DNA of 64,000 nucleotides, taken from contig NC_091976.1 of the NCBI RefSeq assembly GCF_036711975.1, forward strand, positions 23,622,001 to 23,686,000, in the 5' to 3' direction. The notes under the pieces were generated by a model. The model saw only the letters and a program-made list of their open reading frames with translations. It did not search any database and had not been told where the DNA came from. A program made the position numbers and the translations under genes. Positions 1-64,000 of the stretch are shown here, piece by piece. Position 1 is the stretch's first letter. Every line of letters begins with the position of its first letter. The stretch is from Onthophagus taurus (Eukaryota > Arthropoda > Insecta > Coleoptera > Scarabaeidae).

Positions 1-2103
1 CCGGAAAGTACGACGTTACTACAAAAATCTCGTTTACCACTTGGCGTATTAATTCATCCGTTTAAAGATTTAAGTAATTTGCCGGTGATTCAATGTAACA
101 CGATTGTGCGTTGTCGTACTTGTCGTACTTACATAAATCCTTTCGTGTTTTTCGTCGATTCGAAACGTTGGAAATGTAATTTGTGCTATCGAGTAAATGA
201 ACTCCCCGAAGAATTTCAATATGATCCGGTTAGTAAGACTTACGGAGATCCTGCACGCCGACCGGAAGTACGTTCAAGTACAATTGAGTATATAGCCCCG
301 GCTGAGTATATGTTAAGACCCCCACAACCAGCGATTTATCTTTATTTATTCGACGTATCAAGACTTGCTGTTGAAACTGGGTATTTACACACAGTTTGTA
401 ACGTACTCAGCGCGGAAATTCAAAATATTCCTGGCGATGCAAGAACGCAAATTGGATTTTTATGTTACGATTCGTGTTTACATTTTTACTCTTTAGCCGA
501 AGGTCAAAATCAACCCCACGAGATGACCGTATTGGATATCGACGACGTGTTTATACCATGTCCGGATAATTTATTAGTAAATTTAAAAGATCGTATTGAT
601 TTAATTACGGATTTATTAAGTCAATTGCCTATGAGATTTTCAAATACAAATGATACAAACTCAGCTTTAGGCGCTGCTTTGCAAGCGGCTCATAAAATGA
701 CTTCACCGACGGGTGGAAGGGTAACCGTTTTTCAAACTATTTTGCCGAATAAAGGTCCTGGGGCGGTTGTTTCTCGAGAAGATCCCAATCAGAGATCATC
801 AAACGACGTACATCACTTAAACCCGGCTAATGATTTTTATAAACGTCTCGCTTTAGAATGTAGCGGCCAACAAATCGCCGTTGATTTATTCATTTTAAAT
901 TCTCAATACGTTGATCTTGCGACTATTTCTGGAATAAGTCGTTTTAGTGGAGGATGTATTTATCATTTTCCGTTATTTAAAGCCAGTAGAATTGTTCAAA
1001 ACGATCATTTTGAGCGATCATTTCGACGGTATGTTACGAGAAAGATTGGATTTGAAGCTGTTATGCGTGTTAGATGCACGCGAGGACTTTCTATACACAC
1101 TTTCCATGGGAATTTGTTTGTTAGATCGACAGATTTACTTTCTTTACCAAATATTAACCCTGATGCTGGTTTTGGTATGCAAGTTTCTATCGAAGAAAAT
1201 TTATCGGATGTTCAAACGATATGTTTTCAAGCTGCTTTATTGTACACGTCAAGTAAAGGTGAGCGTAGAATACGCGTTCATACTTTGTGTTTACCAATTG
1301 GTAATACTTTACATGATATTATGAACTCGGCCGATCAACAATGCATCGTCGGATTGTTAGCGAAAATGGCTGTTGATCGTTCGATGCAATCGAGTCTTTT
1401 GGATGCGCGCGAAGCTTTCTTAAATGTAGCAATCGATATTTTAACTAGTTATAAAATTCAATTAAATTTGGGTTCTAGTACCAACGGATTAATGGCTCCT
1501 AATAATCTTAGATTACTTCCTTTGTACATTTCGGCGTTATTAAAAAGTGTAGCGTTTCGTGTAGGTACTTCAACGAGATTAGACGATCGAGTTCGCGCAA
1601 TGTGTGATATGAAAACAAAACCGTTGCCTTATTTAATACAACAAATTTATCCGGATTTATATCCGGTTCATAACCTCGAAGAGCATAGCACGGTTTTAAA
1701 CGACGAAGAGGAACAAATCCATCTTCCGCCTCATTTACAATTGACGGCGCGAAATTTAGATTCGAACGGTGCCTATTTAATGGATATGGGCGAACATATT
1801 TTATTATTTATTTGTGCAAGCGTATCGCAAGGTTTTCTTAAGGACGTTTTGGATTGTAACGATTTCAATAGTATCCCGGAAGATTTCTACGAATTCCCCA
1901 CGTTGGATAACGCGGCTAATCGAAGGATGCAAATGTTTTTGAATTATTTGAACGATGAGAAACCGTTCCTTGCTACGTTTCAAGTAATTAAAGATAACAG
2001 TCCGCAACGCGTTATCTTTTTAGAACGACTGATCGAAGATCGACTGGAAAACTCGTTGTCCTACCACGAGTTCTTACAGCACATCAAGACCCAAGTGAAA
2101 TAG
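1..2103 (+). CDS. Sec24AB: Sec24 (A/B type) COPII coat cargo adaptor, 5'-partial
   Basis: Frame 1 is open from base 1 to the TAG at 2101-2103, giving 700 visible residues; the proline/glutamine-rich N-terminus lies outside the window. Sec24 pairs with Sec23 in the inner COPII coat and binds cargo sorting signals at ER exit sites. A zinc finger is visible with cysteines at residues 38, 41, 59 and 62 (CRTC and CNLC). The trunk domain follows, starting near PPQPAIYLYLFDVS, then the beta-sandwich, helical and gelsolin-like regions to a normal C-terminus. There is no intron in this part. An A/B-type assignment is preferred over C/D from the general look of the zinc-finger/trunk junction; the family call is firm, the subtype less so. 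The frame is intact throughout. Confidence 0.95.
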   Translation, partial: PESTTLLQKSRLPLGVLIHPFKDLSNLPVIQCNTIVRCRTCRTYINPFVFFVDSKRWKCNLCYRVNELPEEFQYDPVSKTYGDPARRPEVRSSTIEYIAPAEYMLRPPQPAIYLYLFDVSRLAVETGYLHTVCNVLSAEIQNIPGDARTQIGFLCYDSCLHFYSLAEGQNQPHEMTVLDIDDVFIPCPDNLLVNLKDRIDLITDLLSQLPMRFSNTNDTNSALGAALQAAHKMTSPTGGRVTVFQTILPNKGPGAVVSREDPNQRSSNDVHHLNPANDFYKRLALECSGQQIAVDLFILNSQYVDLATISGISRFSGGCIYHFPLFKASRIVQNDHFERSFRRYVTRKIGFEAVMRVRCTRGLSIHTFHGNLFVRSTDLLSLPNINPDAGFGMQVSIEENLSDVQTICFQAALLYTSSKGERRIRVHTLCLPIGNTLHDIMNSADQQCIVGLLAKMAVDRSMQSSLLDAREAFLNVAIDILTSYKIQLNLGSSTNGLMAPNNLRLLPLYISALLKSVAFRVGTSTRLDDRVRAMCDMKTKPLPYLIQQIYPDLYPVHNLEEHSTVLNDEEEQIHLPPHLQLTARNLDSNGAYLMDMGEHILLFICASVSQGFLKDVLDCNDFNSIPEDFYEFPTLDNAANRRMQMFLNYLNDEKPFLATFQVIKDNSPQRVIFLERLIEDRLENSLSYHEFLQHIKTQVK

Positions 2104-4440
2104 CTAATAATTAAGTGAACCGTGTCTTATTAATATTAAAAAAAAATAAAAGGAAGAAAAATGAACATTAATCATGGTATATGATACATACTATTAATAA
2201 AATATAAATACATAAAGACGATAAAGTTTCGGTGCAAATTTATTGCTCGCATAGACTTTTCAATTATTATCTTTTAAGTGCATTTTTTTTATTATATTAA
2301 TTATATCCTATTTATTCTTGGGTCAATCAGGAACTTTTTTATTTAGTTTCATCGAAGAGGATCGAGCAAAAGCAATAACTTTGCATTATTTAGGAAGTAA
2401 CGTGGAACAAGAGTGATTTCGTTTCTTAATATTTAGTGTACATACGAGTTTGGATAAAATAAAGAAATATTACAAAAAAAAATAATAATAATAATGTTAC
2501 AGTGTTGTTTTCGCAGTTCTTACTTTCAAATTATTTCAAATGATAGTATTTATGTCCTGTTTATATCCTTTAGTAATAATAAAACTGTATATTATTCTTT
2601 AAATGCTTTTTGCGTTATTGCGCCAATAATGTTATTCATCGCTTTTCCTGTCAGATGGTTCTAGTATGTGCAGCATTTTATAATGTTTGGAAGTTCTGTA
2701 TAATTTTTTTAGGAATTTTTCTAATCCAGGAAGAACTCAACCCACACGGAACCGAACCCAAACGCAGCCCAACCTTTCTTCTCTCTCCTTGCCACTGATT
2801 ATGGTTCTGATAAAGGTTTCCGTCCTTCCTCAATCGCAAGCATGACTTCCATACAGGTCGTTGGTTCTTACCCTCTGTCCCACTTCTATATTTAATACCT
2901 CCTTCTATCTAACATCTTTATCTGCACAATATATGTATACAGTTTCCGCTCTGTACTCTTTTGAATCTGTACAGGTACGCCCTGAAGCAGCCATATCCTG
3001 CGATAAATTGGCTGATGTGATAATTAGTATTTCCCCATTTCTGTTTATCCAGGGATCTATATCCGGCAGGTTTCTCTTCATCCATTGTTCTTTTTCCCGT
3101 GCCTTCTCTCCATCTATCCCTCCACTTTTCCATGCATCGCTTCTTCGATGTCCTTTCTCCTTGATGTTTTTAATTATGATGTCCATAAGCGGTGTATCTC
3201 CCATGACCTGGAGTACTTGTGGAAACGGTTCTGTACGAGCTTGTTATCCTAACTCTTTGTACCCTTTCCATCGTTATCAAATTTCTCCTAATGTTAATGG
3301 TGTCTTTTTACGCTTCACAAGCATATAGTATTTAGGAAAATATAATTGTACAAATAATTTATTTGTTTTCTGTGTTCGAACCGCACTTCCGCAATCTAAC
3401 CTGAAACCCGAAAACAACCCAATTCAAAAGCAATTCATCCCAAAAGTCGCAACATCTATACATTGGCGGTGTTGATACCAACCTAACCGAGAAAGAAATC
3501 AACCTGAAAGCAATCCGCTTCAGAACCAACCTAACTCGGAAGGAACCCAACTTAAAAGAGATCCAACCGAAAAGCGCAGCAACATTTATGCATTGACGGT
3601 TTGAGAGGAATTATTTAGCAAGACATTTTTTGGTAGCGCTTTTTCATTTGCCAAATTATCATTACTTATGGGCTACTTTCTTAACGCGGGAGGAACTTGC
3701 ACGGATTATTTCCAAGAATTTATTCAATTTTGATAAGTTTTGTGCCAGAAGAGATAGTTCTAGGGATCTTACTTGTTGTGACATTGTGGCTTCAGCAACT
3801 CCTCTCATTAAATATCTTCAAATCACTCAATATGAAACTTGAAATATATAAAGTATAAAAGTATGACTTCACTTCTTAATATGTTGGTCTGGTCTGTCGT
3901 TGTTGAAGAAGCTAATTGTATTTTTCTCTATATTTGCAACAGTTCTTCGGTTTTTATCACTATTTCATTGTGCTCATTCTTAATGAAATTTGGCGATGAG
4001 ATTAATTTGAATTGATTAAAATCTGACGGCTTCAATTAACTCCATCTATGAGGATTTTATACCAACTAAATCATGAATCGGCTTTAAAAATAGAAATATT
4101 TGTTTAATAATACATTAAGTGCGTTATAAAAGAATAAATAAAAACATATTTGATAAAGTTTAACTTTATATAAAGTTTTTATATATAAATAAAAATAAAT
4201 AAAGTATCATTTTTATACAACTCCATCTATGAATAAATATCCGAATTATTCAACCAAAAAACTAAAATAATTATTAAAAAAGAAATTGATTCAATTAGAA
4301 TATGTTTTATTAAAATAATTTATAATATACCAAAAAAACATTTATTAATATAATAAGACAATAAGAAAAAGACAATAAATAAATAAAATTTAATTTTGAC
4401 GTTTAGTAAACGTTCAAATGTTCGTTACCACGTGACATAA
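2104..4440. other. Sec24 3' UTR and intergenic spacer with repeat debris
   Basis: The first ~500 bases after the Sec24 stop are AT-rich with several AATAAA-like signals (near 2145, 2190 and 2578), fitting a 3' UTR. From about 2600 to 3340 the composition is more balanced, and on the minus strand there are short open stretches (2905-3204) that resemble retroelement-type debris, though I cannot name the family. From 3360 to 3620 a segment ending in GCAACATCTATACATTGGCGGT recurs in diverged form about 130 bases later. The rest is plain AT-rich DNA. Confidence 0.5.
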
Positions 4441-4995
4441 CGGACCAATCACAATTGAAATTTCGACAGTTAAATCGGTGCAACTTCGAAAATCAATGTC
4501 ATTCGGTGTCTTGTCGCTAACCGTTATTTTGTGTTTTATCATTACTTGTGCGCGAATTTAGGCTAAAGCTAAAGGAAAACCATCCGGAGGATCTCAACAA
4601 ATTAATCGGCTCCCGGCGACGAACGGCGCTGTATCGAAACATTCCTGTTAGTAAGCGGATGTGTCGTTTTTTATCCGACATTTTGATTCAGTTGATGTCA
4701 CAAAAAGGGGTAGAATTTTTCTAAAAAAGTAAACCCTTGCGAGAAAATCGTTTGTACGCCACAACAAATTGAGGTTCCACTCTGCAAAGTTCAATGCATG
4801 TTTTAAATCGACATTCGTAAGGTAAGTAGGTCGAAAGAAAACTTGTTCTAGTCTTATTTGGTGTTGAGAAGGTTCTTTTCTTATTATATTTCTTATTTTT
4901 TCTTGTAGGTTTATACCACTTGTTTTTTTATTAATACAGGTTGTGAAATATGTATTAAATGTATCCATATTAACATTTAAAACATTTTTTTTCAG
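4425..4995 (+). promoter_or_regulatory. Probable msps promoter, 5' UTR exon and 5' UTR intron
   Basis: Upstream of msps there is a CACGTG E-box near 4431 and a CCAAT box near 4444. A less AT-rich stretch then runs to a good donor, GTAAGCG at 4651. A polypyrimidine tract and TTTTTTTTCAG end at 4995, followed by 16 bases and the msps ATG. This suggests a noncoding first exon ending at 4650 and a 345 bp UTR intron. The transcription start is not determined. Confidence 0.5.
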
Positions 4996-5011
4996 ATTAT
5001 TGTAAAGAAAA

Positions 5012-8000
5012 ATGGACGAAGAAGAATATAAAAAACTCCCTGTAGAGGACCGTTGCGTTCATAAATTATGGAAAGCACGTGTAAGCGGATACGAGGATGT
5101 AACTCGTCTTTTCCGTCAAATAGATGACGAAAAGTCACCCGAATTCGGAAAATATCTAGGATTAGTAAAAAAATTTGTGGTGGATAGCAATGCGATGGGT
5201 CAAGAAAAAGGTTTAGAAGCGACATTAGCTTTTGTTGAGAATTACGCCCATGCTGGAAAAACAGTTGGAGAAGTAATGTCGGGGATCATCACCAAATGTA
5301 TGGCCGCCCCAAAATCAAAAACTAGAGATTTAGCATTGCAAGTAACATTAATGTATGTAGAAATTGAAAAGCAAGATGTCGTTCAAGAGGAATTATTAAA
5401 AGGGATGGATTTGAAAAACCCCAAAATTGTTGCCGCCTGCGTAACAGCTTGCACCACCGCATTAAAAGAGTTTGGATCGAAAGTATTTCCAGTAAAACCT
5501 TTGGCAAAGAAAATTTCAACTCTTTTCGCAGATCGTGATAAAACAGTTCGAGATGAAGCCCGTTTGTTAGTTATTGAGATGTACAAATGGGTTGGACCAG
5601 CAATAAAGTAATTTAATTCCCCATTTAATCAAAAAAAATAAATTATAATAATCTTTTAACATTTTTATCTTATAGACCCCAATTAACCAATCTTCAACCA
5701 GTTCAAGTAACAGAATTAGAAGCTGAATTTGCAAAAATTGAAGGACAAAAACCTGTTCCAAGTCGATATTTACGATCACAACAAGAAAAAGCAGCTGCTC
5801 AAATGGTTGAAGAAGCCGTCATTGGGGATTGTAATGACGAAGATAACGAGGAGGAAGTTAACACAAATATGGATCCTTATGATTTAGCTGATCCCCAAGA
5901 AATTTTATCAAAACTACCAAAAGATTTCTACGAAAAATTAGAGGCCAAAAAATGGCAGGAAAGAAAAGAAGCCCTGGAGGCTTTAGAAAGACTTGTTCAA
6001 ACCCCAAAATTAGAAACTGGTGATTATGGAGATTTAGTTCGTGCTTTAAAAAAGGTTTATCCAAAAATATAAATTGCATCAAATCAAATTTTAATTAATT
6101 ATTTATTTCTTATTTTCAGATCATTCAAAAAGATAGTAACGTTGTTGTTGTAGCTTTAGCAGCTAAATGTCTTACTGGGTTAGCAAATGGTCTTAAAAAA
6201 CGTTTTCAAACGTACTCAGGTGTTTGTATACCTGCTTTATTAGAAAAATTCAAGGAGAAAAAGCAAAATGTTGTTGTTGCTATAAGAGACGCTGTCGATG
6301 CAGTTTTCTTATCAGTAAGTTAAATCATTTGCATTAAAAATTTAATTCAAATTTATGGTTGAATAAATTTGGGAGTGTTTAAGAAATTACTCGACATTGA
6401 AAGTGATGACTAAATTGTGTAGGTATTAAAATTTCTATGATATCATGTTTATGTCATTTTATAATTGGCCATTACAATGTTTTGGGAGTTGGTCATATTC
6501 AACAATATAATATCTTATTGTCACTTTCTGTGTACAATTAAAACACAATAGCTATAATATACAGGGTGGCTGATAGGTATGGAAACTGTTAGATATCTCC
6601 TAAAGTAAGATAGCTACCAAAAAATGTTAAGATACAAAAGTTTTAGTGTTTTTTTAAATTCTATTACAATAAAGACAAATTAAGTATACAGGGTCAGTTA
6701 AAAACTTATGACGAAACAAAGTTGGTTATAGTTTTCTTTAATGGAACATCCTGCCTGTATATTACTCCATATTTCAGTTCATCTCGAAATTCTAAACAAA
6801 ATTCATGTAGCACATCATAGACCTAAACTTAACCGTCTTCCAGATAACCAGCCTTTTAAAAATTTACAAATTTATCTAATTAGTGACGTAATAGACTGCC
6901 TAAGTCTGACGTCACAGAGATGGGCGGAGCTTATACCAACTCCAAACAATTTCGTTGCTAAATCGTCATAAAAAAGTCATTTAGTTTATTTAATTCCCGT
7001 CGACCCTGTATTTATATGATTTATAAATGTATACAAAATCATTCATTAATGACACCTATTAATAAACGATTTTAATGTTTCAAAAGTCAAAACTTATTAT
7101 TATAGTCTTACCAAATAGATATAGTGGTAGGTTGGGTCGGTATTACAGATTTCATTCGAGAATATTTACTAAAAAGACTACTATATTATACTCTGTTTTT
7201 AAACCAGGAGGAGTAAACGCGAAAGTCAGATTTACACTAGGAAAAATCACCAGAAAATATCACTAGATATTTTGGCGGTAAATTTAAATTAATAGTTATT
7301 ATTATTTATTTATTTACTTATTATTGTATTTATTTTCGTTTGTTATCGTCAACACTAAACATACAACTTAACATTAACATTGAAGTTATGAGTATATTTA
7401 TTTCAAAATATAATAAAGAAAGGTTTAAGAACACAAAATTTACAACAATGACACGAAACTGTCGAATTGTCAATAACCTAACCTTCAAATTCAAAATTGC
7501 CTGTGTGTGAACCTTCCTCGCATTCAACCAATCACGTGCAAGGTCAATCTGGTGACAAATTTAAAATACTCCTCCTGGTTTAAAAACAGAGTATAATTGC
7601 CAAAGAAAACTTCAAGGTATAATTAATGTTTGTAAACAAAACTAACCTTACCTAACATTCCTTCACGCTATAATTGACATTACAAAAGAAAACTTCACGC
7701 TATAATTGCCATTACTAATTGCCAAAGAAAACTTCATGGTATAATTAATGTTTGTAAACAAAACTAACCTTACCTCACATTCCTTCACGCTATAATTGAC
7801 ATTACAAAAGAAAACGTCACGCTATAATTGCCATTACAAATTGCCAAAGAAAACTTCATGGTATAATTAATGTTTGTAAACAAAACTAACCTTACCGAAC
7901 ATTCCTTCACGCTATAATTGACATTACAAAAGAAAACTTCACGCTATAATTGCCATTACTAATTGCCGAAGAAAACTTCATGGTATAATTAATGTTTGTA

Positions 8001-11000
8001 AACAAAACTAACCTTACCTAACATACAGTGTCTGAAGACACAGGGCTAAACCCGAAACTTAAAAATATACAACTTAGCGCTGAATAACAATTAAAACTAG
8101 AACTAACACTTGCACTAGAACTATACTCTGTTTTTAAACCAGGAGGAGTAAACGCGAAAGTCAGATTTACACTGGGAAAAATCACCAGAAAATATCACTA
8201 GATATTTTGGCGGTAAATTTAAATTAATAATTATTATTTATTTATTTACTTATTATTGTATTTGAAGTTATGAGTGTATTTATTTCAAAATATAATAAAA
8301 AAGGGTTTAAGAACACAAAATATACAATAATGACACGAAACTGTCGAATTATCAATTACCTAACCTTCAAATTCAAAATTCAAAATTGCCTGTGTGTGAA
8401 CCTTCCTCGCATTCAACCAATCACGTGCAAGGTCAATCTGGTGACAAATTTAAAATACTTCTCCTGGTTTAAAAACAGAGTATAGTTCGGTCGGACTTTT
8501 TTAAAGTTTGCCAGTGGCCAGTGATAGAAATCGACGGAAAAATATTGTAACTAACTCGTATATTAAAATGCGATTAATTATCTCAATAATTAACAATTAT
8601 AAATCTTAAAAATAAGTTAAAATATCTCGATAATTAATCGCCTTCATTAATACACTTGTTGGTTAAATGACTATTTAACACTAATTGAAAAAGTGCATAA
8701 TATGAATAGAAATGAATAGATTATTGCTCAGCTCAGATCCATTATTGTCTAGCATTAGACAAAAACCACGAAATAAATCTATACCACAGAGTAAAGAAGT
8801 CTTAGAAATGCTGATTTCTGCTGAGGCCCACATGGCTGACAAGAATTTTTTTGATGAGGAATCTACTGCAGAATATTCTGATCGCGAATGGAGCTCTGAT
8901 GACGGTATTTTTCATTTTAGATTAGGGTTGAAATATTTTCTAAATAATTTTTTTTAATGTAAAATTGTTTTTTACTTTTATATATGTTTACCAAAAGCCT
9001 AAAACAACTGAAATAAATCAAAATAAACGTTTATGAAATCCTTATTAGAGAAGTGTACAAAAGAAATATTTGGAAATTAGTAACTGCCATAAAAAAATAA
9101 GAAAATTCCTGCTATCTTGGAAAGTTAGATGATGAGATATAACTTTTACAACATCATTTGATAATACTGCATTGATACATAGCGAATAATACTGATGAAA
9201 ATATTTACATTTAAATCATAAAATTTATTTATTCATTAATTTATTTATTTTTATGAAATTACAGACTTCAATAGAAGCAATTTTAGAAGACGTTATCGAA
9301 GCATTAAACAATAAAAATCCCTCTGTAAAATCAGAAACGGCTCTTTTTCTATCAAGATCATTCGCAAAAACCCTCCCAGTTACGTTAAATAAAAAACTTT
9401 TAAAAGCTTTAACCGGCGGCCTAATCACCTTAGTTAATCAGCCAGGTAAGAATAATCTCCTTAAATCATAACCAAAATTTATTTTATTCCAAAAATATAG
9501 ATCCTACCGTTCGAGATAGTGCTTGTGAAGCCTTAGGAACATTATTGAAATTAGTAGGTGAAAAAGCTGTGGGTCCATTCCTTGTTGAACTCGAAAAAGA
9601 TAATTTAAAAATGACAAAAATCCGGGAATGTTGTGAAAAGGCGGTGATATTGGTGAAAGTTCCAGCGGCGAAAAAAGATAGGCAACCAACGAATAAGGCT
9701 CCTGCTAAACCTCAAAGTACGGCTGTTAAGCGTCCAAATACGGCTTCATCGGCTAGTAGTAATGCTAGTACAAAGAAAAAACCTGAAATCTCATCTGGAA
9801 CAGCAACTATTGTAAAATCGAAAGGGAATAAAACAACTAAGGCTGCTCCAGCGAAGAAACCACCGGTTGAAAGGGAATTAAGCGACGAGGAGGTTGATGG
9901 AATAGTTAATGACATTCTACCTTCCGAAATTATTGTGGGATTGACAGATTCGAATTGGAAAACTAGATTATCCGCTGCCGAACAAATGTTAACGAAACTA
10001 CAAGGGATGGATGCTAATATTGTTCCTACACAAGCTATGGTTAAATTAATTGCGAAAAAACCTGGGTTAAAAGATATTAATTTTCAAGTTTTAAAAGTCA
10101 GATTGGATGTTGTTAAATATTTGGCTGGAAATTGTTCGTTTTCAATGTAAGTCTTTAATAATTAATTACTTAATTTAAATTTTTTAATAAAAAAATTTAG
10201 TACAACAGCTTACGCATGTTTAAACGATACAATTGAAAAACTCGCCGACGCTAAAAATGGTGCAGCAGCCGGAGAAGTTTTAACAGCAATTTCGGAAGCA
10301 ACAAGTCTAGGTTACGTTTCCGCCCAAGTTATGGAATTTGCTGTAACTCAAAAAAGTCCAAAAGTACTTCAAGAAGCCCTAAATTGGTTATCAAGTGCAA
10401 TTAAAGAATTTGGATTTGGGTAATTAATCATTTCCTTTATAATTTCTTCAACTAACTTTTTTATTTTATGTAGAAATCTTAACGCAAAAGTCCTCATAGA
10501 AACCGGAAGAAAAGGTTTAGGTTCATCAAACCCGGCTGTTCGAGCAAGCGCGATAACATTCATGGGCGTTCTCTATTTATATATGGGATCGGTCATTTAT
10601 ACATTTTTCGAGAACGAAAAGGCCGCATTAAGAGATCAATTACACGTAGAATTTGAAAAATACGCCAACGAGAAACCTCCATCCCCAATAAGAGGCATAA
10701 CACGTAGTGAGAGTTCAGTGAGTGTTAATAAGGAAGTCGAAGATGAAGATTCCAATTCGGGAACAACAAACGTAGCCGATTTATTACCCCGAGTTGATAT
10801 TAGCCCACTAATTACCGAAACTTTAATTAACGAACTGTCGGATAAAAATTGGAAAATTCGTAATGAAGCTTTAACAAAAATCAATTCAATTATAAAAGAA
10901 GCGAAATTAATCAAACCGAATATAGGGGATTTACCTCAAGCTTTAGAACCGAGACTTTTGGATACAAATAGTAAAATAGCTCAAGCGACAATTAATCTTT

Positions 11001-14000
11001 GTGAAACGATTGCTCTTTCTATGGGACCTGCTTGCAAAAATTTAATTCGAGTGCTATTTCCGGGATTATTACATGGTTAGATTTAATTATAGTAAAACCT
11101 CAATGTAACGGAATGTTTTTAATGGGACAAAATATTTTTAAGTCGAACCTGGATAAGTGGGAACAACTTTAAAATCCTTCTTATTGAGGTGTCCCAGTAA
11201 TCCAAAATCCCAGTTATAAAAATCTTAATCCCACATACAGAGATCAATCAATTTCATTTAAACTAAAGCAAACATTTTATTAATTAGAAAAAATCGTTTT
11301 TTTTCTCTAAATCATTTAATAAATAACATGATCATTTGTTTCGTCTCAACCTTCAAAAAAAGATTGTAAAACATTCATAGCTTTTCGTGCTTCCGCTCTG
11401 GTTATTACAGGATTTTGTACTTCTGGTTCATCAACATCTTGTTTATCTTGGTCCAAGTTTTCATTAAAAAAGTTCCTCAATGTCATTATTTTGATCTCCA
11501 CAAATACTTAAACCACTGTCCACGTTTATGAAATCCCATGCAGTGATTTACTCTTCGCATCTTTTAGTAACAGTGAGTTCGCATTCTATCGCTGGTTGTT
11601 CTTTATCTTCATGAAATTCATCAACATCCATTTCTTCATATAACCGATGTTTTTTTGGAACAATTAACAATTGTTTTCTTGGTTTTCTATACATTTTAGT
11701 ATGTGTTTCACAACAATTTGACGATAAAGAACTTTAAAATTTTGTATAATACCTTGATCCAATGGTTGTAATTTACTGGTTGTGTTAGCAGGAAGAAACG
11801 AAATTTTGATGCTGTTTAATGTAAAAATGTCCTTTATAAAAACAATAATTTTTCTTTTTTGCTGACTCATCCCGAAAGATAATGGCCGTCATCCACTAGT
11901 TTTTGTAGTTTATCGGTAGTGTCTTAATATTTTGGAAACATCTTGGTTTCTTTGATTTTCCCATCAAAAGTAATGGTATTTTTTAGTGGTGGAACATCTG
12001 GTTTAGTGGTGGAATTACCTGATATCCAGGCAACTATCCGGCCATTATTTAAAATTTTTTCAAATTTTGCAATTTTCGCCGATTAAGTTTTGAAAATTCG
12101 TATAAAATCCAGTTCTTGGAATATGAGTATGAAAATTTCCCAAAGTCTAAATAAGAGTGTCCTCTTTTCAATGAACTAACCCGTTTTGAAAAATAACTTT
12201 TACTTTTTGAGAAAATATTTGAAGTTTTGATAAAATTTTCGGTGTTGCAATTTTCATCGATGATTTTCAAAATTCGCTATAAAATTAATTTCTTGAAGGA
12301 TCCTTGTGGAAATATCACCAATTATTAATTAAAGTATCCTCTTTTTAATGCAAAATTTTTCGAATTTTGCAATTTTCGCTGATTAAATTTTAATAATTCA
12401 TATAAAATCGATTTCTTGGAATATGAGTTTGAAAATTTTCCAAAGTGTTAATAAAAGTGTTAATTCATTTCTTGAAGGGTACTTGTGGAAATATCGGCAA
12501 TTATTAATTAAAGTATCCTCTTTTTAGAGTTGCTTCGTTAGTTAAATCAGCATCAAAAAAGTTCATTTTGTATCTTGGATCCAAATAAGTTAACATATCT
12601 TATCAGGTTTCTTATTAATTTCATTTTTATTCAAATATCGCAATAATGTGGCAATGTAGGGTATCACTTCAGAAATGCACCAGAAATTATAACCATAATG
12701 GCCGGATAGGCTTTTCGCAAAATCACTATTCGTTCCATCACTACTATTTTTTCTGTCCCGTCCATATTAATGCATAACAATGTTACTCGTTCTTTGCTGT
12801 GTTTGCCAGCATGACAATCGTAGTTTTTGAAACAAATAGTGAACGAATTGGCTCTCGCACGGCATAACCATTGTAAACAAACCTACACTTACAATAGTAG
12901 ACAATAGTTGTTGCTAAGCTATGACGTGTGATGACGCACGAGAGCCAATTCGTTCAACGTGTGACCTTCTATTCATCTACTTTGGTTTTGTTAGGAAAAC
13001 ATTTAAAAAATAATCCAGTCTCGTCGGCATTAAAAATGTTTTTCCGTTCATATTCCCTTAGAATTTCAGGTAAATCATTAATCCAAGCATTACAAACCTT
13101 GTTATCAACAGATTTGCTCTCACCACAGATCTTTTTTAATGTTAAATCATTCCTCTTTTTATAACCTTCCATCTAACCATTACTGGCAACAAATACTTGA
13201 AGATTTAATTTTTTTTGCAAAATCTAAGTCCTTTTGTAAAGCAATCTTCCAAAATTGAAACTTTAATTGCCGCAGCGTTTTAAGTTTTCCGCGTCCTTTG
13301 GATGATTCGTCTAAAAGTTTAATGCATCTGCTAAAATTCGTCCAAGAGTTGACCGTAGAACCCCAAATTCTTTTGTTAATTCACTCCTACACATTCCCGA
13401 CATATATGCATTAATTATTTTTATTTTATCGCTAATGTTTAACCTTCTTAAAGTACGTTTATTTGACATTATCACACAATCGAAGTCTTTGTAGAATAAC
13501 AACAACCCGTTTAAACCTACACATATATGTTGGCGCCTTCGTCCTATTTACAGTGGTGCAAAAGTTATTAAAGTGGAACAATTCCTATATACAGGTGTCC
13601 GGAAATTGCGTTCATATATTTAAAGGTGTGATTCTACATAAAAAATCATGAAGAAAAGTTCATATAAAGGTGTGTCCTAAAATGCTAGTATATTAGAGAG
13701 GCTAGAATGGGTTATAGAGGTTAAAATTAGCCCAGATAAAGAGGTTGTTGGTTTGATTTTCTTTGCTGACCATTGTGTTGTAATTTGGAATAATGATATA
13801 CTAATGTGCACTTAAATAATGGTACAACGTAGGTACAATGTGTTTTCACCACCACTGACCATCACACATCATTCCATAATACTGCATAATGCTGTCATAA
13901 TTTGGTGATAATTTCTTGTTATTTAGTATAATTATTGATTGTAATATGTTCTCTACGAAACAATACAACTAGTTCTCAAATATTCGATAATTTTGACGAA

Positions 14001-17000
14001 GCCTTCTGAAGATACCTTAAAAAAGGCGAAACCGGTCAAGGCACAATTAGTATTAAATAAAGTCCATTGTTTAAGCTTAAGTTATAAGTGGTTCTAGTTT
14101 TATACTATCACTAGAACTAACACAAGACCTAGAACTAGAAACGGTCGGGTTTAGCCGCACGTCTCTCAAGACGGCTAAACCCGAATGATTCTAGTTCTAG
14201 GTCTTGTGTTAGTTCTAGTGATAGTGTTGGTGTAAAACTAGAACTAATTCTAGATCTAGTGTTAATTCTAGTTTTAATTGTCACTCATCGCTAGATGGTT
14301 TTATATTTTTATTTAACTAAAATTAAAACTAACACTAAAGCTAGAACTAGAAACATTCGGGTTTAGCCGTCTTAAGAGACGATCGGCTAAACCCGAATGA
14401 TTCTAGGTGTAGGGTTAGTTTTGGTTGTTAATCAGTGTTAGATTATTGTACGTTTTTATTACATTAGAACTAACACTAGACCTAAAACTAGAAAAATCCG
14501 CGTCTAGCTGTCTTAAGAGACGATCGGCTAAACTCAGACTAGATTTCTAGATTAGTTTTAATTATTATTCAGCCTTGAAGTCTCGAACGGGCCTTTAAGC
14601 TATGCACCTATTCCCAGGATGTAGCAGTTCTCTTAAATTCTATCGTCCTTGGTGTAAATATAACGATACATAGACTGAACGCAAAGTGTGGATAGCTGCC
14701 CGATTTTGTGTGCATTAAAATTATTAATATAACGGACTTTTGGTTATAACAGACACTCCCTTCCCTTGATTAATCCGTTATATCGAGGTTTTACTGTACT
14801 TTATGATTCAATATCTTTATTATTTTATATTAATAAAATAGGTTTGGGTGATTCTAAATCGTACGTGAGAGAAGCAGCTTTAACTACAATCAACGCTTTC
14901 GGAGATCAATGCGGTTACAAAGAATTTTTCGAATCGGAAATGATTGCAGACGCTCTTAAAACGGGTTCGCCGCTTTTAAAAAGTGAATTATGGGCTTGGA
15001 TTGCGGAAAAATTACCCAACAGTAAGTAAAATCAAAAAATTTTCAATAACTAAGAGAACTGATTTTAGTTCCGGTTAAACAAATTCCTAAACCCGAGCTC
15101 ATCTGCTGCATCCCTCACTTATATGCCAACTTGGAAGATCGCAATGCCGATGTAAGAAAAAATGCCCAAGAAGCTGTTTTAGGCGTCATGATTCATCTTG
15201 GTTACGAATCGATGGTAAAACAGTGCGAGAAAATAAAGCCCGCTTCTAAGACTGTTGTTATGGGAGTGTTGGAAAAAGTTAAACCTAATTTACCGGCGCG
15301 GGCTGAACCTGCAAAAAAAATTGTTCCACCTAAAGAAGATAAAGAAGTTAAAGTAAAAGGTGGAGCTGCAACGAATAAAACCGGAGCGAAACCAAAGGTA
15401 CATTTAATAACAAACATTTGATTAATATTTAAAATTTTATCTTGTAGTTATCTAGACTTAAAACAATGTACTGCATGCTTTAACTTATTTAAGAAAAATG
15501 AAAAAGCTTCGGTGTTTGCAACGCTCAATGTCTAACTAAATATTTTAGTCCTTTAAAAAATTATAAAATCAAAATCCATCCTTTTTTCTTTTCCAAAACC
15601 CTTTTTATTTCCTCTATTTCTTTTTTTGTTTTTTAATTTCATTACAATTAAAATTTATTGTTATAGAGTGGTGCTATGAACAAACAACCCTCAGTTTCGT
15701 CAAGGAAAAAGGATGACGACGTAGACACATCTCCATTGCTCGTTGTAAACAACATGAAGCACCAGAGAACGTTGGACGAATCAAAACTAAAGGTGCTGAA
15801 GTGGAATTTTACAACGCCACGAGAAGAATTCTTCGAATTACTCAAAGATCAGATGACCCAAGCGAATGTTAATAGAACGTTAATCACGAATATGTTCCAT
15901 GCAGATTTTCGGTAAAAACAAAATAATTTAAAATTTTCTTATTACATACATTTTTTTTTCATTTTTAGTTTTCACATAAAAGCAATAGAAGCGCTACAAG
16001 AAGATTTAAAAGAAAACAGCGCAGCTTTAATTTCAAATTTAGATCTTGTTTTAAAATGGTTAACATTGCGATTTTTTGATACAAACCCTTCGGTGCTTTT
16101 AAAAAGTCTTGAGTATCTCAACAACGTTTTTAAAATGCTATTCGAACACAAATACCGCATGTTAGAAAACGAAGCTTTATCCTTCATCCCTTACTTAGTT
16201 TTAAAAACGGGCGATCCAAAAGATTCGGTTCGGAGCGGAGTTCGATTACTTTTAGATCAAATTTGTTACGTGTACCCGGTTAGTAATTTATTTTCATGCG
16301 TTATGGACGGAATGAAATCAAAAAACGCTCGGCAACGCGCTGAATGTTTAGAAATAATGGGTTCGATCATAAACGGGTTTGGTATCACAGTTTGCTTCCC
16401 ATCTACAGCCGCTTGTTTAAAAGAAGTTGCTAAACAAATTTCCGATCGTGATAACGCCGTAAGAAGTGCCGCGTTAAATTGTTTGGTTGAAGCGCATTGT
16501 TTGATCGGCGAAAAAGTTTATAAAATGGTCGGACAAATTTCTGAGAAGGATATGTCGTTGCTTGAGGAAAGAATAAAAAGAGCAGCGAAAAAACCGAATC
16601 GCGAACGGCCCAAATCGAAATTGGAACCCTTACAATTGGGTAAAGTTGGTCCTAGTAAAGAATTAAATCAAAGCGATAAAGATAGTAGTACTGAAATTGT
16701 TGCCGAAAATGGAGATTCCGAAAAAATGGTTGATGATGAAGATGTGGATGATGTTGAAGATGATCTACCACAAGTTACGTAAGTTAAAACATAAATTCTA
16801 ACATTAATTAATTAATTTTTAAAAAAATTATTTTTAAGATTACCTTCACAAGTTCCTTTACGTGAAGGGCTCCCACCGCAAATTGATGGCCCTTTTAAAC
16901 TCGATCCAGAACTAATGAGAATGTTAGATAGTTTCAAACCAACTCCTGTAATCCCAGTATTACAACAAATCGATTGTGAATTTCTAAAAGAAGAAATTGT

Positions 17001-20000
17001 AATTCCCCCAACTTTAGAAGAATACAAAAAGCAAAGAGCGGCAGCTCCGAACGCTATACCCGCGGTACTCCGCAACCACCCTCTATTCAAAGATTACAAA
17101 GCGCCTGTACAACAAAATATACCTAGAGATTCAAAAATTGAGAAAATCATCAATGACATTGATCATCACGATATTGTAGTCGCCGTTAGAGCCATCCAAG
17201 ACATACAAGACATTTTGAATAATGACAGAGGAAATACTTTGCTACCTTATGAAGATCAGCTGATGGAAGCTATTGCAAAACATTTGGGTATTTTGAGTTG
17301 CATTAATCCTGATGTTGATATTATTCCAGAAGCTTATAAAGTTGTTTTATCATTTATAGACTCAGTAAGTAACTTGTAAGCCAACAATTCTTACATCAAA
17401 TATGATATTAAACGTCATTTAGAATACCAAAATGATCGCGTTCATCATGAAATTCAGTTTATCTTGACTTTTTAAATGTCAAAATGACATCTTCCTCCAG
17501 AAGAACATATCTTATTTGACAAGTGACATTTGAAACGTGATAATAACATATCATTCATTAAAAATCACATTTCTAACAAGATAAAGACTTTGGGATCGCT
17601 CAAATTACTTTATTAACTAGACCTCACCTGACATATTTTATGTCAATGTGGTACTTTCATCTCGATAGGAGACGGTTTATAATTCATGATGACATTTCCT
17701 ACATCAAATACGGTATTAACCTTTATAAATGATATTAAAATTACAAGACAATTTTTTACAATAATTTAAACGTCAAAATGACTTTTTCCACTAAAATTCT
17801 TCTAATTTTATATTTGTAATGTAAAATTAAAGTAATTTTCTTCATAAAAAATGACATTTCTAACTTGAAAAGTGACATTTCAAAATTGGGCGCGTTCATT
17901 AATTGTTATTTTAATTAACTTGACTGGCTACATATTTAAATGTCAAAATGATTTCTACTCAAGAATAACATGTTTATTTGACAAGTGGCATTTGAAACGT
18001 AATAATTCATTAAAAATCGCATTTCTAACAAGACAGAAGTCTTTGGGGCCGCCCAAATGACTTTATTAACTAGATAAGTAATATTTAAAACCTCACCTGA
18101 CATTTTTTACACCAAACATGATACTTTAAATGTCAATGTGGTACTTTTTTTTGGATAGGTGGCGTTTTATAATTCATGATGACATTGCCTACGTCTTTAT
18201 ATACCTTTATAAATGATATTTACAATACAAGACAATTTTTTATAATAATTTAAACGTCAAAATGACTTTTCTACTAAAATATTGCTAATTTGCTATTTAT
18301 AATATAAAATTAAACTAATTTTTTTAATAAAAAATGACATTTCTAACAAGTGCCATCTCAACCAATGGGCGCGTTCATTAATCGTTGTTTTAATTTTAAC
18401 TTGACTGATGACATATTTAAATGTCAAAAGAATATTTCTTATTTGACAAGTGACATTTGAAACGTAATAATGACATTTACTTCATTAAGAATAACATTTT
18501 TAACAAGACAAAAGACTTTGGGATGGAAATGACATTTCTAACATGACAAGTAACATGTCAAACAATGGGAGCGTTCATTAATCGTTATTTTAATTTTAAA
18601 CTTTACTGGTGACATTTAAACGTCAAACTGACATCTTGCTCCAGAATAGTTCTTATTTGACAAGTGACATTTGAAACGTAATAATGACATTTCATTCATT
18701 AAAAATCGCATTTCTAACAATACAGAAGTCTTTGGGGCCGCCCAAATGACTTTATTAACTAGATAAGTAATATTTAAAACCTCACCTGACATTTTTTACA
18801 TCAACCATAACATTTTAAATGTCAAGGTGATAGTTTCATCTCGATAGGTGGCGTTTTATAATTCACCATGACATTTCTTACATCAAATACGGTTTTAAAC
18901 GTCTTTATATACCTTTATAAATGATATTTACAATACAAGACAAGTTTTTATAATAATTTAAACGTCATAATGACTTCTTCCACTAAAAAACTTCTAATTT
19001 AACATTTGTAATGTAAAATGAAAATAGTTTCCTTCATAAGAAATGACATTTCTAACTTGACAAGTAACATTTCAAACAGTGGGTGCGTTCATTAATCGTT
19101 ATTTTAATTTTTAACTTGACTGGTGACATTTAAACGTCAAAATGACTTTTTATAGATGAATTTTAAAAATTTTTTTTTTAGTTTTACAATCACAAACCAT
19201 TAGGAAAAAATATAAGTGCTGCTGTATTAAGAGATGTTCTCCATCAGTTTATTTTGTTACTAGCAGAACCAAGATTTTCAAAAATACCAACAGCTGATAA
19301 TTATATTCGTGTGGTTAATGTAAATTGTGTTAAAGTTATTGAAATGTCGAATAAAACAAATGTTCTTTGGTAAGAATAAATTAAAAATAATTATTAATTT
19401 TTTTAAAATTCTTGTTATTTTTAGTGCTCTTGTATCTTTATTACAACAAGGAGTAGCAACGGAACAGCATAGAATGGTTGAATTGATAATGAAATGTCTT
19501 TGGCGCGTGTTAAAGATAATGAGTGCTTGGGTTGATGAAATAGATTATGATAAAGTACTTTTAGAAGTTCACGCTTTTATGAAACAATTTCCCAACAGTT
19601 GGTGGAAATCGAGAGAATCTGATACTCCAATGAGAACAATAAAAACTCTTTTACACACAATGACGAAAATGAAAGGAGATGTTTTATTATTAAGTGTTTA
19701 TGGAATACCAAACAGAAACGATTCCGAACTCGAAGCTTACGTCGTGAGATATTTAAAAAGTTTAAAAATAGAAGATTCGATGAAAGTACCATTAAAATCG
19801 GAAGGTCGTCAGCCGCTATCGAGATCAACACACACTCTTTTAACCGATATTTTTCAAAAAATTGGCAATAAAGCAGAAACAAAACAAGGATTGAACATGT
19901 TGTACGATTTCTTGCAACAACATCCCGAAGCTAATATCGAGCCATTTTTGAAAAAATCTAGCTCTTTTTTCCAAGAGTATATCCAAAAAAATTTGAAAGA

Positions 20001-20160
20001 AATCGAAATTGAACGAAAAGCCATCCAAGATGGCCAAAATAGAGGTAATCAAAATGACGCTGGTTCACCCGAGTCAGAAAACACGAATGAGGTCGTACAA
20101 TACTGGAAGCATCGATTAGAAATGTGGAAAGATTTATGGCAACAAATCTCTAAGAGTTAA
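5012..20160 (+). CDS. msps: Mini spindles, XMAP215/ch-TOG microtubule polymerase (complete, 14 coding exons)
   Basis: A TOG-domain processive microtubule polymerase acting at plus ends, centrosomes and spindles. Exons: 5012-5607, 5676-6054, 6120-6314, 9265-9445, 9501-10146, 10201-10419, 10474-11075, 14842-15021, 15069-15397, 15667-15911, 15969-16778, 16839-17364, 19182-19369, 19425-20160. All borders are GT/AG and the phases join without a frameshift, giving 1943 residues; family members are about 2000. The product starts MDEEEYKKLPVEDRC. TOG HEAT arrays are recognisable by their conserved repeats (for example KNPSVKSETALFLSR, DPTVRDSACEALG, LGDSKSYVREAALT), separated by basic Lys/Ala/Pro/Ser-rich linkers near 9660-9870 and 15290-15400. 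Most introns are 47-68 bp; introns 3, 7, 9 and 12 are enlarged, mainly by repeats. The C-terminus ends ..QISKS. Confidence 0.95.
6560..7010. mobile_element. Nonautonomous DNA element, TACAGGGT ends, in msps intron 3
   Basis: Starts TACAGGGTGGCTGATAGGTA and ends CGACCCTGTA. The first ~250 bases closely match both arms of the foldback element at 30097-30643, including the shared phrase TCTCCTAAAGTAAGATAGCT. No coding capacity is evident. Confidence 0.6.
7187..7595. mobile_element. MITE copy A with ~29 bp terminal inverted repeats
   Basis: Begins TATACTCTGTTTTTAAACCA and ends with its reverse complement; the arms stay paired for about 29 bases into the element. Length 409 bp. It is AT-rich with no usable ORF. 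A second copy lies at 8122-8484. Confidence 0.75.
7600..8030. repeat. 122 bp tandem repeat, about 3.5 copies
   Basis: The phrase GGTATAATTAATGTTTGTAA recurs at 7616, 7738, 7860 and 7982, exactly 122 bases apart, with only a few substitutions between copies. The array sits between the two MITE copies. The near-identity of the units suggests recent expansion. Confidence 0.85.
8122..8484. mobile_element. MITE copy B, same family as 7187-7595
   Basis: Same terminal inverted repeats and orientation as copy A, with one mismatch in the right arm. At 363 bp it is shorter than copy A by an internal deletion near 8262. One arm of the CTAGAACTAACACT foldback family abuts it on the left (8096-8121). Confidence 0.75.
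8712..8957 (+). pseudogene. Relic coding fragment with SSDPLLSSIRQ motif
   Basis: An 81-codon open stretch inside msps intron 3. Its first ~35 residues resemble the C-terminal part of the relic at 22463-22743: both have a leucine pair, then S-D-P-x-x-S-S-x-R and a short acidic or serine-rich tail. It is probably the 3' end of a protein carried by a mobile element. I do not recognise the family, and it is not a host exon because it would break the msps reading frame. Confidence 0.4.
12050..12530. repeat. AT-rich imperfect tandem repeat inside the Tigger element
   Basis: The phrase TTTTGCAATTTTCGC with ~100 bases of following sequence occurs at about 12063 and again at about 12371. A second phrase, TTCTTGAAGG followed by TTGTGGAAATATC, occurs at about 12291 and 12471. 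This looks like a ~180-310 bp tandem structure in decay. Confidence 0.55.
12840..12957. mobile_element. Small MITE nested in the Tigger transposase
   Basis: About 118 bp bounded by GAACGAATTGGCTCTCG and its reverse complement CGAGAGCCAATTCGTTC. On the minus strand it separates the transposase segment ending NKTKVDE from the segment containing HSKERV, so it inserted into a previously continuous reading frame. Confidence 0.7.
14001..14042 (+). ncRNA. Hammerhead-ribozyme-like motif (possible Penelope-type relic)
   Basis: Read in order: GCCTT (14001-14005), CTGAAGA (14006-14012), a stem-loop with CCTT pairing AAGG across AAAA, GAA (14028-14030), the self-complementary ACCGGT, C (14037) and AAGGC (14038-14042). 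AAGGC pairs perfectly with GCCTT as stem I, and CTGANGA plus GAA is the hammerhead core. The base of stem II is imperfect (TA opposite C), so activity is doubtful. Confidence 0.4.
14106..14223. repeat. Long perfect-type hairpin repeat, copy 1 (CTAGAACTAACAC family)
   Basis: Arms TATCACTAGAACTAACACAA.. pair with ..TTGTGTTAGTTCTAGTGATA. The inner part GGGTTTAGCCG / CGGCTAAACCC flanks a short loop with GTCTCTCAAGAC. The whole 118 bases fold back almost without mismatch. Similar copies follow at 14317 and 14463, and others lie at 31560, 31700 and 51593. Confidence 0.8.
14317..14560. repeat. Two further hairpin repeats of the same family
   Basis: Copy 2 at 14317-14420 and copy 3 at 14463-14560. 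Both keep the core around TCTTAAGAGACGATCGGCTAAA. Copy 3 is more diverged, especially in its right arm. They lie within the Tigger element, so they arrived after it or moved with it. Confidence 0.75.
17390..19160. repeat. Degenerate ~470 bp tandem repeat in msps intron 12, rich in TGACAT
   Basis: Landmarks recur in order: CCTCACCTGACAT at about 17622, 18091 and 18780; GCGTTCATTAAT at about 17890, 18370, 18570 and 19085; and TTTAAACGTCAAAATGAC in each unit. Spacing varies (469 and 689), so units are partly duplicated or deleted. The strings TGACATTT and AACGTCAAAATGAC make the array look dense in short AP-1/CRE-like words, but this may just reflect the repeat. It fills most of the intron. Confidence 0.75.
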
Positions 20161-20680
20161 GAGAATTTACTTACTAAATGGGGTTTTTCTGTTTAGCAAT
20201 AGCATGTAAGTGAGAGTTGTTTTTACCTATTGTTAGTGTTTTTTTTTTGTAATAAAGGAAGTATCGAGAGAATGTAAACGTTTTTGATGAATCGACTTTT
20301 TAATATTGCGAATTGATTAATTTAGATAAGACATATGTAATGTGATATCCGAAAAGTATAGATAACAACTCATGAAAAATAATAGTGTGAAAGTAGATTC
20401 GGTTATCATTAACAATTAAATAATAATACAAAAAAAGTTTTAATTATTTCTTGCTTTAGTTAGTTATCTTTTCACACTTATTTAATTTCACTGTATTATT
20501 AAGATTTACGTGAAATATTTACAACTGTTCTCATTTATTCTTAATTCTTATTTATTCTCTCATTATTCGCTCGTTTTTTTACAATTGTTAAGAGAATATA
20601 TTTTGTACCGTTATTGTAGACTTTTCCTTAACAAAAAATAAATTAATTAACTGCATTTATAGTTGTTTTAATTAGAGATG
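20161..20680 (+). other. msps 3' UTR
   Basis: AT-rich sequence after the msps stop, ending near an AATAAA at about 20635. No other feature is visible before the hAT relic begins. Confidence 0.5.
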
Positions 20681-21262
20681 GGTCAACTCATCTCATACAG
20701 CTGAAAATATAGCAAAGGTTATTCAACAAATATTGGACGAGTGGCAAATAAGTTCTAAAATAGTAACTATAGTCGCAGACAATGCAGCTTCAATCAAAAA
20801 AGGAGTTAGCGAAGTTTTAACCATTTCTGTGTAGCCCACACTCTTAATCTTGCTGTGAAAGACTGTATAGAAGAAGATAGAAGCAAAATCTTCATATGCC
20901 TTGGTCATATCTTCATATGCAGAAGCAAATGAATTTGGATGTAATCAAATTAAAACAAGATGTTCGCACTCGCTTTCTGCTACTTTACAGACGCTGGTAT
21001 CACTTCCACCGAATCTGGATTCTGAAGAGTGGTTATTTGAAAGCTGCTTTTCTTGATCCGCTATATAAAAAATCAGCATTTAGTTCAGAAAGCAACGCTT
21101 ACAATGCGCAAATGTGGATAATAAATGAACTAAACGACTACTTATCAATGGAAACCTTGAATTCAACCGAGCAAACTTCTACATCTACTGTGTTTGGCGC
21201 TGCCTTTACTTCTACTATTGAAGCTGATATTAGGGGTCAAACTCCACTACAACTTGTTCAGT
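20680..21262 (+). pseudogene. hAT-type transposase relic
   Basis: A broken reading frame: the segment at about 20740-20860 reads IVTIVADNAASIKKG followed, after a frameshift, by the AHTLNLAVKDC-like motif typical of hAT transposases. The 20896-21264 frame continues with LKAAFLDPLYKKSAF, the conserved D-P-x-x-K region. Stops and frameshifts show it is dead. It lies just beyond the msps 3' UTR. Confidence 0.65.
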
Positions 21263-21747
21263 AGCCACGATGATAAAACTATATATTGAATACCCATACA
21301 TAGACAGAAAACAAGATCTAATGTCTATTTCCGAAGCTAGCTAAAATGGCGCATAAATTCCTCTGAATACCAGCGACTTCGGTGCCACTCCAAAGACTGT
21401 TTTCTAAAGCAGGTATTTTATGTAATAATCGAAGAAATCGACTAGCACCCAAAAAACTTAACTAAATACTGTTTCTCAATACACCGTATTAAAAATTATT
21501 CTTGTAATTCAACTTTGAATTCGTTAAAATATTCTTTTCTGAATTGTAGTAAGTATTTTATTTATTGCCTACGGTACAATTTTAATAACAATGTCCGACA
21601 CTACTTAAAAAAATACCATAATGTGAGTCAAAGAATACAATATTGACTTGGATATCCATCAATTCAAACCAATGCGCGGTTTGAGAATTTACAAATTTTA
21701 GATTTTTGCTACCAACTGGGTTTGGGTAACTCGGTTTACGCAAACTA

Positions 21748-21787
21748 AAATAATTCACGAGCACACCCTGTATAATTTGAACGCGTG
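21748..21787 (+). repeat. Left arm of a 1.6 kb inverted-repeat pair
   Basis: AATAATTCACGAGCACACCC and the following ~20 bases match the reverse complement of 23301-23342 with few changes. CCCTGTATA inside the arm resembles the ends of other elements in the window, so these may be two copies of one short element facing each other or the ends of one larger element. Confidence 0.55.
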
Positions 21788-22291
21788 AAGATAAATCCAT
21801 AATATTTGCGGAGCATTAAGCAACTCCTTCTTCGACTCGATTCTGTGGACCCATATCTATAGAGTTTGCAAAAGAAGCTGTGGAAAGAACTAGATGGCTA
21901 GCTTCAAATATAAAATCCCAAATTGATAAGTTAGCGCCAACACTTATAATAGTAGGTGTTAAGCAACTTAGTGTACCAATTATTTTTTACAATGTTCGAT
22001 GGAAAAGTATGCAGCACTTTAACAAACACTCCTTCTAGATCTCCTTGTATGGTATGCCTTGCCAAACCAACGGAAATGAATAATCCGGAGAAGGTGTAAC
22101 AACAAGACCATCTCAGGAAGATACATATAAATTTGGTCTCTCATCTTTACACGCTTGGATCAGAGTTATGGAGTTGGTTCTTCATATTTAGAAGAAGAGA
22201 CTAAGCAAAAGACCGATTTAGAGATGAAGCAGGTATAATTATTGATAAGCCTTGACAAGGTATTGAAAACTCCAACGATGGTAACACTGCT

Positions 22292-22743
22292 AGAACATTC
22301 TTTTCTAATCCTTCTTGCACAGCAGATATTACAAGAGTAGATGAGGATTTAATTAAAATGTTTTCCATAATTCTTCAAACGTTAGCCATAGATGCCAAAA
22401 AGTTTGGGGAATACGCATATAAAACAGCAGAACTGTATGTAGAGCTATATAAATAGTACTACATGCCTGTTTCAGTACACAAAATACTTATTCACGGTGA
22501 AAGCATCATACAATATGATGTATTACCAATAGGACAACTTTCAGAAGATGCACAAGAAGCTAGAAATAAAGATTATAAAAAATACCGGTTACATAACGCT
22601 CGGAAATGTTCAAGGATTGCCACCAATCAAGATGTTTTCAATACGTTACTATACACCTCTGATCCTTATATATCATCAATAAGACATGTTGGGGAAAAAA
22701 GCAAGTTAGACTTAGATTCAGCAGCTATAGATATGCTAAAATA
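22292..22743 (+). pseudogene. Relic of a mobile-element-type protein (SEDAQEARNKD motif)
   Basis: Upstream fragments (to about 22456) end in KTAELYVELYK, then a stop. The next frame, 22463-22743, reads MPVSVHKILIHG.. LSEDAQEARNKDYKKYRLHN .. TSDPYISSIRH. I have an impression of similar sequences in insect genomes but do not know a function. Its C-terminal part resembles the fragment at 8712. It sits between the inverted repeats at 21748 and 23342, which suggests it belonged to that element. Confidence 0.45.
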
Positions 22744-23300
22744 ATTATTTATTAACTTTCCATTATAAGTGTAAGCATTATTACGTGTAGTTTAACAATT
22801 AAGCAAGCATTATTTTTTTCTTAACAATAAATCTATATTTAAATATCATTTGTGTCTTATTTTATTATTCTAGGATAATGATTATACCGGTTATATTATT
22901 TATTGGAACTTCACAGGGTTGCATTAGGCGAATGGGACAACATCAATGTCGTTAGAATCGATAAGGTAATTTTTAAATAAAAGCAAAAAAGGGGTAGTTT
23001 ACCCCATGCAACCCTCTGGCACATGTGTAATACATCAATGGGAACCTCTTTAAAAATGAATATCAGTTTATACCAGACTATATCAGACTTTCGACAGAAA
23101 AAATGTATTTAAAAGTTATTGAGTTTTAGCCAGCAAAACAGCGTTTCGCCCCACTGTGCGCCCCTCCAAGTGGAACATTCCGTCGGTATGAAGATTGAAG
23201 TGGGTGAGAGATACCAGTCGTTTTTAGACATTGGTAGCATGTGAGGGTAAGTTACACTACTTTAGTACTACTTCCATACCAAATTTCATTGCGCTAGACA

Positions 23301-23342
23301 CACGCGTTTAAATTATACAGGGGGTGTGCTCGTGAATTATTT
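23301..23342 (-). repeat. Right arm of the 1.6 kb inverted-repeat pair
   Basis: Reverse complement of 21748-21787, including CACGCGTTTAAATTATACAG and GTGTGCTCGTGAATTATT. Confidence 0.55.
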
Positions 23343-23474
23343 CCAGCAGTATAAATAACACAAATTACTTAGTCAATCTCTGTATATTTTTCTATCATCT
23401 AAAAACATAAGAAAAATCTTATTTTAACATATTCATACTAAATTAATTCCTTATAATAAATTAAAAAAGAAAAA

Positions 23475-24917
23475 TTAATTTTCTCCATGTAATTGAGTAG
23501 CTCCTAATCTTGCTGGATCTTGACTGGGATAATGCACAATTGGTTTACTGGTCACATTATCGCTACTAACGACTGTTGATGCCGCCGTAGAAGTAGAAGC
23601 GACATTTCTATTACCAACGTCCGCTGTAAACTGCGGTAATTGCGGTGGGTTAAAGAAGAAAGGTGGCATTGGGGGTGGTGGAAACATAGGTGGAACTAAT
23701 AAAGAAGACGGCGGTGGCATATTTGGTAATGGAATATCCAAATTGAAGAAATTGTTGCTTAATTCAGGTAAAGCACCAGGTAAACCAGGAACTGGTTCGT
23801 AAGCTTCTAAATTTCCAGCAACAACTCCACCCCCAATCCTTCCCTGGGAACGCCCCCACTTTATTGTTAATCTTCGCCCACCCAAAATTAATTTATTAAA
23901 CGTTTTTTCTGCAGCAGTTTCAGCAGCAACTCTAGTTGTGTATTGCACAAATGCGCATTGTTGTTTTGGGACTAAACTTAACGAGCGAATTTCTCCATAT
24001 TGATAAAAATGATCTCTTAAATCTTGCTCGGTTAAAGTTCCAATATTACCAATATATAAAGTAGTGATTGTACGATCATCCGGCGGTGGTAAAGCCGGCA
24101 TTGCCGCAGCTCTTTTCAATAACTTATCAGCAACAGGATCATTAACTCCATAATAACGATCTCTAATATTTTGATCCGCCAAGGGATCATCAGGATCGGT
24201 TGGTTTTTCGTGACGATACGGACACTCTTCACCTCTTCTACATTCGCCTTTAACCCAAAATGAACAAACATGGGGGCGATTTCTTTTATAATACGGCGCT
24301 GTACGTGCTAAACGCATTAATAACTCGTTTGGTTCATTTACTTTATTTCCAACTAAACTTCCAGAATCCGATTTTGTTAACTATAATTAAAAAATTCTTA
24401 TTAAAAAGTTCAATGAAAAAGATTTGATTTACTTCATTTTCCATATTTTGTATATAATATTCCTTGTTAACATCACTTTTTGGTAATTCATCCTTCATTT
24501 TTAACGCAGCGTCTCTTACTTGAATTGGAAGCCCATATTCCAAATCCAACAAACACGTTTGGCATACGTTCTTTAATTTACTGCATGTTTGACAAACCTC
24601 CGTCTTCTTAAATCTCATCCTAGCACCAGGACACCACCGGAACACCGTAAACGGTCTCGAACAAATTTTACATTCTTTTCCGTATTTTTCTTTTGTCTAA
24701 AAATTTATATTAAAAAACGAAACGACGAGTGAAATCGATACTCACCATTCGAATAAAAGGATTATCCCCCAAACATGTTTGGCATAAAATTGGGAAATCC
24801 TAAAATTATTATTTTTTTTTTTTGAGGTTAGGTTTGATTTATTAATTCGAATTTTATAATTACCGAATCTTCCCAATTTTGTCTGTTGTACGTATTTGTC
24901 GTTTTCGAGGTAGCCAT
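23475..24917 (-). CDS. RBM22: RBM22, spliceosomal RNA-binding protein (complete, 4 exons)
   Basis: RBM22 (yeast Cwc2/Ecm2 relative) contacts U6 and pre-mRNA at the spliceosome's catalytic core. Exons in transcript order: 24917-24864, 24799-24746, 24696-24433, 24380-23475. All have GT/AG borders in phase 0, giving 425 residues; the human protein is about 420. The start [20 protein letters not shown] is followed by paired zinc-binding CxxC motifs (CQTC, CKIC, CQTC, CQTC) in exons 2 and 3. A CCCH finger then starts at about residue 163 (C-x7-C-x5-C-x3-H). One RRM follows, with RNP2 LYIGNI near residue 232 and RNP1 CAFVQY about 35 residues later. The C-terminus is Pro-rich ([10 protein letters not shown]), as usual for the family. 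The frame is intact and the start is the first ATG. Confidence 0.95.
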
Positions 24918-25070
24918 AATTATTGATTTTAAGAGGTTTTTATTGGTTTTTTAGGACTTAAATGTAAAATAAATTCGTTAAAAAACGAGCGTTGACGTTT
25001 GACAGATGCTAAAGATGACATTAATCATGATTACCAACTATTCCAACTAACGAGTAAAAATTGTTACTTA

Positions 25071-25780
25071 AGATTTTAAATAATATTTTTTTTAATTATA
25101 AAATATTTAAATAAACGTAGTTGTATATTATTTATTTATATATTATAAAATATTATAGGATATTATATTGAAATTAATTGTGATTATAAAAAAAAACATT
25201 GTAAAAAAAAATCACTGATACCAAAAGGAAATTACTAAAATTGTTTAAATAATCTTGATAAGGTTTATTTAGCACTTATTCACAGTATTATTATATAAAT
25301 ATTTCTTTAAAATGACGATAATTGTAAGTATAGTAATAAACGTCAACGATAATAATGAAAAAAAAAAAACAAAAACAAATTATTATAAATCATAAATTTG
25401 TCATGTTTTTAGAAGCACTCAACACCTTTAAAAGGGCCCCAATATGTATCCATTGAAAATGAAGAACTAAATAATATGGCTACGACTCTTAGAAGGCCAA
25501 TTTTGGCTGGTGGACAAACGGAGTGTAAATTATTAAAACGATATAGAAAGAATAAAGTCTACATACACCCCAGAAAATGATAAAATCTCAGCTTCCAAAA
25601 GCTATTACATGCAGCTTTCAATGAAATTTGTTAACAAAAGATGTAAGAAATCTGTATTATTTTTATATTTTATATAAAAATTATGTAAGTTCTAACTCAG
25701 AAAAGTCTCATATAGTTTACTTTTATACATACTATACCATTAATAATCAAAACTAGTCGAAATTTACATACTAAAATGAA
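25071..25780. other. AT-rich spacer upstream of RBM22
   Basis: Very AT-rich DNA with homopolymer runs. I see no gene or recognisable element here. Confidence 0.5.
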
Positions 25781-25789
25781 TATTCGGTA

Positions 25790-25995
25790 GGTTCTCCCTT
25801 GGCAGCAAGAACTGCTGTTAATCGTCGAGGCATGGAATCAACTAAATTAGCTGTAAGGTCTGTTAAAATACTCCCCATTCCCATAATAGTGCAGTTTTCA
25901 AGTCGTTTTTATTTCTAATATGTAGCTTCAGAATTTTACAGTCAAGAAGCTCCCATACCTGCTCTATGGGGTTGAGGTCAGGTGACTGTGAGTGT
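25790..25995 (-). pseudogene. Tc1-like transposase, C-terminal relic
   Basis: On the minus strand the sequence reads SPDLNPIEQVWELLDC, the conserved DDE-E region of Tc1 transposases, and then the usual C-terminal end (SCCQGRTYRI..) with frameshifts. The middle of the same kind of transposase lies at 27330-27603 in the same orientation. Confidence 0.7.
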
Positions 25996-26049
25996 AGCTG
26001 TTTAGGGATATTATATAATAATAATACAACATGTCATAATGTCACCTAA

Positions 26050-26738
26050 TTAGAATGTACAAAACAAAAACAAGAAAAAAGAAAATAGAATAATTCATTC
26101 TATACATCGTTCAAGAAATTCATTTATCCCCTGTATATTGGGTTTTGCACTAGGTAATTCTTAAAGTATGATTTCATTCTTCTAGAAGGCTTCTTTAGTT
26201 GCTTTAATTGTCTAACTAACTGTGGTAAGTGATTGTAGAATTTTGTGCCCCAATATTCTGAGTTATTTTGAGTCTTTACTAGACAGTGGCGTGGAACTCA
26301 CAATTCATCTTGTCAGATAATTGTGGATATCTGATTTCTTCGTAAGGTTGATCTATTTCTTCTTGGTTGCTTTAATGCAGCTCAATATGTACACAGACGG
26401 CATGGTGAGAACTTTGTGTATTGCAAAATGTTCTCTACAACTATCTCTCCTCTTTAAATTGAGATGTGCACGAATTGCCCTCTGTTACAATAGAAAAATT
26501 CGCTCTGCTGCTGAAGATATACCCCAGAACAGTAAATTGCGCCATTTAGTTTCTTGGCAGTACTATCTATATGGGTGTACCATTTCAATTCCTCGTTTAG
26601 ATACAGTCCTAAACATTTTAGGGATTTATTTTCGGTTATTTGGGTGTTATTATATCCTATCTCAGAAATTATAAGAGATACGAAAAAAGTAGGTGCCATG
26701 TCCCGATTTCTTTTTTCGAGACTAATCCAATCCCGCAA
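26050..26738 (-). pseudogene. Non-LTR retrotransposon reverse transcriptase relic
   Basis: The minus-strand frame 26738-26454 reads KSLKCLGLYLNEELKWYTHI, matching the region just after the RT domain of Jockey/R1-like elements. Downstream the frame is full of stops. It lies between two pieces of a Tc1-like transposase, consistent with insertion into it. Confidence 0.65.
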
Positions 26739-27329
26739 ACAACAAACCTCTATTTTCTTTTGTTTTTAAGTTATAGCCAAAAAGTGATCAAATTTTCGTG
26801 ATTTCAAAAAATGCTCATATTTCGTTTATTTTTGAAATTAGAGAAATGTGGTTGATACGTTCTTAAGACACTTTTTTAAGTAGAATATATTGCCGTTGAA
26901 AAATTTTAAACATACCTGATGATTTTTGAGATACAACACAAAGTTGTGTTTTTTACAAACTATACTTTATTACGATGTTACTGAAAAGAGCATACTTTTA
27001 GCTTTCCAATGATGTATCGCGCGTATGGTGTATTTGCAGAAAATAAGCGTTAATTTTCAATTCCAAAATAATAAGCGCTATGGTAATAGTTATAATTTAT
27101 AATATACAGAATATGACAGAATAAAGTTGGTTTTATACAATTATTCAGGATAAAGTTTGTACCAACAAATAAAAACTTTGAATAGTTTATTTAAATTTCT
27201 CAACATCTTATCCCTGACTTTGTTCGCCAATAGAAAATGGTTAGCAAGTAAAGTTTGTTTATTAAAAATACAAAAAATGTATTAATTAATTAATAATTAA
27301 ATATGGACAACTTCAGGAACTAAACAGTC

Positions 27330-27603
27330 ACAAACTGTCATCTTCATGCCAGTCCATAATTTCCTCAATAAACTCTAAATTTCCTACACTAGTCTCTGAC
27401 ATACAACCTCATACCATCACTTTTCCTCCGCCACGCTTCTCTGTGGCTTTCAAGTTTTTCTTTCTCCATACTTTTGTTGTGTCATCATAACCGAAAATAT
27501 AGAATTTACTTTTGCTCATGGAATTTAAAAAAATCGCATTTGTTTCCGATATTCCTTTTAAAAATTTTATGGAATTACATTTCAAGAGCTGAGATAATAT
27601 CAT
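27330..27603 (-). pseudogene. Tc1-like transposase, central relic
   Basis: Reads KFYIFGYDDTTKVWRKKN and then GGGKVMVWGCMSE, the hallmark of Tc1-like transposases. The N-terminal HTH and the first catalytic Asp context are degraded. Together with 25790-25995 it makes one element split by about 1.3 kb. Confidence 0.7.
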
Positions 27604-27681
27604 TTTCTGGAGTGTATATAGACTTTATTGTATCACCACTGTACTTATAATTTTCTAATTTCTTGTTATTTTAGTTCAAAA

Positions 27682-27687
27682 ATGTAA
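27682..27687 (+). promoter_or_regulatory. Start-stop upstream ORF (ATGTAA) before heparanase
   Basis: An ATG followed directly by TAA, 13 bases before the heparanase ATG and just after a probable splice acceptor (TTATTTTAG at about 27666-27674). Start-stop elements can lower translation of the main ORF; here this is inference only. Confidence 0.35.
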
Positions 27688-27700
27688 AAAATTTGTGACT

Positions 27701-30700
27701 ATGACTTTGGGCTTTGTCATAGGTTTTAGTATTTGCGCGTGGTTAACAATGAATGTTTATCCATTAAGAAAAACTGTCCACGTTTTGTATTTACAAAGTA
27801 ACGAACCCGCTACGTACATAACAAATTCGAAATTTTTAAGTATCGGATTAGACTCGTCGTTAATCGCGGATGGTTTTAAAAATTTCGATATGCAAAACAT
27901 TCGTTTAAAAAATATGATTGGAAATTTAGGTCCGGGTTATTTAAGGGTTGGTGGAACATTAGCGGATCGGTTAAGATTCGATCCCAAGAATAAAGCACGC
28001 ACAAAATTAAAATATCCTTTAATGCAAGACGGTGGACTTTGTTCGTTTGAGGATTTCCAATGTGGTCCGGCAATACAACCAAATTTCACATTATCAGGCG
28101 AAGAATGGTTGGAGTTATACAACTTGGCGTCCGGTACTGCCTTTGAAATAGTTTTCGATTTAAACGTTTTGATACGTTTCGACAATGGGACGTGGAATTA
28201 TACAAACGCTAAGGAATTGATTGATTTTTCATTTAAAAATAAAATGAAGCTCTCTTGGGAATTGGGAAATGAACCTAACTCGTTTAAACATGTTTTTAAT
28301 TACACCGTGGATGCTAATCAATTAGCGGAAGATTATGGAATACTTAAAGAGTTACTTCAAAACGCTGGGTATTTAGTTCCTTTTTTGGTAGGACCATCCA
28401 TAACTCACCCTCGCCCTGAGAATAAAGAAAGCATGGAATATTTAAGAAATTTTTTGAGTAATGGAGGCAAAAATGTTGTTAATGCTATTACTTGGCATCA
28501 GTAAGAATTTTATTCTGTGTTAATTTTGTTTTATGATTTTTTTGTAGATATTATTTTAATGGTCGAACTGCAACAATCGATCAATTCGTAGATCCGGATA
28601 TTTTTAATTTGCTGATAGCGGAAACTAATTTACTTGAAGGAATCGTTAGTAGAGTTAGTTCTGGAATTCCGATATGGCTTGGTATAAACTTAATTTGATT
28701 TGATCAAAAAATTAATTCTTTTATTAATTAAGGTGAAACTGCCGCCGCTTACGGAGGTGGAGCCCCAGGTTATAATAATCGATACATTGGCACGTTTATT
28801 TGGTTAGATAAACTTGGAGTTGCCGCTAAAATGGGGTTGGACGTCGTTGTGAGGCAATCAATTTTTAAAGGATTTTATGCTTTAATAAACGGAAAAGATT
28901 ATCAACCCACTCCAGTAAGAAAATTGACATAAAATTGAAGTGATGATTTTTTTGATTTTATTTAGGATTATTGGATTTCTGTTTTATATAAACTCCTCGT
29001 TGGTCCTCAAGTTTTGCCATATCATGCGACGATTCCACCTCAAGTTCGTTTATATTGTCATTGTACCAATAAAGCTTTTCAAATCTACCCATCAGTTACT
29101 GGTAAAAATAATTATAGATTATTAATGTTAAACTAGAACTAATATTAGACCTAGAACTAGAAATATAATAATAATAATAAATAAAATCTATAATAGACTA
29201 CAGAGCAATAAAACAAAATCCAGAAATAAAAGTACATCACTTAAAAGTTTGGAGAGGAGCGATGTGTGGGTCGGACCACTTTCTGGTTAAATCGCGAATG
29301 GACATAAAATTTGGAAAACAGGAAGAGAAAAGTACAGAGAAGGCAAAACTGGAAACGATAACGAGAAAATACTGCAATATACACAGCTTGAAAACTGACT
29401 CCACTAGCTTCCTCTATAAACTGCGATTAGCACAGAAGTTGGAGCGAGAAATTGCTGGCAGTGCAGACGAGAAACTAACATAATAGACAAAATGCATGAA
29501 GCTGCCACAGAAGCATTAAGTATGAAGAGGAAAGGATAGATGAAAGTCCACTACATTGTAAGAATTACCCTAATCCATTTCAATTGAGAGAAAAGGTGGA
29601 TTCAGCAATAGAGAAACTTATGGTACAAGAAATTTGAAATTGAAAGGGAGTTAAACCTGGTTTTGAGATGCCTCAACTCAAATTTATACTAAAATTGATT
29701 TAAAAGCAGCATTTTGGCTTATTAGAGTAACAGACAAATCTAAGAAATTTTGTGCTTTCAGCATAAATGGCAATATTTATCAGTTTAATCGGCTCTGATA
29801 AGATTTTTACACAGAATTTTAAACAAGGTTAAGGATTGATCATATCATAAATTTATTAAAAACTTTATTAAAAAAAGAACGTTAAATGGAAATGGACTGA
29901 AAATCAGAAAGAAGCTTTTCAAACATATAAAGGAAAGTTTTATTGAAGAATTGTTTTTGTATAGAGCAGATTTTGAGTTACTTTTTGTTTTACGATGGGA
30001 TGCTTCAAATCATGCAATAGCAGGAGAATTAGTACAATTTCAAGGAAATATGAAAGTTCCAATTCAATACCTATTAGCAGAGCAGCGTGAAGAATATACA
30101 GGGTCGCTGATATGTATGAAAACGGTGTATCTCCTAAAGTAAGATAGCTAGCAAGAAATGTTTTAGCGTTTTTTAAAATCTATTATAATAAAGATAAATT
30201 AAGTAGAGAGGGTTTGTCAAAAAGTTATGACTTATGACGAAACCAAGTTCTGTTTTCTTTAATGGAACATCATTAAAGATGTAACACATTGTAAACCTAA
30301 ACTTAACCGTTTTCGAGATATTGAACTTTGAAAATCACTCTTATAAATTACACAAAAATATACAGGGTGTATCTGAATGACTGCAACAAACTTCAAGCTC
30401 AATATCTGTAAAACGGTTAAGGTCTATGATGTGTTACATGAATTTTGTTTAGAATTTCGAGATGAACTGAAATATGGAATAATATACAGGATGTCCATTA
30501 AAGAAAGCGTAATTTTGTTTTGTCATATCTTTTTGACTGACCCTATATACTTAATTTGTCTTTATTGTAATAGATTTTAAAAAACACTAAAATTTTTGTA
30601 TTAGGAGATAACTGATCGTTTCCATACATACCAGCGACCTGTAGAGACACCCTCTTAGCGGCGGAAGAAACCGATGAAATCGACGATAGAGAAAGTCAAG

Positions 30701-32147
30701 CAAGCGCTGCAAAAAATTAAAAATAACAGGGCCTGGAGATCTGTCTATAGAGCTAATCAAACAAACTACCATGAAAGCCCTGGAAGTAATATGTCCGATA
30801 TTTAACAAATATCTTAGAGGAGATGACATTCCACTAGATTGGAAAAAGCCGCAAATAATCCCCATATACAAGAAAGGAAATAGGAAGGAGTGCGTGAATT
30901 CCAGAGGGTTAAGTATAATGTCATCACTTGGAAGGTTATATGGAAGAGTGCTGAAAACTAGGATAGAAAAGGAAATTAAAGAGAAAGAGGTTTCAGACTT
31001 GGACGATCTTGCATAGATAATTTACTGACGCTTAAACACCTAGTTGAGAAGAAGCCGTCAAAAGGAAGGGAAATACGTATTGCATATACAGGTGTCTCTG
31101 TAACTCGTGGCATAATTTTAATCACAAATACAAGAGTCTATATTCTGAAAGAATATAGAGAGAGAGAAAGAGATACTCTGAAATATCTGATCATCTGCCA
31201 CAAAATCGAAAATATTTTCTTCTAGTTAGGGTGTACGAACTGACCTCTGATTCCCCTTGTTTACATATTTCTGTCTTAAATTTTCTGTCTCACGTATATG
31301 TCTTTCGATATTTCGAAATGTTTTTCTATCATGTTGTCTTTACTTACAATTTGTTTTCATAGGCACCTACGATTAATAAAAATATTCCAAAATCTACAAC
31401 CTTGATTTTGGAATGTTTTTATTGGTGCCTATGAAATGCCTTTTTGCAAATGTAAGTTTTTGCAAAAGCGGCAATAAAAAAATGATTCTAGTTCTAGTGA
31501 CAATGCTAGGTAACGCTAGTTAACATAAGGTATCACTATGTTACATATTTTTATTGCACTAAAACTAGAACTAACACTAGACCTTGAACTAGAAACATTC
31601 AGGTTTAGCCCAGATACTTTCCGTCTTGAGAGACGTGCGGCTAAACCCGAATGATTCTAGTTCTAGTGATAGTGCTAGATAGCGCTAGGATGTATATTTT
31701 TATTAATCTAAACCTAGATCTAGAATCATTCGGGTTTAGCCGTCCTTAAAGACGTGTGGCCAAACCCAAATGATTCAATTTCTATGTCTAGTGTTAGGTC
31801 TAGTACTTATAATTATAGATTAATTCATAATTAAAAAATGCTTTTTAGTTTATGGAATGAACATGAAAAGTACTGAAGCTGTGATACGTTTAGAAGGATT
31901 TGCAAGTCCATATTACACAACATATAACATTTACGCATTTATCTTAACATCGCATGGTACATTATTATCCAAAGACATCGATTTAAACGATAAAAAATTA
32001 GAATTAAACGAAGAAGGAACATTACCAATGCTAAAACCTCAATTATTAAGACACGAAGACCACGTGGTTATGCCACCATTTTCCACAGCCTTTTTTGTAA
32101 TTCCAACCCAAGAAGTTTTAACTGGTTGTAAAAGTTGGAGGGATTAA
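27701..32147 (+). CDS. Heparanase, GH79 endo-beta-glucuronidase (complete, 5 exons)
   Basis: Cleaves heparan sulfate chains in the secretory/lysosomal path and extracellular matrix. Exons: 27701-28500, 28548-28681, 28733-28914, 28966-29101, 31849-32147, all GT/AG with matching phases, giving 516 residues; human HPSE is 543. The N-terminus MTLGFVIGFSICAWLTMNV is a hydrophobic signal peptide. Catalytic residues are present: acid/base Glu at residue 191 in WELGNEPN and nucleophile Glu at residue 313 in WLGETAAAYGGGAPG. GPGYLRVGGTLAD and AITWHQYYF are other family hallmarks. A GTG 6 bases upstream is open in frame, but the ATG at 27701 gives the better start. Intron 4 (2.75 kb) is full of transposon pieces. 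Whether it is HPSE- or HPSE2-like is not settled, but both catalytic Glu residues favour an active enzyme. Confidence 0.95.
29127..29163 (+). repeat. Single arm of the CTAGAACTAACAC hairpin family
   Basis: Reads AACTAGAACTAATATTAGAC and onward to AGAACTAGAA, one arm without its partner, followed by an ATA/ATT simple repeat. It lies 25 bases into heparanase intron 4. Confidence 0.6.
29180..29483 (+). pseudogene. Non-LTR retrotransposon endonuclease relic
   Basis: Reads VHHLKVWRGAMCGSDHFLVK, the end of the apurinic endonuclease domain (GSDH motif) of CR1/Jockey/RTE-like elements, followed by the linker before the RT. The companion RT piece is at 30700-31016 in the same orientation, so the two were probably one element split by later insertions. 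Confidence 0.65.
29540..30096 (+). pseudogene. Gypsy-type LTR retrotransposon pol relic
   Basis: Broken frames carry the N-terminal RT region (REKVDSAIEKLMVQE) and the RT core region near 29690 (LKAAFWLIRVTD). They then carry the start of RNase H at 29951-30100 (LRWDASNHAIAGELVQF). Stops and a large internal deletion make it inactive. The foldback element at 30097 cuts it off. Confidence 0.65.
30097..30643. mobile_element. Foldback-type nonautonomous element with ~180 bp inverted arms
   Basis: Begins TACAGGGTCGCTGATATGTA and ends with the reverse complement of a near-identical string. The arms remain paired over about 180 bases at each end (shared ATTAAGTA.., CTTTAATGGA..). The same family gives 6560-7010. 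It interrupts the Gypsy relic. Confidence 0.75.
30700..31016 (+). pseudogene. Non-LTR retrotransposon reverse transcriptase relic
   Basis: Reads IPLDWKKPQIIPIYKKGNRK followed by the SRGLSIMSSLGRLYGRVL region, the start of a Jockey/RTE-type RT domain. The frame stops at 31014. Same strand as the endonuclease relic at 29180. Confidence 0.75.
31355..31436. repeat. Hairpin with ~33 bp paired arms in heparanase intron 4
   Basis: TTTCATAGGCACC and TAATAAAAATATTCCAAAAT on the left pair with ATTTTGGAATGTTTTTATTG and GGTGCCTATGAAA on the right, with one 6-base bulge (near 31368-31373) and a ~9-base loop. It could be a tiny foldback element or an RNA hairpin. Confidence 0.6.
31560..31810. repeat. Two copies of the CTAGAACTAACAC hairpin family
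   Basis: Copy at about 31560-31675 has the arm AACTAGAACTAACACTAGAC, the core GGTTTAGCC and the loop GTCTTGAGAGACG. The second, at about 31700-31805, keeps CATTCGGGTTTAGCCGTC and a more diverged right arm. They end about 40 bases before the last heparanase exon. Confidence 0.75.
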
Positions 32148-32226
32148 AAAAATTAATAATTTTGTCATTTTTTTGTTGGTATTATGTGACGATTGATTAT
32201 GTATTTGTTTTAGAGTTATTTTCTAA

Positions 32227-32232
32227 AATAAA
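32227..32232 (+). terminator. Heparanase polyadenylation signal (AATAAA)
   Basis: AATAAA about 80 bases after the heparanase stop at 32147. It is the first good match downstream. The region between here and the NF-YA stop (32573) is AT-rich and holds nothing else visible. Confidence 0.55.
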
Positions 32233-32572
32233 ACGAAACGATATTTATAAAGCTATAAATTATTATTAATTATCGTAATTATTCCGTACAATCTACAAAG
32301 CGATGACGAAAAATGGGGTCACGTACACAATACCAAATACACACACATCGATTTACCCATTCTTAACACAAGTGAATTAATAAAATACAAAAATTCAATA
32401 AAAAGGAAAAAAAAACTTAATTTCATTAACGTCCAATGGATTTTCGTAAACAAGTCGAATTATTGATATAAAAAAATATGAGTAATTAAATTTCATATTT
32501 ACAGCCAGGTGAAGATATATACAAGTATAACAAACAGCGTAATATAAATTAAATGAAGTAACAGATTCAATT

Positions 32573-35500
32573 TTATGATAAAGGATCCGACAGGTGATGA
32601 TCTTGAATTGTGGGCTGAAAACAAATAAAATTATTAAGAAAAGAAATTTGATTTAAACTCAATAATACCTCAATTATAGTGATTGTATTTTCCAGGTTAT
32701 TGTATATTGTCCCTCGTACCGTTTGGGTTTGTTGTACGTGCTGTTGTTGTTGTCGTTCTTCTTCTTGTTTTTGTTTTTTTACCGAACCGGAATGAAATCG
32801 TCCACCTTCTCCTCTTATTCTATTCATTGCGTGTCTATGTCTTGATTCGTGTAAATATTTCTGATATAAACAAAGAGATTAAAAAAAAATTTATTTTATT
32901 ACGTTAGAAGGGTAAACCATACAAGTATTGGATAGTTATTGGACGGCCCAGATTTAGTGGTCAAATTAGATTTCTTTGGCAATTATCTCACAATAAAACA
33001 CCAAAAGGCTACAATTTGCAATATCATCGCAAAAATTTCAGGAAATGTACGAAAAGAAGTGAGTATTACAGATAGAAACAGAACGACAGAAAGAAGAAAG
33101 CTTGATGAGAAAAAGAAGAGGACAATCACAAAAAAAGATACTAAACTGAAATGTTTTGTTTATGGAAAAACGTGTCAAAATAAGACAAACTTGAAGTGTG
33201 ATTAATGTAAACATAGTTTCCATAAGAAATGCGTTCCAAAATCTCTAATCTATGCCATAATTGTTACAACAAAGAGACGATGAGCTCAGGAAATGAACTT
33301 TATAAGAACTCCTGTGATGAAGACTTATTAAATGCAGTCGAGTTTGAACAACTTGAAACTGGCCAGTAAGACAAGAAACAACAGAAAGGCGACATAACAC
33401 AACTTGAAGGATTGGATGCAGATGAAAAAATAGATACTTTATAAGATGAGTACATACAGTGTCGCACTTAATTATTAAGCCATACAATGTCAAAGGCCCT
33501 TGCAATGTCAAGAAAGCCAACCGCTGTGTACAATTTAACTTCAAATCCTTTTTCTATTATGTTGGTGACCCTGGTCAATTGATGGCTAGTTGAGTGCGAT
33601 TTACGAAATCCAAATTGTTTGTTTGATATAAGCCCCATCGCTTCAATTTCTTCTGACAACCTGTTTTTAAGCTAGGTGTCCACTTGAGAAAAACAAGTGC
33701 AATAGTGTTGTACAAAAATAAAAAGAAGCTGTTGGGTGAAACCATGGATCAGGCGTAGATTAGTGCTGGGTGTCAACAAATATCAAATTGTTAGTTATTT
33801 GGCATACTGGATTCACAAAAAAGTGAACTCGATTGCTTTAATGGCACTTATAAATGGAAACTATAAGATTATTGTCGTGCACGTGATAGCTTAAGAGGAT
33901 AACCTATTAGCGAAAACAACGAATACCATTTTATTCAGCCATCGTTTAAAATTTTTGTATGTTTGTTATATCAAAATTTCTATTTTTTTATATAGTTTTT
34001 AGTGATGCATTTAGTTTTTTCAAAAAATGTCGCGTAACGTTTCTAAAATCACGTTTTAAAAAATTTTTAAAAACGGAATGCATCACCAGGTAGTGAAATG
34101 TAAAGTAAATCATATTTAAAGAATTCAATTTTTTTATTAAATGCAGCAAATTTAAATAAAATGGGTTTAAAACGTTTAGTCTGTTTTGATTGCTTTCGGA
34201 GTATAAATACGGCAACATCGCAAATATTGCTATGTCCCAAACATTGCCCGAGACATAGTGGAGCTTAGTATTCTCGGTAACCGAGACGTCGGCGTAATGT
34301 CTCCAAGAAAAACAAACCTGAAGCGATTAATATTTTCAGATAGATCAAAAAATTTTTATATCACTAATTTAAATTTAAACATTTAATTTACGTAGAATGC
34401 AAAACAATGTTTAAGTGTGGCAATAAATTTTTAATAATGAGAATATTTGCACAATTATCTGACCATTTACTATTAGATTAATTATTAAAATAAATACCAA
34501 AGGTATATTTTAAAATAAATAATACAACATAAATAATAAAAAAATATATTAACTCATAAAAAACTAAAAATTTTCTTAATAAACAATTTTTGCATTTTTT
34601 CAAAAATTTTCTGATATAAGGGTACTAAAATTTGGAGAAAAACAATCTCTATCAAATGAACCTAACAAAAGGGTACATTGCCATTTAAAACAATTCAAGT
34701 GTTATTCGTTGCTCATTTGTTTTCTGAAATATAAACAATTGAATGTTGTGTTGCTGTCCTATTATGGCAAATAAAATATTAAACAACTTTTGTATAAAAT
34801 GTTTTTTTATAAAGTCAACATTTACCGAGATATATACTATATTCCATAAATAATGGGCACCCTGTATAAAAATATATGTTGGTTCTGTAAGTGGTGGCAT
34901 AATTTCAACCACATATACTGCTAGAGCAAAAATTATGACAACTAGTGTAAACGTTTTTAATCTTTAAATACAGGATGATTTTTGAACATATGTCCTATTT
35001 CAATTATTTACGAAATTATAACACTTTAAAGTTTTCTGCAGCGAATGTATTAATAGTCAGTAAAAACTTGTCATTGTAATATGTCAGTTTGCTGCAAGGT
35101 TTAATTATTACATACAAGAAGAAACTCAAAATCTACGCTTATAGCACTGAAGAGTATGCTGATATAATTTTCGTGTATGGTTTTTGCAATTGAAATGCTC
35201 GACAATTAGTACCAGAATATCAAGAAAGATTTCCACAGCGTCATTTGCCATATTATTCAGTTTTAGCAATTCTTTCAGAAGACTTCGAGAAACAGGTTAT
35301 CCTATTCGACCGCATGTAGTTAATGTAGAGGACGAAGAAACTGTAATTAATGCTGTCATTGATAATCCTTATATCAGCACTCGAAGAATAGCACACAAAA
35401 TACATGTAAGTCAAAATTTTGCATGGCGCGTATTGAACCGCCAAGTCCTTCATCCGTATCGTAAACAGAACGTTCAAGCTCTACAGCCAGGAGATAATCA

Positions 35501-38500
35501 GCAACAGTTAGCATTTTGTGAATGGTTATTGCAGTAACATGCTCAAAATAATGACTTCATTTCAAATGTTCTCTGGACAGATGAATCATGTTTTACACGA
35601 GATGGTATAAATAATTACCATAATGAACATATCTGGGTATTAGAAAATCCGCATGCGATTAGACTAAGAAAATTTCAACAACGTTTCAGCATCAACGTTT
35701 GGGGTGGAATATTTAACAACAATTTACTAGGTTTGCTTGTACTTGATGGACGTTTGAACGCTGTAAATTACAGATTTTTTTTGAACAATACTCTTTTTGA
35801 TTTACTTGAAGATATACCTCTTAATGGTACTAGCACAATGATGCCCACCTCATCACGGAAGAGTAGTTGTCAAGTGGTTAAATCAATATTTTCCAAACAA
35901 GTGGATTGGTAATAATGGTCCATTTGCTTGGCCACTTAGATCCCCCGATCTTAATCCATTGGATTTCTACTTATGGGGTCATATGAAACAAATTGTGTAT
36001 GAAGTGGAAATTAACACACGAGAACAGTTATTAAACAGAATACAAATGGCTGCTACTGAAACAAGAAATCAACCAGACATTTTAATTCGGCTGAAGAACT
36101 CTTTAATTCGTCATTGTGAAGCATGTATTCCTCCTTCAGAAGGAGGCTATTTTGAACAATATTTGTAATATTTATGTGTTTTAAAAAAATGTAGTAGTTA
36201 ATTATGATATAAAAATGAAAACTTTAAAGTGTTATAATTTCGTAAATAATTAAAATAGGACATATGTTCATTAACATTTTTTTTTGTAATTGGATTAGCT
36301 ATCATATGACAAAGTTTGATGGTGAACTGATAAATCACCCTGTATAAATCAATAAATGCCTAAGGTATAGATTACCTTCAATAATTTCAGTGATTTGTCA
36401 TATACAGATAAAATTTGGTATACTGTGAAATTTTATAATGAGGAATCTGATAAGATCGGCATCCACCAACATCCCTTTTCGAGAAAATATATAATTTTAA
36501 CTAACAATCGATAATAATGAAATACTAGTAATAACAGCTATGTTCCAAAAAGCGGCCCCAACTCGTATTCAAATGCATTCAACTAAGAATAAAATCAACG
36601 TCGCTGATTGTCGGGGAATTACCCGACAATCGGACAGTCCTAGTCGCCATCGGCCTGGCGTGCCAGCCCGATCGAGTACACATCGAGCGGTGTTGCCGCA
36701 TTAGGCGTGTTCACGACCGAATCTCGTTTCGAATTTTTCGCCAACTAGGTAGGCCTCTTAATAGTGGGTTGGCAGTATTTTGGAAAATTATTAGAAAATA
36801 TAACCTTAAACGTCTCAATTACTGAAAGAGACTAGATATAGCTGGCAGAAGACTAAGTATTACTAATGAAAGACTAATTTAGCAAATGAAGCAAATTCTT
36901 CTTACTGACGACTTCACACTACTACCAGAAGACGAAATACTGTTGGTAGAAGATTAGATATTGCTGGCAGAAGACTAAGTTTTGCTAGTGAAAGACTAGA
37001 TATTGCAAATGAAGCTCATTCTTCTTACAGAAGACTACACACTACTACTAAAAACCAAATTCTGTTAGCAGAAAATGTAATTTTACAGTCAGAAGACCAA
37101 ATTATGTTGTCAGAAGACTAGATATTACCGATGGTACAAATCCCGTTTAAATTTCTGTCCAATACTTGTTAAAATTGCATCCCTCTCTCATTTCTTGGTT
37201 AGTATCATTTTTATTATAGCACGTATTTTTTCGACGGCATCAAGATCTTTGCATAAACTAAGCGTCGGAAGATGATTTTCGTTGTACTGCTGTACTGCGA
37301 TGGAAAAATCTTGATTAGTGCTGTTGATGTTTGGAGTAAGATTTCTTCCTAAATAATCTGCAAACAATTCAGTTTTGCATTTATTATCTGTCATCATACC
37401 TGCACCATCCGTGTGTAATGGGGGTATAGCATTTATAACTTGTAATTCTGAAGTCTTCTCCAGTTGCAAGATATGTTTCCGTTATACAAGCAATATAGAC
37501 TTTATTAGCAACTATAAATCTTATAAGTACCATTTCTAGGGAGGAAGGGTTATGTGTTTGAGTATTATCATTGCGGGAGTTTGTGATGTGTTTGGGATGA
37601 CGTAACGTGATGATGTGGGTTGCTGTTGACTGTGAATATTTCTTCTAGTATGTCTTGGGTGTTGTATCGACATGTATTCTGCATTCTCCGCAGTTCGCAC
37701 ATTTTGGTGGATCGCTCTTTTTCTTCTTGCATATTATGATGACTATGTTGGTAGTTTTGTGATTAAACTTCTGTGATTTTTTTCGAGGTTCAACAGTGAT
37801 GATAGCATTATTTATTTCTTTAATGTTAAATACTTCTTTAGATTTTTCTGTTGGTGTTAATTCAACAGCGCAAAATGGCATTGGATTTTTAGTTCTATTC
37901 AACAGTCTTGTAACTGTTATTATTGGTAACCCACGGGCGAGTAATTCTTTAACTTCGTTTTCGGTTATCAACGGAGGAACGTTACGCATTATTACAGATA
38001 GGGTTCTTTTTGTTGCATCTTGATATGTGTGGAATCCTATTTTATTATCGGTATAATATTTAGTGAGAGTTCTAAAGAAAGAAAAGGTAGTCATTTTTCA
38101 CAGAATGAATAATAGCGGTGAATAATCATTATTAACGGGTAATCACCTTGACAAACTAACAATAATTATTTGAAACGTCAAAATTTCAAAAAACGTCAAT
38201 TTAATTTAATTTTTTTTAAGACTTTCTCAATGTTTGACAATAAAAAACGTAAACAAATTCTTTTTTCGTATGATTTAAGGATAAATTAATTAATTTTCAT
38301 AAAAAAAACATGACGTTTCATAAAATTGACATTTAATTTTGACAAATTGTTGTGAAGTTGGTTACAGTTGGTAACATTGAATTTGTCTCACATTGACGTT
38401 TAAGCTTTATTCAAAAATTTATTTACAAAAATAAATTTATGGAATCAACTTCAATAGTATTCATGCACAAAGTATAGTTTTAGTAAGTAAGTATATAGGC

Positions 38501-39959
38501 GGAATTTTGTGGACTTGGATTATCTATATTTTCAGATTTGTCGTTATTTGTATCTATGTCATTGCAGTTGCTTAGAACATGGTACTTGTTTTGTGTTAAT
38601 TTCATCTTTTTTCCAAGAGTAACGTTTTTGAATATCTTCGATTATAGGTGATAGATGGCGCGTTTTTTAACTGTGTCAATAGTTTTGTGCCTTGAAAACA
38701 AGTACTTTTTTATTAATTTAATTTAAAACGAATTATTCAAAATCAATTTTTTATATAAAAATAACTCATGACTGTACTTTTTTGCAATAAATAATTAAAA
38801 ATGTAATTGGTGCTTTCAGTATTATCTACGAAATCAGATAAGTAACTACACTGTGTTAATTAATTTTCTTACCAGACGTCATCATTGCAAGTATGCAACC
38901 AATATCGCGTATTGTGGTATTGGTTGCATACTTGCAATGATAACGTCGGGTACTATAATTAAATTAATTAACACACCATACATTCATGCAAAATATGCGG
39001 AGGAATTATGTAAAAAACGCAAATTTGCGTTTACATCACTATTTTTTAAGAAAGAATCATCTAAGAAAACCCCTTAACTATCCAATAACTGTATGATTCA
39101 CCCTATATAAAATTACCGGTCTTTCTTTAGGAATTTTCCCATCAGCCTCAAGTTTTGCTCTTGCCTGTCTTCGTTTTAATATTCTCCTATATTGTTTTGC
39201 ATTAACATAGAGGGGTTCTTCTTCTAAAAACTCAGTTCCTGTTATGGGTACCCTTTGGATTTGTGTTACATTACTCGTACTAGGAACCATCTAATTAAAT
39301 TTTATTATTTTATCATTAATTTATGTAATAATTAAAGATTGTTACGTACATCGTTAGTGTTTCTCACCATTACAATGTTTCCGTTAGACATTGCTAATTG
39401 GTTAGGTGCTGTAGCGGCTGCTACAGTCGCTTGGGGGACCACTGTTGGAGGTGGGGATGTCACTGTGGGTTGAGTTACTGTTGTCGCTGTTGTTGGCACT
39501 TGAGGAGTACCGGTTATTTGTACTAAACTACCACTCAAATTAAAAACTGCAATTAAATTAATTAATTAAATTAAAAAACATTAAATTATTTTAAATTTAT
39601 TTACCTGTTGGTTGCACCGCAGGTTGAATTGTAGTGTTATCCACGACGGGGTGATAAATAAAAGTTTGTCCATCAGGCATTTGAAGAATTTGAGCTTGTT
39701 GGGGTTGTTGCAATAAAATTTGTCCCTGTGTACCTTGGATGCTTGACACAGGTAAAACTTGGATTTGTTGAAGACCTTGCCCACCCGGTGTGACTTGAAT
39801 CTGTCCATTCTGCGGCATTGTATGTACCATAATTTGTTGTCCGTTGGCACCTTGGATGACCTGCCCCGTATTCATCTGCATGACTTGAACTTGTTGGGGA
39901 CCAACCCCCTGAACTGCTTGCATCACAACTTGCCCATCCGAAGCGGTTAATTGCTCCAT
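32573..39959 (-). CDS. Nf-YA: NF-YA, CCAAT-binding transcription factor subunit (complete, 5 exons)
   Basis: NF-YA joins the histone-fold pair NF-YB/NF-YC and makes the sequence-specific contact with CCAAT. Exons in transcript order: 39959-39605, 39546-39350, 39290-39117, 32860-32669, 32614-32573, with GT/AG borders in phase, giving 319 residues. The N-terminal half is Gln-rich (GPQQVQVMQMNTGQ) and then Thr/Pro/Val-rich, as expected for the activation domain. The conserved core has the subunit-contact helix EEPLYVNAKQYRRILKRRQA on exon 3 and the DNA-contact part KYLHESRHRHAMNRIRGEGG on exon 4. The 6.26 kb intron 32861-39116 separates these two halves and holds several transposons. The ATG at 39959 is preferred to the one at 40010 because a splice acceptor (TTTCTCTCTTAG) lies between them. 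Confidence 0.93.
32939..33240 (+). pseudogene. Relic with a cysteine-rich zinc-finger-like end
   Basis: The frame ends KCFVYGKTCQNKTNLKCD, stop, then CKHSFHKKCVPK. The C/H spacing resembles the C-terminal zinc finger some transposases carry. I cannot name the family. It is on the opposite strand to NF-YA, inside its large intron. Confidence 0.35.
33468..33659 (-). pseudogene. Non-LTR retrotransposon RT relic
   Basis: Reads LISNKQFGFRKSHSTSHQLT and then VGFLDIARAFDIVW, the F-G-F-R and first catalytic Asp (LDIARAFD) region of Jockey-type RTs. It is only a fragment. Confidence 0.8.
34560..34876. mobile_element. Truncated MITE related to 52022-52373
   Basis: Shares AAAAATTTTCTGAT, TATTATGGCAAATAAAATAT, AACAACTTTTGTATAAAATG and the right end ATAATGGGCACCCTGTATA with the complete copy at 52022-52373, but lacks the left terminal repeat. 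Confidence 0.65.
34969..36346 (+). mobile_element. Tc1/mariner-superfamily element with broken transposase
   Basis: Ends are inverted: TACAGGATGATTTTTGAACA with CATATGTCCTATTT, then AATTATTTACGAAATTATAA and CACTTTAAAGTTTTC at the left, repeated in reverse near 36215-36270 and ending ATCACCCTGTATA. The right end has ~70 extra bases. The transposase is read in pieces: YSTEEYADIIFVYGFC (before 35190, then a stop), a helix-turn-helix with STRRIAHKIHVSQNF in 35184-35537, the catalytic VLWTDESCF region near 35570, FSINVWGGIF, and SPDLNPLDFYLWGHM near 35945. Stops and frameshifts make it inactive. It sits in the large NF-YA intron. Confidence 0.8.
36600..36765. other. Short GC-rich patch with a 10 bp palindrome
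   Basis: GATTGTCGGG (36606-36615) and CCCGACAATC (36622-36631) form a perfect hairpin with a 6-base loop. The surrounding ~160 bases are far more GC-rich than their flanks, with no clear frame. I do not know its origin; it might be the untranslated end of a retroelement. Confidence 0.4.
36815..37128. repeat. 21 bp minisatellite, about 14 units
   Basis: Phrases such as GCAGAAGACTA recur at 21-base intervals in a diverged array. One forward frame reads as a heptad-like repeat (ILLAED, LLVKD, LLTED) with stops, suggesting it may have once been a coding heptad repeat. Confidence 0.65.
37188..37469 (-). pseudogene. Jockey-type retrotransposon ORF2 relic
   Basis: Reads INAIPPLHTDGAGMMTDNKC and then KTELFADYLGRNLTPN, the linker between endonuclease and RT in Jockey elements. 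Same strand as the ORF1 relic at 37645-38094. Confidence 0.65.
37645..38094 (-). pseudogene. Jockey-type ORF1 (gag-like) relic
   Basis: 149 codons with VIMRNVPPLITENEVKELLA, then NRTKNPMPFCAVELTPTEKS and a downstream CANCGEC. This is the pre-C2HC/zinc-knuckle arrangement of Jockey ORF1 proteins. The first zinc knuckle is damaged (ICKKKK where CxRC is expected). It lies upstream of the ORF2 relic in the same orientation, with the region between deleted. Confidence 0.75.
38095..38850. other. AT-rich intron sequence of NF-YA
   Basis: No element is recognised. One AGATGGCGC word at 38653-38661 matches a motif also seen elsewhere in the window. Confidence 0.4.
38853..38974. repeat. 122-base near-perfect hairpin in the NF-YA intron
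   Basis: Outer arms GTGTTAATTAATT / AATTAATTAACAC; inner arms ATCATTGCAAGTATGCAACC and AATA pair with TATT and GGTTGCATACTTGCAATGAT, leaving a ~13-base loop (TCGCGTATTGTGG). Mismatches are few. It lies about 140 bases downstream of NF-YA exon 3 (in transcript direction). It could be a tiny foldback element or a hairpin RNA precursor; the outer A/T-rich palindrome slightly favours an element. Confidence 0.7.
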
Positions 39960-40264
39960 GATTCGATTTCTAAGAGAGAAATAAACATAACCTAAAAGTG
40001 TAAATTCCAAATACGATTGTTTTGTGGGTTTAAATGTTGTTTAAACAGGAAAAATAAGTTTTTTAACGATTGTTTAAAAGAAATCGAGTTGGATTGATTG
40101 TGATGATGGTGAAAATTGGGGTTGGGATGGTTTAAAAGTGTTAGGTAAAATAAAATGTGACAGTGGTGAGGAGTTATGTTCGCCATTATGCTTTTTTCAC
40201 TCGGATCGTAAGGAAAAATCACGGGAAATTGTTTAAAAAGACGCGGAAAACGCGAACTCGTGTT

Positions 40265-40540
40265 GTATTTTGCCGGTTCAACCCCCTGAGAGTGTCGGTC
40301 GAATATGTTTGATAATTTGTGGACTTACATTGGATATTTTAGTTGGCCGTATCCCAATGATTGGCCGAGGAGCGGCGGGACCAATGGTCGAATCGGGAAC
40401 GACGCTCTCCGCCTGTGTATTGGTGAAGTTGGCCTACCACTCCCTGTCGTTGGACGGTTTGGACGGAGGCCGCGTCGGCGGTCGATGCACCGTTAGTGCG
40501 CGCGGGAAAACGGACGACCAATTACAAAAGTAGAAAAGGA
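40265..40540 (-). promoter_or_regulatory. NF-YA promoter region with five to six CCAAT boxes
   Basis: A GC-richer island just upstream of NF-YA. CCAAT or its complement occurs at 40329-40333, 40354-40358, 40360-40364, 40381-40385, 40419-40423 and 40518-40522. Small ORFs here are on both strands and have no recognisable family. Position and composition suggest the promoter; transcription start not determined. Confidence 0.55.
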
Positions 40541-40679
40541 AAAGTTACACTAATCAGAGAATCTCGAATGATATCTCCGCAAGGTACTAAGAGGACTAAG
40601 AGTTAGTCCATCAAATTAATCACTTCAGCTTCCTCAAAATCCATCTCAACCACATCAACGAAACACCATTTATATTTTC

Positions 40680-41575
40680 TCTAATTTAAAAGAGATTACT
40701 TTAATCTATCTCGATTAGATTAAGGTAATATCACTATGATATCACGTATTATTATAAAATTACCTTGAAAAAATAACCAAAATTATAAATTTAGATATGA
40801 GTGATATAGTTTTTTAGTTACGCCATCTATGGACTAGTTATTAAAATTTTACAATCTTAAGTTTTAAAAAGAATTTAAATTTCTTTATTAAATATAAATA
40901 CGTATAATTAGAAAAATTATAATTTAATTTACTGAAATATGCATAAAAGATATATTTTAGTTTAATTTAAAAAAAAAAATTTATTTTCATTGACAGTTAT
41001 TGATGTTTTTCTTGAGGTTAAGTAAGTGTCAAAATTTATTTATTATGATTTATATTTAAAATATTTAATTTTTTATCATAACAAAGTAAGTTATTAATTA
41101 ATTTTTAATTTATTTAAAATTCATTAAATTATTATAGTGGTTTTTTAATTGTGGACAGATTCAATTACTCCATCTATTGATTAGTTATTAAAATGACGGC
41201 TATATTAAACAATATTAATAAACTTATTTACAAATATATACGTATAATTAGAATAAATTAAAAGAAAATTAGATTAAAATTAACTTAATTTTCTTTAATA
41301 TGCATAAAAAATATAATATTTCAGTTTAATAAAAAAAAATATTTTGTTATTTTGTTGACAGTTATTGATATTTTTTTGAGGTAAATATCAAAATTGTATT
41401 TATTATGATTTTCTCTAATATTAAACAGATTATTTTAATCTATCTCGATTGGATTAAGATAATATCACAGTATATCACGTATTACTATAAAATTATCTCG
41501 AAAAGATAGCCAGAATTATAAATTAAGATATGAGTGATAAGGTTTTTAGTTACGCCATCTATTGACTAAGACAAT
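40680..41575. repeat. Diverged direct repeat, ~730 bp apart
   Basis: TTTAATCTATCTCGATT, GATATCACGTATTA-like strings, AGATATGAGTGATA and TTAGTTACGCCATCTAT occur in order at about 40690-40830 and again at about 41425-41565. Between them lies a partial third copy of the TCCATCTATTGA region (41168). It looks like an old tandem duplication in intergenic DNA. Confidence 0.6.
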
Positions 41576-42035
41576 TCCACCTCCTAGAATAATATAGACT
41601 TCTTTGAATGACTAAAACTTCTTGAAACCTCTAGATATAAATAAGTATATGATACATCTTATGAGGAATCATTGAGACGTAATCATTGTTTTATAAGCAC
41701 TTTTTCATCATTTTATGAAGTACCAACCTAAACTAATTTTTATCTGTTTTTGCTTTGTTTCAATCATTTAATTTAAATCAAATATTATATTAATAGTACT
41801 TAAGTGTATTTTTATTTAGTTGAGTGGTTACGTTGATAAATTAATTAAAAATCATCAGTTTTTACCGACAAATTTAACCATTACCTGCTACCATCTATTA
41901 TCACAAGTACGAATTAATCTTTTGATGACATCTGTCATTTTTAGGTGCCAAAATGACATTTTCGAAAATTCCAGATAAAAAAAAATATTTTATATAATTA
42001 CTTAATAAAAATATTTATTGATTAATAAAAATAAT

Positions 42036-42278
42036 CTATTTCTTAACTTCCCGCCATTGAATTTGTACTGCTTTCTGTTTCAAAGCCACCAAAACCTCTA
42101 AATCGGACGTTTCGATATCTTTTCTTGACGAGGCCCATTTCAGAATCTTTTCGATACTCTCAAGAGCTATAGAAGTCGGGACGGACGAAACATTTTCCGA
42201 AGCCTTAGACTTTGGTCTTGTATTCGCGTTATTTGCAATTTTAACATTTTTAACGTTTTTCTTATTTTGCATTTTCAA
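42036..42278 (-). CDS. Small orphan protein, 80 aa, tandem paralogue A
   Basis: An intronless ORF starting MKMQNKKNVKNVKIANNANT. The N-terminus is Lys/Asn-rich and looks disordered. The C-terminal ~50 residues are helical in character (VPTSIALESIEKILKWASSR, then DLEVLVALKQKAVQIQW). This half is clearly related to the ORF at 42682-42969: both share the VPT, KWASSR, TSD and QW landmarks with conservative changes between, typical of selection on protein. A reverse AATAAA (TTTATT) lies at 42014-42019, about 17 bases after the stop. Function unknown, no family recognised. Confidence 0.6.
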   Translation of the reverse strand: MKMQNKKNVKNVKIANNANTRPKSKASENVSSVPTSIALESIEKILKWASSRKDIETSDLEVLVALKQKAVQIQWREVKK

Positions 42279-42681
42279 AAAGATACAATCTCAGTTAACG
42301 TTTTATTTAAATTGCTCTGTAAAAACATGTTTGTTATTATACATAATTAAATAATTAATTTTCTTTTACATTACTTACTTGTAAACGTGATAATCAAGAT
42401 GATTTAGACAAATTGGAATACATATTAGATCTTCTTGAATATTAAGTTGCAGGAATTCGATTTTTATTAAGGCATTTTTGATGGTTGATGTCAAATTTTG
42501 ATGTATTTTGTTAATAATTTGCATCACGGCCTTCTAAAGTAAAGGGAAATTATACATAGCTTACTTAAAATAAATTGTTATTGTTTATTATTGGGAAAAT
42601 CTTTTATTTTTGGATATTTGGACTAAATGGTTAAATACACAAAGAATTTTTAGCTTATTAATAAAGGTGTTGTTTATATAA

Positions 42682-42969
42682 TTATAAGTCAATTTCTAGC
42701 CATTGCTGTTCTATTGCGTATCGTTTTAATTTTAATAAAGTTTCTATATCAGATGTATCTACATCTTCTCTCGATGAAGCCCATTTAACAAGCTTAATTA
42801 AACTTTGAATAGCAGTTGTAGTGGGAACTGATATATTTTCAGTTGCAATTTGTGTATTTCGGTTATTTTTATTTTTAAGGTCCTTTTTATTTTTTATCTC
42901 CTTTTCATTTTTAAGTTCCTTTTCTTGTTTAATTTCCTTTTTGTTTTTATATTTGTTTTCATTATTCAT
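42682..42969 (-). CDS. Small orphan protein, 95 aa, tandem paralogue B
   Basis: An intronless ORF whose first ~35 residues are a Lys/Glu/Asn repeat (KNKKEIKQEKELKNEKEI) and whose C-terminal ~55 residues match paralogue A (SVPTTTAIQSLIKLVKWASS .. TSDIETLLKLKRYAIEQQW). The repeat and the insertions are confined to the N-terminal half. The two genes sit 400 bases apart on the same strand, which indicates local duplication. The N-terminal hexad-like repeat explains the length difference. Function unknown; expression has not been shown. Confidence 0.6.
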   Translation of the reverse strand: MNNENKYKNKKEIKQEKELKNEKEIKNKKDLKNKNNRNTQIATENISVPTTTAIQSLIKLVKWASSREDVDTSDIETLLKLKRYAIEQQWLEIDL

Positions 42970-43189
42970 ATTCGACTTGAAAATATTTTATTTGGGTTTT
43001 TTAAGTTTTTTAAAAAATATGTTTCTACAATTTTGATTAATGTCAAAAAAACTTCATCTTTTTTACATTTTATTCCACAGCCATCATCATCAAAGATGTT
43101 GAGCGGATAGATGACAACAGATTGCCAAAAATTGATATTCCAAGATTTACAAGGTGGTATAAAATCAATCAAATTCATCATCAAAGGCC

Positions 43190-44527
43190 TTAAAAAGAAC
43201 TAATTAACAAACAACTAAGCAGTCATTAGTCTTCAGAGGTGTTTATTTGAATCCCATTATCAAATCTTGATAAATAAAATAAAAAATGCTTTTAAATTTA
43301 AACATATTTATTAGAACAATATATATGAAGACGGAGTCACGTTGTTTTATTTATTTTTTTTTTGTAAATTTTAATCGTTATAACCACTTCTTTCTATATA
43401 TTACAATAAAGAATATCTAATACTATTTATGTATAATAAGATTATTTACAATATAATACAAGTAAAAAAATCACTAATAACACGTACGCTAAAATTATTT
43501 ATAATATATATATTTGTTTTTCATTGTAAAATATATATAACTGTATAGATTAAATATTTATAATATAATAATAATAAAATAACAAAGTCATTTTGACTAA
43601 TATAGTCAGTCAATGACGGTTGAATATCCCTTTCGTTCTTATTCATGTGTTTAACATTAACATTTCTAATATGATACAAAATATTAAAAAATAAACAACA
43701 AAGTCGTTTTCTTTTTCGTTTCGCTTCTCTTTTTTCCAGTAAAAATTAAATGTTTAAACGTTATAATATTATCAATAGTAATATTTATAATAAAGCACGA
43801 TTAAACTTGATACAAGTTTATTTTGTTTGTTTTTAAGGCCCTTTTCATCTTTTCTTTTGCGATAAATATAAAAATAATAATAATCGATCACTATAAAAAA
43901 GGTTTTTGCCTCTGACTTTTTATTTTACAAGCATTTCACAAATAACAAATAAAACTCCACGTAGAAAAAATCGTCTAAAAATTTAATACGAGACTTTCTA
44001 CACGTCACTTTTATTTAGTATAATTTATATGAAACACCCTGCGTTCAGAACAAAAAAAAATGAAAATTTGTTGGTAACAAAAACAAATTAAATAAGATTG
44101 TACTAAAAAAAGAATGTACATTATGTATATAAATTAAATAAGGTTATAAAAAGAACAAATAATGAACTAAAAAGGAAAAAATGATTTGTAAAAAATTAAA
44201 AAAGTTTTTTTAGTTTAAATAAAATTGGGTTTAAAACATCTAAATTTTAACTATATTTACAAAATAAAATCATTAAATATTTTACACCCAATATCTGTTT
44301 ATCTATTTTGTTTTATTTCTCTAATTAAAAAAATAATATTAATAAAACGTATTGAGTATTTCTTTGTATAAACCACCGGAAGAAATAGACACATCTATAA
44401 ATATTTACAAATACACTTCTTTTCTATCAGATCTGAAGGCACAAAATCACAAAGAGTACAAATCGAATCGAAAAATAGTTTATATCTTTTTCATTTTATC
44501 TTAAAATCTATTTCTTTTTTTAAAAAG
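43190..44527 (-). other. Probable kibra 3' UTR and AT-rich spacer
   Basis: Strongly AT-rich sequence downstream of the kibra stop with many TTTATT words (AATAAA on the minus strand). No other gene or element is seen. Confidence 0.45.
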
Positions 44528-47500
44528 TTACACTTCGACACCCAAAGCGCGATCAACAACGTATTCATATCTTGTCGAAGACGATATTTCCACACTTTTT
44601 TCTTCCGATTTACCTTCAGACTTCGAATACTGATTGTTAATTTCTTCAGGCGGTTTCGAATTATCTTCGGATTGTTCAGGTGGCAAAATTGGTACAGTTG
44701 TATTTATTCTTGTAAAAAATGCCATTTTCTCTCTATAAAAAGTAATAAATAATCATTAATTTTTAAAATTAGTTAGGTTATGTTATGTGTCAAATGTCAA
44801 AATAATTTTTTTAACATTTTAAATTATATTTTTCTACATTTTCTTATCGTTTAGCAACAATTTAAAAATATTTTAATCCAATCTCCATTAATATCAAACA
44901 AATTTAAAAAAAAAATTGTTGATTAATATAAAAGTGACATCCATAAAAAAAAAAAAATGATACCAATTATTAAATTAAATCCCCTAGTTTTATTTTAAAT
45001 AAATTTTACTTCAAGCAATTAAATAAAAGCAATTCAATTATTAATTAATTAATTATGTTTTAAAAGTAATAATAATTTAAAAATATAACTAATTTTAAAT
45101 CAATTAATATACGCCATCTATCGTTATAAATCGTAACTATTAGAACTGTCAAATAATTTGAATTAAAAGAAGATTTTACTTACTTGAAAGAGATAAGATC
45201 AGGTTTTCCATTTCCAGCTTTACTTTTTCTTAATTTATAAATTTCCTTTGAAACCCTCCTTAACATTTTATCAACTTTCTTTTCTTCAGCGGTCCTCATT
45301 AACTTTTCATTTTCAGCTTGGGCGACCAAATTTTGAAATTGTCTATCTTCAAGAACCCAAGCGGCGATTTCGGTGTCGCCTTGTTCTTTTGCTGCTTCAA
45401 GTCGATTTTTTAACTCCCTCAATCGTACCAATTCCGCGTTCAAAATGTGCAATCGGGTCTGTTGCGCTTGCAGATCCAATTCTAAATCTAACGAAGTTCT
45501 CGATGTTGGTGGCATGTGACTTCTTCCACTTTCTGAAGATTTCGTTTGGGTGGAAAGTGTTGCTAAAGAACCCGATTGTTTCCTAAATCTTAATGATCGT
45601 CTTTCCACGGCGTTTCTTTGGAAAGGATTTGTTCCTTTTCTATACAAAGGCATTGCGCTGTCGCTGTCGCTTCGATTTAATTTACATATGTAGGGATTTT
45701 TTGAAACAGCTGGCGAAAACGTTTGTGATCTTTTGATATGTCTTTCATCTATCCCGGATGCGTTAATTTTCATCTGTTTTGCGTGTTCGGGATAAAAAGC
45801 GCACTCGGTGTTAGTTTGTTTATCTAAATATTTTTCTTTTTCTTCGTCACAATCTTCAACAACAACTTCTAAAGGATCATTTGGGCGAAATTCAACCGTT
45901 ATTCCTTCTTCCTCCTCTTCATTTTCATCTTCTTCTTCCTCCTCATCAGAATCATCATCTTCGTAATCGAAAAGGTTTGGATTTAAATCTGGGAGGAGAA
46001 GATCTTTTTGGAAACCTGCACAATCTTGATTTCTCGTTAACGTTGACGTTTGAGATGAAATTATAGTTGAGTCATCTGAACTTTCTTCTTTGGTGCCGAA
46101 TTGTTGATGATGCGTTGAATGGTATTTATAAGTTAAGTCAGGTTCTGGTCGCGAAAGATCTTCCGATTCAGGTTTTATATCTTCGTTTGGCGTTTCCATG
46201 AAATGGAGACCGAGAATGTTGTACCACTTCGATGATGGACTTTGCGGGTTGAAATCTGCTAAACTAACTTGGGCACAACCAATACATTTTTCTTGTTGAC
46301 CACCGATTCGGCCCCAAACGTTCATTTGCAAAGTTTTCGTGTAAATTTTATTCGCTGCTATTGTAAAATTAAAAACATCCCCGAAAATGGGTTTTCTTAA
46401 ATCTCGCACTGATCTCGTACAACAAACCGATGTCGAACAAGGTGCTGAAGGCAACAAAGCTATTTTAATATACACTTCTGAATCGTCAGCGATCAGTAAC
46501 GCTGCTAGATTTCTTCCTCTTTCTATACAAATACTCAATGTTGATTCAGCGGTTGTATACTTAACTTTAATTTGAACTTGTGCTGTATCGGAATCATCTC
46601 CGCCGAATAATCCGGATAATCTTTTACGATTCGAAGCTTCAAAAACACCTGAATCACCAGCAACCGATTCATCGCTAACAGCGGCGGAAACTGATCGGGT
46701 GTTTGTTCCGGATGACGATGTTCTTGAAAGAGTTGCTCCTTGAAGTCCTTCATCTTGATCGAGAGTTGGCGGGGGTGTTTCAGAAATTGGGGAAAGTTGA
46801 GGATCACCAGAACTTTCGTACGATAATCTAGACGGCCTTCCTAAGCCACTACCTTGAGACATATTACTGATATTACCACCTTCTAAAAGGTCTGTAAATG
46901 GGGTTAATGACGAAATAATTGGAAGTCGCGATGGGAATAAATTTTGATGGAATTCCGATTCTTTACGATCTCTTTCGATTTGTTCGTAGGATGGTGGCGG
47001 TATCATACACGGTAAATTTTCGTACATGGGTGAGACGGGTGGTGAAACTGATGATAAAGAACTTCTCGGCGATAAAGATGGTTGTGATCGACCTGGAGAT
47101 GGTGTGTTAACTTGCGACGAGTCGTTTCCTTTTAATAAACGTTCGACTCTTCGATGTAAATCGGCCATATCAACCGGTTTATCCATGTTAACCGCCATAC
47201 ATTGAGGACCACCGTAAATATCCGTAAAACTCAAACCGGAACTTAACGATCCTTTGCTACTGGTTGTAGACAACGATCCAAGACTAGAACTACTACTAAC
47301 CGATAACGTACTCGCCGATAACGTTTTTAATTGTGACTCTAATTGCGTCATAGCTCTTAAAGCATCTCTTAATTGTTGTAATAATAATTGTTTTTCTTCG
47401 TGTAATCTTAATCTATCAGCGATTGCCCTGTTACTAATTTCAATCGCTTTGTTAAGATCTTCTTCTAATCTTTTACACTCTAATTGGATATCACACATTT

Positions 47501-50500
47501 CTTCTTTCGATCTAGTTCTTGGTGTTATGCTTCTTAATTCTCTTAGTAGTTGTTCTTTTTCTTGAAATAATAATAAACGATCTTTATCGGATTCTTCTTG
47601 TCCCGGTTGTACTTTCTCCTCCAAATCGGCTAATTTTTGTTGAATCATTTGCACCTTTTTCCTCGCCTCATCATATTCCAATCGCATCTTTGCCATTTCC
47701 GCTAATCTTGTTCCTATCGGTAATAATTCACAGGATAAATCCGTTTGTGAGGCGGTACTTAATTTTTCTTGGGGTAAACTTAGCGTTGAAGCGTCGGGCG
47801 AACTTTCGCAAAGTTGCAACCTTGTCATTTCATCTTTTAATTTCGCCAAACTTTGCATTAAATCAGCTTTTTCTTTCTCCCCGGACGATAAAGATTTTTG
47901 GATGTTTCTTAATTCGTTCATTATCGCTTGAGCTTCCGTTATGCTATAAAACATTCCTTGGTTTCGACTCAATTTTTGACCGACACTCGTTAACGTATCA
48001 ACCCCTCTTTGTGTGTACGTCACTTCGTTTTTGATTTGTTCCAATTCCGATTTTAATCGAGAAACTCTATTTCTGGCCATTGCCACGTCCGATTTTAGAA
48101 GATCCGGATCGTATTTTGTGCTAACGCTACTCGTTGATGAACACACTAAAGATGTTTCAAAAGAGATTTTATTAATTTAATAATTTTTTGATTACTTTAA
48201 ATAACTTACGGCTTGTTCTAGATGTGGTGAGTGTTGCTAAGGCATTGTTAAGATGATTGTATTCGTCTTCGGCGATGGTGAGCCGTTGGGATTTTACGTT
48301 GTAAATGTCTTTTTTGGCCTAAAACAAAAACAAGAATTTAGTAACGTTATTTACCTGGAAAATTAAGGGTCAAAAAAAATTTAAATTATAACTGGATTTA
48401 TCGACGACCTCGTAAAGGGGGGGCATTTTAAGCAGGACCTCGCGATGGAATCACGTGTTAAAACTTTTTTGTCACAACTTACAAATCCGTAAGGATATCG
48501 AGGTGCATAAACAGCGTTTCCTCTCCTATAAGCACCGGGTTCGAGGGGAATCCCCACGTCGGCAACGACGTAAGAAGCGGGAAGAGTGCTGTAAGCCGGT
48601 CGCGGATGAACATTTTTCGTTAATTTTTCAACGTCGAAGACACCGGGAAGCGTGTGGACCCGGAGGGCGTAGGCGTCGCTGTCGAGAGGAAGACGAACGT
48701 AGCACAAGGGCCACATCCTGTCCCTCTGGAGGGCCGTGTCGTACTGAAGAAGAGCCGAACGCGCGGGCCTCGTGGGGCCCCTCTCGAGTAGCGGCCTTGG
48801 AATGTCCTTCGCACCCCGAGGGGCATACGGGGACGAGAGGTTGGGCCCTCGGCCCGGGCCACTTCTCTAATTTCCGTGTGCATTCTTCTTCTTCTGCTTC
48901 TTCAACACCGAAAGCAGCTCAAGATATATTTATATTTTTTTATCACGCTCATCGAGATAAAATAAAATTTTTTAAAGAAAGTTGTAACTAAAATTGTGTA
49001 TGTGCCAATTTTCACGTCATCATCAACGCAAATTTAGTCAGAGATGAGATTTATACAAAGTCGATAACGAAATTTTGTACTTTGAACTGTTTTTGTTAAT
49101 TATAATTGAGTTAAAAATAGAAATTTGATTTTTTTTTGTATTTATAACAGAAAAAATTATTAATTAGAAATCAAAAATTTTGAACACTTCGTTATTGATA
49201 TTAATAAATCAATAATTATTAATCGGTTCAAATTCTATTAATTTAGTGTTTTTATTTACAAAGTATATTGATTCAAAACAAATTTTTTTAGTTAGTTTAT
49301 ACCAGATTTAAAGTACTCTGTTATTATAAAAGATTATATCTAACAGATTAGCTATTGAGGATCAACTCATAATCATCTAATTAGATGATGAAATGAAATA
49401 AAATTAAATGAAATGAAAAGAAAGAGTTAATATCCTCAACCACGTTGTTTTCGGGGCAGCTGCGCATTCCAGAACGCGGACACAGGCGGAGGAACCGCGA
49501 CGACGACGACGAAGAAATGGGTAAGGAGTTGTAGGGGAAGCGGGGGTGTATGAGAAGCTTGGTCCGAAGCAAAACAAAAGCGCGGGCCCCAAAACATATA
49601 ATAACATTCGGCGAACGAAGAACGGACGGATGGACGAACAACCGAGGGGGCCGAGCTGAAGAGACAACGGGACGCTGGAAGAATGCGAGCGAGCGAGCGC
49701 CCCGGGAGGGGGCCGCTAATATGCTCTCGCGCGCGGAGTTATGGAATGCGGACCCGTCGTTGTGGGAGAAGAAGAGGCGGTAGCGGCACGCGCGCATTCT
49801 ACCAAAAAGAATGTGTCATTTCTTGGGAAGATATAAAACGAAAATGTAATTTGTACGGATAAAAGAAAGTTATTTAATTTGAATTTGGTTGTTTGTGCAT
49901 CTTCACGCAGTCAAATCGTTTATGCCATTGTTATTCATCGGACTTAATTCGTTGTCAACGGCTGGGGGGCCGCGCCCTACCGTACTAAATTCTCCCCATC
50001 GCATTCCACACATTCATACCAAGTTCTTTAAAAACCATCCCCTTTAAATCGTCTCAACACCAAAAAATAACACTCAAAACGTATTAAAAATAATTTTTCA
50101 ACTTTGTTATATGTACTCTTCGCGTGCGTCCTAATATGTTGTTCCTCGGCTGTCTCTTTCCGTAACAACCTGTTGAGGCGAGCGGGACCCCCAGGCTTGG
50201 GTAGAAAGAAGGAAGAAGAAGGGGGGAAGAAGGTAAAAGATGATGATGAGGGAAGGAAGGGGGGACCATCGTCGTAAGCGGTGGAATGCGCGTTCGGCGC
50301 GCATCGGCGTCGATCGGTGGAATGCAATGCAACGGCGGGCCGCCGCTGGATCGTGCGGCGTAACACAGGTAGCTACTGCAACACAAGGATCCGTCCGATT
50401 TTCGCCCTCTCCCCCCCGCGCGAGCAGACCCCTCCGGTTCAGAGTCGGGCATCTGCGCGCGCGATCCAAGGGGGATTCGAAGAGTAACGACAGAAGGACC

Positions 50501-53500
50501 TCAGATGACAATCCCCATTAATTGTGTGCGCCCAAAGGAAATCTCGCAAAACTCAAAAGCGATTCTTAAAAATCAAAAACGGGCGACGAATGCGAATCCT
50601 TGCCTCGCATCGTTTTAGAGGGGCGGGGGCGGCGCGGTGGTACGATCGTTCGAAATTGGCGTCGCGAAGAAAAAGGCGACGCGGGCAACCTCGACATTCC
50701 GATGTTGGCACGAGCCGGCCCGCTCCCTCGCCCCTCCCACCCCCTCGGGGGCCCCGACCCGCTGCTGCTCACCGCCGCGTTTTGTTGTTTGTTTGCCCGA
50801 ACTCTTCCCCTTCTCTCCCTCTCATCATCGTCCTCTCGTAGTTCTCATCTTCGCTTCTACTCTTCGCGCGAAACACCAAACAGCTACCGCTTCTTTAGAT
50901 TACGAATAATCGTTTATGTATTACAAAAATTTAGACGTCTAAATGACTATTAAGTATTTTATACATAATCATATAAACGTGGTAGATTCTTGATAATTTT
51001 TTCTGTTAATCTAAAATTCAGCGAAGTACTTCAATTCAGAATCAGATTCAATGTTCTTCTCCTTTAATGTTTTAAGCTAAAAAATTATTGAAAAAGTTAT
51101 CAAAGTAAAAATAGTGCTTCGAAGGATTTTCAAGACTATGTTCTTCATTGTAACAGTTGTATCATGTCATACCAATGGGCTACAGAAGACATTATAAGCA
51201 CTGATATTGTGCTATCAATGCCGACAGATTTGACAGAATCACTACCAGTGATTAATGTTTGATATCAGATTGGATCGAAAATGAAAATTTTCTGGTTCAG
51301 GCAGATATTTGCATGTTCACAGATGGATCAAAAACGCCGGAAAGGGTCGGGGCAGAACTATACTGCCAGACACTTCGGATTAAGCAAGCTATAGCCTGGG
51401 TACGTACTGTACTGTATTTCAGGCGGAAGTATTTAGGCTATTGATATAGTGCTAAAATCCTTCTTGAGCGAGCGGTGAAGAACATGACAGTGCCATTTTT
51501 CTCAGATAATCAAGCCGCTCTCCAGGCGCTGCAAGCCGTGAAAACGGTGTCGGCTCTATTGGTAATGTAATGTAATACTGGAGCTAACGTTAGTACTAGA
51601 ACTAACACTAAATCTAGAACTAGAAACATTTGGGTTTAACCGCACGTCTCTTAAGACGGCTAAACCCGAATGATTCTAGTTCTAGGTTTAGTGTTAATTC
51701 TAATTTTAGTACAATAAAAATATACAATCTTACGTTGAGTACTAACTAAAACTAGAACTAACACTAGACCTAGAACTAGAATGTTTCTATTTCTAGGTCT
51801 AGTGTTAGTTCTAGTTTTATTTCAATAAAAATGATTTTGATGTTTTTTGAAAAAGTTTCGATGTACTGCTAAAAAAACTTTCAGGTGTCAAAGTCAACTT
51901 TAATTTTATTATTATATTCGTACTCCTTATAAAATAACCGTTAGAATGAGTCCAAACTTGATGCATTTATCTCAAAAAACAAAAAAAAAGTTTGAATAAA
52001 AAATATTATACCTGAAGTATAATACAGGGTGCCCATTATGTATGGAATATACTATACCGGATGTGCCTCAGAAGTGGCTCACCCCAATGAGGTACTTGAC
52101 GATCTCAGATATCTAGATTAATGGTAATGATTAATTTTTAGTAATAAACAATTTTTCCATTTTTCTCAAAAATTTTCTGATGTAAGGATACAAAAATTTT
52201 ACGCCATCGTAAAGAAAAAAGTAATCTTTATCATTCTGAATTAAAAACAATTGAAGGCAGTCTTATTATGGCAAATAAAATATTAAACAACTTTTGTATA
52301 AAATGTTTTTTATAAAGTTGATACCTACCAAGATATATACTATATTCCATACATAATGGGCACCCTGTATATTATGAAATACATAAATATTAATACCAAC
52401 CTTAATTTTTAAGATTTTTTCTTATATTTTCGATAAATTTTAAATGTATGTATCATGTTTGGATTCATTTTAAAGGATTTTTAATAAAGATTGCAAATAT
52501 GTCAAATTTGACATTGACTTTTCTAACCGGAAGTTGACCAAATATGCAAACTCACACTAGCATTAGCGTTGTCTTAGAATAACATAGTGAAAAACATAGT
52601 CTTAAAACACCAAAGCAACAATTTCCAACACACACAAATACATATGCTTTGGTGCTTTGGATGAATGATAACCAGAAGCAATAAAAATCTTATAAGTTTT
52701 TTCTGCACGTCAAAGATACTCAAATTTGTTTCTCAGTTCTTCATATTTGTTCTTGTTTTTGTTCAGCTATAATTACATTTTCATTATCGGGTTCTGTATC
52801 TTCCAATATCTTCGCATTTGAAATCATATTTACCATATCCGGAGGAAGTTCAACAATATCATGAAAATTAGGGTAACTCAAAATCATCTTTTAATTCTTG
52901 TTGAGTGCATTTTTTTGTAAATTCTTAAAATACCACTGGAAATATGTAAAGCGCCTTTCACACGATCAATATATATTGTCAATAACTAAGTATTGACAAT
53001 ATTATTGAACGTGTGAGGAAAAAGATTGACATATTGTCAATATTAAAAATATTGATGGGGTGGTTTGACGAAAACGAAAATATTCGATATATTGGCAATA
53101 AATATTGACAGTCTGAGAGAGATATTGACAATCCTACATTAGTAGGATAAAATAACCATTAGAATAAGTCCAAACTTGACGCATTTATGTCAAAAAGTTA
53201 GAAAAAAAATATTAAACCTGAAGTTCGTAACAATGAAGTTAGCAAAATATAATAAATATATTATGAGATACATAAATATTAATACCAACCTTAATTTTTA
53301 AGATTTTTTCTTATATTTTCGTTTTTGTGACAAATTTTAAATATATGTATCATATTTGGATTTATTTTAAAGGATTTTTAATGAAGATGTCAAATTTGAA
53401 ATTGACTTTTCTAACCGGAAGTTGACCAATATGCAAACTTACACTAGCATTAGCATTGTCTTACAATTTCCAACAAACACAAATACATTTGCTTTGGTAT

Positions 53501-56500
53501 TTTGGATGTATAATAACCAGAAGCAATAAAAATCTTATTGTTGCTCAATTCTTCATATTTGTTTTAGTTTTTGTTCAGCTATAATTACATTTTCATTATC
53601 GGATTCTGTATCTTCTAATATCTTCGTATTCGTAATCACATCTACCATATCCGGAGGAAGTTCAACAATATCATGAAAATTAGGGTAACTCAAAGTCTTC
53701 TTTTAGTTCTTGTTAAGTGCATTTTTTTGTGAATTCTTAAAATACTACTGGAAATAATTAAGAAATAATGATTTTAATGAATATAACGTTCTCACGGTGT
53801 AATAAGATTATAAATTTGAAAATAAAATGTCTTCATTAGATTTCTTATATGCACTTTCGTAATTGCAAATTAGTTTTTGCTGTGTAATGTGAGAACATTG
53901 TAACTAACAACGAATATGTCTTGTAAAGAGATAGGGGGAAAATGTAAAGTGTGTGATTTTTAATTTTTTTCTATAGTATGTATGCTGTTATAGCGCGGCA
54001 TCGTCCGCGTTCCGTCCCGTACGATCTGATGCATACCCGAGGGGCAGCCATGCGTGATTTGTGAGGCATACGTTGGAATGCGAACATTGTCTGGCCGGGA
54101 GGGAGTGGCCGCGGCCGAATAAGGCCCGAAGGACTCGGCAATTTACCGAAACTCCTATCCTGAACAGAACCGACTCTCAAACTCCACTACTCACTCACCT
54201 CCAGTACGTACTGGGCGATCTCCAGGTAATCCCGTAACATCGCTTCCTGAATCGCGCGCCATTCCTCCCTTGGATCTTCCAATTGCGTGGTCTCTAAAAA
54301 AATAGAAAAAAAAAACATTTTAATTTTCAACAATCTTTGTAAAGCAATAAAGTTGTTATGGTATGTCAAGTTGGTTGCCTAAAGAGTTGGGGAGAATTTG
54401 AAAAGGAGAAGCAGCTACAACGTACGGCAAAAGGTGCATAACATTAGAGGAATGCGCCCGAGGCCTTGGCGTTTCTATCTGCGCGAACATAACTTATTAA
54501 GAGATGCCTTACGAGTCAATGTCAACCGGGATGAGTGTTTACACGGTGCCTTATTAACTGTAGAGGGCGTGCGCGGCGCTGCGCAGGAATGCGACCTCGC
54601 GGCTACAAAACCGCAACCGAGTCGTCCGTTTTTATTGCCCCCGGAGTGTACGCCACGTTTTCGATCGATCATTTACCGTGATACTATAAAAGTTCAACCT
54701 AAAAAAATAAAAGCTTCCTTTTATTCCCTATTAAAAAAAAAAGAGACAAAAAGAAATCGAAAGTTAATCCCAATTTTGATTTTAACATCACTTTATTATT
54801 ATTATTTTATTTGATAGTATTAAAGATAGAGATAGTATTCGATTAAAGTTGTGAATGAAACTCGACCCCAACCTAAGAAGAGATTGCGTCGTTGCCGTCG
54901 TTAAGCTAGAAGCCGTCGACTCGAAATCCGTTACTATATCCGCAAAACATTTATTATCCCGTAGAACCGAGGCGCGTTGCGCTTAGAAAAACGGTAAGAA
55001 CGATTGCGGATCCCGCGTTCTCACCAACTCGGCAAGAAGAACTAAATCGCGACCGAGCAAAAAAGACTAATTACGCTAGGCGAATGAGTCCCGAGTATCG
55101 AAGCAGACGATGATTAGTACCGAAACCGTGACAAATAACAAATTACTTCTTTTCATATATTATTAAGGCATTTTCTCAATATAAATATATTTTTAAATCA
55201 TTATCATCATCCTTTGTAGCGTATATAGCCACGCGTTGGAATTTTATCATAAAAGTGTTATCTCTCGCCATGGCAAACATTCATCGATACATACTTTGTA
55301 GTATCGATATCGCGCGTTTCTTAATGACATTCCGCTGCGGTGACATCACCAGGTGCACCTTCGGACAACGACGACGACGACGACGACGCACGCACCACGC
55401 TTTATTAAAACCATAGTAGAAAGTGTTTTTAAACAACAATATGCCGGCCGCGTACGCGGAATGACTCTCACCTATACCATATGGCGTTGCAAAATCGTTG
55501 TTACATTTTCGCGACAGCGACATGTAAATCTCTACACAAATATTTTTAGTATGTTAGAACGTGTTCTGAATACAACAATGAACGCAAATTTTATTGTTAA
55601 TATAGTATGGTTGTTGTAATGCTTTGAATAATTGGGTATTGTGTGGGATTCTACAAAAACTATTTTCTTAGTATTTAATTATGATGACCAGAAATTAAGC
55701 AACAACAAAAAAAAAACACGAGAATATAGATTTTGCTTTTTTAAAAAACTGTTCTGTTTATATATATGCAGAAAGAAGAATAAGGAGCTGCATGTAAAGA
55801 ATCTGAATCGAATTATGAACCATGGTTGGGGATTTCTGATGGTGTACAGCCCTTTTCTGCTGCTATACCAGAATTTGGCAGCAACTGACGTTTCTACTAA
55901 GATAAGGAGTCAAACACATAGCTTACAAATTATGTTTCTGGATTTGATGTAATTCCAATTTTTGCTTCCAACACATTCACCAAGCACAATTTGGACAGTT
56001 TTGTGGCTATTAACACAGTGCTCGGTTGCTATATACTAATTACGCCTTCCTCAAGAGTGGTTACGCTAATATGGCATGAACGGATATCATGAGTTATATA
56101 TAAAGAACAGTAAAAAAACGACTTCCAAATGCTCCCAGTAACGTTTAATACGTCCTAACATCTATCTCTCAATACTTTACGTTGATACCGGTTTTTAGAT
56201 GCATCCGAAACCAGCACATCCAATGAGGCTGACATCAGCTCCTGAAGGTTCAAAAAGTGCCCCAAATACCTGTTATATTATAATATTCTCTAAATAGATT
56301 ATAAATTTAAAGATTCCAATATGTTCCGAATGTCTGTCAATGCATCTCAATGGTTTACAATTATTAGGGTTGTCTCAATTGATATCTTATACATTTATTA
56401 GCTTCCAAATACTTCCGTGGCGTTTAGGACATTTCAAAGTCTTCTACTATTAAATCTAAACACCTTTCGTCATTATTAATGTCAGTTGCTCCCAAAACCT

Positions 56501-59251
56501 TTCGCGTTTAAAATAATTTTTCTCAGTATAAACAATATGACTCTGAAAAGCTTTCAATAGCAAGTGATAAGTTGGTACTATTGAATTGCTACAGTTTTAA
56601 AGGTCCCAGTTGCTCCAAATATCACCATCATTTGGTTCCATTATACTGTAATGTTTCCCACTCACCTCGGATAGTATCAATGATGAGGGAGTGCTCGAAA
56701 TATCTTTTGCTTATAATGGTATAATATAAGATAATATATATAATATAATGCTATAATTATAATTTGTCTCCAGAGGATTACTATACATAGCAATAACCCC
56801 TTTCCCCAGCCTCCCCCGGCTTACTCTTCGTTTCCTCGTTGCCACCAACTCCACCAATCTATTTACTTCCTCCGCCATCTCCCCCAGCATCTGTCTCCAG
56901 TCCATCACCTCCTCCCTCAACTCACTACACACCACCAGAAAGTGTAAAGACTCCCTGCCCGTCCAATATCTATTCTATCGATACCTTTCCTTTATCTCCG
57001 TTCTTTTCTCATGCATTCCCGCATCCCTATCCCTGCCCTCCAGTTGTCTCTACATCTTAATCCCATCCTCCCTCTCTTTTCCTGCCACCTCTTCCGTTGA
57101 ATACCCCACCGTTCTGGACTATTCCACCCTTTCTCGCTGCCCACAACGACTCATTCGTACTTTAATCTCTCTGCGGCACTCCCCCAAGATGTTACAACAC
57201 AACCCAACCTTCATTTCTTCTCCTCGGATTATATACCCCGGCGTCTCATCCTCTAACAGCCCTTGCTCCCCGCATCCCTATATCTCCATCCCATACATCA
57301 TAACGCTTTTTATCAAGCTCTCAAACATTATTCTCCTTTTTCCCACATCTCTCACTTTCACTGCCATCATTAAATCATTTTTGTATATTGTACATTTTTA
57401 CTACAGGGTCCGGCAAAATGATCTCCCACATTTTGCAACACCACTGTGCTCGTATCACTGAAGAGAGGGAGAGTTTAGCGTATTTGGTTGGTAGCTCACG
57501 CCTTGCCACTTCAGTTGTCGTCATGAATTGGACGTGCCTTCATTATCGAAACATTTATGAAAAGTAACGAATCTGTAATTACAACGCAAAGAACTTTTCG
57601 TACTCACTTCGTGCTTCGTAGACATGATCCGGTTCTATATCAAAAAATAATACCGTTGTGGGTTTCAATTCTAGAGCCACAGGTTCACCCTTAAAAAGAA
57701 AATCAACTGGTAGACTCAAAAGTGCTCTGACACCTGAAAATGTTGCAGCTGTAAGAGAAGCGGTTGAACGATCTCCTACCCGTCCATCTGCTAAACATGC
57801 CTCTGCTTTGCGTTTGTCAGATCGTTCTGTGAGAAGCATTTTACACGCCGATCTGAAATTCCACCCATACAAAATGATGATTGTGCAAGAACTTAGTGAA
57901 TGGGACTGGAAAAATTGCAGAGTATGTTCCAACGATATTCTTCAAAACGTCCCACAAAATGCTATTTTGATAACGAGTGACGAAGTTCAATACAGCAATA
58001 CGTCAGCAATTACAGGAATATTCACGAGCAGCAATATGCCAAGAAATTACAGGAATATCGCCCCAAATTGCTGGTCGAGTGATGGAAACTTTCAGAAATC
58101 AGTATATCGAAAAAAATGGTCGCCACTTCGATTCTGTAATTTTCAAAATAAAAACAAATGGCATAGCATACATTTTCAGTTAATAAATAAAAAGTTTAAA
58201 TAGCAGTACAATGCCGTTTTTATTAAAGATTAAAATGTGGGAGATCATTTTGCCGGACCCTGTAGTTTGTATTCTAAGTATGTGTACTTCCTTGATCAGT
58301 CCTCCTTCTAACCCCTTTACAAAATTCCATCATGTTCGTTTTGTTTCCGTTCAACTCCAAATTCTTCCCCCTTAAATACCTTTCCAGAGACCACATCATT
58401 ACCCCCATCTCATCCACCTCTCTCGCGATCACTACCAAGTCATCGACATACTATCAGTATGCCTTCTATGTCTGCAGTGTATAAAACAAACAAGGCTAGA
58501 CTAAGCGGATATCCCTGCCTCAATCCTCTTGTCGACCAAAACATTTCGTTTAGTTCTTCTCGCACCTTTATTCTCTTGCTTATAAAAATACCCAGTTGCG
58601 AATTGATTGCTTCTCAGTATCTTGCGGTGTCCCGAAAATAATTAAGAATGACTCTCAATACATCCCAATATTTTCCACCAACTCCCAATTACACCATAGG
58701 ACACACAATTACTTCAAATTTGTCTTAATAACTCGTAACCAATAATGAGTAAGAATGGCTCACAATATCTTACTCGCTATTAAGAGGAATAGGATTCTTA
58801 TTGGTCTCTGTATCTTAGCAATATTCTTAAAGACGCCAGGAAACTAACTTAAATGAACTCCTAAAACGTACTAGGAGCAAATTTCTTTTGGTGGAAATCG
58901 TTTGTTTCTAATGAGCAAACAAGTATATAGCCGTAATTGAAAGGATTTGTTTCTTCAATAGATTTACTCTGATTATGACTACGCTAATGCTTTAAAAATT
59001 AAGGAAGCGTCAACATAATTCGAGACTCTAATTAGAGGAAAATGCAACATGTAGTATGGATTTCCTTAATTAACATAACCTAGAATCCAATACTTTAGAA
59101 ATGATCTTTTAAGTTATTATTTTGCAATAATTAAAGCTTACCATTAACATGATTGATATAGTAGTGTCCGATTTGGCCATCGTAGGCTTCCTCCCAGCCA
59201 ACGGGCAACTCGTTCCCAATGCAATCCGCGAATGTCTGCGGTTTCGTAAAC
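44528..59251 (-). CDS. kibra: Kibra (WWC1 family), Hippo-pathway scaffold, 5'-partial
   Basis: An apical scaffold acting with Merlin and Expanded to activate Hippo/Warts and restrain Yorkie. Visible exons in transcript order: 59251-59142, 54293-54199, 48318-48210, 48145-45184, 44732-44528; phases join, giving about 1159 residues. WW2 is split over the first two ([20 protein letters not shown] .. [11 protein letters not shown]). It has Leu instead of the second Trp, as is usual for Kibra WW2. WW1 is outside the window. Coiled coils follow, including [20 protein letters not shown]. The C2 domain is at about residues 523-648 of the big exon, with an acidic run (residues 727-753) after it and another coiled coil near the end. 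The last exon begins EKMAFFTRI, as in vertebrate KIBRA, but is longer and ends GVEV, a possible PDZ ligand. The neighbouring last-exon ORF is therefore not a separate gene. Confidence 0.93.
48400..48870. promoter_or_regulatory. GC-rich island 1 in kibra intron
   Basis: GC-rich and CpG-rich in an AT-rich intron, about 80 bases upstream (transcript sense) of the exon at 48318. Long ORFs on both strands here are probably a by-product of composition. A TEAD-type site TTGGAATGTCC lies at 48797-48807. It may be an alternative promoter or an enhancer. Confidence 0.45.
49440..49800. promoter_or_regulatory. GC-rich island 2 in kibra intron, GGAATGCG sites
   Basis: Contains CGCATTCC at 49463-49470 and GGAATGCG at 49743-49750, plus the weaker AGAATGCG near 49682 and 49791. 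A (CGA)n run sits near 49498. Confidence 0.5.
49960..50900. promoter_or_regulatory. GC-rich island 3 in kibra intron, GGAATGCG sites
   Basis: The largest island. CGCATTCC at 50000-50007, GGAATGCG at 50283-50290, GGAATGCA at 50319-50326, and CATTCC at 50695-50700. It has many overlapping ORFs in different frames with no recognisable protein family. CpG density is high throughout. Confidence 0.5.
51160..51570 (+). pseudogene. Non-LTR retrotransposon RNase H relic
   Basis: Reads [20 protein letters not shown], the first catalytic Asp region of RNase H in Jockey/I-type elements, then a frameshift and a TVFQAEV-like motif. It is antisense to kibra. Confidence 0.7.
51593..51823. repeat. Two copies of the CTAGAACTAACAC hairpin family
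   Basis: A full copy at about 51593-51715 has the core GGGTTTAACCGCACGTCTCT and CGGCTAAACCC. At about 51748-51823 there is a shorter copy in which the arms meet directly without the GGGTTTAGCC core. This shows the arms can exist as a simple palindrome. Confidence 0.75.
52022..52373. mobile_element. Complete MITE with TACAGGGTGCCCATTATGTA ends
   Basis: The first ~35 bases are an inverted repeat of the last ~35 (ending CATACATAATGGGCACCCTG). Length about 352 bp. A truncated relative is at 34560-34876. Confidence 0.75.
52375..53760. repeat. Duplicated ~520 bp segment around a short TIR-like insert
   Basis: The unit from ATTAATACCAACCTTAATTT to AAATTCTTAAAATACCACTG occurs at about 52387-52935 and again at about 53277-53745. 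The minus strand of each copy reads EELPPDMV followed by KILEDTE and [10 protein letters not shown], so the unit contains a decayed coding end. Between the copies (52950-53150) lies a stretch rich in ATTGACAAT, ATATTGTCAAT and CACACG/CGTGTG inverted words, resembling a small element. Confidence 0.6.
53990..54180. promoter_or_regulatory. GC-rich island 4, directly downstream of a kibra exon
   Basis: Contains GGAATGCG at 54075-54082 and a GC-rich flank up to the exon at 54199-54293. Small ORFs on the minus strand have no recognisable family. Confidence 0.45.
54390..54700. promoter_or_regulatory. GC-rich island 5 in kibra intron, GGAATGCG sites
   Basis: GGAATGCG at 54449-54456 and at 54586-54593. 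The 138-codon plus-strand ORF here (54398-54814) has no recognisable family and ends in low-complexity sequence, so it is not called as a gene. Confidence 0.5.
55260..55540. promoter_or_regulatory. GC-rich island 6 with CATTCC sites
   Basis: CATTCC at 55328-55333 and GGAATG at 55458-55463, with a (CGA)n microsatellite at about 55365-55388. A related GC-rich, site-free stretch lies at 54860-55130. Confidence 0.4.
55640..56700. other. AT-rich kibra intron sequence
   Basis: No element or gene is recognised. Phrases such as CTTCCAAATGCTCCC and CTTCCAAATACTTCC recur loosely, which may be a faint repeat. Confidence 0.35.
56760..57404 (-). pseudogene. Non-LTR retrotransposon, 3' coding part
   Basis: Read on the minus strand: [20 protein letters not shown], then MYGMEI and [12 protein letters not shown], the region after the RT domain in R1/Jockey-like elements. 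The minus-strand sequence upstream (58263-58640) is the RT itself, so the two were continuous before the insertion at 57405-58263. Confidence 0.65.
57405..58263 (+). mobile_element. Tc1/mariner-type element, internally deleted, nested in a retrotransposon
   Basis: Ends are ACAGGGTCCGGCAAAATGAT, continuing CTCCCACATTTT, and the exact reverse complement at the right, flanked by TA on both sides. The plus-strand ORF 57658-58203 has the N-terminal helix-turn-helix region ([40 protein letters not shown]) but lacks the catalytic core, and it ends in a C-terminal piece. It is a deletion derivative with well-kept ends. Confidence 0.8.
58263..58640 (-). pseudogene. Non-LTR retrotransposon RT relic
   Basis: The minus strand reads [20 protein letters not shown] and then [20 protein letters not shown], the catalytic Y-x-D-D box and the following region. 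The 5' side has stops. It continues at 57404 beyond the nested DNA element. Confidence 0.8.
58650..59140. other. AT-rich kibra intron sequence
   Basis: No element or gene is recognised. Confidence 0.35.
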
Positions 59252-59329
59252 CTGTAACAACGAAAGAAGAACGAAACGTGAAAAATGTGTATAGAGTAGT
59301 GTGTAGTAGTTGTGTTTCTTAGCCTCTCC

Positions 59330-59670
59330 TCTTTTATACCGTTACGACGACGACGACTACGACGAAGTTAATGGGCAGCGGCCGGTGGCGCCACCTATTA
59401 GCTCTTGCCGGCGATACCGCCGGGAGCAGGTGAGCCGATCGCGGATTCTTGAGCAAAAGGTCAACATATGCGTGTGCGAATGAATAGTCGACCGAGTTCA
59501 ACTCTTCGGGTGTTCATGTATTGAAGATGGAAGACGCGTTTTTTAATCGATTTGATGAAATCCGCGCGTGAAGATTTTGATACATTCCTCGACGGTGTTT
59601 TTATGTGATAGCAACACCGGAAAACGCCGACATCGAGGTGGTCATAAAAAACGACATTCCGCGGTTGGGA
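59330..59670. promoter_or_regulatory. GC-richer stretch 7 upstream of the WW exon
   Basis: CpG-rich with a (ACG)n run near 59344 and CATTCC at 59583-59588 and 59655-59660. It is weaker than the islands downstream. Confidence 0.35.
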
Positions 59671-59699
59671 CCGATTTTCACTTGGTGAAAATTGAGTTA

Positions 59700-61050
59700 G
59701 ATATATAAAAATAACTTTTGATGATTCCTATTAAAAATATTTTTGGTTGTAATTTCGTAAATGGTTTGATAGGCAATTTTTTATTTGAAATTGCTCAATT
59801 GGTGTGAGTAACAGGAAATCTGTCGATGCAGGCGCGATTTTGGAGTCGTTATTCGGTTTATAAACAGTAATCGAAACCGTTTAATTGCGAATTTCTCTCC
59901 GTACCAACGTGAGTCACGTAGTTTACCACGTTCCTAAACACGAATTCGATTCTATAGAAAATAAATAACAAAATAAAAAATGATTGGGTTTTCGATTGAA
60001 AGGGAATTTGAAAATATTTATTGCTTATCACACCCCTGTGAGTCAGAGTTAATTTTTCAATCATTTAATTCAACTGAATCGTTTATCAGTAACCCGAATA
60101 GAACGCAAATCTGGGACTCGTTTTTTTTCCTTTTTGATACGCCTTGATAAGAATGGAATGCATGATAGTGCTCCCGCCGAATAATCAGTTATTGACATTA
60201 CCCGACTTGGTTATATCGTTTGGTTATAAATAAATTGTTTTGGATTTGTATTTTTTTATTTTTCGTTATCGACGCAAAATTGACGTAAAACCCTTTTTAG
60301 CAGTGTAACTAAAAATATCAAAGATATATCAAACGTAAGAAATATTTCTTATCCTTTCTCATACGATTGACGTAACATATTTTGATAAAACAAACTGAAT
60401 AACATGTTTAGAAAATAAATTTGAAGATTTTTGGTTGCGCATTAAATATATTAATATCTTATAAGTAATAGAAAACAATAGATGGCGCTAATATACAACA
60501 TCAAAAAGCTATATATATATTTATTCCAAATTAGTAGCAAACATTTTTGGCTAAAAGAATGCGATGATATAGAAATCGTTTATAAAAATAAAAATGTTAT
60601 AGAAGTTGGCTAGAGAATAGAGAAAGATGAGAATTAACCTTGAAATTTTTATTGCAAAACTTGGAATGCGCCTAAAAATAGTGCGTTTTGTGTCGGTTAA
60701 CTCGAACGACGACCACGAAAACAAAAACCTCGATAGGTTAAGGTTACTTAAGTATACCAATTTTCTTCCTTATAATTTAATAAATTCCAAGCTTTTGAGT
60801 ATTTTACGAAATCTTATCGTGCCACTTAAAGATAATAATTTTTGTAAAAGAATCAACCTTACGAAATAGTTTATATTAAATATTAGAACCAAAACTAGGA
60901 AACCACGTTAGAAAGTATACGAGACTCGTTTAAATCTACCCACAACTCTGTTCTTATATAACTAATTAATCGTTGTCACGTAATAAATAAATTAGCAAAT
61001 ACATAATAAAAAGTATGTAAACATAGAAAACTGATTTAATGCAATCAAAT
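59700..61050. other. AT-rich kibra intron sequence with isolated GGAATGC sites
   Basis: Mostly AT-rich. GGAATGCA lies at 60155-60162 and GGAATGCG at 60663-60670. TAGATGGCGC lies at 60479-60488. No gene is seen. Confidence 0.35.
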
Positions 61051-61059
61051 TTTTCGACA

Positions 61060-61430
61060 CTTCCTGTGTCATCATCTTCTGTGTGTATCTCCGAAGGAAT
61101 TTCGAATGGTCAAATACGCTGATGATCCAAAAGAGGGGGTCCCCCGCAAGACAAGAAGACGCGAGTGAGAGAGTCTATTTTTATCCGGACTGAGAGCCAC
61201 TCGTGCACTTGTTGGGTTTCCAATTTTAGAAGCCGAATTCCGCCCGTCCGTCGTCGACCGGTCGCCCCGCTGTCCCCGGATCCGGCCCATTCAAGCGGAT
61301 GGTGCGGAGACCCGCGGGTCCAGGGGGCCTCGGGCACATTCCGGGCGTATTTTCGTTTTTGGCCCATAAGGCAATAGCGAGCGGCGCATTCTCCGCATAG
61401 CGACCCACGCGACGATTTATTTTCGGGATC
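61060..61430. promoter_or_regulatory. GC-rich island 8 in kibra upstream intron
   Basis: High GC and CpG in AT-rich DNA, with CATTCC at 61337-61342 and the weaker CGCATTCT near 61384. ORFs occur on both strands with no recognisable family. It may be a promoter or enhancer of kibra. Confidence 0.4.
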
Positions 61431-61549
61431 GCGATTGTAAAAATATCTTTCTGGATTCTCAATACTTCCTTCGTCTTGTTTAGATCGATAGATGAAAACA
61501 AATTTTTCCTTTTTTGAAAAGTAATTTAATATTCTTAACAATTTTGAGC

Positions 61550-63740
61550 ATGTCTAACGATTTTTATTATTATTTATTAAATTAATTATTAATCTTCATC
61601 AAAATCCATTTAATTTGATACCAAACACGACATATTTTAAACAAAAACTAAACGTTGGAAATAGAGTTTATCTCGAAAAATTGAGATACTCGTCCTAACT
61701 AAATATCAAGTTAATAACTTTATTCGTTAGGAACTCTTTAATTTAATACCAAACACGACCTATTTGCCACAAGAATTTTAAATATTTCGGATTTTTAGAG
61801 ATTTATCTCGAACATTAAGATACTTACTATGATTTTTAACGTTTAAATCAACTCTCTTCACGCCATGTTAATACAGCGGCTTGATATATTGGAGCCCTAA
61901 CCCAACTACGCGCGATTAGAAGAACTAAAACATTGGAGATAGAGTTTATCTCGAAAATTGAGATATCTCATCTTAATTGAATATCAAGTTAGTAACTTTA
62001 TGGTTAGGAATTCTTTAATTTAATAGCAAACACTATCTATCTATTTGCTTATCTATCTACACACGATCTATTTGCCCCAAATATTTTAAATACTTAAATG
62101 AGATTTTTAGAGATATATCTCGAAAATTAAGATACCTACTACGAGATTAAACTCTCTTCACGCCATGTTAATATATGGGTTTGATATATTCGAGTGCCAA
62201 CCTAACCCCACATGATTAGAAGAACTAAAACATTGGAGATAGAGTTTATCTCGAAAATTGAGATATCTCATTTTAATTGAATGTCAAGCTAGTAACTATA
62301 TGGTTAGGAATTCTTTAATTTAATCCTAAAGACGATCATATTTATATTTGGGATTTTTAAAGATATATCTCGAAATTAAGATATCTACTATGATATTTAA
62401 TGTTTAACCATCTCTTCACGCCATTTAATACGTCGGCTTAACATACTCAAGTGCCAACCCAACCTCGCGCGTTTAGAAGAACTAAAACATTGGAGATGGA
62501 GTTTATCTCGAAAAATTGAGATATCTCATCTTAACTGAATATCAAGCTCGTAACTTTATGGTTAGGAATTTTTTAATTTAATACCAAACACGATCTATTT
62601 GCCACAAAAATTTTAAATAAATGAGATTTTTAGAGATATATCTTGAAAATTAAGATACTTACTATATTTGATGTTTAAATGAACTATCTTCGCAATATAT
62701 TAATACATGAGATTGATATACTCGAACCCAACCCAACCTCCAGCGATTAGAAGAACTAAAATATTGGACATAGAGTTTATCTCGAAAAATTGAGATATCT
62801 CATCCTAACTGAATATCAATTTAATAACTTTATTGGTTAGGAACTCATAAATTTAATATCAAACTCGATCTATTTGCCACAAAATTTTAAATAATTGGGA
62901 TTTTTAGAGATATATCTCAAAAATTAAGATATTTACTATGATATTTAATGTTTAAATTAATTCTCTTCGCGACATGTTAATATATGGGCTTGATATATTC
63001 GAGCCTCAACCCAACCCCACGCGATTAGAAGAATTAAAACATTAGAGATGGAATTAATCTCGAAAAATTGAGATACCTCATCATAACTGAAGCTAATAAT
63101 CCATAAATAACCATCCTAAGTAATCCTAAATAAGACTAAATCATCCTAAATAACCTAATTATTTTATTGTATTTGCCACAAAAAATTAAATTATTTATTA
63201 GAAAAACTAAAACATCGGAGATTTTGAAGTTTATCTCGAAAAATTGAGATATCTCATCCTAACTTACTATCAAGTTAGTCACTTTATTGGTTAAGAACTC
63301 TTTAATTTAATCCTAAACACGATTTACATTTATATCTATATTTGGGATTTTTAGAGATATATCTCGAAATTAAGATATCTACTATGATATATAACGTTTA
63401 AACCATCTCTTCACGCCTTTTAATACATCGGCTTAATATACTCAAGTCCCAACCCAACCTCGCACGATTAGAAAAATTAAAACATTGGAGATGGAGTTTA
63501 TCTCGAAAAATTGAGATATCTCGTCCTAACTGAATATGAACTAAGTTTATTGGTTAATTATACTAACATTATTGGTTAAGAACACTTTAATTTAATACCA
63601 AATATAATCTATTTGTCACAAAAAATTTAAATATTGGAGATTTTTAGAGATATGTCTCAAAAATTAAGATCCATACTAACAATAAGATATTTATATAAAT
63701 AATAATAAATATATGATAAATTTAACGTTTAATTATTTCT
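61550..63740. repeat. Degenerate tandem repeat, ~290 bp unit, seven to eight copies
   Basis: Each unit has in order GTTAGGAACTCTTTAATTTA, CACGATCTATTTGCCACAAA, TTTTTAGAGATATATCTCGA, TCTTCACGCCATGTTAATAC, a CCAACCCAACC run, AGAAGAACTAAAACATTGGA and TTTATCTCGAAAAATTGAGA. Unit lengths vary from about 250 to 320. A further partial unit runs from about 63840 to the window end, so the array probably continues. Confidence 0.8.
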
Positions 63741-64000
63741 TTTTACCTTTCGATAAATGTGGTGAAAACGATGTATTAAAAAGATTTTTTTTTTATATCT
63801 CAATTTCTATCTTTAATCTTTATCTCTAATTTTTTTTTTATCGAAACCACATCGTGTTTGGTATCAAATTTTAGGATTTTTAATCGCGATGACTATGGTG
63901 TATAGGAACCTATGTTTAAAGCAAGTTTCCTCATGTCATGTTAATACATGGGCTTGATATACTCGTGACCTAACACAATTAGTTAAGGGTTTATGAAAAG

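What the first reader, a model, noticed from the sequence alone, without database searches (positions are those of the whole stretch)
48799..61342. GGAATGCG (TEAD/Scalloped-like) sites clustered in GC-rich islands of the kibra introns
By hand I count about 20 GGAATG/CATTCC words between 48799 and 61342, against roughly 17 in the preceding 48 kb. The octamer GGAATGCG occurs eight times (49463, 49743, 50000, 50283, 54075, 54449, 54586, 60663) and I noticed none elsewhere in the window; about 0.4 would be expected by chance. GGAATG is the core of the TEAD/Scalloped site. Kibra is a Hippo activator and is reported to be a Yorkie target in Drosophila, so these islands could be feedback enhancers. 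Most sites lie in GC-rich, CpG-rich islands within AT-rich introns, which also suggests preserved regulatory DNA.
Basis: partly seen in the sequence, partly recalled or inferred. Interest (0 to 1): 0.75.

Follow-up and report, generated by a model that had tools for sequence, protein, structure and literature searches.

The report
TEAD-like site cluster in beetle kibra
In the horned dung beetle, the growth-control gene kibra carries an unusually dense cluster of short DNA words that resemble the docking site of the Hippo pathway's own transcription factor, so the gene may be switched on directly by the pathway it helps to restrain; this fits known fly and human biology but is not shown here by experiment.

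Summary
The window is Onthophagus taurus kibra, minus strand. Genome-wide rates predict 0.14 octamers in the interval; shuffles keeping local dinucleotides give 0.30, at most 3 in 400. It is the interval's most over-represented non-simple 8-mer and beats the best word in 23 other segments. All eight read W-GGAATG-C-G, like the TEAD core. Flanks are unrelated, so this is no repeat. Two more lie in the rest of kibra, one 204 bp before the ATG.

The one TEA-domain place found is 75 of 76 residues identical to human TEF-3. Yorkie raises kibra transcription in flies (PMC7895526, passages); YAP1/TEAD1 bind WWC1 in human cells (PMC4546604, passages).

Against: TGGAATGT is not enriched; the octamer is not over-represented genome-wide; 11 kb at a probable Merlin gene have no W-GGAATG-Y; an unidentified locus is as rich in generic TEAD words. 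Conservation, chromatin and binding could not be examined. Best reading: Scalloped-binding regulatory DNA of kibra, plausibly a direct feedback input (0.55).

The parts
49463..49470 (-). TGGAATGCG octamer site, kibra intron, island A
49743..49750 (+). TGGAATGCG octamer site, island A
50000..50007 (-). TGGAATGCG octamer site, between two GC-rich blocks of island A
50283..50290 (+). TGGAATGCG octamer site; TGGAATGCA has its core at 50319
54075..54082 (+). TGGAATGCG octamer site, island B, beside a kibra exon
54449..54456 (+). AGGAATGCG octamer site, island B
54586..54593 (+). AGGAATGCG octamer site, island B
60663..60670 (+). TGGAATGCG octamer site outside the GC-rich blocks; TGGAATGCA has its core at 60155
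48401..50950 (.). GC- and CpG-rich intronic island A (blocks 48401-48975, 49376-49900, 50076-50950), candidate regulatory element
   Evidence: GC and CpG o/e; function inferred
53901..55525 (.). GC-rich island B around exon 54199-54291 (blocks 53901-54325, 54351-54725, 54826-55150, 55201-55525)
   Evidence: function inferred
45180..48146 (-). kibra large coding exon (WWC1 helical hairpin, C2)
48211..48318 (-). kibra coding exon (ends approximate)
54199..54291 (-). kibra coding exon (end of the second WW region; WW label by reading)
59143..59253 (-). kibra coding exon (second WW region by reading); the first coding exon lies beyond the window at the equivalent of 72779-72907
44531..44737 (-). 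kibra last coding exon

Best explanation
The octamers are binding sites for Scalloped, the beetle's TEAD factor, in cis-regulatory DNA of kibra: intronic islands plus a promoter-proximal site. Proposed mechanism: when Hippo signalling is low, Yorkie enters the nucleus, binds Scalloped on these homotypic sites and raises kibra transcription; more Kibra then re-activates Hippo/Warts, giving negative feedback. Shown here: identity of the gene, the cluster, its excess over composition, agreement with the TEAD core and its nearest flanks, and presence of a TEA domain nearly identical to a human one. Reported elsewhere: Yki raises kibra transcription in Drosophila, and YAP1/TEAD1 bind WWC1 in human cells. 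Inferred: binding, enhancer activity and feedback in this beetle.
For: 8 of 8 octamers exact. Expected 0.14 from genome rate and 0.30 by shuffle. Top non-simple word of the interval, better than the best in 23 other segments. WGGAATGCG: 8 seen, 0.08 expected; over kibra's 28.8 kb 10 seen, 0.18 expected. In the first 100 listed octamers, on C1, no 12.5-kb stretch holds more than 3; a negative-binomial fit to the first 100 listed WGGAATGCG expects 3e-6 bins of 11.2 kb genome-wide with 8 or more (rough, not corrected for choice of word). A/T precedes 10 of 11 octamers in the 84 kb read, against 58% genome-wide. Published motif strings TEAD1 CYRCATTCCA and TEAD YCWGGAATGY (PMC10294482, one passage) hold W-GGAATG-Y (TEAD1 with T for W); see also the misfits under evidence against. 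Flanks differ, both orientations occur. TEA matched at one place (two exons, C3), 75 of 76 residues identical to PDB 5gzb_A, named TEF-3. Drosophila: Ex, Kib and Mer transcription is raised by Yki (PMC7895526, passages). Human: KIBRA mRNA rises after YAP induction (PMC5029684, passages); [quoted passage not shown] The Drosophila bantam wing enhancer has seven putative Sd sites, and mutating all seven removes most expression (PMC3764184, passages).
Against: TGGAATGT, also permitted by those motifs and commoner in the genome (12,137), is not enriched: 1 seen (core at 48799, its T one base before the interval), 0.52 expected. Of 12 W-GGAATG-Y in the interval 10 have C, against 30% genome-wide. 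The motif fit is partial: the C two bases before the core asked for by YCWGGAATGY is in 2 of 11 octamers, the G after the octamer asked for by TEAD1 in 2 of 11, AGGAATGCG misses the T of TEAD1, and the third string in that passage, TEAD3 TRCATTCCAG, asks for A where these have G. The octamer is not over-represented genome-wide by a maximal-order Markov estimate (3161 seen, 3329 expected), and genome-wide A/T precedes it in only 58%, below the window's 67% A+T. The 11 kb read at a probable Merlin gene, another Yki target in flies, have 3 GGAATG and no WGGAATGY, though its 5' side was not read. L029, chosen for its octamers and of unidentified gene, has 10 WGGAATGY in 10 kb, slightly denser than the kibra interval. 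No ATAC, ChIP or alignment evidence. In flies Kibra is also controlled post-translationally, independently of Yki/Sd, and transcriptional feedback alone was judged insufficient (PMC7895526, passages).
Confidence: 0.55

Rival explanations
1. The octamers are sites of a different DNA-binding protein that prefers WGGAATGCG and merely shares the GGAATG core with TEAD; kibra would then be controlled by something other than Scalloped.
For: The C-G form alone is enriched: 10 of 12 WGGAATGY in the interval have C, while genome-wide WGGAATGC is 10,878 of 35,896 WGGAATGY; binomial P 2e-4. TGGAATGT is not enriched. Outer positions of the TEAD motifs are mostly not met.
Against: A/T before the core and C/T after it are TEAD features. 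I know of no other factor with this word (recall only).
Confidence: 0.2
2. No function: a chance or compositional cluster noticed after the fact. CpG-rich islands of this genome breed CG-containing words and the reader picked the most striking one.
For: The word was chosen after seeing the data. Under an order-4 Markov model the corrected P is only 0.03. The octamer is not enriched genome-wide. L029 shows GC-rich DNA elsewhere with many TEAD-core words.
Against: Shuffles keeping local composition never exceed 3 octamers in 400 tries. GC >= 0.40 bins of the 17 random loci have no octamer (0 in 18.5 kb) against 5 in 4.0 kb of the interval. Its corrected P is 6e-6 under order 3. It is the extreme word of 24 segments, and it falls on a gene where such sites are expected.
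Confidence: 0.2
3. The octamers are copies of a dispersed or tandem repeat.
For: The interval holds other repeats, e.g. direct copies at 52.4-53.8 kb and a transposon-like element at 57400-58266; three GGAATG sites elsewhere in the window are repeat copies.
Against: The octamers share no flanking sequence beyond the core. None lies in the 20 of 21 direct-repeat families shown, or in the 16 inverted pairs, for 45-64 kb at minimum length 22.
Confidence: 0.02

Closest known systems
Yki/Sd-responsive enhancers of Drosophila (bantam wing enhancer; also expanded, diap1 and cyclin E loci, named in a figure legend)
   Same: Several GGAATG-type sites near a Hippo-pathway gene or target; seven putative Sd sites in the bantam wing enhancer (PMC3764184, passages)
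   Different: There binding and mutation were tested; here only sequence. Here one variant, WGGAATGCG, dominates
Yki-kibra transcriptional feedback (Drosophila) and YAP1/TEAD1 binding at WWC1 (human)
   Same: Same gene and same proposed direction (PMC7895526, PMC4546604, PMC5029684, passages)
   Different: Direct TEAD binding at the human orthologue is already in print, so only the insect cis sites would be new. In my paper searches (listings, plus passages of selected papers) I saw no described Scalloped sites in an insect kibra; this is limited to that library and those terms
YAP-TEAD to LATS2, and Yki-Sd to warts, feedback
   Same: TEAD motifs at a Hippo-pathway inhibitor gene; reported to need TEAD/Sd (PMC5029684, abstract and passages)
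   Different: A different gene; reporter and ChIP evidence there, only sequence here

Membership tests
Direct Scalloped/TEAD-Yorkie responsive enhancer | GGAATG core with the nearest TEAD flanks (W before, Y after) | tested here: met
   8 of 8 interval octamers and 10 of 11 in 84 kb; motif strings from PMC10294482
Direct Scalloped/TEAD-Yorkie responsive enhancer | Outer positions of the TEAD motif strings (C two before the core; G or A after) | tested here: not met
   2 of 11 each for C at -2 and G after the octamer; TEAD3's A is not met by the octamer. These positions are preferences, so this lowers the claim without excluding it
Direct Scalloped/TEAD-Yorkie responsive enhancer | Site clustering beyond local composition | tested here: met
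Direct Scalloped/TEAD-Yorkie responsive enhancer | TEAD-permitted variant TGGAATGT also enriched | tested here: not met
   1 seen, 0.52 expected. TEAD binding does not strictly require this, so it lowers rather than excludes membership
Direct Scalloped/TEAD-Yorkie responsive enhancer | A TEA-domain factor with conserved DNA-binding domain in the genome | tested here: met
   one place, two exons; 75 of 76 identical to 5gzb_A, TEF-3 (that TEF-3 is TEAD4 is recalled)
Direct Scalloped/TEAD-Yorkie responsive enhancer | Same site type at other Yki targets of this genome | tested here: inconclusive
   Probable Merlin: none in 11 kb (3 kb with exons, 8 kb downstream); bantam and warts not located by typed patterns; expanded not sought
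Direct Scalloped/TEAD-Yorkie responsive enhancer | Open chromatin in growing epithelium | not testable with these tools
   ATAC data for O. taurus head horn epithelium exist (PMC10942260, passages; Dryad wdbrv15t8) but supplements could not be read
Direct Scalloped/TEAD-Yorkie responsive enhancer | Occupancy by Sd or Yki | not testable with these tools
   no binding data on hand
Direct Scalloped/TEAD-Yorkie responsive enhancer | Conservation of sites in related beetles | not testable with these tools
   states that the genome has no relatives here; the other DNA collections offered are bacterial, archaeal, viral, plasmid or metagenomic
Direct Scalloped/TEAD-Yorkie responsive enhancer | Reporter activity lost on site mutation or sd/yki knock-down | not testable with these tools
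   experiment

The most novel reading that the evidence does not exclude
Beetle kibra is an exceptionally strong direct Scalloped target with its own site grammar: a CpG-containing form, WGGAATGCG, repeated ten times across the introns and promoter-proximal DNA while the usual TGGAATGT is ignored. This would imply either a distinct Scalloped mode (for instance with a partner contacting the trailing CG) or CpG-dependent reading of the sites, and feedback through kibra much more strongly wired than in flies, in an animal known for plastic organ growth.
Probability: 0.12. Interest if true: 0.62.

Novelty: new member of a known kind. Interest (0 to 1): 0.42.

Why it matters
That Yorkie raises kibra transcription in flies, and that YAP1/TEAD1 bind the human orthologue, is known. 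If these sites work, the beetle locus gives concrete, mutable DNA for that loop in another insect order, in a species whose horn size depends on nutrition. It would allow a direct test of how Hippo feedback strength relates to growth plasticity.

Tried and rejected
Rejected: repeat origin (flanks unrelated); pure GC effect; an RNA-level element (8 + and 3 - orientations among 11, two-sided P 0.23, so orientation gives no support); known structured RNA (0 Rfam matches at gathering score in the window and six loci). GAGAG is mildly enriched in the interval (27 against 17.5 by shuffle, 5 of 400 shuffles reach it); GAF works with Yki in flies (PMC6562424, passages), but the effect is too weak to weigh.

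Led nowhere: bantam by exact 22-mer (0 matches); warts by peptide pattern (0 matches); the gene at C1:704-724 kb (L029-L030) could not be identified. The listings of places for common words looked cut short on one strand, so cluster statistics use only, whose 100 listed places agree with the genome-wide density. The random control set is 17 loci of 10 kb: 20 were asked for, 3 places did not exist; contigs 1-11 were drawn with equal weight whatever their length, so it is not a uniform sample.
Full report
What the window is. The protein of the large minus-strand ORF is 100% identical over 99% of its length to protein kibra isoform X1 of Onthophagus taurus (P0001), whose contig length, 34,988,216, equals that of contig C11 holding the window. 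tblastn of that protein places exons at about 44531-44737, 45180-48146, 48211-48318, 54199-54291 and 59143-59253 on the minus strand; the first coding exon (ATG at the equivalent of 72907) lies 9 kb beyond the window.

The observation. All eight octamers are present as stated and there are no others in the window; GGAATG occurs 19 times in the interval and 19 times before it. Five octamers (49463, 49743, 50000, 50283, 54075) lie in the intron between exons 48211-48318 and 54199-54291; two (54449, 54586) in the next; 60663 in the following one. Three further octamers lie in the 20 kb beyond the window: 65131 in the first coding intron, 73111, 204 bp before the ATG, and 83673 farther out. The span 44531-73300 holds 10, all preceded by A or T. 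Six of the eight window octamers are in GC >= 45% stretches.

Is it chance? Four tests. (1) Genome rate: 3161 octamers in 290.8 Mb predict 0.14 in the interval; WGGAATGCG, 1836 genome-wide, predicts 0.08; observed 8 and 8. (2) Local composition: dinucleotide shuffles of 250-bp blocks give 0.30 on average and at most 3 in 400. (3) Choice of word: among all 8-mers in the interval the octamer ranks 3-5 of 8852 under Markov orders 1-4, behind CGACGA-type repeats and, at order 2, the overlapping TGGAATGC; corrected for 32,896 words P is 6e-6 at order 3 and 0.03 at order 4. With simple words and related flanks removed, the interval's best word (1.8e-10) exceeds the best of 23 other segments, 4.1e-8 and then 4.4e-6; two of the 23 gave no word past the filter, two are kibra's own upstream DNA, and they are 10-12.2 kb long against 12.5 kb. 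(4) GC-matched bins: 1.50 WGGAATGC per kb in GC >= 0.40 bins of the interval (6 in 4.0 kb) against 0.05 per kb in random loci (1 in 18.5 kb). In the first 100 listed octamers, spanning 8.7 Mb of C1, no 12.5-kb stretch has more than 3. A negative-binomial fit to listed places expects 0.002 bins of 11.2 kb genome-wide with 8 octamers, and 3e-6 for WGGAATGCG; this is rough and not corrected for choice of word.

What the words are. Aligned on the core, the eleven sites share nothing beyond the octamer and an A/T before it in 10 of 11, so they are not copies of a repeat. Three TEAD motif strings are printed in one passage of PMC10294482 (that they come from HOMER is recalled): TEAD1 CYRCATTCCA, TEAD YCWGGAATGY and TEAD3 TRCATTCCAG. 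All hold GGAATG-Y. TGGAATGCG agrees with TEAD1 over nine of ten positions, AGGAATGCG misses its T; both agree with W-GGAATG-Y of the second. The fit is partial further out: C at -2 in 2 of 11, G after the octamer in 2 of 11, and the A of TEAD3 is absent. The genome matched the TEA family at one place, two exons 0.5 kb apart on C3; their joined translation is identical to PDB chain 5gzb_A (TEF-3; TEAD4 by recall) at 75 of 76 residues. The DNA-binding specificity is therefore expected to be that of TEAD/Scalloped (inference).

Why kibra. [quoted passage not shown] PMC5029684 (abstract, passages) reports YAP-TEAD control of LATS2, Yki-Sd control of warts, and a rise of KIBRA mRNA on YAP activation. 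PMC4546604 (passages) reports WWC1, LATS, NF2 and AMOT bound by YAP1/TEAD1 and proposes extensive feedback. In Drosophila seven putative Sd sites drive most of the bantam wing enhancer's activity (PMC3764184, passages). A dense TEAD-like cluster in kibra thus falls where biology would put it, which raises the prior well above that of a random word at a random gene.

Results against. The classical TGGAATGT is not enriched (1 seen, with its T one base before the interval; 0.52 expected), although it is commoner in the genome (12,137). Of 12 W-GGAATG-Y in the interval, 10 have C, against 30% genome-wide. The octamer is not over-represented genome-wide: 16,130 x 16,728 / 81,045 = 3329 expected, 3161 seen. 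Genome-wide 58% are preceded by A/T, no preference in a genome of this composition, so the A/T rule at kibra (10 of 11, P 0.02) is local evidence. Generic WGGAATGY is 12 in the interval by core start, 1.5 expected from 35,896 genome-wide. Four stretches of C1 were fetched because octamers lie there: L028 holds one octamer, within a stop-free zinc-finger-like ORF; L029, L030 and L031 hold two each. L029 has 10 WGGAATGY in 10 kb, 1.2 expected, slightly denser than the kibra interval; its gene is unknown. A probable Merlin gene (best PDB match 7edr_A, 'Moesin/ezrin/radixin homolog 2', which I recall as Drosophila Merlin; ezrin, radixin, moesin and human Merlin follow closely) has three GGAATG and no WGGAATGY in the 11 kb read, L032 and L033; its 5' side was not read. 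Kibra is therefore outstanding for one variant of the TEAD word, not for being the only TEAD-rich locus.

Judgement. The reading as Scalloped/Yorkie feedback sites is the best single explanation (0.55) but rests on motif and gene identity. A different factor with the same core (0.2) and a chance cluster (0.2) remain open. The decisive data, ATAC peaks and sibling-species alignments, exist or could be made but could not be reached here.

Noticed in passing
57400-58266: A transposon-like element with perfect 35-bp terminal inverted repeats (57400-57434 / 58232-58266) around a short ORF (57628-58203) with no Pfam match; mariner-like only by recall.
   Followed up: partly
61600-64000: Repeat units at 257-300-bp spacing in the kibra intron, with degenerate copies; tandem array 62150-63091 of period 274.
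   Followed up: no
7594-8024: A 122-bp tandem array carries three of the 19 GGAATG words of the first 48.8 kb; AGGAATGT runs at 122-bp spacing also appear on C1 (397224-398078, 982387-982631), so this family probably inflates genome counts of AGGAATGT.
   Followed up: partly
L029 (G000:C1:704001-714000): A GC-rich (0.44) stretch without a recognised gene, with 14 GGAATG and 10 WGGAATGY in 10 kb: a second TEAD-word-rich locus.
   Followed up: partly
51595-51822: Nested inverted repeats of CTAGAACTA-type words, 36-46 nt arms, 88-95% complementary.
   Followed up: no
48799-61342: CGACGACG-type words (11 copies of the 8-mer in the interval) outrank GGAATGCG in the Markov ranking.
   Followed up: no
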